A stretch of 41,625 bases of DNA from NCBI GenBank assembly GCA_013298545.1, contig JAAFIA010000040.1:1-41625 (forward strand). Reading direction: 5' to 3'. This DNA comes from Bacteroidota bacterium. Its GTDB lineage: Bacteria > Bacteroidota > Bacteroidia > Palsa-965. The translations under genes and the position numbers were made by a program. Numbering within the stretch: position 1 is the first letter of the stretch; each line of letters opens with the position of its first letter. The notes under the pieces are model-generated. The model saw nothing but the letters and a program-made list of their open reading frames with translations, had not been told where the DNA came from and searched no databases. This document shows positions 1-41,625 of this stretch, in pieces.

Positions 1-403
1 TCTTGCACAATATAAAGGCAAAAATGTTGTCCTCTTGTTTTTTCCACTTGCTTTCACAGGCGTGTGTACCAAAGAGCTTTGCTCCGTTCGCGACGATATT
101 GCCTCTTACAATAATGCACAAGCCGAAGTTTTAGGCATTTCTGTCGATTCGCTTTTTACACTTGGTAAATTCCGCGAAGAACAAAACCTCAATTTCCAAT
201 TATTATCCGATTTCAACAAAGAAGCAAGTCAAAACTACGGTGCACTTTATACCGATTTTGCGTTTGGCATGCACGGCGTATCCAAACGTTCGGCTTTTGT
301 AATTGATAAAGAAGGCATTGTACGTTATGCCGAAGTGCTGGAATCGGCTGGCGATTTGCCTAATTTCCAAGCCATCGCACAAACACTTGCGGGCTTGAAC
401 TAA
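1..403 (+). CDS. Peroxiredoxin, AhpC/TSA family (5' end outside window)
   Basis: This is the C-terminal part of a thiol peroxidase that reduces hydrogen peroxide and organic hydroperoxides in the cytoplasm. The reading frame is open from the first bases, so the true start lies upstream. The peroxidatic site is visible as FPLAFTGVCTKELC: a threonine precedes the catalytic cysteine, and a second cysteine follows five residues later, the spacing of the resolving cysteine in BCP-type peroxiredoxins. The following thioredoxin-fold text (GISVDSLFTLGKF, LLSDFNKEASQNYGA, RSAFVIDKEGIVRYAEV) matches the AhpE/BCP group. A hairpin followed by a T-run lies directly downstream, so the gene probably ends a transcription unit. 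The family is certain; the subgroup is inferred. Confidence 0.9.
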   Translation, partial: LAQYKGKNVVLLFFPLAFTGVCTKELCSVRDDIASYNNAQAEVLGISVDSLFTLGKFREEQNLNFQLLSDFNKEASQNYGALYTDFAFGMHGVSKRSAFVIDKEGIVRYAEVLESAGDLPNFQAIAQTLAGLN

Positions 404-418
404 GCTCACTCCGATTAT

Positions 419-456
419 AAAAAGCCATGCTCTCAAAAAGAGGATGGCTTTTTTTA
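419..456 (+). terminator. Rho-independent terminator after the peroxiredoxin gene
   Basis: An AAAGCCAT...CTC arm pairs with GAG...ATGGCTTT around an A-rich loop and is followed by seven T residues. It starts about 16 nt after the peroxiredoxin stop codon. The stem has one or two mismatches. Confidence 0.75.
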
Positions 457-492
457 TGCGCAATTGCCACGATCCCTTTTCTTGAAATCGCC

Positions 493-500
493 TACATTTG
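493..500 (+). promoter_or_regulatory. -7 box TACATTTG, 4 nt before a GTG start
   Basis: This matches the Bacteroidota housekeeping -7 consensus TAnnTTTG. Only 4 nt separate it from the GTG at 505, which would place transcription start at or next to the start codon. No -33 TTG was found at the usual distance. Confidence 0.5.
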
Positions 501-504
501 AGCT

Positions 505-1131
505 GTGAACGCAAGACCAATACGCTTTTCTAAAATCCCCAACGAACTAAAAAGTATCGTTTTGTTTGTTTTGCTCCTACAAGCTTGCGCATCGCCCACA
601 CCCCCACCCGACCCCCGCCCGCAAAACGCCTGCAACTACGCCAACGCTTTTATCACCCTCCACGATTCACTCATCGCCTCCCGCACCCAAATCGCAATCG
701 CTTACGAACAAAAATCAATCGCCAAAATCCTCGCTACCGAAAAGCGATTCAAAGAAAAATTGCAGCAAACACACGATTCCATTGCGCAATTCCCAAACTT
801 TGAATCCGATTCCTCGCTCAAACTCGCTTGGCTCAACCTCATCAATACCTACCAAAACCAAATCAACCGCTGGATCGGTATGCGTGGCATCATCCTCACC
901 GAAGATGCCGTTGACACCATCGCCAATCCAAACCTCCCCGACATCAATCCCGAAACCGATACGTTAGATCCAAACGATGCACTCATTCCCAAATATGAAT
1001 TCATCGAAAAACGCATCCTTCGCGATGAGCAAAACGCATTTATCCAACTCGACTCCGTACAACAAAATTTTGCCCGAAAATATAATTTCCTCCTCCCACG
1101 CACTCCCATGCCGCCAATAGATGCAGAGTGA
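505..1131 (+). CDS. Small lipoprotein of unknown function
   Basis: I do not recognise the family. The 208-residue product has a basic N-terminus, a short hydrophobic stretch (IVLFVLLL) and a lipobox-like LQAC near residue 28, followed by a proline-rich linker (SPTPPPDPRP). This suggests an exported lipid-anchored protein; Q at -2 of the lipobox is unusual, so the anchor is an inference. The rest looks helical, with repeated KRF/KL/Q stretches and an acidic loop (DINPETDTLDPNDA). GTG was chosen as start because it follows a TACATTTG box and no ATG precedes the signal sequence. The coding strand is strikingly C-rich and G-poor. The 2-epimerase gene starts 16 nt after the stop but has its own promoter box. 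Confidence 0.65.
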   Translation: MNARPIRFSKIPNELKSIVLFVLLLQACASPTPPPDPRPQNACNYANAFITLHDSLIASRTQIAIAYEQKSIAKILATEKRFKEKLQQTHDSIAQFPNFESDSSLKLAWLNLINTYQNQINRWIGMRGIILTEDAVDTIANPNLPDINPETDTLDPNDALIPKYEFIEKRILRDEQNAFIQLDSVQQNFARKYNFLLPRTPMPPIDAE

Positions 1132-1132
1132 T

Positions 1133-1140
1133 TACCTTTG
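1133..1140 (+). promoter_or_regulatory. -7 box TACCTTTG, 7 nt before the 2-epimerase ATG
   Basis: This is a perfect TAnnTTTG match between the stop codon of the lipoprotein gene and the ATG at 1148. With 7 nt between box and ATG, the mRNA would have almost no leader. It probably drives the polysaccharide operon. Confidence 0.6.
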
Positions 1141-1147
1141 ATTTCGT

Positions 1148-2239
1148 ATGAAACGTATCCTGACCGTTGTAGGCACACGACCCAATTTTATTAAAGTAAC
1201 ACAATTCAGAAAAGTTGCGCAACACTTTCCGCAACTCGAACTGAAAATCGTGCACACGGGTCAGCATTACGACGGAAAAATGGCGGATGTTTTTTTTCAG
1301 CAATTTGGCCTTCAACCCGATTTTTTTCTCGATGTTCCGCCCGGTTCGCCCAACATGCAAATGGCCGAAATCATGCTGCGGCTCGAAAAATTAATCGAGT
1401 CGTATCAACCCGATTTGATTGCCGTTGTTGGCGATGTTAATTCCACGCTTGCTGCTGCATTAACAGCCAATAAATTAAACATCAAACTCGCACACATCGA
1501 AAGTGGCTTGCGGAGCAACGACCGCACCATGCCCGAAGAATTCAACCGCATACTCACCGACGAACTGGCCGATTTTCTTTTTGTTACCGAGCCAAGCGGA
1601 ATCGAACACCTGCGAAAAGAAGGCAAAGCCGCCGAAAAGCTATTTTTTGTCGGAAATACCATGATCGATACACTCGCTGCTTACGCAGCAGAAATCGACG
1701 CTTCGCCTATTCTCCAAACATGGAATTTGCAGCCGCAGCAATTTGTGCTCATGACCATGCACCGCCCCGCAACAGTCGATTCGAAAGAAGGCTTGTTGAA
1801 ATTGCTCGAACTCATACGCGAAGTGTGCAAAACAACTGACCTCATTTTTCCGGTTCATCCACGCACCGTAAAACACCTGCAACAATTCGGCCTCGAAAAC
1901 GATTTTCACCGCATTGCACGTTTGCGTCTTTGCGATCCGCTCGATTATTTTGCGTTTCAATGCCTCGTCAAAAACGCGCAGTACATTCTTACCGATAGTG
2001 GCGGCATTCAAGAAGAATCGACTTGGTTGGGTGTTCCCTGTCTTACGCTGCGGCCCAATACAGAGCGGCCCGTAACGGTTACACATGGCACCAACGAATT
2101 GTTGCCTTTCGATCTCGGCATCATTCGCAACCACATACAAATCATACAGCAAGGCCAATTCAAAAAAGGTGTACAACCCATCATGTGGGATGGAAAAGCC
2201 ACCAACCGTATTTTTGAAATTTTTTCGCGCATCCTTTGA
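1148..2239 (+). CDS. wecB: UDP-N-acetylglucosamine 2-epimerase (non-hydrolysing)
   Basis: The enzyme interconverts UDP-GlcNAc and UDP-ManNAc for surface polysaccharide synthesis in the cytoplasm. At 363 residues it has the usual length. Family landmarks appear in order: GTRPNFIK at the N-terminus (the common form is GTRPEAIK), HTGQHYD, GDVNST, HIESGLRS, PEEFNR, MTMHRP, HPRT, TDSGGIQEES with the conserved Ser and Glu, and LRPNTERP. It is the first gene of a three-gene operon: its TGA overlaps the TTG start of the next gene, indicating translational coupling with two glycosyltransferases. The divergent PNFIK in place of PEAIK is seen in part of the family and may mark a different sugar. Symbol by homology; the exact sugar product is inferred. 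Confidence 0.93.
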   Translation: MKRILTVVGTRPNFIKVTQFRKVAQHFPQLELKIVHTGQHYDGKMADVFFQQFGLQPDFFLDVPPGSPNMQMAEIMLRLEKLIESYQPDLIAVVGDVNSTLAAALTANKLNIKLAHIESGLRSNDRTMPEEFNRILTDELADFLFVTEPSGIEHLRKEGKAAEKLFFVGNTMIDTLAAYAAEIDASPILQTWNLQPQQFVLMTMHRPATVDSKEGLLKLLELIREVCKTTDLIFPVHPRTVKHLQQFGLENDFHRIARLRLCDPLDYFAFQCLVKNAQYILTDSGGIQEESTWLGVPCLTLRPNTERPVTVTHGTNELLPFDLGIIRNHIQIIQQGQFKKGVQPIMWDGKATNRIFEIFSRIL

Positions 2240-3375
2240 AACGCATTGTCTATCTCACGTTTAACGATGCACCAACCGGAATTTATTTCGGGCAGGTAAC
2301 GGATGTATGCCGTTTTTGGCGCGAAATGTTAGCTGCCGACGTTCGTTTAATCGCCTTTGTTTCGATACGCGGATTTTTTGAAACACGAAAACGTATTCGG
2401 CAAGCAGATCCAACGGCTCGTGTTGTACCCATGTTTCCGAAAACAAAACATTGGAAAAAAAATACGTTCCTGCTACGTTTTTTGCTCAATCGCATACAAC
2501 CCGAAACCATTGTGGCACGTGGCCCATTTGCAACCGGACTCGCTTTGAAATTTCAGGAAAAATATAAGGTCTGTTTTGATGGACGCGGCGCATACACTGC
2601 CGAATTGAATGAATACGATGTTGTGCCCGACGAAACCATCAAACGCGAAATTGCAAACATTGAAAACGAGGCTGTGTTGAAATCCAATTTCCGGTTAGCG
2701 GTTTCAACAAAACTCGTCAACTACTGGCGCGAAAAATTTCAGTACGCAGCAAACAATCATGTTGTAATTCCATGCACCATCAATGCCCATGCGTTTGATC
2801 AGTTGTTGCCAGAAGCCAAACGCAATGCCTTGCGCGCGGCAATGGGTTGGGCAGCAGACGATGTTGTCATTGTTTATTCCGGTTCTGTTGCGGGTTGGCA
2901 AAATCTAAACGAACTCGATCATTGGTTTTACGAGTTGTTGCAAGCACAACCCCATTTTAAACTGTTGTTGCTTACACGCGAAATTCCCGATACCTTAAAA
3001 CTCAAAACATTAACGCAACAAGTACAACACCGATGGCTTGCGCCTGATGAAGTTGGCGAAACACTTCAAACCTGCGATTACGGTTGGCTTGTACGCGAAG
3101 CAACTGTTACCAATCAAGTGGCATCGCCTGTAAAATTTGCCGAGTATTTAGCAAGCGGCTTGCCCGTTTTGGTTTCCGAAAATCTTGGCGATTATCCCGA
3201 TTTTGTGCGTAGCCACGACGCTGGAAGAATTGTCTGTGAAGCAAAAACACTCGCCACACTACAACCGCTCACGCACGCTACACGCATACAGATGCACCAA
3301 CTCGCGCAAACACATTTTACCAAACCTGCTTTTGTAAACGAATACCGAACTTTACTCGCATGCACATCGCATTAA
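2236..3375 (+). CDS. Glycosyltransferase, GT-B fold (GT4-like)
   Basis: A 379-residue putative sugar transferase of the surface polysaccharide pathway. The C-terminal half has the donor-site pattern of GT4 enzymes: VIVYSGSVAGWQN starts the second Rossmann domain, and ASPVKFAEYLASGLPVLVS near the C-terminus carries the conserved Glu and SGLPV. The N-terminal half contains LNEYDVVPDETIKREIANIENEAV, typical of GT4 proteins that handle a membrane-linked acceptor. The start is a TTG sharing bases with the TGA of the epimerase gene (TTGA), with no nearby ATG alternative. The 3' end overlaps the next gene by 16 nt, so the three genes form one operon. Donor and acceptor cannot be read from the sequence. 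Confidence 0.85.
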   Translation: MKRIVYLTFNDAPTGIYFGQVTDVCRFWREMLAADVRLIAFVSIRGFFETRKRIRQADPTARVVPMFPKTKHWKKNTFLLRFLLNRIQPETIVARGPFATGLALKFQEKYKVCFDGRGAYTAELNEYDVVPDETIKREIANIENEAVLKSNFRLAVSTKLVNYWREKFQYAANNHVVIPCTINAHAFDQLLPEAKRNALRAAMGWAADDVVIVYSGSVAGWQNLNELDHWFYELLQAQPHFKLLLLTREIPDTLKLKTLTQQVQHRWLAPDEVGETLQTCDYGWLVREATVTNQVASPVKFAEYLASGLPVLVSENLGDYPDFVRSHDAGRIVCEAKTLATLQPLTHATRIQMHQLAQTHFTKPAFVNEYRTLLACTSH

Positions 3376-4514
3376 TTACCGACGGCATTCACCCATACGT
3401 CATGGGTGGTATGCAGCGTCATTCGTTTTACCTCGCAAAATACTTGGCCGCTGCCGGACATCGCGTTGATTTGTATCACCACAACACGAGCAAGTACGAT
3501 ATTAGTCAACTCGAATTTTTTACCGCTGCCGAAAAAGCAAACATCCGCTCGTTCGTATTCACCTTCCCTAACCTTGGAACTACGCCAGGACATTACATCC
3601 GCGAATCGTACGATTTTTCGAAACAAATCTGGAGCATGTTTGAAAAACAAAGCATGCCCGATTTTATTTACGTCAAAGGATTTGCCGGATGGGAATTGAT
3701 CAATCAGAAAAAAGGTGGAAAAAAATTGCCGCCTATCGGACTTAATATGCACGGTTACGAAATGTTTCAGCCCGCGCCTTCGTGGAAAGAACGCTTGAAG
3801 TATGCCTTATTGCTCCGCGCCCCAGTTCGGTTTAATGTGGCCCATGCCGATTATTTATTTTCTTATGGCGGAAAAATCACACCCATCATCGAATCGCTTG
3901 GCGTTGCACGTAAGCGTATTCTTGAAATTCCGACGGGCATTGCAGCCAACTGGATTGCCGATCAACCAACGTCAACGTTTGGCATTCGAAAGTTTGTGTT
4001 TGTTGGACGGTATGAACGTCGCAAAGGATTGCCTGAACTTTACCGTGTACTCAAAAAAATATCGGCGGTTGTTCCTTTTGAATTTCATTTCATTGGCGAC
4101 ATTCCATCCAAAGATCGCTGGAACGATAAGCGCGCCAAGTACCACGGAAAAATTACCGATACAAACGATTTGCAAAAACTCCTTCGTTCCGCAGATTGTT
4201 TGGTTTGCCCGAGTTTAGCCGAAGGCATGCCCAACGTCATCATGGAAGCTATGGCCTCTGGCCTCACTGCCATTGCAACCGACACAGGCGCAACATCGCT
4301 CATGGTCAACAACGAAACGGGTTGGCTCATTCCGGTTGGCGATCAAAACGCGTTGCAGCAAGCCATCAAAGCGGTTATCGACGCAAGCGATCCGCAACTT
4401 GTAGCTAAAAAAACAGCCGCATTAAAATTGGTTCGCGAAAATTTTACTTGGGAAAAAATCATTCAGCAAACGATTGAAAAAATCGAAGCCGTGTGTAGGG
4501 AACCGAATGGTTAA
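3360..4514 (+). CDS. Glycosyltransferase family 4
   Basis: A 384-residue GT4 enzyme, third gene of the polysaccharide operon. Visible landmarks are an N-terminal acceptor domain (MHIALITDGIHPYVMGGMQ, the usual glycine-rich entry loop), FVFVGRYERRKGLPEL at the start of the nucleotide-sugar domain, and the E-X7-E motif in AEGMPNVIMEAMASGL, whose two glutamates contact the donor sugar. It begins inside the 3' end of the preceding gene. An O-antigen or capsule role is inferred from the neighbouring 2-epimerase; the right edge of the window holds another polysaccharide gene, but 36 kb away. Base composition is like the rest of the operon. Confidence 0.9.
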   Translation: MHIALITDGIHPYVMGGMQRHSFYLAKYLAAAGHRVDLYHHNTSKYDISQLEFFTAAEKANIRSFVFTFPNLGTTPGHYIRESYDFSKQIWSMFEKQSMPDFIYVKGFAGWELINQKKGGKKLPPIGLNMHGYEMFQPAPSWKERLKYALLLRAPVRFNVAHADYLFSYGGKITPIIESLGVARKRILEIPTGIAANWIADQPTSTFGIRKFVFVGRYERRKGLPELYRVLKKISAVVPFEFHFIGDIPSKDRWNDKRAKYHGKITDTNDLQKLLRSADCLVCPSLAEGMPNVIMEAMASGLTAIATDTGATSLMVNNETGWLIPVGDQNALQQAIKAVIDASDPQLVAKKTAALKLVRENFTWEKIIQQTIEKIEAVCREPNG

Positions 4515-4568
4515 TGGTAGTGTACATGTTTTCGAGCTGACAAACATCTTTAAAGACAGAGGCTGCCG

Positions 4569-5066
4569 ATGAAATTATTACCTTTTGACAATATACTTTA
4601 CAAAACGATTTTGACCGAAGCCGACGTAATCAAACGACTCGCTGACGTTACAGCAGCAGAGACGATGTTTAGTTTAAATATCTTCGAATGCCGCTCTTCT
4701 AAGACGTATAAAGGGAAAATAGACAATCTGGCCTTCAAAATCCACAGAATTACTTGTTATCAAAATTCATTTCGACCAATAATTAATGGTGTGATTGAAC
4801 CTGCTGATGAAGGGGTTATCATCAAGGTCAAAATGAGACTTCATTTTTTCGTTCTTGTATTTTTACTCATTTTCGCAACTGGAATCGGATTTTCCAATGT
4901 GCTAAAATCCGTTTTCGTTGATCTAAAATTGGAGTGGAACAGTTTAATTCCCTTGGGTATATCAGTTATTGCATATCTCGTAATACTTGGAGCATATAAA
5001 TTGGAAAGCCGCAAATCAAAAAAAGATTTGCAAAAAATATTTAATGCTGAAATAATAGACCACTAA
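4569..5066 (+). CDS. Hypothetical membrane protein
   Basis: A 165-residue protein without a recognised domain. Residues 1-90 form a soluble part that begins MKLLPFDNILYKT and includes FKIHRITCYQNSFRPIINGVIEP. Two hydrophobic segments follow (about 93-112 and 122-142), separated by a short polar loop, and the tail is charged (ESRKSKKDLQKIF). The pattern, a cytosolic regulatory-looking head followed by a two-helix hairpin, recurs in small uncharacterised bacterial proteins, but I cannot name the family. The gene is more AT-rich than its neighbours and lacks their C-rich codons, which suggests separate acquisition. It lies 54 nt after the glycosyltransferase operon and is followed by a repeat region. 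Confidence 0.6.
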   Translation: MKLLPFDNILYKTILTEADVIKRLADVTAAETMFSLNIFECRSSKTYKGKIDNLAFKIHRITCYQNSFRPIINGVIEPADEGVIIKVKMRLHFFVLVFLLIFATGIGFSNVLKSVFVDLKLEWNSLIPLGISVIAYLVILGAYKLESRKSKKDLQKIFNAEIIDH

Positions 5067-5192
5067 TTTTATTTCGTCCCTTAGTGCATCCACAGACTAG
5101 AGGCGTGAGTTTTCTAAAGCAAGATAAAATCATCAACGAGCTAAAGCCTGTGTAGGCTCAATGTCTGAGTTTATGCACCATTTCTCAAGTTT

Positions 5193-5330
5193 TAAATTTC
5201 AATATGCTCTTCTACGCGCGATGCCGACGCAGACGTGAGACTTAGAGACGGGAGACTGGCTACCCTTTGACTTAGAAGATGAGTTGGGCAATTTTACGCG
5301 GTCTCAAGTCTCACGTCTCATGTCTCCACA
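5193..5330. repeat. Inverted GAGAC-heptamer repeat (copy A) with conserved left flank
   Basis: The left arm (5229-5257) holds GAGAC units about 7 nt apart; the right arm (5301-5327) holds GTCTC units with the same period, so the arms can form a long imperfect hairpin. The 40 nt left of the hairpin (from 5193, including ACGCGC and ACGCAGAC at 5227-5234) resemble the flank of a second copy at 39807. The shared flank argues for a dispersed repeat family rather than chance simple sequence. The stretch 5067-5192 shows nothing else recognisable. Confidence 0.7.
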
Positions 5331-5347
5331 GAACTACAATACAAAAA

Positions 5348-5755
5348 CTACCCTTCCAATACTTTCTTAATATCTGGGCGGAAATACTGTTCGCTCTTCA
5401 TCACCTTTCCATCTTCGCGGAAAATAGGCTTGCCTTCGCTATCCAATTTCGACATGTTGCTGCGGTGAATTTCGTCAAACACTTCTTCGATTTTATACTG
5501 CAAGCCATGACGCAAAATGGTTCCAAATAAAATGTATAATTGATCGCCAAGCGCATCGGCAATTTCTACCAAATCGCCACGCTGTGCTGCTTCTAGGTAT
5601 TCTTCATTCTCTTCGCGCAGCAATTTATAACGCAACATGTATTCACTTTCTGGAACTTCTCCAGTAGGCGTTTCGCGGTTGCCAATTAAAAAGACATCGT
5701 GAAATTCGCGAACTGAATCAATTTTGCTAAGTAATACTTTAGGTGCTTCTGACAT
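5348..5755 (-). CDS. MazG-superfamily NTP pyrophosphohydrolase (PRA-PH/HisE-like)
   Basis: A 135-residue all-alpha NTP pyrophosphatase-like protein. The metal-binding pattern is visible as LLREENEEYLEA followed by EIADALGDQLYILFGT, that is E-E-x-x-E and then E-x-x-D, as in MazG, dUTPase-2 and phosphoribosyl-ATP pyrophosphatase. Near the C-terminus, IHRSNMSKLDSEGKPIF is typical of the stand-alone family found in many bacteria and phages, probably house-cleaning enzymes hydrolysing non-canonical nucleotides. The C-terminal QYFRPDIKKVL is also characteristic. The substrate is not deducible. It lies downstream of ompH but a strong hairpin separates them, so it is probably transcribed on its own. 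Confidence 0.85.
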   Translation of the reverse strand: MSEAPKVLLSKIDSVREFHDVFLIGNRETPTGEVPESEYMLRYKLLREENEEYLEAAQRGDLVEIADALGDQLYILFGTILRHGLQYKIEEVFDEIHRSNMSKLDSEGKPIFREDGKVMKSEQYFRPDIKKVLEG

Positions 5756-5792
5756 GGGAATACTTTTTTAATTTATATGTTGTTGGAAATAA

Positions 5793-5823
5793 AAACAGCA
5801 AGAACAAAACGCTCTTGCTGTTT
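5793..5823 (-). terminator. Rho-independent terminator after ompH
   Basis: A perfect 11-bp stem (AAACAGCAAGA / TCTTGCTGTTT, loop 9 nt) lies 20 nt past the stop codon of the OmpH gene and, read on the minus strand, is followed by more T residues. Confidence 0.8.
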
Positions 5824-5843
5824 CTTGGATAGATTATTAGTCG

Positions 5844-6488
5844 TTATTTTATAGGCTTCGGAAGGGCTTTGCTTTCCGCGTAATTTTTATTCAGCGCATC
5901 GAGTACTGTTTGTGTTACGTCGAGGCTATCGTTGGCGTACAAGAGGTTTGAACCTGTACCATAACCAATGATGTAATCAATGCCTTTTTCGCGGCTATAC
6001 ACTTTGAAGTATTTGGTAATTTCTTCGGTAATGGTTGCGTTTTGTTGCGCCATTTTGCCTTGCAACACATCGGCCTGTTGTTGCAATTTGGCCAATTCGT
6101 TGTACATCGTATTTACTTCTTGCTCTTCCTTGGTGGCTTCGTCGGCAGAAATTGTGCCTGCTTTTACTTTTTCTTGTAAAGCGGTGTAACGTGCTTCGAG
6201 CGTTTGTTGTTTGGTTCCAAACGTTTTTTGAAGATACGCCAACTGACCACTTACACTTTGTCCCAAATCTTGGAATGCTTGATACTTCTGATCAATCGAA
6301 TCGATATTGACATAAAGCACTTTGGCACCAGCCATAGTTTTGGGCGCATCGAATTTGAGTTGAGGAACAGAATCTGTTGCAGTTTTAACAGCATCAGCTC
6401 CTTCTTTTGTTCCATACACTTTAAAGAATAAAAACGCGACTGCAACGAGCAGCACGATATTTAAGCCAAGAGAAAGTTTTGCGTTCAC
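5844..6488 (-). CDS. OmpH/Skp-family periplasmic chaperone
   Basis: A 214-residue protein of the OmpH family, whose members hold unfolded outer-membrane proteins in the periplasm. It has one N-terminal hydrophobic segment (LGLNIVLLVAVAFLFF), then a spacer and a beta strand (KVLYVNIDSID), a long coiled coil of about 100 residues rich in Q, K, E and A (including QQQADVLQGKMAQQNATITEEITKYF), and a C-terminal region YSREKGIDYIIGYGTGSNLLYAN that is diagnostic. The start is GTG at 6488; a TATCTTTG box lies 20 nt upstream. The N-terminal segment lacks a clear signal-peptidase site, so the protein may stay anchored in the inner membrane. Family assignment is firm; the anchoring is inferred. Confidence 0.88.
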   Translation of the reverse strand: MNAKLSLGLNIVLLVAVAFLFFKVYGTKEGADAVKTATDSVPQLKFDAPKTMAGAKVLYVNIDSIDQKYQAFQDLGQSVSGQLAYLQKTFGTKQQTLEARYTALQEKVKAGTISADEATKEEQEVNTMYNELAKLQQQADVLQGKMAQQNATITEEITKYFKVYSREKGIDYIIGYGTGSNLLYANDSLDVTQTVLDALNKNYAESKALPKPIK

Positions 6489-6508
6489 TTTAGATTTTTT
6501 TAGAAGCC

Positions 6509-6516
6509 CAAAGATA
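6509..6516 (-). promoter_or_regulatory. -7 box TATCTTTG for ompH
   Basis: TAnnTTTG match on the minus strand, 20 nt upstream of the GTG start of the OmpH gene. No convincing -33 element was found. Confidence 0.55.
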
Positions 6517-6609
6517 GACGAATTTGAGATTTGTAAAGGTTAAAAAGCTACAAATCTGAATTTGGCCCTGAGATTTCCACCAAACAAAAATGAGCCTACA
6601 AAAAACCAA

Positions 6610-6617
6610 TACCTTTG
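6610..6617 (+). promoter_or_regulatory. -7 box TACCTTTG deciding the aminotransferase start
   Basis: Perfect TAnnTTTG match only 4 nt before an in-frame GTG at 6622. Because an open frame continues upstream through the box, a longest-ORF start at 6562 would place the promoter inside the gene; the box argues for 6622 and a leaderless mRNA. Confidence 0.6.
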
Positions 6618-6621
6618 TGCC

Positions 6622-7812
6622 GTGATCTCGCAACGGCAATTGTATTTGAATCATTTGGCACAAACCAGCCCCGCCCCCCTCGCACTCGAAATTGTGCACG
6701 CCGAAGATGTCTTCCTTACCGATACTTCTGGAAAAAAATACGTCGATCTCATTGCCGGTATTTCCGTCAGTTCTGTTGGCCACCGCCACCCCCGCGTTGT
6801 CGATGCCATCAAATCGCAAGCCGATCAATACTTGCACGTCATGGTCTATGGCGAATACATCCTTTCGCCACAAGTCAAACTCGCCACCAAAATTGCCTCG
6901 CTACTTCCCGCTTCGCTCAACGCTACCTATTTCACCAATTCGGGCGCAGAAGCCACCGAAGGCGCACTCAAACTCGCTAAACGCCTCACCGGACGCAGCG
7001 AACTCATTTCCTTCGTCAACGCCTACCACGGCAGCACGCATGGCGCACTCAGCATCATGGGCAACGAATACTTCAAAACCGCCTACCGCCCACTCCTGCC
7101 CGATACCCAACTGCTCGCCTTCAACTCCTTTACCGATTTAGAAAAAATCACCACACGTACCGCTTGCGTGGTTGTAGAACCCGTTCAAGGCGAAGCCGGC
7201 GCTGTTGTTGCCACAAACGGATTTCTTGCCGCCTTACGCAAACGCTGCACCGAAACTGGAACACTTTTAATTTTTGACGAAATACAAACCGGATTTGGTC
7301 GCACCGGAAAACTTTTTGGCTTTCAACACGAAGAAGTCATTCCCGACATCATTTTATTTGCCAAAGGAATTGGCGGCGGCATGCCGATTGGGGCCTTTAC
7401 CAGTTCGCATGAAAACATGTTGGCGTTCACCGAAAATCCGGTGCTCGGACACATCACCACGTTTGGCGGCCATCCGGTTTCCTGCGCAGCCGCACTCGCT
7501 ACGATCAATATTATTGAAGAAGAAAATTTAGTGGCTGGTGTGGCCTCGCGCGAAACCATTATCCGTAAACACCTTGTTCATCCAGCAATTCGCGAATTGC
7601 GTGGACGTGGTTTACTGCTTGCTGCAATTTTTGAACATGCAGAAATCAATCAGCGTGTTATTCAGGCTTGCCTCAAACGCGGCATCATTACCGATTGGTT
7701 TTTGTTTTGCGACAATGGCTTGCGCATTGCTCCGCCACTAACCATCGATGAAAATCTATTGCGCGATTGCTGCTTGAAAATTGTGGATGCGATTCGTGAA
7801 GTAGTCGCTTAA
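6622..7812 (+). CDS. Class III (acetylornithine/ornithine-type) aminotransferase
   Basis: A 396-residue PLP-dependent transaminase that moves an omega-amino group from substrates such as ornithine, acetylornithine or 4-aminobutyrate to 2-oxoglutarate. Signatures in order: TNSGAEATEGALKLAK (cofactor phosphate binding), NAYHGSTHG, VEPVQGEAG, LIFDEIQTGFGRTG with the PLP-pyridine aspartate D219, FAKGIGGGMPIGAF with the Schiff-base lysine K248, and TTFGGHPVSCAAA. The start GTG 6622 follows a TACCTTTG box by 4 nt and gives the normal family N-terminus. The stop codon overlaps that of the convergent receptor gene. No arginine-pathway genes are nearby, so the substrate is open; I leave the symbol blank. 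The first 600 nt are very C-rich, the remainder less so. Confidence 0.9.
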   Translation: MISQRQLYLNHLAQTSPAPLALEIVHAEDVFLTDTSGKKYVDLIAGISVSSVGHRHPRVVDAIKSQADQYLHVMVYGEYILSPQVKLATKIASLLPASLNATYFTNSGAEATEGALKLAKRLTGRSELISFVNAYHGSTHGALSIMGNEYFKTAYRPLLPDTQLLAFNSFTDLEKITTRTACVVVEPVQGEAGAVVATNGFLAALRKRCTETGTLLIFDEIQTGFGRTGKLFGFQHEEVIPDIILFAKGIGGGMPIGAFTSSHENMLAFTENPVLGHITTFGGHPVSCAAALATINIIEEENLVAGVASRETIIRKHLVHPAIRELRGRGLLLAAIFEHAEINQRVIQACLKRGIITDWFLFCDNGLRIAPPLTIDENLLRDCCLKIVDAIREVVA

Positions 7813-10298
7813 AAACCCATTTGCGAATCGTCGCCGCCACCAGGTTGTGTTTGCTGGTTACGTTTCTGACTCTTGCTTTCTTCTCCTTTTCCGAAACGCC
7901 ATGTAAACGTAAACGTAAGCACACGCGTTTCGCGTTTGCGGCGCATTTGGAAATCGTAATTGTCGCTAAAATTGGTCATGCGCATGCCGCGTGTGTCCAT
8001 CACATCTGTCAAATTCAACGTAGCTGTTGCACGACCTTTCAGCAATTCCTGACGTACGCCAATATCAAATCCGGGAAGCATCTGAAACGAACCAACCGGT
8101 TGATAAAAAGGCGAATTGTACATGCCCGTCAATTGCAAACTCGTCATCGGCATGACTTTGTAGGTTGCCGACAAACGCACACTTCCATTTAAGGCTTCGC
8201 TTTGTAGTCCGGCTTCCAAATTGCTCGCATCAATCATATTGCGGAATCCGGTTGCCGTAAACATGATGTTGCCTTTGCGTTTAGGCAATTGATAGCGCAA
8301 CACAAATTCTAAACCGATATTATCTGAGCTTCCAAAATTTTGCGACGTTACTGTTCCAATTCCTGTATTCACATCAAAACGACGATAATGTGTAATCAGG
8401 TTGTCGGTATGGCGATAATAGGTTGACGCGTTCAAGGTCAATGCTTCCCATGTTTTGGTAAACGAGAAATCGATCGACTGAATAAATTCTGGACGCAAAT
8501 ACGGATTGCCCGTGCGGATATTGATCGAATCGCTATAATCGATGTACGGATTTAAACTTCGGTTATCAGGGCGATTGAGTCGGCGGCTATACCCCAATTG
8601 AAATTCGACACCATACTTAGGCGTGAAACGCACAGTACCACTTGGGAAAAGCGATAAATATTCACTCACAAAAGTTGTCGATGTCGATTCTGATTTTCCA
8701 GTCAAATCCGTGTATTCGGCACGAACACCCGCTTGAAAATCGAATTTGCGGATGTGCATTCCATATTGCAAATACCCCGCATAAACCGATTCGTCATACA
8801 AAAAGCGATCGGTAAAACGTGGGTCGTTGTTGTATGTGCCAACAATAAAATCAAGCAAGGATGAATTTTGTTGGCTATCGTATTGGCGCAAAGTATATTT
8901 CAGTCCGCCTTCCAGCTTCATCGAATCATTGAACGGATGCGAATAATCAGCTTGCGCAACAATGGCTTTATTGTTAATGATCGAGTTGTTCAACTGCGCA
9001 GCCAAAGCGGGTTCCACAAATGCGTAATTCGCATACTTCGCTTTTTCAGTGCGGTCATTATTCGAATACGAACCACTCAACGTAAACATCTTTTTCGATC
9101 CCGGCCATGTATGTCGGAAATCCAAGTTCGCATCATAACCTTGCTGATCTTCACGACTCAACGAATAGCGCGACAAGCCGCCATACTGATGTTCCAACGA
9201 ATCGAGGTAAGAATAAATCGTACTATCTTGTTTGTCTTCGCCACGCAGATTGCCACCCAATCCAAGCGAAAGCGTTGTGTATGGACTCAAATACAAATCG
9301 CCGCCAATTTTTCCACTGTGAAAAATGCTTTGATTGAGGCCACCACCATCGGAAATGAAATAATAATTGGTGTCTGCGGTGTAGGTATGTTGCTTGCCTA
9401 ATTTCTCTGACCAACGATCTTCTGCACGGAAATTATAATTCGCATACCAGTTTAATTTTGGTCCACGGTGATTGAGATTAACACCCGCATTGTACTTATT
9501 GTTGGTACCAACACCTGCCGTAACCGAACCATTGAATCCTTTTTCAGTTCCTTTTTTGGTAACGATGTTGATGATACCGCCCATGCCTTGCGCATCGTAT
9601 TTTGCCGATGGATTGGTAACCACTTCAATTCGCTCGATCATGCTTGCCGGAATTTGCTGCAATACCGCTTGACGGTCTGAACCAGTCAATCCAGATGGTT
9701 TACCGTCAATGAGAATGGTTACATTTTCGGTACCGCGCAAACTTATATTTCCGTCCATATCCACATTCACAGAAGGGATATTTTGCAACACATCTGTTGC
9801 CGTTCCGCCAGCATTAGTAATGCTTTTATCTACTTCGTAAACCTTCTTATCAATATTGCTCGTGTATTCTGCTTTATCATCTTCGATCACCACATCGCCC
9901 AGTTGTTTGCTCAATGCTGGCAGCAATAAAATACCAAGATCGGCCTGCGGTTGTTGCGGTGTAATCTGTACGACTTTTGAAAGCAGTGTTTTGTAGCCAA
10001 AAAAATTGATGCGAAGCTGCATTTTTCCGGCAGGAAGGTTTTTGATAACAAACTCTCCATTTTTGCCGGCCACTCCACCACCAACTACGGAAGTATCTTT
10101 GAGGTTGATGACTGCAATGGTAGCATACTCCACCGGATTACCTGAAAGGCTATCGTGAATGATGCCAATGATTTCGCCAGCGGCAAATTTGGGAGGGCCG
10201 CCACCTGCAGGCGGTTGAGCAAGTGCATCGAATGTTGTCAACAGCCATATCAATGACAGTAAAAAAAAACGAAGTGAGCGCGTTGCAACTGGTTTCAA
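7809..10298 (-). CDS. TonB-dependent-receptor-like outer-membrane beta-barrel protein
   Basis: An 829-residue outer-membrane protein. Order of parts: signal peptide ending near DALAQ; a carboxypeptidase-regulatory-like beta-sandwich (about 40-125; GEIIGIIHDSLSGNPVEYATI); a plug domain (about 140-245) with LQNIPSVNVDMDGNISLRG, ILIDGKPSG, and MGGIINIVTKKG; then a long barrel with alternating aromatic strands (YSRRLNRPDNRSLNPY is typical of the OMP_b-brl family). Such proteins take up or export unknown ligands with TonB energy; this subgroup often lacks a SusD partner and none is present here. It starts with TTG at 10298, 7 nt after a TATCTTTG box. The C-terminus ends in a polar Q/G-rich tail rather than the usual terminal aromatic residue, with final residue F. 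Ligand unknown. Confidence 0.88.
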   Translation of the reverse strand: MKPVATRSLRFFLLSLIWLLTTFDALAQPPAGGGPPKFAAGEIIGIIHDSLSGNPVEYATIAVINLKDTSVVGGGVAGKNGEFVIKNLPAGKMQLRINFFGYKTLLSKVVQITPQQPQADLGILLLPALSKQLGDVVIEDDKAEYTSNIDKKVYEVDKSITNAGGTATDVLQNIPSVNVDMDGNISLRGTENVTILIDGKPSGLTGSDRQAVLQQIPASMIERIEVVTNPSAKYDAQGMGGIINIVTKKGTEKGFNGSVTAGVGTNNKYNAGVNLNHRGPKLNWYANYNFRAEDRWSEKLGKQHTYTADTNYYFISDGGGLNQSIFHSGKIGGDLYLSPYTTLSLGLGGNLRGEDKQDSTIYSYLDSLEHQYGGLSRYSLSREDQQGYDANLDFRHTWPGSKKMFTLSGSYSNNDRTEKAKYANYAFVEPALAAQLNNSIINNKAIVAQADYSHPFNDSMKLEGGLKYTLRQYDSQQNSSLLDFIVGTYNNDPRFTDRFLYDESVYAGYLQYGMHIRKFDFQAGVRAEYTDLTGKSESTSTTFVSEYLSLFPSGTVRFTPKYGVEFQLGYSRRLNRPDNRSLNPYIDYSDSINIRTGNPYLRPEFIQSIDFSFTKTWEALTLNASTYYRHTDNLITHYRRFDVNTGIGTVTSQNFGSSDNIGLEFVLRYQLPKRKGNIMFTATGFRNMIDASNLEAGLQSEALNGSVRLSATYKVMPMTSLQLTGMYNSPFYQPVGSFQMLPGFDIGVRQELLKGRATATLNLTDVMDTRGMRMTNFSDNYDFQMRRKRETRVLTFTFTWRFGKGEESKSQKRNQQTQPGGGDDSQMGF

Positions 10299-10305
10299 GA
10301 TGGCA

Positions 10306-10313
10306 CAAAGATA
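10306..10313 (-). promoter_or_regulatory. -7 box TATCTTTG, 7 nt before the receptor TTG start
   Basis: TAnnTTTG match on the minus strand with only 7 nt to the TTG start at 10298, the same spacing as at the 2-epimerase gene. It supports the TTG start and a nearly leaderless transcript. Confidence 0.55.
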
Positions 10314-10375
10314 AGCCAGTTTACATGTACATACACGTAATAGATGTTAAAGAGAAGAACTATGCGGCTAAAGGG

Positions 10376-10762
10376 TTAATTCAGTCGGTGGGCAGCAATG
10401 AGTTCGAAGCGTGGGATCTCGACCTCAAAATGTGTTCCATCCATCTGGCATTCCATGGTATAGCGGCCATGCATTGTTCCAAATTCACTCATCAAGGTGC
10501 AAGCCGATTCGTATTGGTGTTTTTCGCCCGGAGCTAGAACGGGCTGTTGGCCAACAACGCCATCGCCCTCAACCTCATGCCGAACACCAATGGAATCGAA
10601 AATATACCAATGGCGACGCAACAACTGAACGGTATAATCACTCGTATTCTCGATCTGAATGCGGTAAGCAAAAAAGTACATCTGTTCCTGCGGCTTGGAA
10701 TGCTGCGGTTGGAAAGCACTTTCAACACTAATGCGAATACCGTGGGTGATGAGGGTTACCAT
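10376..10762 (-). CDS. apaG: ApaG (DUF525) family protein
   Basis: A 128-residue protein of the ApaG family, a compact fibronectin-III-like beta fold of uncertain role, linked by genetics in enterobacteria to cobalt/magnesium efflux. Recognisable are the N-terminal MVTLITHGIRISVESAFQP, YFFAYRIQIENTSDYTVQLLRRHW, the glycine-rich GVVGQQPVLAPGE, YESACTL and the C-terminal GRYTMECQMDG followed by EIPRFEL. The open frame extends upstream to 10816, but the ATG at 10762 gives the conserved N-terminus and normal length. It lies 77 nt upstream of the receptor gene, which has its own promoter. Function beyond the family name is not established. Confidence 0.9.
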   Translation of the reverse strand: MVTLITHGIRISVESAFQPQHSKPQEQMYFFAYRIQIENTSDYTVQLLRRHWYIFDSIGVRHEVEGDGVVGQQPVLAPGEKHQYESACTLMSEFGTMHGRYTMECQMDGTHFEVEIPRFELIAAHRLN

Positions 10763-11006
10763 GGGATCGTGAGTTTTTGTGAGTACAAGTGTAGAACGAA
10801 ACTGATAGAAAAACAATGGACTGGGCAGAAAGTTTGTGAACAGGTGTTAATAATCCAACATTTACACTCATTTTAAAATAAAACACTGCAATCTATTTGC
10901 CATTTATACCATACATGAACACCATTTATCAACCCAAATTGCCGCATTAACGATCTATAAAAAAACATCACATCTTTTTAAATACATTTATCGCATCAAC
11001 AACAAA

Positions 11007-12317
11007 ATGCTGCGATTTATGAAACTACGCCTCCTCTTCTTTCTATTACTGTTTGCCGCCAATTCATACGCCCAAAATACGTGGCAAATTATGTTTGCTC
11101 CTGTATTCAGCAACCGTGTCGATGATCTGTTTATGGCAAGCCCCGATACGGGTTATGCCGTGAGCGGCGATGGACAAATTGTTAAAACCGTCAATGGGGG
11201 ATCAAACTGGTCTTTATTGACATTAAACAGCTCGGTATATTGCCGTTCGGTTGAATTTGTCAATCCGCAAATTGGGTTTGTGGGGGGCTTTCGCACCAAC
11301 CTGCAAATCGGTTCCAATATTTTACGCAAAACAAGCGATGGCGGTCAAACGTGGACGGACTTGACCAATCTCCTTCATCCAGTAGCGCAACAAGGCATTT
11401 GTGGACTTGCAGCGGCTGACGCGAATACCATTTATGGTTGCGGAAATTGGTACGAAGATTCGGCCTACATCGTCAAAACTACCGATCAAGGTGCTACTTG
11501 GTCATTTATTGACATGAGTATGTACGCCACTTCACTCATCGATCTGTATTTCATTAGTCCCGATACCGGATTTGCAACTGGAAAAGGCCCAATGCCGCTC
11601 GAAACTGCCGTTATTCTCTACACAACCGATGGCGGACAAACGTGGACTTATAAGTTTCAAAACACCTATTTCAGTGAGTTTTGCTGGAAAATATTCCCAC
11701 TTACCGATCAAATTATCTTTGCTTCGGTTGAAGAATGGCAGAATACGGGTGTTTCGCCGCAGATCTTAAAATCTATTGATGGCGGTATGAATTGGACAGT
11801 TTATCAGGTGCAACAAGCATCCTACAACATCGAAGGCATTGGATTCATCGACTCGCTGCATGGCTGGACGGGTGGCGATTGGAATTTCTCGTTTGAAACC
11901 GTTGATGGCGGACAAACTTGGGCACAAGTACCCATTTGCCCCATCATGAATCGGGTGTTTCGCATAAACGATTCTATTCTGTTTGCCAGCGGTTCTGAAA
12001 TTTGGCGGTACGCACCTCTCGGAACGGGTATTCGACCAACGCAACAAACGCCCATTCGGTATGTTTCGCTCAACTGCAATCCCAATCCAGTAAGTGATGT
12101 CTTGACCATTGACCTCAAACTCGAAAAATCGACCCAAGCACATCTTTCCCTGCTTGATGAGCAAGGACGACAAATTCGGCTCATCGACAATACCGTAAAA
12201 CCCAACGGAACATACCAATACAAGCTAGAAACAGCGCAACTTCCAGCAGGTATTTATTATGTTGTGATCAAGACCCACGAAGACAAAGCGAGTGCAAAAA
12301 TTGTGGTTACGCATTAA
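11007..12317 (+). CDS. T9SS-exported BNR-repeat (sialidase-like propeller) protein
   Basis: A 436-residue secreted protein. It starts with a signal peptide (LLFFLLLFAANSYAQ), followed by a seven-bladed-propeller-like region made of BNR/Asp-box repeats (TSDGGQTWTDL, TTDQGATWSFI, TTDGGQTWTYK, SIDGGMNWTVY, TVDGGQTWAQV), the YCF48/photosystem-II-stability-factor style. The last 80 residues are a type A T9SS sorting domain: NPNPVSDVLTIDL, then LLDEQGRQI, LPAGIYYVVIKT and a final KIVVTH. It is therefore probably cleaved and released or attached at the cell surface by T9SS. The start could also be ATG 11019; both leave the signal peptide intact. A weak TACATTTA box lies 16 nt upstream. Ligand or enzymatic activity is unknown; no catalytic sialidase residues were recognised. 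Confidence 0.88.
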   Translation: MLRFMKLRLLFFLLLFAANSYAQNTWQIMFAPVFSNRVDDLFMASPDTGYAVSGDGQIVKTVNGGSNWSLLTLNSSVYCRSVEFVNPQIGFVGGFRTNLQIGSNILRKTSDGGQTWTDLTNLLHPVAQQGICGLAAADANTIYGCGNWYEDSAYIVKTTDQGATWSFIDMSMYATSLIDLYFISPDTGFATGKGPMPLETAVILYTTDGGQTWTYKFQNTYFSEFCWKIFPLTDQIIFASVEEWQNTGVSPQILKSIDGGMNWTVYQVQQASYNIEGIGFIDSLHGWTGGDWNFSFETVDGGQTWAQVPICPIMNRVFRINDSILFASGSEIWRYAPLGTGIRPTQQTPIRYVSLNCNPNPVSDVLTIDLKLEKSTQAHLSLLDEQGRQIRLIDNTVKPNGTYQYKLETAQLPAGIYYVVIKTHEDKASAKIVVTH

Positions 12318-12343
12318 TTCCGTGTAATCTACACGTAAAATTC

Positions 12344-12351
12344 TACCTTTG
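12344..12351 (+). promoter_or_regulatory. -7 box TACCTTTG upstream of the 12393 gene
   Basis: Perfect TAnnTTTG match, 41 nt before the GTG at 12393. An in-frame TAG at 12387 rules out a longer protein, so here a conventional leader of about 37 nt is expected. Confidence 0.55.
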
Positions 12352-12392
12352 TAAACGCAAAGCAAGTTGTTTTGTGCAAATACAGGTAGGAC

Positions 12393-12758
12393 GTGGAAAT
12401 CATCGATAGCTTTAATATCTCTACACTTGGCATTGTCATAGTGGCCAAACTTTCTGAAGAAGGTTTACCAAGTGGAGCAATTGTTCAATCGAAAACCACA
12501 GGCCATACCTGGATGGTTAAATACCGCATGTTGTTTCAACACGTTGGCGAACAGCATAAATTGTTTGAGAACGAGAGCGTCAGCTACATCAAAAGTAGTT
12601 TTAAAAGCCCCGAAGATCAAGCCAATTCGGAGAAGAAAATTTTAGAGCAAGAAGCACAAAACATTTTTCAATACCGGTTGACTCCCGTTGGCGAAAGCAC
12701 CAAACCCGCCAAAGGAACGATTTTGAAAATCATGAAAATTCCTGCGGCTACCATCTAA
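12393..12758 (+). CDS. Hypothetical small protein, possible beta-barrel domain
   Basis: A 121-residue cytoplasmic-looking protein without signal peptide or membrane segment. The N-terminal part (SFNISTLGIVIVAKLSEEGLPSGAIVQSKTTGHTWMVKYR) has the strand-turn-strand pattern with G-x-V-V and a later G-x-I-V seen in domain 2 of translation GTPases, so a small beta-barrel is possible; this is a resemblance by eye only. The middle is charged and helical (SPEDQANSEKKILEQEAQ). GTG is the only sensible start because a stop codon lies two codons upstream. Downstream after 60 nt is the zinc-ribbon membrane protein gene, perhaps co-transcribed. Confidence 0.65.
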   Translation: MEIIDSFNISTLGIVIVAKLSEEGLPSGAIVQSKTTGHTWMVKYRMLFQHVGEQHKLFENESVSYIKSSFKSPEDQANSEKKILEQEAQNIFQYRLTPVGESTKPAKGTILKIMKIPAATI

Positions 12759-12818
12759 GCCAACATTTCCTTTTTTCTTTCCACGATAAACCATTTCTTT
12801 GATTTTTCTGAATCAACG

Positions 12819-13481
12819 ATGAAACTGATTTGTCCAAAATGTAATGCAACCATTGCAAAAGCAGATGTCAATATCCAAGATGGATTTGCGTATTGTCAAT
12901 CGTGCAAAGAATATTTTCGCATTGCCGATTTTTTGCAAACAGACGAAACCGTCCGGCGCACAGAGAAACCTTTTCTGAGCGAAATTACCTTGAACCAGCA
13001 TGCGGGTGTTTATACCTTTTATATTCCGCCCATGCGTTGGAAGAGGGCATCGTTTGTATTTCTCATCATGGTCATCGTCTGGAATATAGGAGCTTGGTAC
13101 AGTTTTATCTTATCTGGCCAATTATTGATTCTCCTTTTTATGGCAGTTGGTCTGCTCCTGATTTATAGTTTCGTCAAATCATTCTTTGAAGCCACAACCC
13201 TCACCTACTCGTCTTCCTCCATCGAAGTGCAGAAATCTGTTTTGAGTTTCAACTATAAAAAACAAACGCGTACTGCTGCTATTAAACATTTTACCGAAGT
13301 CGTTACGCACGAAGAAAACTACAAACCCGTTTATGGTATTGAAATTCTATTTAGCGACGACACAACCATCGAATTTGGTTCGTACACGTTTGAAGGCGAA
13401 CGTAAATGGCTGATTGGCGAATTGTACGAAATCAAAAAACAATTCGATTTAGAAAAGAAAAAAGGAAAACGATTTTCTTAA
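12819..13481 (+). CDS. Zinc-ribbon membrane protein, hypothetical
   Basis: A 220-residue protein with an N-terminal zinc ribbon (CPKC at residues 5-8 and CQSC at about 26-29) followed by a linker, two adjacent transmembrane helices (about 76-95 and 101-120) and a C-terminal cytosolic beta-rich domain containing TLTYSSSSIEVQKSVL and a repeated IEILFSDDTTIEFGSYTFEGE, reminiscent of PH-like membrane-associated domains. No enzyme motif was seen. The ATG at 12819 is preceded by AT-rich sequence without a recognisable ribosome binding site, as is usual here. Function unknown; many Bacteroidota encode similar ribbon-plus-two-helix proteins. Confidence 0.72.
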   Translation: MKLICPKCNATIAKADVNIQDGFAYCQSCKEYFRIADFLQTDETVRRTEKPFLSEITLNQHAGVYTFYIPPMRWKRASFVFLIMVIVWNIGAWYSFILSGQLLILLFMAVGLLLIYSFVKSFFEATTLTYSSSSIEVQKSVLSFNYKKQTRTAAIKHFTEVVTHEENYKPVYGIEILFSDDTTIEFGSYTFEGERKWLIGELYEIKKQFDLEKKKGKRFS

Positions 13482-13545
13482 TTCCGCCTACGCAATATTT
13501 GCTCATGCGTGATTTACCAATTCTGAAATTCAGCATAATAATACA

Positions 13546-14844
13546 CTAATTCCGCGAACGCAATTGCCGCACGCCAATCAATTCTTCCGTCAAAGCACCC
13601 GGACTGCGGTGATACACATAGATCGTGTACATGTTCTCTGTTTCGGAATGCATGCCTTCCACTAAAAAATCGTCAGCCGCTTTTTCGCCATCTTTCAAAA
13701 ACACATATTCGTAATTGTAATAGCCTTGTTTTAAAAACAACGTCGCTTCATAGCCTTTGCGCTCGGCATTGTACGTCATGCGGTATTCTGGTCGGCATTG
13801 CCAATCGCTTAAGCCACCAAAGACATAGATATTGCCATCCTTTTCAGGAAAATCCCAAGGCAGAAAAAAATGCACGTACGCATAATCCGCATCCACATCA
13901 TGTGTCGAACCCTCAAACGTATGAATCAAAAAACGACCGTTAATGTCTTGCGAACTCGAATAGCGTTTAAACGCACGTTTCTCGTCGGGCAACATATACA
14001 CTTGTGTTGTTTTGCCCACAATTTCCATTTTCTGCACACGTTCTGCAGGTGTGCGCAAACTTCGGATATCACAAACACGAAATTCATTTCCCGCTTTAAA
14101 AACATTTCCATCTTCGTAATCATACACCAAATCCTGATCGCGCAGGAATTGTGGTTTTAGTCCAACCACCGCATTATCAGAACGCCCATTTTGTTGTACA
14201 ATCACGGTAAGCTCGGCAAACGGATTGGTAATGGATGAGCCTGAAGTATGAATCGTAAAATCGATTTCCTGTTTATAATTCCGATCACCAATGATGGTTG
14301 CCGCATGCGCTGTTCCATCAATCGTTACTTTCTCTTCGTAAATTCTGAAACGTTTGGTCAAGACTGGTTTTTCCGATGCACCTTCAGTATAAACACTCAA
14401 AATATAATTGCCCGATTTGCGCAATTTGAAATTCTCATTCGGAAATACAGCATTGTAGTGTGTGTACTGTTGAATCGTTCCGCGCGAAAGCCGATAATCG
14501 GTAATGGTTTGATCCGTAAACCCATCAATCACATCTGACTGCAAGATGTTTGACGGTTCCCAATTGATGGTACAATGAATGACGGTAAACTGATAGGTCT
14601 TCACATCGCCTTCCAAATCATCAAATCCCAAATACAATTGCTGATCGCCGCCCAAGGGAATAATCGGATCTGACAACCCTTCGAGCGCGGTACGCAACTG
14701 TACGCTCCGAATGGTACTCAAATACGTGCGATCATCGTACCGAATCGTACGATCTGTATAATAATCTGCCGTATCTGTTTGCGCCGCGAGTTGGAGCGAT
14801 TGAAATAAAAGAAAGAGAAAAAATAGTTTTCTGGAAATTTTCAT
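13546..14844 (-). CDS. Type IX secretion system plug protein (DUF5103)
   Basis: A 432-residue periplasmic/outer-membrane-associated protein. It begins with a signal peptide (LFFLFLLFQSLQLAAQ) and has the DUF5103 signatures TIRSVQL, PIIPLGGDQQLYLGFDDL, IHCTINWEPSNILQSD, FPNENFKLRKSGNY and YSSSQDINGRFL, plus a C-terminal YVFGGLSDWQ that looks like an immunoglobulin-like fold. In structural work on the T9SS translocon, a protein of this family plugs the periplasmic side of the SprA channel. That role here is by homology. It fits the presence of a T9SS substrate 1.2 kb away. A TACCTTTC near-match to the -7 box lies about 34 nt upstream. No other T9SS component is in the window. Confidence 0.88.
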   Translation of the reverse strand: MKISRKLFFLFLLFQSLQLAAQTDTADYYTDRTIRYDDRTYLSTIRSVQLRTALEGLSDPIIPLGGDQQLYLGFDDLEGDVKTYQFTVIHCTINWEPSNILQSDVIDGFTDQTITDYRLSRGTIQQYTHYNAVFPNENFKLRKSGNYILSVYTEGASEKPVLTKRFRIYEEKVTIDGTAHAATIIGDRNYKQEIDFTIHTSGSSITNPFAELTVIVQQNGRSDNAVVGLKPQFLRDQDLVYDYEDGNVFKAGNEFRVCDIRSLRTPAERVQKMEIVGKTTQVYMLPDEKRAFKRYSSSQDINGRFLIHTFEGSTHDVDADYAYVHFFLPWDFPEKDGNIYVFGGLSDWQCRPEYRMTYNAERKGYEATLFLKQGYYNYEYVFLKDGEKAADDFLVEGMHSETENMYTIYVYHRSPGALTEELIGVRQLRSRN

Positions 14845-15039
14845 GCGTGCTTGAGCGACTGTTGAATATGCTTCCGAAAGGTACGAAGTGTATTTGATAT
14901 TTTTTTGTTGAACAATTTAGGGCAAAGATTGTGCCTTGTAAAGCATACTGTGAATTTTAGTTTTTGTTTTAATCAGTATTTATATAGTGGTACAATTCGC
15001 CTGCGGCGGGCTTACGGTTGGGGCGTTGAAAAGGATTTT

Positions 15040-15175
15040 TTTTCTTTACTTTCTTTGCTTGCCCAAAGAAAGTAACAAAGAAAAGGCCCCACAAAAACCA
15101 AATTGCAATGAAAATGAGCCTGACGATTTTGTCCGGTTAGCTCATTTTCAAATGCAACTTCGCACTTTTTGTGGA
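15040..15175. repeat. Nested hairpin element in a gene-free stretch
   Basis: The 423-nt gap 14845-15267 has no credible gene. It contains a perfect 12-bp stem (15046-15057 with 15064-15075, loop CTTGCC) in a CTTTCTTTG/CAAAGAAAG context, and directly after it a second structure: outer stem CCACAAAAA/TTTTTGTGG (15089-15097 with 15166-15174) and inner stem TTGCA..TGAAAATGAGC with its complement (15103-15119 with 15140-15157). Similar CTTTGCTTGCCCAAAGAAAG text is, from memory, a common intergenic repeat in this phylum. The rest of the gap (14845-15000, 15176-15267) shows nothing I can name. Confidence 0.65.
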
Positions 15176-15267
15176 CGTCTCCCCGCAGATTTTCGCAGAT
15201 GGATAGTATAAATAGACACTGTATATGTTTACAAACGAGCAGTATGTTACTTCATCAAAATCCCCCC

Positions 15268-16008
15268 TTAAGGCAATTGAAAAACCCCACCACTACCATT
15301 CACCGTACTCCAAACCTCCGACTGCCCCCGATAATAAGCCGATCCTGGACCATCCAATTGCACAATAAATAAATCGCGTGGTGCTACCGTAATTTTTCCG
15401 GTTCCTTTGCTATACACCCAACTATAATCGGCAGCACAACCATCTGTCGTTACAAAACCTGTTCCGATGCAATAAATAATCACCTGCCCCGCTTGCCCGC
15501 TCACCGTAATATCGCCTGCTCCGTGCTGATGAATATTGCACGTAGTCGTATTCACTAAAAAATCAATATCGCCCGAACTTTCTACTTCCAAATCAATCGA
15601 ATCCAAATCCCACACACTCGTATTTGAAATCAAACCCGTTCCTTTCGATTTAATTCGTTTCAACACAAGCGGCATGTGTACATAAACCGTAATCGGAATA
15701 TCGTAACGCCGCACAAAATTGCACTTGTTATCGTTGCGGATACGCAATTCGCCACTCACAATTTCGGTTTTTACTAAGCCAATCAAATTGCTTCCACCTT
15801 CTACTTCCACACCATTAAAAACGGAATCTACAACAAAAACAACATGCACATTATCTTCTACAAAAACGCTTGTGAATGCAGGAAGTGTACGCGACTCAAT
15901 AGCCACAACGCCTGTTGATTTCACACAATCGCAGCGATTTTCTTTCTTGCATGTTCCCGAAAAAACAGCAAGCACCAACAGCAGCAAGAGATGATTTATT
16001 TTTTTCAT
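15268..16008 (-). CDS. GIN-domain (DUF2807) lipoprotein
   Basis: A 246-residue exported lipoprotein: basic start, hydrophobic segment (LLLLLVLAVFSG) and lipobox SGTC, so the mature protein would begin at the Cys near residue 20 with CKKENRCDC. The rest is a right-handed beta-helix of the GIN (head domain of adhesins) type, with repeated short strands such as VFVEDNVHVVFVVDS, LISNTSVWDLDSIDLEVESSGDIDF and CNIHQHGAGDITVSG. These proteins are widespread in Bacteroidota and of unknown role. It starts 2 nt after the stop codon of the PagL-like gene, so the two are one operon and may both act at the outer membrane. Confidence 0.82.
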   Translation of the reverse strand: MKKINHLLLLLVLAVFSGTCKKENRCDCVKSTGVVAIESRTLPAFTSVFVEDNVHVVFVVDSVFNGVEVEGGSNLIGLVKTEIVSGELRIRNDNKCNFVRRYDIPITVYVHMPLVLKRIKSKGTGLISNTSVWDLDSIDLEVESSGDIDFLVNTTTCNIHQHGAGDITVSGQAGQVIIYCIGTGFVTTDGCAADYSWVYSKGTGKITVAPRDLFIVQLDGPGSAYYRGQSEVWSTVNGSGGVFQLP

Positions 16009-16010
16009 TG

Positions 16011-17117
16011 CTAAAAACGCCAGCCGGCCCCGACCTCCCAGTATTCGGCTCTCGATAAATGTGTTTTAATATTCGTTGCCAACAACAAATGTTTGCCCAA
16101 CAAATAACGCGTTCCGATGCGGTTATAAATCAGACCACTTGCCGTGTAAGGCGTATATAGATAAACGCCCATCTCCATCGACCAGGCCAAACGCCCCAAG
16201 ACCAATTCGTACGAAAATTTTGCACCAAGTTGAATAGCGCCAAACGTACTCACGGGTGTATCATTCAAGCGCAAGCGATAGCGCACCGCCTGACTCCACA
16301 TCACATCAATGCCACCGCCAAAACGATGTTTGCGTGCCGTTTGGCGCATCACGCTCGTGAGCACATTCAACACGCCATAACGCGCATCCCGCGCAGGTTC
16401 AATGCCATTGAAACCCGTAACCAACAAAGCACTTACGCGCCAGCGACGCTCATTGAATAAACTATCCGAACGTGATGCCGAGGTGTGTTTGGGCGGCACA
16501 TGCTCCCGCACCCGAAAACTATACCCAAGCGAAACCATCGGCAAATTAATGCCTAAGTTTGGAACTTTCGCACCGCCATTCGAGAAATGAATGATACCAA
16601 TACCCGCATCCAAACGCTGCGCATCACGCAGGTAAACTTGTGTATTCAGCCGCAACGAAAAAATCGTATTCAGGTGCGAACCAATGGCAATGTTTTTATG
16701 ATTGGTAACTGGATCAAATTTTTTCGTGAGCCAACCCAAGCCCCAACCCACCAAAAAATGCGTTTTGAAACGACGTGTTTTTTTGCCCAAGGGAAAATTG
16801 ATGTACGGATATAAGCCAATTGCAGTACCCAATTGTTCGGGATTGCCCAAAGGCATCACAATACCAGAAACACCCATTTGCGGAAAATGAAACGGTTGAT
16901 GCCAGTAGGCGTTTCCGGGTGTTTTCATCCACACATCTACTTCTACCGCGAGCAATTGTTTTTTGACCAAATGTCCCATGTTGTAACGGTGTGTCCAGAA
17001 AAAACCTGCTTGCGGACGAACCGCCACAAAAAGCGAACGCATGCGTGTGCTTTCTTGCGCCCGAGTATGCATACACAAGAAGAGCATCGAATATAAAAGT
17101 AGATAACGCACTAACAT
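16011..17117 (-). CDS. PagL-like lipid A 3-O-deacylase family outer-membrane protein
   Basis: A 368-residue barrel protein with signal peptide ending near MHTRAQ. The diagnostic segment is IIHFSNGGAKVPNLGIN, in which His and Ser of the H-x-S-N pattern correspond to the catalytic pair of PagL deacylases. Many amphipathic strands with aromatic ends support an outer-membrane beta-barrel. It is about twice as long as proteobacterial PagL because a second barrel-like half (from about residue 205, after a polar linker) follows, as in other acyloxyacyl-hydrolase-annotated proteins of this phylum. Its promoter box TATATTTG lies 15 nt upstream with a -33 TTG. Activity on lipid A is inferred, not proven. 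Confidence 0.78.
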   Translation of the reverse strand: MLVRYLLLYSMLFLCMHTRAQESTRMRSLFVAVRPQAGFFWTHRYNMGHLVKKQLLAVEVDVWMKTPGNAYWHQPFHFPQMGVSGIVMPLGNPEQLGTAIGLYPYINFPLGKKTRRFKTHFLVGWGLGWLTKKFDPVTNHKNIAIGSHLNTIFSLRLNTQVYLRDAQRLDAGIGIIHFSNGGAKVPNLGINLPMVSLGYSFRVREHVPPKHTSASRSDSLFNERRWRVSALLVTGFNGIEPARDARYGVLNVLTSVMRQTARKHRFGGGIDVMWSQAVRYRLRLNDTPVSTFGAIQLGAKFSYELVLGRLAWSMEMGVYLYTPYTASGLIYNRIGTRYLLGKHLLLATNIKTHLSRAEYWEVGAGWRF

Positions 17118-17132
17118 GAGCTGGAGTTATGA

Positions 17133-17162
17133 CAAATATACAGACGATTGTGCTGAATACAA
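17133..17162 (-). promoter_or_regulatory. -33/-7 promoter for the PagL-like operon
   Basis: On the minus strand TTG (17160-17162) is followed by 19 nt and then TATATTTG (17133-17140), the full Bacteroidota sigma consensus arrangement. The ATG at 17117 follows 15 nt later. The promoter is divergent from and interleaved with that of mazG. Confidence 0.65.
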
Positions 17163-17163
17163 C

Positions 17164-17171
17164 TACCTTTG
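17164..17171 (+). promoter_or_regulatory. -7 box TACCTTTG, 4 nt before the mazG ATG
   Basis: Perfect TAnnTTTG match 4 nt before ATG 17176. The open frame extends to 17116, but the box lies inside that extension, so 17176 is the start and the mRNA is likely leaderless. Confidence 0.62.
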
Positions 17172-17175
17172 CACC

Positions 17176-17979
17176 ATGCACACGCTCGACGAAAAAACAG
17201 CCGCTTTTGCGCGCATGCTTACGATTATGGACGAACTCCGCGAACAATGTCCGTGGGATAAAAAACAAACACTCGAAAGCCTTCGCCACCTCACCATTGA
17301 AGAAATGTACGAACTCGGCGATGCCATTCTGGACAAAAACATGACGGGCATCAAAAAAGAACTGGGTGATGTCTTGTTGCACATTGTTTTTTATGCACGT
17401 ATTGCGAGCGAAACAAACGATTTTGATATTGCCGATGTCATTCATGCCGAATGCGATAAACTGGTTTCGCGTCACCCACACATTTATGGCGATGTGAAAG
17501 TTGAAAACGAAGAACAGGTGAAAGAGAACTGGGAAAAAATAAAACTCAAAGAAAAAGACAGCATCACGAGCGAAGGATTTCGTTCGGTCTTGGCGGGTGT
17601 TCCAGCGTCTTTACCTGCTGTGGTCAAGTCGTGGCGCATTCAGGAAAAAGCACGTGCTGTTGGTTTTGATTGGGATAAGCCCGAACAAGTGTGGGGAAAA
17701 GTAGAAGAAGAAATTCAAGAATTACACGCCGAAGTGGCTGCCAAAGCAACACCCGAAAAAATTGAATCCGAATTTGGCGATGTGCTTTTTGCTTTAATCA
17801 ATTATGCTCGATTTATTGGCATCAACCCAGAAGACGCACTCGAAAAAACGAATAAAAAATTCATCCGCCGCTTCCAATACCTCGAACGCGAATCGCAAAA
17901 CGATGGCAAGAAATTGGAAGATATGAAGCTGGACGAAATGGATGTGTACTGGAACCGCGCGAAGGAGCTGGAGCGGTAA
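17176..17979 (+). CDS. mazG: Nucleoside triphosphate pyrophosphohydrolase MazG
   Basis: A 267-residue two-domain MazG, close to the usual length. It hydrolyses NTPs to NMP and pyrophosphate, with roles in removing aberrant nucleotides and in (p)ppGpp control in model bacteria. The N-terminal domain has ELREQCPWDKKQT and the metal site EEMYELGDAI...ELGDVLLHIVFYAR; the C-terminal domain repeats it as EEEIQELHAEV...EFGDVLFALINYAR. Between them is the SWRIQEKARAVGFDW linker typical of full-length MazG. The start at 17176 matches the family N-terminus and the promoter box. An AT-rich islet follows directly after the gene. Confidence 0.94.
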   Translation: MHTLDEKTAAFARMLTIMDELREQCPWDKKQTLESLRHLTIEEMYELGDAILDKNMTGIKKELGDVLLHIVFYARIASETNDFDIADVIHAECDKLVSRHPHIYGDVKVENEEQVKENWEKIKLKEKDSITSEGFRSVLAGVPASLPAVVKSWRIQEKARAVGFDWDKPEQVWGKVEEEIQELHAEVAAKATPEKIESEFGDVLFALINYARFIGINPEDALEKTNKKFIRRFQYLERESQNDGKKLEDMKLDEMDVYWNRAKELER

Positions 17980-18124
17980 GGCACTTCAGTCAGATGGTGC
18001 CATTTAGGTGTTTTTATACTTCGCTTGCTTCACATCAAGAACGCAAGTGTATATAGCTGCAAAACTGGTATAGCTCATTTTACATGTCGTCAAAAGAAAG
18101 ATCAAATTAATTGTATGTGTCGTC

Positions 18125-18526
18125 GTGCTGGGGTTAGTCGGTTGGCTATCTTATGTATTGTTTTCTCCAAGAACGAGCCACTCAGTTATAGAATTAGTAA
18201 GTGGCATTGAACTTGAAGACACTTACAACATTCAAACATTACAGGATGATTGGGCTGATCCAACTTCATTCAGAGGAGAAGGTGTTGTATTCTTCAAAAT
18301 TTATCTAACAGAGCATCAATGCTCAAGTATAGTTAAAGAAGCAACTATATTAAATTACAAACGTTGTCCAATTGCTTATACTACAATGGGTCTCCCGACA
18401 GAAATAAGTGGTATTACGAACGGCATATATCGGATGAAAATAGGCTCTCCCGATAATCGCGATGTAGATATTTGTATGATCGATGTTGCAAATAAAATCA
18501 TGTATGTATATATCTACATCATGTGA
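18125..18526 (+). CDS. Orphan gene with possibly damaged start, hypothetical
   Basis: A 133-residue product without recognised domain. It begins inside a hydrophobic segment and continues with a polar domain (ELVSGIELEDTYNIQ, FRGEGVVFFKIYLTEHQCSSIV, DVDICMIDVANKIMYVYIYIM). The same frame is open further upstream from about 18077 and reads VVKRKIKLIVCVVVLGLVGW, a much better membrane anchor, but it has no ATG; an ATG at 18084 exists one frame off. So either the start is GTG 18125 with a clipped anchor, or one base has been lost near 18090. The gene is AT-rich and lies next to a transposase remnant. Its expression is doubtful. Confidence 0.5.
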   Translation: MLGLVGWLSYVLFSPRTSHSVIELVSGIELEDTYNIQTLQDDWADPTSFRGEGVVFFKIYLTEHQCSSIVKEATILNYKRCPIAYTTMGLPTEISGITNGIYRMKIGSPDNRDVDICMIDVANKIMYVYIYIM

Positions 18527-19033
18527 GTGATGAAATTAACACAACCGCTCCGCAGGTTGGATTCCGAAATTTTTGGCATTGTACCTAAGCTGTCGTGAAT
18601 ATTCGCTTGATGAACGATATTGGAAACAATGTTGCCCAATGAATCAACGACTACGAATCGCTTCCGTCCATTTATTTTTTCATTTCCGTCAAAACAGCGT
18701 AAGCCACCTCTCCGTGTAGTTTTAACGGATTGAGAGTCAATAATAATTAAGGTTGATTCAGGCCGTTTATTGCATGCTACTCTTTGGCTTTCGCGGTGCA
18801 TATCATTGAGGAAAACAAAAAAGTCTTCTTCGCGCCATTTTTGAAAAATAATAGTAACCCAATTGCCATTTTGGGAAGTTTTCAGGCAAGTTTCTCCATT
18901 GACAACCCGTTACAAGTAAGTAAAATATGACATCGAAGATACGGCGCAATTCATGTTTTCGTCTGCGTGGTGATTCCGCTAAATATTTTTCTAGAACTTG
19001 CCACTGGTCATCGGTTGTATTAGTCAAGTACAT
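18514..19033 (-). pseudogene. Degraded IS5-family transposase
   Basis: Two adjacent minus-strand frames make one broken IS5-type transposase. The first (19033-18803) starts with the N-terminal domain: TDDQWQVLEKYLAESPRRR, ELRRIFDVIFYLLVTGCQWRNLP, YYYFSK. The match then continues one frame over (WREEDFFVFLNDMHRESQR) after an extra A in the run at about 18839, into 18801-18514 with LIIIDSQSVKTTRRGG, which holds the first catalytic Asp, and INGRKRFVVVDSLG. The sequence stops after VHQANIHDS, so about the last 100 residues with the other two acidic residues of the DDE triad are missing. It is dead by both frameshift and truncation. Confidence 0.85.
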
Positions 19034-19060
19034 GATATGAAGTTTTTGTCGACCTAAAAT
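18514..19060 (-). mobile_element. Remnant of an IS5-family insertion sequence
   Basis: Only the transposase 5' two thirds remain. I looked for terminal inverted repeats between 19034 and 19138 and near 18514-18560 and found no convincing pair, and no target duplication, consistent with a deletion having removed one end. The right boundary given is approximate. Confidence 0.6.
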
Positions 19061-19138
19061 AAAATGTGCTTTAACTTTTCTTCGCGATGCCCTTTATATT
19101 ATTTTTAACAAATCATTTTTAAACAGTTATTTAATAAT

Positions 19139-19720
19139 ATGACAACATCAGACACTAATAATTTCTTTATAGAAAAAATAGTCCCCGCAATAATTACGGC
19201 GGGAACTGCTGTTTTGGGTATTTTGATTGGAATTTTCATTAAACCCAGAGTGGACTTTTATTTATCTTCTAGACGAGAACTTCGCTTGTTGATTTCCGAA
19301 TTTGAGGATATGATTAGACATATCAATGCTAATATTGAGGTTCTAGATCAAATAGATTTGAGCATGGGGATTCCAGCGATTATACACTTAGAAAAAATGA
19401 AAATTCCAGAAAGCTCGATTATATTTTCTTCGGATACATATAGGAATATTTACAACAAACATTCTCGTCTAATATATGAGTTGCGTTTAATTGTAAGAAA
19501 CATCAATATAGAAATCGACTCTACCGTATTTCTTCTTCAAAAAGAAGAGACGTACAACAAAAAAGTTAGAATAGCGTATGAGTACTTAAAATACATCGAA
19601 TTTAAAATGAATTATGCCGCGTCGAAAATACATAGCGAAAAAGAAAAACTTCTTAAGAAACGACTGAAAAACAATACTTCTCCTACCCCAAAAAGACCTT
19701 TGAAGATTATTTACCATTAG
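19139..19720 (+). CDS. Hypothetical protein, one TM helix plus coiled coil
   Basis: A 193-residue protein. After a short N-terminus there is one transmembrane helix (about 15-34; IITAGTAVLGILIGIFI), then a long, mostly helical cytosolic region with charged heptad-like stretches (LISEFEDMIRHINANIEVLDQI, ELRLIVRNINIEIDSTVFLLQKEE) and a basic tail (KEKLLKKRLKNN). No family is recognised; such anchored coiled-coil proteins are frequent cargo of integrated elements and defence islands, but nothing here shows such a role. The gene is AT-rich and its codon use differs from the C-rich neighbours, matching the surrounding islet. It starts at ATG 19139, about 100 nt from the IS remnant. Confidence 0.62.
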   Translation: MTTSDTNNFFIEKIVPAIITAGTAVLGILIGIFIKPRVDFYLSSRRELRLLISEFEDMIRHINANIEVLDQIDLSMGIPAIIHLEKMKIPESSIIFSSDTYRNIYNKHSRLIYELRLIVRNINIEIDSTVFLLQKEETYNKKVRIAYEYLKYIEFKMNYAASKIHSEKEKLLKKRLKNNTSPTPKRPLKIIYH

Positions 19721-19855
19721 AGGCCGAAGATTTTTATGGAGTAATTTTTGTCTGTTTATAAAAACGAACGATGAGGAAGCTAGTTTTCGATTATCATGTT
19801 TATCTTATTTCCTCGAAAAATCCCCCCACCCCACAGAAATTTCCAATCCTGCGGC

Positions 19856-20263
19856 CTACCCTAAATTCACCAACAACTGCTCAATCGCCTCTTTCCGGTG
19901 CAACGAATACGTGGTGCGATCCGTAGCCTCTAAATACCTGAAAATAGCCAACGCCTTCGCATAACGATCTGTCGCCAATTCGGGATGCTCTTCTTGCAAC
20001 AAATCGCCTTCCGTTTTAAAACCTTGCGCCAACATATCAAAATGCGCCAACGAAAAATCGGGACGCGTTTCTAGGGCCGCCACAATATTCTCCGGCGCTA
20101 TTTCATCAAAAAATTCTGCATTCAACTTAAAAAAATCGGTGTACGATTGCCGAATCAAGCGATACGCTTCGCCCGGCATATCGTCCTCACGCAAGCCTAG
20201 CGCCTTGCCCAGCATGCGAGCAAATTCCTCAATCATGTGCGTAATGTAATCGCGTTGAAACAT
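19856..20263 (-). CDS. Hypothetical helical protein (DUF6483-like N-terminus)
   Basis: A 135-residue, entirely helical cytosolic protein. It begins MFQRDYITHMIEEFARMLGK, which from memory resembles the start of DUF6483-type proteins; I cannot verify this. The remainder, with AYRLIRQSYTDFFKL, FDMLAQGFKTEGDLL and YAKALAIFRYLEA, resembles TPR-like helical pairs. It starts 5 nt after the stop of the upstream gene, so the two are co-transcribed from the TAGCTTTG promoter. Function unknown. Confidence 0.68.
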   Translation of the reverse strand: MFQRDYITHMIEEFARMLGKALGLREDDMPGEAYRLIRQSYTDFFKLNAEFFDEIAPENIVAALETRPDFSLAHFDMLAQGFKTEGDLLQEEHPELATDRYAKALAIFRYLEATDRTTYSLHRKEAIEQLLVNLG

Positions 20264-20268
20264 AGCCT

Positions 20269-20907
20269 TTAGCGTTGAACGAGGTACGGATTTTTGGTAA
20301 CCAAATGTTTTCTAAAACCAATCGTCGGCATCCCTTTGTCATGATCGCGCATACCAAACGGAATGTTTAAACCCACCGCAAATTTTGCCCCTTTCCGTCC
20401 TGCAACTTGTGCTGTCCCAACAGTCCAGTTATAGCCACCATACACGTACAAAATGCTGATGAAACACAAACCACCCTCGAGCGAAATCACGTTTGTTGCC
20501 TTACTTCCCTTCATATACCGCGCAAACGAAGTACGCGCGCCAATCAAAAGCAACTGCCCCTCAAAGCTGATTTTCGGAGCAAACGTATAAGCCGTATCGC
20601 CCAACGAAATTTCGCTACCAAGCCCAATCTGGCCCGATGTTGCAGAAATGCCAATCTGCTCATCAAAATCGTAGTAATTTTTCTGGTTGGCCCGCGATAG
20701 CATCAACTCCAAGCCATTCCCTTTAGCCTGACGCAAATAACCCGCCTTAAAATAAAAACCACGCTTCGTTTCCCAACGAAAATTTTCATCATCACGCACA
20801 TCCGTTACACTTCTTGTTTTCTCTGGCAAGCGTTGGAAACCTTGCAATTGCTGCGCTTGAGTAAGTTCTGAACAAAATAACAGCAGACCGACTAGGAATA
20901 ATTTCAT
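20269..20907 (-). CDS. Exported outer-membrane-like protein, hypothetical
   Basis: A 212-residue protein with a clear signal peptide (LFLVGLLLFCSELTQAQ). The mature part alternates short strands with aromatic ends (RGFYFKAGYLRQ, GLGSEISLG, ISILYVYGGYNW, KFAVGLNIPFG), suggesting a small beta-barrel or a beta-rich periplasmic protein. No family recognised. The frame is open to a TTG at 20937, but this TTG touches the TAGCTTTG promoter box, so ATG 20907, 27 nt downstream of the box, is the start. It is the first gene of a two-gene operon divergent from the large MORN operon. Confidence 0.7.
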   Translation of the reverse strand: MKLFLVGLLLFCSELTQAQQLQGFQRLPEKTRSVTDVRDDENFRWETKRGFYFKAGYLRQAKGNGLELMLSRANQKNYYDFDEQIGISATSGQIGLGSEISLGDTAYTFAPKISFEGQLLLIGARTSFARYMKGSKATNVISLEGGLCFISILYVYGGYNWTVGTAQVAGRKGAKFAVGLNIPFGMRDHDKGMPTIGFRKHLVTKNPYLVQR

Positions 20908-20934
20908 AAAGTCAAAAAAGGATTTTGGTTTCAA

Positions 20935-20942
20935 CAAAGCTA
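20935..20942 (-). promoter_or_regulatory. -7 box TAGCTTTG for the 20907-19856 operon
   Basis: TAnnTTTG match on the minus strand, 27 nt before ATG 20907. The divergent MORN operon has the same 27-nt spacing. Confidence 0.55.
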
Positions 20943-21128
20943 TCGAAATCCATTGAAATAGCGAGAACGATCAATCACGAAGTACATGATACAAACAAAA
21001 TGCGTCTAAGCATGACTTATCAAACCCAAGTCAAACCTCGGCCATTTACCCCAATTGCTACTTCCGCTACACACTTTTCCACCACAAATTTTAACGCTCA
21101 AAAACTCATTTCTTCCCGTTTCGATTCT

Positions 21129-21136
21129 TACATTTG
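21129..21136 (+). promoter_or_regulatory. -7 box TACATTTG for the MORN/transglutaminase operon
   Basis: TAnnTTTG match 27 nt upstream of ATG 21164. It overlaps an upstream in-frame TTG (21134), which is therefore rejected as start. No second such box was noticed in the junctions of the following three genes. Confidence 0.6.
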
Positions 21137-21163
21137 CTAACAATCCAAAAAATACCCCTTTTT

Positions 21164-24100
21164 ATGCTTCACAAAACGCTCTTTCTTCTTTTTACAATCG
21201 CGGTACTCGCCTGTGCGCCCCTGCATGCACAAAAAAATGTAGAATTAATTGATACCAAGGCAATCCTCGAAGAAGGCCAACAGCTTCAAGCTACTGGTCG
21301 TTTCGGAAAAGCCATTAACCTCTACAAACAAGTTTCGCGCAACGATAGCGCTTACGAAACCGTTATCTACCAACTCGCCATCTGTTACCTCGACGACGAT
21401 CAAGATAGCTTGGGCATGCTCACCGCACAAAAAGGCATCGAACTCAACGGCGATTACAATGGAATTTTCTATACGCTCAAAGGCATTGCGTATAAAAAAA
21501 TGGAACGTTACCCCGACGCGCTTAAAATTCTGAGCGATGGTATTGCCAAATATCCACGTCTGCCCAGCCTCAACCGCGTCAAAGGCGATGTGTATTTCAA
21601 AATGAAAAATTACAAAGATGCTGTGCCTTGCTACCAACGCACCATCGAACTCAACTTGTACGACGAAGAAGCACATTTCATGCTTGGCAAATGCTTGCTC
21701 GAACAAGGCCGTACCGTTCCCGCATTATTGACCTTTGAATTTTTCCTGCTCCTTGAAAATGGAACAGAACGCACCACCAAAGTCGTAACGCTCTGCGAAA
21801 ATTTATACACCGACGAGTACGAATTTGACCCCGACCAAAAAATGACCTCGCGCGAGGCGGGCGATCAAGTTTTTGATGATATTGCCGAACTCCTCAGTTC
21901 TAAAATTGGAAAAGCCCCTGGTTATAAAGACAAAACGGGACTGAATTTCAACCTCACCAAACAACGCCAGTTGATGATCGAAAAACTGCATTACGAAGCA
22001 GGAAGCGGAAACTGGTTTATGGAAAATTACGTTCCCTTTTTTACGGCCATTCAACAACAAGGACAACTTGTTCCTTACTCGCTTTATTCACTCGGAACAC
22101 TCAATGGCAAGAAAGTTCAAAAGGCCATCAAAAAGAAAAAACGCGCCATCAAAAGTTTTGCCGAATGGGCCGGAAAAAAATTAATCGAGATGCGTAAAAA
22201 TCGGGAAACACCGCTTTATGGCGATGCGAAAGGATTGCAACACCTCTATCACGAAAACAATGTGCTTGCCGCTTTGGGTAAAGAAAATGCCCAAGAGAAA
22301 CCAGTCGGCGAATGGACCTATTTTGAACGCCTCACCGGAAATAAAATCGGTGTAGCCAATTACAACAGCCTCGGCGAATTTGACGGTTTATTCGAACTTT
22401 TTTATGCTGATGGTACGCCCCAAGAACGCATCATGTATGCAAACGGCAAGAAAAATGGCCTCGCAAAATTTTGGTACGATAACGGAAATCCAAGTGCCGA
22501 AATCGAATTCAAAGACGATAAAGAAAACGGAAAATATGTAACCTACCTCTATTCCGGTCAAAAAGAATACGAAGGCAATTTTAAAGACGGAAAATTAGAC
22601 GGCCCATTCACCGCCTATTACAGCAACGGTACAAAAAGCACCGATGCCACGTACAAAGCAGGTAAGCTCGATGGCCAATTGACATCCTGGTTTGCCAACG
22701 GAACAAAATCGCGCGAAGCAGGCTACAAGGAAGAGAAAAAAGACGGTCCATTCATCAACTATTATGAGAATGGAAAACTCCAAGCTGAAGGCGCGTACAC
22801 CGCTGACGAAATGAGTGGTCCTTGGAAAACATATTTCAAAGATGGAAAGCTGAAAGAAGAAGGAACGTACAACACCAAGGGCAAAATCATTGGTACGTGG
22901 AAAGAATATTTCTACAACGGAAAACTCGAAGTAGAAAGCAATTACGATCAAGAAGGCTTGCGCCAAGGCGAAACCAATTTCTATGAAGACGATGGCACCA
23001 AAGTAACGCAGATGGATTTTGTAAAAGACCTGCCAGTACGTGTTCGCAATTTCAATGAAAAAGGTGAAGTTACCAACGATGAAAAAGCAAGTGGCAAACG
23101 TATCCGTGTTACAACCTATTGGTTTAACGGAAACAAACGGGCTAGCGGCGATTATTTCGATGGGAAAAAAGATGGCGAGTGGAATTATTATTCCATCCAC
23201 GGCGCACTCGAAACAACCGAAAATTTAGAAGCCGGCGAAGGCAATGGCAAACGCAAAGAATACTATTCAAACGGCCAACTGCAAAGCGATTGCAAACTCA
23301 AAAAAGGCGAGTACGACGGCTACTTTAAATCGTACTACGTCAATGGTAAAATTGAATCGGAAGGTTGGTATGTCAAAGATCAACGCGAAGGTGCTTGGTA
23401 TTCTTATAGTGAATCGGGACAAGTTGCCGCTTACCGTTTCTATAAGGAAGGCGAACTTGAAGGACATACCGAATTTTATGATGCGTATGAAAATATTGTA
23501 GAAGACCGCCTCTATAAAAACAAAATCATGATACGCTCCATCGAGCAAGATAGCTCGGGCAAAATTGTTTACGATTTCAATACCAAGGATGGATCTGGTG
23601 CTTTCTTGTGGAATCATACCAACGGAAAGGTTTACCAAGACATTACCTACAAAAGCGGAAACTTTGAAGGGCCACGCACCAGCGGACATTTCAATGGCAA
23701 CAAAGCTTTTACTGGATCGTATGTTATGGGTTATTCACACGGCCCATACACCAATTATTTCGACAATGGAAAAGTTCAATCCGAAGGAACATACGTCCTC
23801 GGCGATTTAGATGGTCTGCGCAAAGATTACTGGGAAAACGGAAAACTCAAACACGAAGCCAACTACATCCTTGGCGAAGATCATGGTACGTTTAAATACT
23901 ATTTCGACAATGGTCAACTCGAACGCGAAGGGCAATACGTTTGGGGACAAGCCGAAGGCGAATTCCGCTATTACGCTCGCGATGGTGCGCTGGTCGGCGT
24001 ACGTTGGTATCGCCACGATTATTTAGTCGCTTATTCTTATCCTGGCAAAGACGGCAAACTCGTGGAGAAAAAAACACTCAAAGCCGATGGCAATGGCGAT

Positions 24101-24487
24101 ACACTTTTCAGCTATTACCCCAATGGGCAATTGGCCGTCAAAGCCGTTTACAAATACGGCAAACTCGATGGCAAACGTTACGAGTATTTTGCAGATGGTA
24201 AACTTGCCGAAGAAGAAAATTATATTGCTGGCGACCTCGATGGTCCACAGAAATACTTCTATGCAAACGGCAATCCCAAGGCCGAAATCAATATGGTTAT
24301 TGATGCTGAAAACGGTGTGCAAAAAACGTATTTCGAAAACGGAAAAATCAAAAGCGAATGGTTCTCGATTTGTGATGAATACTACGGCGATTTCAAAACA
24401 TACAATTACGATAAAGGTGCTACACCAACCATCACGGTGAGCAAATTTTACAATGACATTTGTTTCGCTCAAACAACAACCAAATAA
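21164..24487 (+). CDS. Giant exported TPR and MORN-2 (YwqK-type) repeat protein
   Basis: A 1107-residue secreted or periplasmic protein. Signal peptide: TLFLLFTIAVLACAPLHAQ. Residues about 35-200 are TPR-like (FGKAINLYKQVSRND, YPDALKILSDGIAKYP, YKDAVPCYQRTIELN). About 200-380 is a helical linker. From about 385 to the end run more than 20 MORN-2 repeats of 20-25 residues with consensus YY-NG-L--EG-Y--G--DG (examples: YYSNGQLQSDCKLKKGEYDG, YFDNGKVQSEGTYVLGDLDG). Automatic pipelines may label such repeats as YwqK-family antitoxin; the export signal and size make that label unlikely. It is the first gene of a four-gene operon; its TAA overlaps the next ATG (TAATG). It has no T9SS sorting domain. 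A scaffold or binding role is inferred from the repeats only. Confidence 0.9.
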   Translation: MLHKTLFLLFTIAVLACAPLHAQKNVELIDTKAILEEGQQLQATGRFGKAINLYKQVSRNDSAYETVIYQLAICYLDDDQDSLGMLTAQKGIELNGDYNGIFYTLKGIAYKKMERYPDALKILSDGIAKYPRLPSLNRVKGDVYFKMKNYKDAVPCYQRTIELNLYDEEAHFMLGKCLLEQGRTVPALLTFEFFLLLENGTERTTKVVTLCENLYTDEYEFDPDQKMTSREAGDQVFDDIAELLSSKIGKAPGYKDKTGLNFNLTKQRQLMIEKLHYEAGSGNWFMENYVPFFTAIQQQGQLVPYSLYSLGTLNGKKVQKAIKKKKRAIKSFAEWAGKKLIEMRKNRETPLYGDAKGLQHLYHENNVLAALGKENAQEKPVGEWTYFERLTGNKIGVANYNSLGEFDGLFELFYADGTPQERIMYANGKKNGLAKFWYDNGNPSAEIEFKDDKENGKYVTYLYSGQKEYEGNFKDGKLDGPFTAYYSNGTKSTDATYKAGKLDGQLTSWFANGTKSREAGYKEEKKDGPFINYYENGKLQAEGAYTADEMSGPWKTYFKDGKLKEEGTYNTKGKIIGTWKEYFYNGKLEVESNYDQEGLRQGETNFYEDDGTKVTQMDFVKDLPVRVRNFNEKGEVTNDEKASGKRIRVTTYWFNGNKRASGDYFDGKKDGEWNYYSIHGALETTENLEAGEGNGKRKEYYSNGQLQSDCKLKKGEYDGYFKSYYVNGKIESEGWYVKDQREGAWYSYSESGQVAAYRFYKEGELEGHTEFYDAYENIVEDRLYKNKIMIRSIEQDSSGKIVYDFNTKDGSGAFLWNHTNGKVYQDITYKSGNFEGPRTSGHFNGNKAFTGSYVMGYSHGPYTNYFDNGKVQSEGTYVLGDLDGLRKDYWENGKLKHEANYILGEDHGTFKYYFDNGQLEREGQYVWGQAEGEFRYYARDGALVGVRWYRHDYLVAYSYPGKDGKLVEKKTLKADGNGDTLFSYYPNGQLAVKAVYKYGKLDGKRYEYFADGKLAEEENYIAGDLDGPQKYFYANGNPKAEINMVIDAENGVQKTYFENGKIKSEWFSICDEYYGDFKTYNYDKGATPTITVSKFYNDICFAQTTTK

Positions 24488-26439
24488 TGCTGCGTAAGAA
24501 TTTATTTTTTTTCGTTTGTGGTCTTTCTTCCGTAGCCTTTGCACAAAAAGAAGATTTAACCGAGTCGTATGCCAAACGTTATCCGGGTGAGAACTCCGTT
24601 TTTGTTGCCAAAACAGAAAGCCACACGATTAAAATTGAGCGCAACGAGCCTGTCATTTATTCGGAGAACCACGAAGACATTTTGATCCTCAGCGATAAAA
24701 TGTCAACGTACTCCGACCGCAACATTTATTTTTCTTCGTTTACCGAAATCACGCGCATCGATGCGTTCACCCTTTATCCCGACGGAAAAGGGGGCTACAA
24801 AACCGACCGCGCCGAAAAATTGGGCATTACCAATGAGTTTGCTTCCGGCTCGTTTTACGACGATTACCGCGCACAACATGTTGGTTTTGGCAACATCCAA
24901 CGCGGCAGCCGCATGGTGCTCAATTACACCGAAAAATTAAACGAAGCGCGTTTCTTTGGTCGTTTCTTTTTCAACGCCTCCATCCCAACCGAGTATTCCG
25001 AATTTTCGGTACTCGTTCCCAAAGGCGTAAAAATCATTACCAAACTTTTTGGTATTGCCGAAAAAGACTTAACCATCAACCAAACAAAAGTTGGAAACGC
25101 CATCAAATACAGTTGGCGCGCACAGAATCCGAAACGCTACAAAGCCGAAGACGATGGCCCCACCATCAGTTATTTCGCGCCACACATTGTTGTGTACATC
25201 ACCGAATTTACCGACCAGAGCGGCAATGTTGTCAAACTCCTCAATGGTACAGACGGACTTTATGATTGGTATTACAGCATGGTGTCGGGTGTCGGGAAAA
25301 AAGAAAGTCCAAGCCTCCAAAAATTAGTTGACTCGCTTGTGGCTGGCGAAACCGATGAGTTTAAAAAAGTAACCAAGATTTTTTATTGGGTACAAGACAA
25401 CATCAAGTACGTGGCTTTTGAAGACGGTATGGGCGGTTTTGTGCCACGCGAAGCCGCCGACGTTTGCGACCGCCGCTATGGCGATTGCAAAGACATGGGC
25501 AATATTATTGTTACCATGCTCCGCCTCGCCAAAATTCCGGCATACATTACGTGGATTGGTACGCGAAACATCCCATACACGTACGATCAAGTGCCTTCGC
25601 CCATGTCGGACAACCACATGATTGCAACGTATGTCAAAGACAGCACGTATTGGTTTCTCGATGCCACCGGAAAAAATGCACCAATTGGTATGCACACATC
25701 CATGATTCAAGGCAAAGAAGCGTTGCTTGCTTGGAACGACAATGAATACAAAGTAGTGCGTGTTCCCATTATTCCCAAAGAACAAAATACCCGCGTTGAT
25801 TCCGTAATCATGTATGCCGATTTGAGTGCCGAAAACGCTTCTGGTGTTTCGTTATATGGAACAGGATTTTCGACCATTCGTGGGTACGAAAAAATTCACC
25901 TCACCTACCCGCTCGATGCGATGAACGAGCTAGATAAATTGAAGTTTTTTGTCAGTTATTTGGAGAAAGGAAACAATACGTTTGGCGTTGATTCTTTGCA
26001 TTACTTCAATTTGTATGATCGTTCTAAAAACTTAGAAATCGATTACACCTTTCGCATTGACGATTATGTGCGGCGCAATGGCAATGAAATGTATGTCAAT
26101 TTCAACATCGACAAATCATTTCAAAACCGCTTGCTCGATACCGAAAAACGACAAGCTCCACTCGAAATAGATTACCTCAACACCGAGCGTCATGTAACCG
26201 TCATGCAAATACCAGCGGGTTGGACCGTTGGGTATATGCCGCCCAACGCATCGTATAACGGAACTGATTTTGGTTTTACCATTTCGTACAAACAAGTTGG
26301 CGATCGTATTTACTGCGAACGCACCATTTACATCAATACGCTTTTGGTGAAGCCAGAGCAATTTGAAACGTGGAATAAATTCATCAAACTTTTAGGCAAA
26401 GCCTATACCGAAACGGTTATCATTAAGAAAAAAGTATAA
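24487..26439 (+). CDS. Exported DUF3857/transglutaminase-like protein, intact triad
   Basis: A 650-residue protein with signal peptide (NLFFFVCGLSSVAFAQ). Residues about 40-250 are the DUF3857 beta domain (RNEPVIYSENHEDILILSDK, GSRMVLNYTEKLNEARFFGR). A transglutaminase-like core follows at about 280-400 with the full triad: C334 in RYGDCKDMG, H377 in SDNHMIA and D392 in WFLDATGK. The C-terminal 230 residues are beta-rich (DUF2569-like or similar; not identified). The fold can act as a cysteine protease, amidase or cross-linker; the substrate is unknown. The start ATG 24487 overlaps the stop of the MORN gene, giving tight coupling, and removes the nine-residue extension read from a further upstream ATG in the open frame. 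Confidence 0.88.
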   Translation: MLRKNLFFFVCGLSSVAFAQKEDLTESYAKRYPGENSVFVAKTESHTIKIERNEPVIYSENHEDILILSDKMSTYSDRNIYFSSFTEITRIDAFTLYPDGKGGYKTDRAEKLGITNEFASGSFYDDYRAQHVGFGNIQRGSRMVLNYTEKLNEARFFGRFFFNASIPTEYSEFSVLVPKGVKIITKLFGIAEKDLTINQTKVGNAIKYSWRAQNPKRYKAEDDGPTISYFAPHIVVYITEFTDQSGNVVKLLNGTDGLYDWYYSMVSGVGKKESPSLQKLVDSLVAGETDEFKKVTKIFYWVQDNIKYVAFEDGMGGFVPREAADVCDRRYGDCKDMGNIIVTMLRLAKIPAYITWIGTRNIPYTYDQVPSPMSDNHMIATYVKDSTYWFLDATGKNAPIGMHTSMIQGKEALLAWNDNEYKVVRVPIIPKEQNTRVDSVIMYADLSAENASGVSLYGTGFSTIRGYEKIHLTYPLDAMNELDKLKFFVSYLEKGNNTFGVDSLHYFNLYDRSKNLEIDYTFRIDDYVRRNGNEMYVNFNIDKSFQNRLLDTEKRQAPLEIDYLNTERHVTVMQIPAGWTVGYMPPNASYNGTDFGFTISYKQVGDRIYCERTIYINTLLVKPEQFETWNKFIKLLGKAYTETVIIKKKV

Positions 26440-26462
26440 TTCATCCGTATTCTCCCTTGACT

Positions 26463-28451
26463 ATGTCCTTTTCTAAAAAAATATTTCTTCTGCTTGCTTT
26501 GGTGAGCGCGTCTTTTCTTCAAGCGCAAACACGTGCGGCTATACCCGAATACAAAAAATACGATTGGGAAGAAGAACCCAAACGCGATAGCCTTTCTGCC
26601 GAAGAAGAAAAGCAAGGTGCGGTTATCATCAAAGACAAACGCCTCGTAGAATACTATTTTGAAACGGCAGAAAACATTGTCATTTTTTCTACGCGCCACA
26701 TGGTTGTGCGCGTCAATACCGATGCGGCCATTGAACAATACAACAAAGTCTATATTCCCATGACCAACGTATTGGGAACCGTCAACATTCAAGCGCGCAC
26801 CATTTCTAAAAGCGGAAAAATCACCAACCTTCCCGAATCGGCCATCAAAGAAGTACCCAATTACGAAGATCGCGGCCCTTACAAAATTTTCGCACTCGAA
26901 GGTCTTGAAGTAGGCGGGCAATTGGAATACCTCTATACCTTAAAAAAAACATTTACACGCTACAGTTCCGAATCATTTCGCAGCGAATTTAATTACCGCA
27001 AAATTGAATTCAGTTTGTTTGCACCTTCGCATTTGGCGTTTGAAGTTAAGGGCTACAATGGATTGCCCGAAGCCAAAGAAGATGACGACAACGACACGAA
27101 GTTCGAGATCAACCTCAATGCCGAAAGCATCAAAGGATTTGAATCGGAGAAATACTCCAATGGCGACGCTGCTTATCCTAAAATTTTGTACGTCTGGCGT
27201 TACAATACGTCTAGTTCAAAATCAACGCGCTTACACACATGGAAAAATGCCGCCGATCTTTTTTACCAATCGATTTATACCGTTACCTCAAAAGAGAAAC
27301 GCAAAGCACAAGCTTTTTACAAACGCATTGGTGTAAAAACAACCATGAGCGACGAAGAAAAAATACGTCGCATTGAAAGCTATGTTAAAAACAACATCAT
27401 TGTTCGCGAAGAATTTGTTGGCGATCAGTTTGTAAAAATCGACGGTATTGTAAAAACGCGTTATGCCAACGAAACGGGTGTGATGCGTTTGTACAATTTA
27501 CTTTTTGAATTTGCCGGAATCAAACGCGAAATTGTACTCACCAGCGACCGCTTTGATCGGCCTTTTGATGGCGATTTTGAAACCTATTCCTATTTGCAAC
27601 ACTTTTTATATTATTTCCCCACCACCGGAAAATTCATTGCTCCAGGCGAATTATTTTACCGCTACGGGTACGCACCTGCCGATTGGATGTATCAAGATGG
27701 TTTGTTCATTCGTCCAGTCATTCTCGACGGGTATTCTTCGGGCATAGGTTCTATCAAAAAAATCACTGGACCGGAAGCCCGTCAAAACAGCAATAATTTA
27801 TACGCAAACGTTCGCTTCGATCTCGATCTGGGTGAAAGTAAATTGCATGTCAAACACCAATTTACAGGCTTTTACGCCCTAGGCTACCAACCAATTTACG
27901 CTTACCTCAATCAAGAAAAACAAGATGAATTGGTGCGTGAAATTGCCAAAAATGGCGCAAAAGATGCCGACCCCAAAAACATCACCGTAACGGGTAAAGG
28001 CGGTGAAGACACGCTTTACCAACATCCATTTACCGTAGAAGCCGATTTAACCACAACCAGTTTCTTAGAGAAAGCGGGCGATAAGTACATTTTCAAAATC
28101 GGTGAAATCATTGGGCCACAAGCCGAGCTTTATCAGAAATCGGAGCGACGTACACCGGTTGAATTGTACTATCCACATACCTTTCACCGCGAGCTTGTGT
28201 TTACGGTTCCTGACGGTTATAAAGTAACCAACCTCGAAGCTTTGAAAATTGATATTTTCCGTGCAGAGAATGATCAACGCACACTCGAATTTAAAAGTTC
28301 CTACACACAAGAAGGAAATACGGTAACCGTGATTATTGATGAATTGTACGGCAATACATATTACGACAAATCGGTTTACGAAGACTTCCGAAAAGTCATC
28401 AATGCCTCAGCCGATTTCAATAAAGTAACCTTGTTTTTCGAGAAAATCTAA
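26463..28451 (+). CDS. DUF3857 protein with degenerate transglutaminase domain (pseudoenzyme)
   Basis: A 662-residue paralogue of the preceding protein, also exported (KKIFLLLALVSASFLQAQ). The DUF3857 domain is present (EYYFETAENIVIFSTRHMVVRVNTD-like strands; SKSGKITNLPESAIKEVPNYED). In the region aligned to the catalytic core, RYGDCKD of the neighbour is RYANETG here: the nucleophilic Cys is Glu337, and the expected His and Asp segments read YSYLQHFLYYF and FIAPGELFYRYG without the DNHM and LDATG motifs. It is thus predicted inactive and may bind or regulate its neighbour or substrate. It starts 23 nt after that gene. Start ATG 26463 was preferred to TTG 26457. Confidence 0.82.
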   Translation: MSFSKKIFLLLALVSASFLQAQTRAAIPEYKKYDWEEEPKRDSLSAEEEKQGAVIIKDKRLVEYYFETAENIVIFSTRHMVVRVNTDAAIEQYNKVYIPMTNVLGTVNIQARTISKSGKITNLPESAIKEVPNYEDRGPYKIFALEGLEVGGQLEYLYTLKKTFTRYSSESFRSEFNYRKIEFSLFAPSHLAFEVKGYNGLPEAKEDDDNDTKFEINLNAESIKGFESEKYSNGDAAYPKILYVWRYNTSSSKSTRLHTWKNAADLFYQSIYTVTSKEKRKAQAFYKRIGVKTTMSDEEKIRRIESYVKNNIIVREEFVGDQFVKIDGIVKTRYANETGVMRLYNLLFEFAGIKREIVLTSDRFDRPFDGDFETYSYLQHFLYYFPTTGKFIAPGELFYRYGYAPADWMYQDGLFIRPVILDGYSSGIGSIKKITGPEARQNSNNLYANVRFDLDLGESKLHVKHQFTGFYALGYQPIYAYLNQEKQDELVREIAKNGAKDADPKNITVTGKGGEDTLYQHPFTVEADLTTTSFLEKAGDKYIFKIGEIIGPQAELYQKSERRTPVELYYPHTFHRELVFTVPDGYKVTNLEALKIDIFRAENDQRTLEFKSSYTQEGNTVTVIIDELYGNTYYDKSVYEDFRKVINASADFNKVTLFFEKI

Positions 28452-28466
28452 GCTACACAAACGCGT

Positions 28467-29210
28467 ATGGTAAAATTTGGAAAATGGTTGGGCGGCGGAC
28501 TGGGCTGGGCATTGGGCGGTCCACTAGGCGCGTTGATTGGGTTTGCGGTTGGTTCGGTTTTCGACTCAGCAGAAATTTCGGTATCGCGCAGTACCATCGG
28601 TGAAAATATTGGCTACAATCCGCAAACCGCTGCGGGCGATTTTGCGGCTAGTCTGCTGGCCCTCTCAGCCGCCGTCATGGAAAGCGATGGCAAAGTATTG
28701 CGTTCCGAATTGGATTATGTCAAACGCTTTCTCGTGGTACAGTTTGGCGAAGCCAACGCACAAAAACTCTTGCCTGTTTTAAAAGATTTATTGGCACGCG
28801 ATATTCCCGTTGCCGAAATCTGCAAACAGATTCGCCTCTACATGCCCGAAGCGCAACGCCTGCAATTGTTGCAATACTTATTTGGAATTGCGCAAGCCGA
28901 TGGGCATGTGGATGAACGCGAAGAGAAACTCATTGCTAGTATTGCAAGCAATCTCGGTGTTTCGCAAACCGAATACGAATCCATTCGCGCTGTTTATTGG
29001 CGCGATACGGAAAGCGATTATAAAATTTTGGAGATCCTTCCTACGGCGAGTGATGAGGAAGTGAAGAAAGCGCACCGCAAAATGGTGATGAAATACCATC
29101 CCGATCGCGTGGCTGATTTAGGAGAAGCGGCACAAAAAGCCGCGCATGAACAATTTCAACACATTCAAGAAGCTTTTGAAAACATCCGCAAAACACGCGG
29201 ATTTGCTTAA
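28467..29210 (+). CDS. DjlA-like protein: membrane anchor, TerB and J domain
   Basis: A 247-residue co-chaperone-like protein. The N-terminus is a glycine-zipper membrane segment (GGGLGWALGGPLGALIGFAVG), the middle (about 55-170) is a TerB-like helical domain with the acidic motif SDGKVLRSELDYVKRF and ADGHVDEREEKLI, and the C-terminus (about 178-245) is a J domain with YKILEILPTASDEEVKKAHRKM and the HPD tripeptide in KYHPDRVA. This order is that of DjlA, an inner-membrane DnaK partner. It starts 15 nt after the pseudo-transglutaminase gene, suggesting the same operon, although a cytosolic J domain would not contact the exported proteins directly. Confidence 0.88.
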   Translation: MVKFGKWLGGGLGWALGGPLGALIGFAVGSVFDSAEISVSRSTIGENIGYNPQTAAGDFAASLLALSAAVMESDGKVLRSELDYVKRFLVVQFGEANAQKLLPVLKDLLARDIPVAEICKQIRLYMPEAQRLQLLQYLFGIAQADGHVDEREEKLIASIASNLGVSQTEYESIRAVYWRDTESDYKILEILPTASDEEVKKAHRKMVMKYHPDRVADLGEAAQKAAHEQFQHIQEAFENIRKTRGFA

Positions 29211-29220
29211 TGGATGTGTC

Positions 29221-29243
29221 ATTTGTTTATTTCATAAACAAAT
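29221..29243. terminator. AT-rich palindrome between convergent genes
   Basis: A perfect 10-bp stem ATTTGTTTAT/ATAAACAAAT with a 3-nt loop lies just after the DjlA-like stop and overlaps the 3' end of the convergent small gene. The stem is weak, so a terminator role is only possible. Confidence 0.35.
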
Positions 29244-29439
29244 CAATCCCTTCAATTTCTTCCGCTACCAAATGCTCTACTAAAGAATCATCTGCTGTGG
29301 TTAAAAATTTTCCGGTGTTTGCATGGTGAACAAAGCGAAATGCTTGTTCTGCCTGTTCGTTGCTCTGCAACAACATTCCAAAACGGCGTTGGCCATTTTT
29401 GAAATACACACAGGCTAAATCGGTATTCATTGTCATCAT
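29227..29439 (-). CDS. Small hypothetical protein
   Basis: A 70-residue protein without signal or membrane segment, with TDLACVYFKNGQRRFGMLLQS and EQAFRFVHHANTGKFLTT. Strand-turn-strand composition suggests a small beta domain handling a short modified surface, but no family is recognised. Three in-frame ATGs occur at the start; the first is shown. A GATCTTTG sequence (one mismatch to TAnnTTTG) lies about 17 nt upstream. The open frame with sensible composition in an intergenic region supports a real gene, with moderate confidence. Confidence 0.55.
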   Translation of the reverse strand: MMTMNTDLACVYFKNGQRRFGMLLQSNEQAEQAFRFVHHANTGKFLTTADDSLVEHLVAEEIEGIDLFMK

Positions 29440-29540
29440 TTGTTTTTTTATTGCAACAAAGATCAGCTAGCTGCATGAAGCAAATGTTAAGCGCAAATGA
29501 TGCTTACATGAAAATTAAACGGAACGATACACCCCAAATG

Positions 29541-29570
29541 CAAAACGGAAGCCCCTACGCTTCCGTTTTG
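29541..29570. terminator. Strong symmetric hairpin, probable terminator
   Basis: A perfect 12-bp stem CAAAACGGAAGC/GCTTCCGTTTTG with loop CCCTAC. It has A-rich and T-rich ends on both strands, so it could terminate transcription in either direction; the rhomboid gene is 150 nt away on the minus strand. The rest of 29440-29721 shows no gene. Confidence 0.6.
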
Positions 29571-29721
29571 TTCCAAACCACGCTGTCCTGAAACAGCATT
29601 ACTCCAGAGCGTATAAAAACACCCAGTTATGCTATCAAAACAAACTAATTTCAGAAAAGTTTACAGCAAATCACACTTTTTTTTACACCAAACGATAGAT
29701 CCTTTTTTTAACGCCAATACC

Positions 29722-30759
29722 CTACTCCGATTTCATTTGTGCACCTAGCAAATCGAGTGTTTTCTCTATACGTTGCAAGGAATCAAGCGGAATCGATTCG
29801 CCTACACTCCGGCGGTATTGGAGCTTGTAATACGCACTCGCTGACTGACAAAAGGGATAAAACGAAGCTTTGAAGCGTTTATACGTTTCGGGCTTACCCG
29901 CCTCGAAATGATAGATACAGGAGTCGAAAGCCTGATAAGCGGCCCGAAAATAGTTTTTTTGTGTGTCGTCCAACCGTTCAGATCCAAGTTGAGCCTGTGT
30001 AAAGGCCCGTTCTGAAAATTGCTGAATCGCATCAATGTGTACACGCAAATGATTGGCTTTTTTCGCCGTTTGCTGAAAAAGGAAGAACGAAGCCGCAAGC
30101 ACCACCAATACACCAACACCAATACCCACGTAAATCATTTTCTGGTAACGCTTCCATTGAATCAAATCGTACCAAACGCAATAACCACCGATCATGCCAC
30201 CCAACAAACCACCAATGTGTGCCGCATTGTCAATGCGTCCCATCAAGCCAAATACCAAATTATAACCCACGAAGGCTAACATACTTTTGAGCATCGGTCC
30301 GCGCACATCGGGTTGCAAGAGATTGGTCGTTAGCAGCGCTAAGAAAATTCCGGCCAGGCCAAAAATGGCTCCTGAAGCACCAGCCGCATTCATCATCCCA
30401 TCGTTCCACCAAAGCGAGAGCGCACTGCCACTGATTCCGCACACCAAATACAAAACCGCAAAACGCATCGAACCCAGCAGGTTTTCCAACATTTCGCCCA
30501 AGGAAAGGAGCGCGTACATGTTTAACAACAGGTGAATAATCCCGATGTGAATGAAACAGCCCGTTACCATACGCCACGGCTCACCGTTCAAGGTCAACTC
30601 CCCATAATTCGAACCCCAATTCACAAGCGATTCGCCTGTTGGTTCCATAAAATGAACACCCGTAAGCACCATCACCAACCAGATGCCCACATTCAAAATC
30701 AACAAAATCGGCGTAACGATATAGCCACGGCGAAAAATCAATGCAGCAGGTAAATTCAT
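29722..30759 (-). CDS. Rhomboid-family intramembrane serine protease
   Basis: A 345-residue membrane protease. Six transmembrane helices occupy about residues 15-215. The catalytic pair is visible: S129 in GASGAIFG and H181 in NAAHIGG. The oxyanion side is also present as HIGIIHLLLNMYAL with H76 and N80. Rhomboids cut transmembrane substrates within the membrane. Beyond the core there is a seventh hydrophobic helix (about 208-230) and a 110-residue helical C-terminal tail, probably periplasmic or cytosolic, with conserved Cys-Tyr features (FDSCIYHF). The tail is unidentified. A TAATTTAG near-match to the -7 box ends 6 nt before the ATG. Confidence 0.92.
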   Translation of the reverse strand: MNLPAALIFRRGYIVTPILLILNVGIWLVMVLTGVHFMEPTGESLVNWGSNYGELTLNGEPWRMVTGCFIHIGIIHLLLNMYALLSLGEMLENLLGSMRFAVLYLVCGISGSALSLWWNDGMMNAAGASGAIFGLAGIFLALLTTNLLQPDVRGPMLKSMLAFVGYNLVFGLMGRIDNAAHIGGLLGGMIGGYCVWYDLIQWKRYQKMIYVGIGVGVLVVLAASFFLFQQTAKKANHLRVHIDAIQQFSERAFTQAQLGSERLDDTQKNYFRAAYQAFDSCIYHFEAGKPETYKRFKASFYPFCQSASAYYKLQYRRSVGESIPLDSLQRIEKTLDLLGAQMKSE

Positions 30760-30815
30760 GGCGCTAAATTACGGCCTTGCAAGGATCATTGGTGTTAAAA
30801 AAAATCAATTTAAAA

Positions 30816-31142
30816 TCAGCCCTGCAACAAAGGCGTCTGATCCAACTGCGCTTTGTACTCATCTTCTGAAATTTCATTGCGCAAAAAACGGCCCGTAACG
30901 GCATTCAGCTGCTCCGCTTTTTCAATACGATCGCCATGCAATTCGATACCGCGTTCGCAAACATTGCAGAGCAAATAATGATCGTTTTCATACGGAATGA
31001 CCGGAATAAAAAACAGCGTAAACCAAGTCTTGGCTTTGTGGTAATGCCAATAACCATAATTGTTGCAATTAGGACAGGTAACAGGAAGTGTTGGGCCTTT
31101 ATCGCTATGCGTGCGCTTGCCCCAGCCAAATACGAAAATCAT
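30816..31142 (-). CDS. Zinc-ribbon protein, hypothetical
   Basis: A 108-residue protein beginning MIFVFGWGKRTH, with a zinc site made of CPNC (after LPVT) and CNVC, separated by a hydrophobic stretch AKTWFTLFFIPVIPY that is typical of the zinc-ribbon-15 type small proteins. The C-terminal helix (LNAVTGRFLRNEISEDEYKAQL) resembles a short SHOCT-like helical motif with its I-S-x-x-E-Y pattern. The hydrophobic part may dip into the membrane. Function unknown. The spacing to neighbouring genes suggests a monocistronic unit. Confidence 0.75.
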   Translation of the reverse strand: MIFVFGWGKRTHSDKGPTLPVTCPNCNNYGYWHYHKAKTWFTLFFIPVIPYENDHYLLCNVCERGIELHGDRIEKAEQLNAVTGRFLRNEISEDEYKAQLDQTPLLQG

Positions 31143-31190
31143 GAAACAAAGGGTTTAGGGTTGAGCCTGCAAGATATTTACTTTTTATAA

Positions 31191-31227
31191 ATAAAAAAAC
31201 AGCCGAGGAATTCCCCCACGGCTGTTT
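31191..31227 (-). terminator. Rho-independent terminator after the DUF2147 gene
   Basis: Stem AAACAGCCG/CGGCTGTTT (31197-31205 with 31219-31227), followed on the minus strand by a run of seven T residues. It lies about 20 nt past the stop codon of the DUF2147 gene. Confidence 0.8.
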
Positions 31228-31245
31228 CATAAAATCTAGTGCAAC

Positions 31246-31683
31246 TTATTTCACCCGATCCCAACTCGTTGTACGACCAAGTAGTGTAATACCCATATAG
31301 CCCGTCAATTCCATTTGGTCAATTGTTTTGAGTTTGCAAGTCAGGCTATATGTATTGCCCGTTTTAGGATCATAGATTTCGCCATCGCTCCATTCCTGAT
31401 CGTCGGCATCCCAAACCAAATCTTTCATGATTTCCATGTTCAAGATTGGGCGCGAACGTTTTGTTTTATCGCTATTTTTCTTATCCAGTTTGGGTTTTCC
31501 GGTTTCAGGATCATTTGGTTCTTTGAGCCAAATCAACATGCCGTAATACTTACCTCCAGACGCGTAAATTTTAATTTTCCCGTCTTTATCGGCACTCATC
31601 CATGTTCCGGTGAGCGAATCTGCGGTATAAGTTGTCGTTGCTAGTGTGAACGAACAAACGAGAAATAGAAGAAGTCGTGTCAT
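31246..31683 (-). CDS. DUF2147 family exported protein
   Basis: A 145-residue exported protein with an N-terminal signal (LLLFLVCSFTLATTTYTA) and one DUF2147 domain. Characteristic pieces are GTWMSADKDGKIKIY, GKYYGMLIWLKEPND, GKPKLDKKNSDKTKRSRPIL, WSDGEIYDPKTGNTYS and a C-terminal LTGYMGITLLGRTTSWDRV. This small beta-barrel-like (lipocalin-resembling) domain is common in Bacteroidota and Proteobacteria; its role is not known. The gene ends in a strong terminator and appears monocistronic. Confidence 0.88.
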   Translation of the reverse strand: MTRLLLFLVCSFTLATTTYTADSLTGTWMSADKDGKIKIYASGGKYYGMLIWLKEPNDPETGKPKLDKKNSDKTKRSRPILNMEIMKDLVWDADDQEWSDGEIYDPKTGNTYSLTCKLKTIDQMELTGYMGITLLGRTTSWDRVK

Positions 31684-31720
31684 AGGAATAGAAGTGTGTT
31701 TTGCTTAAACAGGCTCTAAA

Positions 31721-32824
31721 TTAAAAAGTTTTTTCTGCTTTTAAACGATCAACCCGTTTTTGCCGAATTTGTTCGATCGGGTTGACGACAAACCGAACCA
31801 ATAACCAAGCCAAAATTAAAGAAATGCTAACCGCCACAAACCCATACCACGCGTTGTGAATACCAATAAAATGTTTGTACAACAGCCCAATCACAAACAA
31901 ATGCACACAATACAAAGGGTACGACAATTCGCCCAAATTACGATCCCAACTTAAATTCCTTGACCAATGGAATAAAAAGGGCATCGAAAACGCAAAGAAT
32001 GGATAAAAATACCACGGACGAATCAATTCGGGAATAAACATAAGCATGGGATAAACCACCATCAAACTCACCACAAAAACGAGCAAAGATGGCCCAAGCC
32101 ATTTCGGGAAAACCTGATCGCGAATTTGAACATACACCTGATACATCAAACTTCCCGATAAAAAGACCGCAATCTCAAACGGAAAAAAACGATACGACCA
32201 AGGATCGTACATTGGCCAATACTGACGAGCAATCAAATAACGCAACACAAATAAAACCGCCACAATGCCCAACTGCCATTTCCAGTTTCGGCGCACCAAC
32301 AACGGCGCAATGCAATAAAACGACAATTCAACACCTACCGACCAAATCTGCGGCACGAGTAAAAAATTCATGACAAACGGATTGTTTAAATATGGATTAC
32401 GCGTAAAAAAAAGAGTGCCCGTCGTTTTATCATACCCTTCAAAAAAAGCCCAGTCGCTACAAATCATCGTCAAGTTTGAAAAACCCAGCCGCACACTCGT
32501 CCACACACTCATCTGTTCATGATAACTCACCCACCGCGACGAACTATAAGCATTGTGCCAACCATACCAACCCACAATACCAATCCCAACCGTCAACAGA
32601 AGGACCACGAGGTAAACCGGATATAAACGCAGAAACCGATTGGTGATAAACAGTTTAAATGATCCTGCTTTGTACTTTTCATTCAAGATCATGGCAATGA
32701 AAAAACCCGAAATCAAATAAAACGACTGCACCGAAACTTGTCCACCCGTCAGCCGCACACCCAAAATTGGGTACGAATGATAGATCACCACCGCAATGGC
32801 CAGCAGCAAACGAATGGTTCCCAT
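31721..32824 (-). CDS. Acyltransferase family 3 (OafA/YrhL-like) membrane protein
   Basis: A 367-residue integral membrane O-acyltransferase. The N-terminus carries the family motif IRLLLAIAVVIYHSYPI with the catalytic-type His, followed by SVQSFYLISGFFIAMILNEKY and FITNRFLRLYPVYLVVLL. About ten transmembrane segments follow, and the C-terminus ends with the usual RFVVNPIEQIR near the membrane. Members acetylate O-antigens, peptidoglycan, capsules or macrolides; substrate unknown. It starts 8 nt after the stop of the MiaE gene and is likely co-transcribed with it, an odd pairing that may be accidental. Confidence 0.88.
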   Translation of the reverse strand: MGTIRLLLAIAVVIYHSYPILGVRLTGGQVSVQSFYLISGFFIAMILNEKYKAGSFKLFITNRFLRLYPVYLVVLLLTVGIGIVGWYGWHNAYSSSRWVSYHEQMSVWTSVRLGFSNLTMICSDWAFFEGYDKTTGTLFFTRNPYLNNPFVMNFLLVPQIWSVGVELSFYCIAPLLVRRNWKWQLGIVAVLFVLRYLIARQYWPMYDPWSYRFFPFEIAVFLSGSLMYQVYVQIRDQVFPKWLGPSLLVFVVSLMVVYPMLMFIPELIRPWYFYPFFAFSMPFLFHWSRNLSWDRNLGELSYPLYCVHLFVIGLLYKHFIGIHNAWYGFVAVSISLILAWLLVRFVVNPIEQIRQKRVDRLKAEKTF

Positions 32825-32832
32825 CGAATGAT

Positions 32833-33417
32833 TTAGCCGTGAATACGTTCTGTTTTTCCGTATCGCGCAATGACTTCTGCTTCGTAAGCTAGAAAAGCTT
32901 TCCAGCGCGCATCCACATCAATGCCCTCGCCATACTTACGCGCAAACGAAATGAAGGTCGTATAATGCCCAGCCTCGCTAATCATCAACTCGCGGTAAAA
33001 TGCCGCCAAATCGGGATCCGTAATATTTTCAGAAAGTACCCGAAACCGTTCGCAACTCCGCGCCTCAATCATCGCAGCAAACAATAACCGATCCACCAAT
33101 ACATCCACCCGCGTTTTGCTTGGTGCTTTTAAAAATTCTAATAAATCGTGTACATACTGATCTCTCCGCTCGCGCCCCAACACACCTCCACGCGCCAAAA
33201 TACGTTCGTGCACCATGCCAAAATGCGCCATTTCCTCCTGCGAAATTTTAATCATCTCCGTAACCAAATCCGAATACTCTGGAAAATGAACCATGATCGA
33301 AATCGCATTTGAGGCCGCCTTTTGTTCGCACCACGCATGATCCGTCAAAATCTCATCAATATTACTTTCTACGATATTGACCCAACGCGGATCTGTGGGA
33401 AGTTGTAATCCTAACAT
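32833..33417 (-). CDS. miaE: tRNA-(ms2io6A)-hydroxylase, MiaE family
   Basis: A 194-residue diiron hydroxylase that hydroxylates the isopentenyl group of ms2i6A37 in tRNA. The ferritin-like iron ligands are visible: DHAWCEQKAA near the N-terminus (E-x-x in helix 1), SQEEMAHF (E62, H65), AAMIEARSCERF and MISEAGHYTTF (E-x-x-H). Length fits the shorter MiaE family. The frame opens at a TTG (33438) that lies inside the promoter box TAATTTTG, so ATG 33417 is the start, 18 nt after the box. The substrate tRNA modification enzymes MiaA/MiaB are not in the window. Confidence 0.88.
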   Translation of the reverse strand: MLGLQLPTDPRWVNIVESNIDEILTDHAWCEQKAASNAISIMVHFPEYSDLVTEMIKISQEEMAHFGMVHERILARGGVLGRERRDQYVHDLLEFLKAPSKTRVDVLVDRLLFAAMIEARSCERFRVLSENITDPDLAAFYRELMISEAGHYTTFISFARKYGEGIDVDARWKAFLAYEAEVIARYGKTERIHG

Positions 33418-33435
33418 AGTTGTTGATTTAGTTTG

Positions 33436-33443
33436 CAAAATTA
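33436..33443 (-). promoter_or_regulatory. -7 box TAATTTTG for miaE
   Basis: TAnnTTTG match on the minus strand, 18 nt upstream of ATG 33417, lying just outside the palindromic repeat element. Confidence 0.5.
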
Positions 33444-33451
33444 ACCATTTA

Positions 33452-33614
33452 GTAACTGTTTAAAATTTGTTTTTGAGAATTGTTATGATGACTTTTTGTG
33501 CCAGACGAGGCGTGTTTTGAAGGCCATAGCAGGGCGGCTACGGTCGAAAAACGCAACGAAGTATGGTGCAAAAAGGCGCATAACAAAATCAAAGGATAAA
33601 ATTTAAACAGTTAC
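33452..33614. repeat. 163-nt palindromic element with terminal inverted repeats
   Basis: The ends GTAACTGTTTAAAATTT (from 33452) and AAATTTAAACAGTTAC (33599-33614) are inverted repeats. Internally GTTATG..CTTTTTGTGCC (33482-33502) pairs with GGTGCAAAAAGGCGCATAAC (33565-33584), and a central GCGTGTTTT..GGCCATAGC pairs with GGCTACGGTC..AAAACGC. Nearly the whole interval folds back on itself. It fills the space between the antiporter stop codon and the miaE promoter. From memory, similar text recurs in Bacteroidota genomes; a MITE-like or REP-like origin is possible but no clear target duplication is seen. Confidence 0.75.
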
Positions 33615-34859
33615 TTACAACTCCACAAAACGCCGCATCAACGGCCCACTCGTCAAACTTGTAACCAAGGCCATAATCACCAAGGCCACAAAAACCGGTT
33701 GTGTAATCAAACCCGCTTGCAAAGCCAATGTTCCTAAAATAATTTCCATCGCCCCCCGCGCATTCAGCCCAAACCCAACCGCCAACGCATTGTTGCGCGA
33801 CATGCCGCCCCAATACGCCCCCGCGCTCGCCCCAACCACCTTACCCACAAACGCCAACACCATCACAATCGATACAATTACCACATCGAAATTCTCAACG
33901 AAGTTTACTTTCAAACCAATCGATACAAAAAACAACGGCGCAAAAAAGTTCGTTACAAACTGGTGAATGATCTCACGCGCCTGTTCCCGCAAATGCACCG
34001 AATCGCCAAAGGCAATGCCCGCAATAAACGCGCCCAAAATAGCATGAATGCGAATGCTCTCGGTAAATGCCGCACACAACAAACACGTGCCTAAACACAA
34101 AGCCAAAACACCACCCGGCCACGACAATTTCGTTTGTACCCAAGGCAAAATCCGATTGATGATTCGGCGACCAATCAACAACATAAACACACCAAAACCA
34201 AGAATCCAAAAAATTGTTGCCCAAATACTCAAATGGCCTTCCTGCGCTGTTCCGCTCATACTCAGAATAACCGAGAAGATCAACCAACCCACCAAATCGT
34301 TAAACATCGCCGATGCAATAATCACCATCCCGATATTCGTTTTAAACAAATTCATATCCATCAAAATCCGCGCAATCACCGGAAGCGCAGAAATGGATAA
34401 AGCCGTTCCCAAAAACAAGGCAAAAACCAACCGATTCACCGATTCAGGCTGCTCGCCAAACAAACCCGGCAAAAACCACGCTATGGCAAAACCCGTTGCA
34501 AATGGAATAATCATACTCGACAAACCCGTGATGATCGCCGTTTTCCCTTGGCGCAAAACCAAAGGCAATTGCACTTCAAGACCAGCCACAAACAACAACA
34601 TAATCACCGACAACGAAAAAATTCCGTCCAAGGCAAGCGATACATGATCGTTTGTGGTAAGCGGAAATAAATAATCGTAAGCCGGACGATACAGTGTTCC
34701 TAAAATTGTTGGCCCAAGAATAATTCCCACAAGCAATTCGCCCATTACTACAGGCAATTTATACCGCTTACCCAATTCCGCCACAATGCGCGACAAAATC
34801 AGCATCGTACTGATTGCCAGCAACAAAATAATTAAATCGGAATGGGTGAGCTTAGCCAT
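33615..34859 (-). CDS. Cation/proton antiporter, CPA2 (KefB/NhaS3-like)
   Basis: A 414-residue inner-membrane antiporter with about 12 transmembrane helices exchanging Na+ or K+ for H+. Family text: LPVVMGELLVGIILGPTILG in helices 1-2, SALPVIARILMDMNL, the NDLVGW motif containing the ion-binding Asp (ASAMFNDLVGW), HAILGAFIAGIAFGDS, FFAPLFFVSIGLKVNF and GLNARGAMEIIL. The cytosolic TrkA-type regulatory domain of Kef proteins is absent. The start ATG 34859 was preferred to an upstream alternative at 34901, which lies inside the universal stress gene. The USP-domain gene ends 16 nt upstream; the pair is probably an operon, with the USP serving as a nucleotide-binding regulator (inference). Confidence 0.92.
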   Translation of the reverse strand: MAKLTHSDLIILLLAISTMLILSRIVAELGKRYKLPVVMGELLVGIILGPTILGTLYRPAYDYLFPLTTNDHVSLALDGIFSLSVIMLLFVAGLEVQLPLVLRQGKTAIITGLSSMIIPFATGFAIAWFLPGLFGEQPESVNRLVFALFLGTALSISALPVIARILMDMNLFKTNIGMVIIASAMFNDLVGWLIFSVILSMSGTAQEGHLSIWATIFWILGFGVFMLLIGRRIINRILPWVQTKLSWPGGVLALCLGTCLLCAAFTESIRIHAILGAFIAGIAFGDSVHLREQAREIIHQFVTNFFAPLFFVSIGLKVNFVENFDVVIVSIVMVLAFVGKVVGASAGAYWGGMSRNNALAVGFGLNARGAMEIILGTLALQAGLITQPVFVALVIMALVTSLTSGPLMRRFVEL

Positions 34860-34875
34860 TGGGCAATACGATAAA

Positions 34876-35760
34876 TCAAGAATTAACGCGCGAATGAACA
34901 ATCAATACATTGCAAGGAAGATCTTCTAAAATGTATTCCATGTCATGCGTAAACAACCGATCAATAATTCCATACTTCACATCCGGCGAATTGATCACCA
35001 ATAAATCCGCTTTCTTCGTTTCTGCAAACTGACGAATTGCAAAACCAGGTTTACCCGTAATTAGTTTTTCCGTAATCTCAATGCGTGAATCAACGATACA
35101 ACTTTCCACAATCGAATGCGATTTATTCATCTCTTCCTCCTTCATCTCTTTTTTAATTTTCGTTGTTTCGGTTACCGTACTATCGCCCGCCATGGTCATG
35201 GCTAATCCGGGCTGATGAATTTCCGTGGCAACCGTAATGTCGCGGCCTTTTACTTTTTCGGCAAAATAAATCGCGGTTTGAATTGTATGTACCGTTTTAG
35301 GATTCTCCGCACCATTGACAACAATTTTCTTAAAACGTGTTCCTTTTGCATCCGGCGCGGTAAGCAATAAAACCGAACACTTCGCCTTCCGGCTGATGCG
35401 TCGTGCCAACGATCCTAAATAATATTGCAAGACATTTTCGCGCTGCATCGCACCCAGTATCAATAAATCCACAATATTTAGTTTACACAACTGCAACAGT
35501 GTGGCTACTGGTTCTCCTTCTTGCCAGATTACCCGCGTGGTCTGCTCATTGATTCCTGTCTTTCGGAAAAGATCATCCAAGCGCGATTCTTTGGTGCGGG
35601 TGCGGTCGCCAATATGAAAAAGTAGCAGGTTGGCACCACATTCATCGGCCAAACGTTTTGCCTCGCCCAAAAGCGCTTCCAGTCGTGGCGAGAACGCAAT
35701 GGCAACACCAATCGTTTCAAAAGGGTACGATGCCCTTCCTTTGAGTTTACTGAGATCCAT
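34876..35760 (-). CDS. Tandem universal stress protein
   Basis: A 294-residue cytosolic protein with two USP domains (about 15-140 and 143-290). In the first domain ILGAMQRENVLQYYLGSLARRI has the G-2x-R...GS phosphate-binding pattern of ATP-binding USPs. The second domain's equivalent VINSPDVKYGIIDRLFTHDMEYIL lacks the glycine-serine pattern and probably does not bind ATP. A charged insertion (ETTKIKKEMKEEEMNKS) splits the second domain. It precedes an antiporter gene by 16 nt, a recurrent pairing in which the USP senses nucleotide or cyclic-di-AMP levels; which ligand applies here is not known. Confidence 0.85.
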   Translation of the reverse strand: MDLSKLKGRASYPFETIGVAIAFSPRLEALLGEAKRLADECGANLLLFHIGDRTRTKESRLDDLFRKTGINEQTTRVIWQEGEPVATLLQLCKLNIVDLLILGAMQRENVLQYYLGSLARRISRKAKCSVLLLTAPDAKGTRFKKIVVNGAENPKTVHTIQTAIYFAEKVKGRDITVATEIHQPGLAMTMAGDSTVTETTKIKKEMKEEEMNKSHSIVESCIVDSRIEITEKLITGKPGFAIRQFAETKKADLLVINSPDVKYGIIDRLFTHDMEYILEDLPCNVLIVHSRVNS

Positions 35761-35942
35761 GAAATTTAGCTCAAAATGTGGTTAAAGTTAATCGTTTTAA
35801 TTCCTTGAAAACAACCCAATTGACCGGATTACAAACAAATCTGCGTTTAACTTGTTCAAAAAAAAGAAGATGTGCACTCTCAAACTTTGAAAAAACCAAG
35901 CATCTTTAAACCTCGTATATTGTATCACACCACCAGTAAACT

Positions 35943-36674
35943 ATGGCCATTTTAATATTCATTCTTGCACACTGGTTTTTGTCCTTATTCTGTCAAACCT
36001 TTTTCTTGCATCGCTACGCATCGCATAAAATGTTTAGCATGAATAAAGGTTGGGAGCGTTTTTTCTATTTCCTTACTTTTTTCTTTCAAGGATCGTCTTT
36101 TCTCAACCCGCGCGCCTACGCCATCATGCACCGTATGCACCACGCGTATAGCGATACCGACAAAGATCCACACTCACCCCATTTCATCAACGACGTTTGG
36201 GGGCTGATGATGAAGACCAAAAAAATTTATCAAGATTTTGTTCGCTACAAATCAGAACCCGAAGACGCATTCAAAGGAAACTACCCCACATGGAAAACCG
36301 TTGATCGCATCAGCGATAGTTGGTTGGTACGCATTAGCTTTGGCGTGGCCTATTTCCTTTTCTACTTTTTCTTTGCCACACAATGGTGGATGTTTCTTTT
36401 CCTTCCCATTCATTTTCTCATTGGCCCCATTCAAGGCGCAATTGTCAATTGGTGCGGACATAAATACGGTTATGCCAATTTCGACAATCACGACCATTCC
36501 AAAAATTCCTTACCGATTGATTTTCTTCTGCTTGGCGAACTCATGCAGAACAACCACCACAAAAGTCCGAACAGTCCAAATTTTGCCAAACGTTGGTTTG
36601 AATTGGATTTAACGTGGCCCGTCATGCGCCTACTGCATGTCATGCACATCATCCGTCTCCGAAAAACCGAATAA
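35943..36674 (+). CDS. Acyl-CoA/acyl-lipid desaturase
   Basis: A 243-residue integral membrane diiron desaturase inserting a cis double bond in acyl chains. The three histidine boxes are in place: HRYASH (23-28), HRMHH (63-67) and NNHHK (203-207). There are four transmembrane helices around 1-18, 38-55, 133-148 and 150-168. At 243 residues it is shorter than eukaryotic Delta9 enzymes and lacks a cytochrome b5 domain. It is the first gene of the lipid cluster, followed after 3 nt by the DUF1295 gene. The second histidine box pattern HRMHH with following [10 protein letters not shown] is typical of the DesC/stearoyl-CoA type. Position of the double bond cannot be deduced. Confidence 0.9.
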
Positions 36675-36677
36675 ACG

Positions 36678-37466
36678 ATGCACACACTCTTTATGGTTTT
36701 ACTAGCAACAGCCGCCTGTTGCTTCATCATGGTACTCATTTGGCTTTGGCAGAAAAAAATCAACAATGCCGGAATTGTCGATATTTTTTGGTCCTACAAC
36801 TTTCCTGTCATCGCCCTGATTTATTGTTTTACAGGCTACGGTCTCGACGAACGCAAATGGCTCATTACGGGCATGTGTTTGGTTTGGGGCATTCGTTTAG
36901 GAACGTATTTGTATGTGCGCGTGCTTGGGCACATTGAAGAAGAAGACGGTCGTTACAAACAACTCCGCATCGACTGGGCCGATAATTGGCCATTTAAAAT
37001 TTTCATGTTTTTCCAGATGCAAGCCATTTCCAATGTGCTTTTGTCTATTCCGTTTCTCATGGCTTGCATCAATCCCGCGCCACGTTTAAATTGGTTTGAA
37101 TACATTGGTACGGCACTCTGGATCATTTCCCTTTCTGGCGAAGCCATTGCCGACCGTCAATTGCAGAAATTCAAATCCGATAAATCCAATAAAGGCAAAG
37201 TCTGCGATGTTGGCCTTTGGGGCTGGTCGCGCCATCCCAATTACTTTTTTGAATGGATGATTTGGGTCGCCTATTTTGTTTTTGCGTGTGGATCGCCATA
37301 CGGATGGATCAGCATCATTTGTCCACTCATCATTTTATACTTGCTTTATAAAGTAACTGGAATTCCGATGAATGAAGAACAAAACTTGCGTTCAAAACCA
37401 GAAGCCTACAAAGCATATCAACAACGCGTAAGTCCATTTTTTCCCTTGCCCCCGAAATCCAACTGA
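36678..37466 (+). CDS. DUF1295 (steroid 5-alpha-reductase-like) membrane protein
   Basis: A 262-residue protein with about six transmembrane helices. Diagnostic DUF1295 pieces: VDIFWSYNFPVIAL, RLGTYLYVRVLGHIEEEDGRY, IADRQLQKFKSDKSNKGKVCDVGLWGWSRHPNYFFEW (split by the conserved W-S-R-H-P-N-Y-F) and a C-terminal KVTGIPMNEEQN. The fold is that of steroid 5-alpha reductases and isoprenylcysteine methyltransferases; the RHPNYF motif binds a cofactor phosphate. The enzymatic role in bacteria is unsettled, probably a double-bond reductase acting on lipids. Within a desaturase-methyltransferase-oxidoreductase cluster, reduction or rearrangement of an unsaturated intermediate is a reasonable guess. 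Confidence 0.85.
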   Translation: MHTLFMVLLATAACCFIMVLIWLWQKKINNAGIVDIFWSYNFPVIALIYCFTGYGLDERKWLITGMCLVWGIRLGTYLYVRVLGHIEEEDGRYKQLRIDWADNWPFKIFMFFQMQAISNVLLSIPFLMACINPAPRLNWFEYIGTALWIISLSGEAIADRQLQKFKSDKSNKGKVCDVGLWGWSRHPNYFFEWMIWVAYFVFACGSPYGWISIICPLIILYLLYKVTGIPMNEEQNLRSKPEAYKAYQQRVSPFFPLPPKSN

Positions 37467-37481
37467 GGCCAAAATCCATTT

Positions 37482-38504
37482 ATGATCGCTGATTTTTTTC
37501 TACAACGCAATTTAGTTCCCGATTCCTTCATCCGTTCTGGTATTCGTAAATTGCTGCATCAACGTTTGCGCGACGAAGCAGCGAATTATGCACTTCCCGA
37601 TTTTGAAAAAAAACTAATTGATAGCTGCCGCCAATCGCCCATTGCCATTGAAACCAAAGCGGCGAATGAACAACATTACGAAGTACCTACACGGTTTTAT
37701 CAAGCCTGCTTAGGACCAAACTTAAAATACAGTAGCGGATTTTGGAAGCCTGAAACCAAAGACCTTGCAACCGCCGAAAACGATATGCTCGCGCTCACCT
37801 GCGAACGCGCCCAATTGCGCGATGGTATAGCGATTCTCGAATTGGGTTGCGGCTGGGGTTCGCTCAGTTTGTGGATGGCGAAAAATTACCCAAACAGCAA
37901 AATCACCGCTGTCTCCAATTCCCGAACACAGAAAATTTTCATCGATGCCGAAGCGCAAAAACGCGGCTTGACAAATTTAACGATCATCACCGCCGACATG
38001 AACGCATTCGACACCGATCAACAATTCGATCGCGTGGTATCTGTCGAAATGTTTGAACACATGCGCAATCATGGTTTGCTGCTCGCGAAAATTGCGCGCT
38101 GGTTGCGCGATGATGGAAAATTGTTTGTGCACATTTTCGTGCATGAAAAATGGACGTATTTCTTCGAGGCCAAAGACGATACCGATTGGATGTCGAAATA
38201 CTTTTTTACAGGCGGCATGATGCCATCTTTCGATTATTTCAAGCATTGGAAAGAACATTTGCATCTTGTTCAAGATTGGAAAGTAAACGGCAACCACTAC
38301 GCCGAAACAGCCGAAGCGTGGTTACGCAACATGGATGCACACAAAGCCGAAATTATGCCGCTTTTTGAGCAAACCTACGGCAAATCAGAAACCACGAAAT
38401 GGTGGGTGTATTGGCGTGTGTTTTACATGGCTTGCGCCGAACTCTGGAAATTTCGCGATGGCCAAGAATGGTTTGTCGGACATTATCTTTTTGAGAAAAA
38501 TTAA
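37482..38504 (+). CDS. SAM-dependent methyltransferase, Cfa fold, CNMT-like subgroup
   Basis: A 340-residue methyltransferase of the cyclopropane-fatty-acid synthase superfamily. SAM-binding motif: ILELGCGWGSLSLW (118-131), with VSVEMFEHM (E192) and LFVHIFVHE (H217). Y273 in NGNHYAETAEAW is also conserved. In Cfa the bicarbonate-ligand Cys sits in a YSC motif; here the position is Ser85 (YSSGFW). The segment FFTGGMMPSFDYF and following text resemble, from memory, plant coclaurine N-methyltransferase more than E. coli Cfa. A SAM-dependent methylation of an acyl chain or another nucleophile is expected; cyclopropanation is not assured. It lies between DUF1295 and the FAD oxidoreductase with 15-16 nt gaps. 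Confidence 0.85.
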   Translation: MIADFFLQRNLVPDSFIRSGIRKLLHQRLRDEAANYALPDFEKKLIDSCRQSPIAIETKAANEQHYEVPTRFYQACLGPNLKYSSGFWKPETKDLATAENDMLALTCERAQLRDGIAILELGCGWGSLSLWMAKNYPNSKITAVSNSRTQKIFIDAEAQKRGLTNLTIITADMNAFDTDQQFDRVVSVEMFEHMRNHGLLLAKIARWLRDDGKLFVHIFVHEKWTYFFEAKDDTDWMSKYFFTGGMMPSFDYFKHWKEHLHLVQDWKVNGNHYAETAEAWLRNMDAHKAEIMPLFEQTYGKSETTKWWVYWRVFYMACAELWKFRDGQEWFVGHYLFEKN

Positions 38505-38520
38505 TCCTGTTTAGCAAAAC

Positions 38521-39801
38521 ATGAGCAAACCTTCGTTGGCCATCATCGGAACAGGAATTGCAGGCATGGGCTGCGGCTATTTTCTGCACAACGATTTTGA
38601 TTTAACCGTTTTTGAAGCAAACGATTATGCAGGCGGCCACACCAATACCATTGCTGTAAACGAAGCAAACCGCAACGTTTATTTCGATACAGGGTTCATG
38701 GTCTTCAATCACCAAACCTATCCTTTATTGACGGCCTTGTTTGACGAATTGCAAGTGGTTACAAAACCCACAAGCATGTCGTTCAGTGTACAGCATGTTC
38801 CTTCTGGATTGGAGTATTGCGGTTCTGGTTTGAATGGGTTATTTGCACAACGTAAAAACATTTTCAATCCGCGTTTTATCCGCATGCTCATGCAGATTTC
38901 GCGCTTCAATAGCGAATCGGTAAAACTCTTGGGTGATCCCAGTCAACCAGAAATTTCGGTGGCCGATTTTTGCAAGAAATATAATTTAGGCGAAGATTTT
39001 TTACACCGTTACCTCATTCCCATGAGCGGCGCGGTTTGGTCCACACCACCCGACAAAATGCTCGATTTCCCGGCGCTCACCTTGATTCGCTTTTTTAAAA
39101 ACCATGGTTTCCTTGGCCTCAACACGCAACATCAATGGTGGACAGTTGAAGGCGGCAGCCGCATGTACCGCGATAAAATCATTGCACCGTACAAAAATCA
39201 GATTCGCTTAAACGATGCCGTAGTTGCGGTAAAACGCGAAAACGAAAAAGTGAAAATTACCACAGCAAGCGGCTACGAACAGTTTTTTGATAAGGTGATT
39301 TTTGCTTGTCATGGAAATGATGCGTTGCGTTTATTGGCCGATGCGAAACCTTTGGAGCAAGAACTTTTGTCGTGCTTTCATTACCAGTCAAACATGGCAA
39401 CCGTGCATACGGATGAATCCATTATGCCCAAAAACAAACGCGCTTGGTCGTCGTGGAATTACCGCATCATTCAACAGAAAGGCCAGATCACGCCATCTAC
39501 GATATATTGGATGAATAGTTTGCAAGGCGTTTCAGATCGCATCAATTATTTTGTTTCGATTGACGAACAAGGCGAAGTTGATCCCAAAAAAGTAATTCGT
39601 AAAATTCAATACGAGCATCCTTTATTCGATGTCAAAGCCATTGCGGCGCAACAAAAATTACCCGAGTTGAATGCCAGTGGTCCAATTTATTTTTGCGGCA
39701 GTTATTTTCGTTATGGATTTCATGAAGACGCATTGCTTTCTGCCGTAAATTTATGCAATCAGATTACGGGACGAATTGTTCTTCATCCTAAAATAGTCTA
39801 G
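38521..39801 (+). CDS. FAD/NAD-binding amine-oxidase-like protein (COG2907 type)
   Basis: A 426-residue flavoprotein. The N-terminal Rossmann motif IIGTGIAGMGCGY carries GxGxxG, followed by EANDYAGGHTNTI, the second dinucleotide motif with G-G-H typical of COG2907 proteins. Further features: DTGFMVFNHQTYPLL, LIPMSGAVWSTPPDKMLDFPA, WWTVEGGSRMY and a C-terminal GPIYFCGSYFRYGFHEDALLSA, which closes the flavin site. Proteins of this type sit beside DUF1365 and Cfa-like genes in many Gram-negatives and, from memory, are needed for methylated or furan fatty acids in Rhodobacter. They probably dehydrogenate a methylated acyl chain. The link here is by analogy. Confidence 0.88.
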   Translation: MSKPSLAIIGTGIAGMGCGYFLHNDFDLTVFEANDYAGGHTNTIAVNEANRNVYFDTGFMVFNHQTYPLLTALFDELQVVTKPTSMSFSVQHVPSGLEYCGSGLNGLFAQRKNIFNPRFIRMLMQISRFNSESVKLLGDPSQPEISVADFCKKYNLGEDFLHRYLIPMSGAVWSTPPDKMLDFPALTLIRFFKNHGFLGLNTQHQWWTVEGGSRMYRDKIIAPYKNQIRLNDAVVAVKRENEKVKITTASGYEQFFDKVIFACHGNDALRLLADAKPLEQELLSCFHYQSNMATVHTDESIMPKNKRAWSSWNYRIIQQKGQITPSTIYWMNSLQGVSDRINYFVSIDEQGEVDPKKVIRKIQYEHPLFDVKAIAAQQKLPELNASGPIYFCGSYFRYGFHEDALLSAVNLCNQITGRIVLHPKIV

Positions 39802-39806
39802 TAATT

Positions 39807-39941
39807 TAAATTCCAATGTATTATCAACGCGCAAAATACCAACGCAGACATGAGATGTGAGACGAGAGACAAGAGACCTAAAAAGTCAGCTCGAACAACG
39901 TCTCATGTCTCATGTCTCTCGTCTCATGTCTCATGTCTAAA
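39807..39941. repeat. Inverted GAGAC-heptamer repeat (copy B) between lipid-cluster genes
   Basis: The left arm AGACATGAGATGTGAGACGAG... (39846-39878) has GAGAC units about every 7 nt; the right arm (39900-39938) has GTCTC units and is its near-perfect reverse complement over about 33 nt, with a 21-nt loop. The left flank from 39807 (TAAATTCCAATG..., ACGCGC, ACGCAGAC) resembles the flank of copy A at 5193. It separates the DUF1365 gene from the rest of the lipid cluster and could attenuate transcription. Confidence 0.75.
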
Positions 39942-39995
39942 AAGAGCGAAGCGATTCACCAAATACAAACAACAAATTCCTAAATACGTTCAATC

Positions 39996-40772
39996 GTGAA
40001 AGCTGCTTTATACAGGTCGTTAGTGATGCATAACCGCTTATCGCCGAAGCAGCATAAATTTCATTACAACATCTTTTTATTTGCACTCGATCTTGATGCG
40101 CTTGATGCCGATCTGAAAAGTATGCGTTTGGTATCGCGCAATAAATTCAACCTGTTTTCTTTTTACGACCGCGATCATTGGCAAGAAAAAACGGTAAACG
40201 CGCAAGCTTCTGCGCGTGAGCATATTGATGCGTACTTAGCGCAACATCAACTCGAACGCCCCGCGCGCATCCTCCTACTCACCCACTTGCGCATGTTTGG
40301 CTACGTCTTCAATCCGGTTTCGTTTCTCATCTGTTTCGATGCCAACGATCAACCTTACTGCGCCATTGCCGAAGTCAGCAATACGTTTCGCGAAATGAAA
40401 ATGTACTTACTCGGTCCCGAAACGTTTGATGGGACAACATTTCGCAAGCGGGTCATCAAACATTTTTATGTTTCGCCATTCATTGAGCACGATGCCGAGT
40501 TTGATTTTCAGATTCAAGTACCAAGCGAAAAAATGAATATCCGCATTGATGATTATAAAAACGAAGAACGTTTTTTCATCAGTACACTCACCGGAAACAA
40601 ACAAGCGTTGAGCGATAGCAAATTGCTTTTGTATGTGTTGCGTTTTCCATTCATCACCTTACAAATCATGTTTCTGATTCATTGGAACGCCATGAAATTG
40701 TGGTGGAAAAAATTTCGCTACTTCAAAAAATCCGAGCACCCCGAATTGCAGCGCGATATGGTTCAGAAATAA
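39996..40772 (+). CDS. DUF1365 family protein
   Basis: A 258-residue protein of the DUF1365 (COG3496) family. Signature pieces: LYRSLVMHNRLSPKQHKFHYNIF, a conserved YDRDHW, HLRMFGYVFNPVSFLICFD, EVSNTFREM, RVIKHFYVSPFI and FRYFKKSEHPEL. Its conserved histidines and NPVSF motif suggest an enzyme, possibly a membrane-associated oxidase, but the reaction is not established in general; in Rhodobacter a member is, from memory, involved in furan-fatty-acid formation. It starts with GTG at 39996, 194 nt after the FAD oxidoreductase gene across the heptamer hairpin. A C-terminal hydrophobic segment (LLYVLRFPFITLQIMFLIHW) may anchor it to the membrane. Confidence 0.87.
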   Translation: MKAALYRSLVMHNRLSPKQHKFHYNIFLFALDLDALDADLKSMRLVSRNKFNLFSFYDRDHWQEKTVNAQASAREHIDAYLAQHQLERPARILLLTHLRMFGYVFNPVSFLICFDANDQPYCAIAEVSNTFREMKMYLLGPETFDGTTFRKRVIKHFYVSPFIEHDAEFDFQIQVPSEKMNIRIDDYKNEERFFISTLTGNKQALSDSKLLLYVLRFPFITLQIMFLIHWNAMKLWWKKFRYFKKSEHPELQRDMVQK

Positions 40773-40774
40773 TT

Positions 40775-41121
40775 GGGGAATTTTCAAGTTCCAAGTTCCA
40801 AGTTCCAAGTTCCAAGTTCCAAAGGATTACGTTGTTATTTACTGAACCGATGGGGAATTTCCAAGTTCCAAGTTCCAAAGGATTACGATACATTTACTTA
40901 GGCGATTTTAGAAGTTCCAAATTTTAGATACGAGAATTTTAGTGATGTGCTGATTCGTCAACTCTCAGGTTGCGCAAAAAATCTCTGCCTCCTCATGTCT
41001 AAAGTTTGGAACTTGGAAATTGAGATTTGGAACTTGGAAATTGGAGCTTGGAATCTGGAAATTGGAAATTGGAAATTGGAATCTGGAAATTGGAGCTTGG
41101 AACTTGGAATCTGGAACTTGA
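40775..41121. repeat. Inverted AAGTTCC-heptamer repeat array
   Basis: The 355-nt gap after the DUF1365 gene is filled by short repeats. The left part (40785-40822 and 40861-40878) consists of TTCCAAG heptamers, embedded in two direct copies of GGGGAATTT...CCAAAGGATTACG (40775-40832, 40852-40887). The right part (41004-41121) consists of TTGGAAC/TTGGAAA heptamers, the reverse complement, so the arms can fold together. A CTCATGTCTAAA string at 40992 also occurs at the end of copy B (39930). No gene is supported here; peptide-like readings are artefacts of the repeat. Confidence 0.8.
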
Positions 41122-41127
41122 AGCTTG

Positions 41128-41625
41128 CTAATCCAATTCTTCGTACACCGAATTATTGCTTTTAAACTCGGGTACAATCATTTTCATCTGCTTCACCAAA
41201 CGCATATTGTCTTGTTGACCAAACATTTTAATCAAGGCTTCGATACTGGCCGAAATATCTTCAAAATTCGATTCGCGTACTTGTGCAATCATGATTTTTT
41301 CGTGATGCGTTGGCATTGTGTTTTCGGCATTGTTGAGCAATTCTTCGTAGAGTTTTTCGCCTGGGCGCAAACCCGTAAACGTAATGCTGATGTCTTTATC
41401 TAAGGTCAGTCCAGAAAGTTGAATCATCTTTTTAGCGAGGTCCAAAATTTTGACGGACTTGCCCATATCGAAAATAAAAATCTCGCCGCCTTGTCCCATG
41501 CATCCAGCTTCGAGCACCAAGCGACACGCTTCTGGAATGGTCATGAAATAACGCGTAATTTCTGGATCGGTTATGGTTACTGGGCCACCATTTTCGATCT
41601 GTTGCCGAAAACGAGGAATGACAGA
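41128..41625 (-). CDS. Nucleoside-diphosphate-sugar dehydratase/epimerase (CapD/WbpM type), C-terminal part
   Basis: The 3' end of a polysaccharide biosynthesis gene running out of the window; the frame is open to the last base. The visible 165 residues begin [21 protein letters not shown], continuing into the conserved [20 protein letters not shown], then [26 protein letters not shown] and [15 protein letters not shown], all hallmarks of UDP-N-acetylglucosamine 4,6-dehydratases of the CapD/WbpM/PglF group. The N-terminal membrane region and NAD-binding site are outside. The product makes 6-deoxy-4-keto sugar nucleotides for capsule, O-antigen or glycoprotein. It is on the strand opposite to the lipid cluster and ends 7 nt past the heptamer repeat array. 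Confidence 0.9.

Follow-up and report, generated by a model that had tools for sequence, protein, structure and literature searches.

The sigma-ABfr promoters of Bacteroides and Flavobacterium combine a -33 element, TTTG, with a -7 box described as TAnnTTTG and revised to TAHHTTTG. In F. johnsoniae, transcription starts 4 or 5 nt downstream of many of these boxes (PMC6847099). Leaderless mRNAs are rare in both genera: 5' UTRs shorter than 10 nt make up 3.7% in B. thetaiotaomicron (PMC7366714), leaderless messages 5.5% in F. psychrophilum (PMC9723704), and 87% of the leaders in F. johnsoniae are longer than 10 nt (PMC6847099). In mycobacteria, about a quarter of the mRNAs are leaderless and coexist with leadered ones; ATG and GTG work about equally well at their 5' end, and TTG does not (PMC4633059). 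A survey from 2011 modelled only Pribnow-like boxes, a limit for Bacteroidetes noted by its authors (PMC3160421), and for this reason it could hardly have detected a leaderless class in the phylum. A literature search for leaderless genes in Chitinophaga found nothing.

The window analyzed here (41,625 nt, positions 1 to 41,625 of contig JAAFIA010000040.1) contains five genes with a perfect TAnnTTTG box only 4 or 7 nt before the start codon, a distance hereafter called the gap. These had been listed by a sequence-only reading of the same DNA, and every coordinate and gap (4, 7, 4, 7 and 4 nt) was confirmed. On the forward strand, TACATTTG (493-500) precedes GTG 505 of a putative lipoprotein gene (505-1131) with a gap of 4, and TACCTTTG is found before ATG 1148 of a UDP-GlcNAc 2-epimerase (Epimerase_2) gene (box 1133-1140, gap 7; gene 1148-2239), before GTG 6622 of a class-III aminotransferase gene (box 6610-6617, gap 4; gene 6622-7812) and before ATG 17176 of a MazG nucleotide pyrophosphohydrolase gene (box 17164-17171, gap 4; gene 17176-17979). 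On the reverse strand, TATCTTTG (10306-10313) precedes the probable TTG start at 10298 of an outer membrane beta-barrel / TonB-dependent family gene (7809-10298) with a gap of 7, the codon at gap 4 being ATC. All five boxes fit TAHHTTTG, with no G at the nn positions. The remaining start-proximal boxes of the window have gaps of 15, 18, 19, 20, 27, 27 and 41 nt, as the same reading had it (15-41 nt).

The total number of boxes in the window (37) is not above that in shuffled sequences (42.6 +/- 7.0), so the signal resides in position alone. At gaps 4-7 of about 30 starts, 5 boxes were found against about 0.05 expected (Poisson 4e-9, a figure that ignores that the starts were chosen by the reader). 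Close TTTG boxes could also be a product of base composition, arising by chance in the T-rich sequence before start codons; the chance-level total fits this explanation, as do two crude counts against reversed patterns, which show no excess for the loose box TANNTTTG 7 nt before ATG (85 versus 81) or, in the genome of the window, for TANCTTTG 4 nt before GTG (11 versus 11). Since reversed-pattern controls were too crude, we adopted as control 29 motifs that permute the letters of TAHHTTTG, scored at predicted starts. From the 4.53-Mb assembly (154 contigs), 1.23 Mb (about 27%) was sampled as stretches; gene calling on these with a codon-pair model of our own gave 847 predicted starts, with homology-based starts for a few genes. 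At these starts, perfect TAHHTTTG boxes occur 3 times at gaps 0-3 (permuted mean 1.0), 42 times at gaps 4-7 (1.4, i.e. 30 times the control), 11 times at gaps 8-14 (1.9), 78 times at gaps 15-40 (9.6) and 52 times at gaps 41-80 (13.1). Such a box-to-start histogram had been proposed as a check on the window, and it shows a sharp peak at 4-7 nt. The coexistence of two modes of initiation, also claimed from the window, agrees with the presence of both the 4-7 and the 15-40 class, separated by a dip at 8-14. Across the whole genome, TATCTTTG placed 4 to 7 nt before ATG has 53 occurrences and the reversed pattern 8. With motifs of the same composition yielding so little at the same starts, we give chance almost no weight.

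The boxes act like promoters in the bases that flank them and in the free space upstream of their genes. G directly follows the box in 2% of cases at gaps 4-7 and in 7% at gaps 15-40, compared with 31% of the boxes inside genes; this flank signature is shared by the gap 4-7 and the leadered boxes and missing from those within genes. The variants TAHHTTCG and TAHHTTTA are enriched at gaps 4-7, where the TAHG and TAGH variants are scarce. The box is the same as that of the sigma-ABfr promoters, which it also resembles in the rarity of G at the nn positions, the absence of G after the box and the AT-rich upstream flank. Two features differ: many boxes here are 4-7 nt from a start codon, and the TTTG -33 element is not visible, neither TTTG nor TTG being enriched at -33 in the gap 4-7 or the leadered class. 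In F. johnsoniae, too, the -33 element is far less conspicuous (PMC6847099), so its absence here is not decisive against a sigma-A (-7 box) promoter.

In the 0.84-Mb subset, 28 of 30 boxes at gaps 4-7 stand before genes with free upstream space. This is not what would be expected if the boxes were real but secondary promoters, the main transcripts coming from further upstream and most translation depending on a leader or on coupling with the preceding gene; nor would two peaks separated by a dip be expected if the box-determined leader length were irrelevant. This explanation is most plausible for the epimerase gene, whose box adjoins the stop codon of the upstream gene (which ends at 1131), beginning 2 nt past its last base, and whose relatives have no box in the equivalent position. 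Their boxes are at gaps of 11 or 8, or missing: the gap is 11 in G253, the box of G250 lies further from the aligned start, and the others have none. The box at 1133 is only weakly conserved, and our confidence in the leaderless assignment of this gene is moderate. For the class as a whole, we consider secondary promoters improbable, while for any single gene a longer transcript from an upstream promoter may exist.

Transcription a few nucleotides past the box, which the sequence-only reading took as the rule in this phylum, corresponds to the published spacing of 4-5 nt (PMC6847099). Its further statement, that these mRNAs begin at or next to the start codon, is one we infer: with this spacing, boxes at gaps 4-7 would give leaders of 0-3 nt, the spacing being a value taken over from Flavobacterium. 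The cut-off of the histogram below gap 4 fits the same spacing and would be expected if no RNA could begin within the start codon itself. We therefore hold it very probable, from the placement of the boxes, that the genes at gaps 4-7 are leaderless or nearly so, expressed from -7 elements of the sigma-ABfr type that occupy two discrete placements. The boxes would be normal -7 elements recognised by the housekeeping sigma factor of Bacteroidota, and RNA polymerase starting 4-5 nt past a box at gap 4-7 would produce RNAs that open with the start codon or have 1-3 nt ahead of it. Leaderless or nearly leaderless messages would then come from about a quarter of the boxed genes, and the others would mostly carry leaders of about 10-35 nt or more, with few leaders of 4-9 nt. 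Housekeeping genes such as those for GltX, an IleS-type synthetase, MnmG, RbfA, MutS and MetF would belong to the leaderless-type set. Their translation would presumably involve direct recognition of the start codon by the 70S ribosome or by an initiator-tRNA-loaded 30S subunit, favoured by IF2, a process that operates on an AUG or GUG located right at the 5' terminus.

This reading depends on the start codons. If they were mis-assigned, the boxes could be normal promoters with the real start 15-40 nt further downstream, and start prediction is indeed generally imprecise; for the outer-membrane protein gene, the caller favoured a start 57 nt downstream of TTG 10298. The enrichment of in-frame triplets at gaps 4-7 is nevertheless specific to ATG (and GTG), ATG occurring 68 times and every other codon about once at each gap. 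In-frame ATGs further downstream are less frequent in these genes than elsewhere: 12% of the leaderless-type genes have one 12-57 nt downstream, compared with 20% overall. In addition, GltX, MnmG, RbfA and MetF enter their Pfam domains at residue 5-6, and the alignments of the aminotransferase, MazG and epimerase with their orthologues start at about residue 1. Mis-assignment is in our view quite unlikely, and homology together with these domain starts indicates that in these genes the codon at gap 4-7 is probably the true start.

Leaderless assignment differs in strength among the five genes. It is strongest for the aminotransferase (high confidence), with the gap of 4 retained in the congeners G247, G248 and G249, where ATG replaces GTG 6622. 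For MazG, confidence is good. A longer ORF from 17116 passes through the promoter box, and in two congeners the box of the orthologue is the variant TAATTTCG, likewise with a gap of 4. No Pfam match was found for the gene at 505, an orphan whose GTG is taken as the start solely from a lipoprotein-like N-terminus with a lipobox-like LQAC, and here our confidence is moderate to low. The outer-membrane protein gene has TATCTTTGtgccATCTTG in this genome and TATCTTTGcgccGTG at gap 4 in the orthologue of G249; confidence is moderate overall, and the case is weak in its start codon, because TTG is otherwise absent at gaps 4-7 and agrees poorly with direct recognition. TTG 10298 is an outlier whose true start or leader may differ from that proposed.

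The order comprises 12 genomes of our genome set, from one family and three genera. Comparing our sample with 400 kb of the congener G248 gave 61 reciprocal best pairs, in which 7 of our genes are leaderless-type. Applied strictly, 3 of the 7 partners are also leaderless-type, for a base rate of 16/232 (7%); by eye, allowing for mis-called starts and one-mismatch boxes, the number rises to 5-6 of 7, as judged after seeing the data. The gene for DNA polymerase III delta keeps TAACTTCG, the gap of 4 and the GTG in both genomes.

To tally start codons, we took the predicted starts that have a TAHHTTYG box in 1.6 Mb from the genus. Among 71 box-linked starts at gaps 4-7, there are 65 ATG, 6 GTG and 0 TTG, the counts of the last two codons being lower bounds because the gene caller penalises both. 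Every GTG is at gaps 4-5 (33 ATG and 6 GTG, n=39), and gaps 6-7 have 32 ATG and no GTG. Among the leadered box-linked genes, 6 of 111 start with TTG. GTG and TTG had both been expected to be unusual in leaderless messages. For GTG this does not hold, as it makes up 6 of 39 starts at gaps 4-5 and is normal in mycobacteria (PMC4633059), so that a GTG that opens the message, as proposed for 505 and 6622, is credible. For TTG the expectation stands to the extent that such starts do not form a class; the leaderless-type starts are AUG or GUG, and TTG 10298 of the window is the lone exception.

To express frequency, we used the control-subtracted share of gap 4-7 among all perfect boxes within 80 nt of a start. 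This share is 26% in the genome of the window, 45% in the congener G248, and 31% (G007) and 3% (G238) in two other families of the same class, the last three values resting on 16, 6 and 1 boxes, respectively; stretches of seven further genomes had too few genes and were left out of the counts. The 3% of G238 indicates that the method can yield a low figure. When one-mismatch variants are allowed, leaderless-type boxes precede about 11-12% of all genes whose upstream space is free. Compared with the rare leaderless mRNAs of Bacteroides and Flavobacterium, the phylum, promoter and mode are the same and the frequency is several times higher, although the two are not strictly comparable, perfect boxes being counted here and measured ends there. 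A known mode of expression would occur in a Bacteroidota family not studied before, several times as often as measured in the phylum. The share of about a quarter, the use of ATG and GTG rather than TTG at the 5' end and the coexistence with leadered genes recall mycobacteria (PMC4633059), from which our case differs in promoter and phylum, and in that the share was measured there and is deduced from sequence here. Unlike in mycobacteria, the leadered class of Bacteroidota makes almost no use of Shine-Dalgarno sites; the 16S 3' end retains the CCTCC anti-Shine-Dalgarno core.

Across the phylum, the ratio of TATCTTTG at gaps 4-7 to gaps 18-27 places the family of our genome at the top together with f3, f25 and f2, which is an indication only, as the ratio uses one spacer variant and a weak control. 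In the f25 genome G101, from another class of the phylum, TATCTTTG was found 37 times 4-7 nt before ATG (control 1) and 15 times 18-27 nt before it (control 1). We think it somewhat likely that several Bacteroidota families, including the present one, are rich in leaderless mRNAs, in a mycobacteria-like manner for housekeeping genes, and that they were overlooked because the survey considered Pribnow-like boxes only and experiments were restricted to Bacteroides and Flavobacterium. The present lineage suggests that the published figure of 4-6% leaderless mRNAs is not representative of the whole phylum.

For the question of how Bacteroidota ribosomes locate start codons without Shine-Dalgarno pairing, a lineage with two clean leader classes (about 0-3 nt, and about 10 nt and more) offers natural material for separating, in one cell, direct recognition of the start codon from the mode that uses AT-rich leaders. 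Systematic mis-annotation of starts is also predicted, with ORF callers passing through the box and adding N-terminal extensions. Two such read-through ORFs, at 17116-17176 of the window and near 16602 in locus L199 of G248, end their extension in Y-L-C-x-M before the true start.

Some further observations were made. Leaderless-type boxes are present on the genes of three aminoacyl-tRNA synthetases: GltX (L010:18060-19610), the IleS-type enzyme (L101:13012-16491) and a class II enzyme, probably GlyS (L005:5397-6938). Elsewhere in the window, a protein with the type 9 secretion C-terminal sorting domain is encoded near a type 9 secretion plug protein gene (11007-12317 and 13546-14844). The region 21134-29210 encodes a TPR plus MORN-repeat protein, two tandem DUF3857 proteins, the first of which has a transglutaminase-like core, and then a TerB-DnaJ protein. 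Near the end of the window, heptamer repeat arrays (CAAGTTC; TTGGAAA) are found at 40785-40822 and 41006-41127.

Follow-up and report, generated by a model that had tools for sequence, protein, structure and literature searches.

A conserved three-gene cassette of Bacteroidota joins a transglutaminase-fold enzyme to a degenerate paralogue and, often, a TPR-MORN repeat protein

Four closely spaced genes on a Bacteroidota contig encode a very large repeat protein, a transglutaminase-fold enzyme, a relative of that enzyme without its catalytic cysteine, and a DjlA-like protein. An initial annotation made from the sequence alone read them as one operon for a periplasmic or surface assembly, which raises two questions: which of the four genes belong together, and what might such a set do? 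We followed these questions through the gene neighbourhood, domain content, structure models and distribution of the four families. Throughout, the window is the whole stretch of DNA that was analysed, an entire contig of 41,625 nucleotides (GCA_013298545.1 JAAFIA010000040.1:1-41625) from a genome of 4.53 Mb over 154 contigs.

Gene organization and predicted location

All four genes lie on the plus strand, with gene A at 21164–24487 (1107 aa), gene B at 24487–26439 (650 aa), gene C at 26463–28451 (662 aa) and gene D at 28467–29210 (247 aa). A and B have one base in common (TAATG), B and C are separated by 23 nt, and C and D by 15 nt. Coordinates and Pfam matches agree in full with the arrangement, spacing and domains first described for the four genes. 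The promoter proposed upstream of A fared less well. The candidate, TACATTTG (21129–21136, plus strand), is a consensus match only to the Bacteroidota -7 box (TAnnTTTG). This motif is frequent on both strands of the window (19 on the plus strand, 18 on the minus strand). It stands 5′ of A at 7 of 53 loci, where shuffling predicts 3.8, so a promoter at this site is not established.

Two genes 5′ of A, encoding proteins of 135 and 222 aa (19856–20937), are on the opposite strand in the window but run in the same direction as A in relatives from the genus, as a local inversion might explain. The window also contains a T9SS plug domain protein (13546–14844) and a protein that has BNR repeats and a T9SS sorting tail (11007–12317; Por_Secre_tail, Pfam); on the strength of these two proteins, type IX secretion appears to be present in the organism.

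The export signals that had been read on the products of A, B and C recur among their homologs. A hydrophobic N-terminal segment was scored, by a heuristic rather than a trained predictor, in 52 of 56 copies of A, 81 of 86 of B and 74 of 76 of C, and by the same heuristic most of these signal-like segments end in ...AQ. Lipoprotein sorting was considered and rejected, with lipoboxes in three or fewer sequences per family. A domain-library search found no T9SS sorting tail in A, B or C, using the same Pfam library that detects the tail at 11007–12317. The predicted location of the three proteins is most likely the periplasm, with the cell surface as second option.

A transglutaminase-fold enzyme and its degenerate paralogue

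B is built from a signal segment, a DUF3857 domain (PF12969; 2.1e-12, 47.8 bits against a curated cut-off of 24.6), a transglutaminase core (Transglut_core, PF01841; 2.6e-9, 37.8 bits against a curated cut-off of 23) and a DUF3858-like C-terminal domain, where PF12970 matches at the expected place with 21.6 bits, below its curated cut-off of 27. The intact Cys-His-Asp core reported for this protein is confirmed: Cys334 (codon 25486–25488, plus strand; motif YGDCKDM), His377 (25615–25617, plus strand) and Asp392 (25660–25662, plus strand) are identical in 71 of 71 sequences, and the core has the highest mean conservation of the B domains (0.65). With both the domain and the residues of the transglutaminase-like superfamily in place, B is a member of that superfamily carrying a complete predicted triad.

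C consists of a signal segment, DUF3857, a degenerate transglutaminase-like core and a C-terminal domain that is its most conserved part. Pfam recognizes DUF3857 only (2.8e-11; 44.2 bits against a curated cut-off of 24.6), and C aligns with B over 604 columns at 15% identity (hhalign probability 99.8, E 1.5e-29). At the position of the catalytic cysteine of B, C has Glu337 (codon 27471–27473, plus strand), with YANETG replacing YGDCKD. Among its copies this position is mostly Glu, otherwise Lys, Asp, Ser or other residues, and no His or Asp is conserved at the positions aligned with the His and Asp of B; the window's C has zero cysteines in the whole protein. The third gene had been described as a related core without the cysteine, and the loss proves to go beyond that claim, to all three triad positions. 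C is thus a full-length paralogue of B in which homology and overall fold are retained and the triad is lost, in contrast to typical members of PF01841. Mean conservation is lowest in its core (0.48) and rises to 0.62 in the final 128 aa. A core that is the least conserved part and a C-terminal end that is the most conserved form the pattern of a pseudoenzyme retained for structure or binding.

The structure model of C (pLDDT 93.3, pTM 0.88) has its best match in PDB entry 3kd4, with Z 19.9 over 475 of 505 residues at about 14–15% sequence identity. This entry is BDI_1141 of Parabacteroides distasonis, a putative protease with DUF3857, a transglutaminase core and DUF3858 in the same order as in B and C, and by sequence it is the single solved relative of both. 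No partner or function of BDI_1141 is described in the literature searched. M1 aminopeptidases and ribophorin I also have a first domain similar to the N-terminal domain of C (Z about 10–11); a fold shared in this way does not on its own imply a function.

Repeat protein A and the question of cross-linking

A begins with a signal segment, followed by TPRs at about residues 30–215, a helical linker at 216–345 that is without a Pfam match, and MORN_2-type beta-hairpins at 346–1106. Pfam detects the TPRs and MORN_2 (2.7e-57; 184.4 bits against a curated cut-off of 29.6), and the structure model (pLDDT 91.3, pTM 0.80) resolves TPR domain, linker and about 31 hairpins, in keeping with the more than 20 MORN-2 repeats counted earlier after the TPRs. 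The TPR part is nearest to TPR proteins such as BamD (Z 15–16), and the hairpin array of the model shows local resemblance to MORN1 structures. The repeat family is common to A and other MORN_2 proteins (PF07661; YwqK), from which A differs by its extra TPR domain and helical linker, its near-fixed size of some 1100 aa and its place before B. The LIC20035 family adhesin model (NF033566) matches A in part, with 121.8 bits, and its cut-off of 250 is not reached. The 51 full-length copies span 1073–1123 aa despite an identity of 23–36% to the window's A, which suggests that the length of the array matters.

A long and lysine-rich protein (10.1% Lys in the window) encoded next to an enzyme with Transglut_core and a full triad invites the reading that B is a true transglutaminase and cross-links proteins of the envelope or surface, for which A would be the scaffold or substrate and C a guide. 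The sequence of A offers no obvious cross-link site, however: no conserved Lys was found among the copies compared, and conserved Gln is confined to Q267 and to Q23, which falls in the region of signal cleavage. This makes A less likely to be a substrate that is cross-linked at specific sites. Microbial transglutaminase-fold proteins are, moreover, mostly regarded as proteases. The nearest solved relative, 3kd4, is labelled a protease as well, although this label is weak because a structural-genomics entry received it as a putative name. We therefore regard cross-linking as unlikely, and B-C as more likely to be a hydrolase, as far as sequence comparison can tell.

Conservation and co-retention of A, B and C

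We assembled a sample of 86 loci from the best 80 of a B-profile scan of named genomes (33–47% identity; wherever a name is given, Bacteroidota, save for one evidently mislabelled MAG), the window, and five relatives from a whole-genome search. Of the 83 loci with enough sequence, 81 have C 3′ of B in the same orientation; A is just 5′ of B in 54 of 76. Most loci have overlapping or almost abutting ends of A and B, and gaps between B and C are mostly below 100 nt. As the sample had been picked for resemblance to B and 24 loci come from Hymenobacter, the question was repeated on 296 class genomes drawn evenly. A was detected in 47 of these genomes, B in 67 and a strong C in 55. Every one of the 55 genomes with a strong C also has B, against an expectation of 12.4 (p 2e-48, a value that ignores kinship), and 42 of the 47 with A hold both B and C, where about 9–11 would be expected. 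Among 296 phylum genomes C was present in 11, one of these outside the class.

The A-B-C order recurs in many families across the phylum, mostly in single copies, and this is more than chance would give. The initial annotation had made its proposal depend on a neighbourhood conserved beyond close relatives; such conservation was found, for a unit of three genes (A, B and C) rather than four. Distances on the A, B and C trees are correlated as well (0.91–0.96), which we set aside as evidence because shared descent explains it.

B and C were always together in the genomes checked, including those in which they are not adjacent. In three genomes (G053, G219 and G254) they lie on different contigs, away from contig ends, and both are retained. 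Two loci with B but no adjacent C (L113 and L047) and three B loci whose 3′ side could not be judged come from five genomes that all have C elsewhere. Since both genes are retained when unlinked, operon membership alone is insufficient to explain the association, which points to B-C as an obligate functional pair. A second kind of active/inactive pair, here called B′-C′, places a DUF3857 paralogue after an active-like enzyme resembling B and occurs in G023, G181, G126 and G009; such pairs lie at L031 449–4648, L132 335–4370, L134 5201–9291 and L033 2778–6772. C′, at about 700–740 aa, is far more divergent than C (19% identity for the one aligned), no A gene accompanies the pair, and the neighbours vary (a DUF5916 protein, a TonB-dependent receptor, PEP carboxylase).

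The bond between A and the other two genes is looser. Four genomes of the window's genus (G001, G004, G006 and G003; loci L121–L124) have a full-length A at 33–37% identity, and neither B, C nor any other DUF3857 protein was found in them; a single-sequence B search in the genus gave no match, and the A profile then revealed A alone. G187 likewise has A without B and C. There are also 21 clean loci with B-C and no A; a search of 21 such genomes yielded no full-length A at other positions. On the B tree, at least 12 switches between presence and absence of A are counted. A without B-C, together with B-C without A, makes A a frequent but not obligate partner. The window's A is nearest to the same-genus copies in the tree, on long branches; loss of B-C from between A and D in those relatives is the simplest account, and gain in the window's lineage a less simple one.

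These separate occurrences of A and of B-C are what one would expect if B-C were the real two-gene system and A an independent repeat protein sharing its operon. Against such independence, A is directly 5′ of B in 42 of 42 class genomes that have both, the two co-occur in 42 of the 296 class genomes where 10.6 would be expected (p 7e-28, again ignoring kinship), and their ends frequently overlap. An A that merely shares the operon is, in our judgement, improbable.

Some individual loci deserve comment. A MAG labelled Bifidobacterium breve (L048) carries a typical Bacteroidota B-C pair and is probably mislabelled or contaminated. In G285 (L131) the frames of A and C are each in two pieces and B is intact, through decay or sequencing error. 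A seeming A-B fusion in G257 (L130; an open frame of 1749 aa) was rejected as the artefact of an N run; this run is about the size of A (about 3.3 kb) and sits 5′ of B, directly before it, so that the locus is uninformative on whether A is present. Hymenobacter loci (e.g. L049, L051 and L055) have an apparent ECF sigma factor, recognized by eye in one cluster member; in 19 loci of Hymenobacter an ECF-like gene shares the strand of the cassette and lies less than 6 kb 5′ of it, a possible regulatory lead. Recurrent extra neighbours are nearly all found within single genera, mainly Hymenobacter.

The DjlA-like neighbour and less probable readings

Pfam places TerB and DnaJ domains in D, in DjlA order, and the DjlA model NF006948 scores 104.4 bits without reaching its curated cut-off of 162. 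The small gap between C and D in the window and the position of D directly 3′ of A in three of the four same-genus genomes (L122–L124; 60–63% identity, with B and C missing) would suit a single operon and a single system of four genes, DjlA-like chaperone included. Yet of 71 testable loci, the window's is the only one in which D adjoins A-B-C, and its N-terminal membrane segment, by analogy with DjlA, likely leaves it facing the cytoplasm. The four-gene set was rejected as a conserved unit, and a four-gene system seems to us very unlikely; D is a neighbour within the genus, outside the conserved A-B-C cassette.

Least probable is a polymorphic toxin or toxin-antitoxin system, which could appeal to the occurrence of transglutaminase folds among toxins, to the frequent naming of MORN_2 proteins as YwqK family antitoxins and to a local resemblance between the A array and Rhs/teneurin YD repeats (Foldseek, 3Di; E down to 1e-17), but is opposed by a whole-chain comparison in which no similarity to Rhs shells was seen (TM 0.09), by PADLOC matches that are marginal only, by an A that looks exported, by near-fixed lengths with no variable C-terminus and by the single copies seen over many families. 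As to an origin in mobile elements, no match was found on mobilizable plasmids; two short, unannotated records labelled phage did match, one of which covers 95% of B at 24% identity.

Proposed function

We propose that A, B and C form an exported set in which B is the active enzyme, C its dead partner and A a scaffold or rod, and we rate the chances of this proposal as even. It builds on the observed gene order, its conservation, the triad retained in B and lost in C, and the co-retention of B and C; the three genes would be expected to share a transcript. B would be the only catalytic part, a cysteine enzyme and most likely a peptidase or amidase that works in the periplasm or at the cell surface and attacks peptide bonds or side-chain amides. 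C would pair with B, most likely as a heterodimer formed through the N- and C-terminal beta domains, and may hold, activate or restrain it. A, encoded just before B, would most likely serve as a scaffold or measuring rod that brings the B-C pair to its substrate or to an envelope structure. Gene adjacency can also reflect shared regulation without binding.

The earlier proposal thus survives for an exported set of active enzyme, inactive paralogue and, usually, repeat protein, and falls for the DjlA-like member and the promoter. More tentatively, and with somewhat more doubt than belief, we hypothesize that an obligate heterodimer of active and dead subunits sits on a fixed-length TPR-MORN rod and builds or processes an envelope or surface structure, which would make it an undescribed extracytoplasmic machine.

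Implications

Pairs of an enzyme and a pseudoenzyme are familiar from eukaryotes and less common in bacterial envelopes. The domain families of A, B and C are all known, and it is their conserved combination that appears to be undescribed. Neither this combination nor the strict pairing of active and dead proteins was found in the open-access literature, an earlier mention elsewhere being possible, and nothing in the description of PF01841 joins its members to a DUF3857 pseudoenzyme and a MORN protein. A DUF3857 gene is a neighbour of lolA in Xanthomonas (PMC6341742), the one mention of this domain in the literature searched.

Many environmental Bacteroidota keep the A-B-C cassette, with its genes usually side by side and A often present. 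That B and C are strictly retained together across much of the phylum, even where they are unlinked, makes them a directly testable pair. DUF3857 proteins and long exported MORN_2 proteins, whose names are uninformative or misleading, would thereby gain a first functional context.
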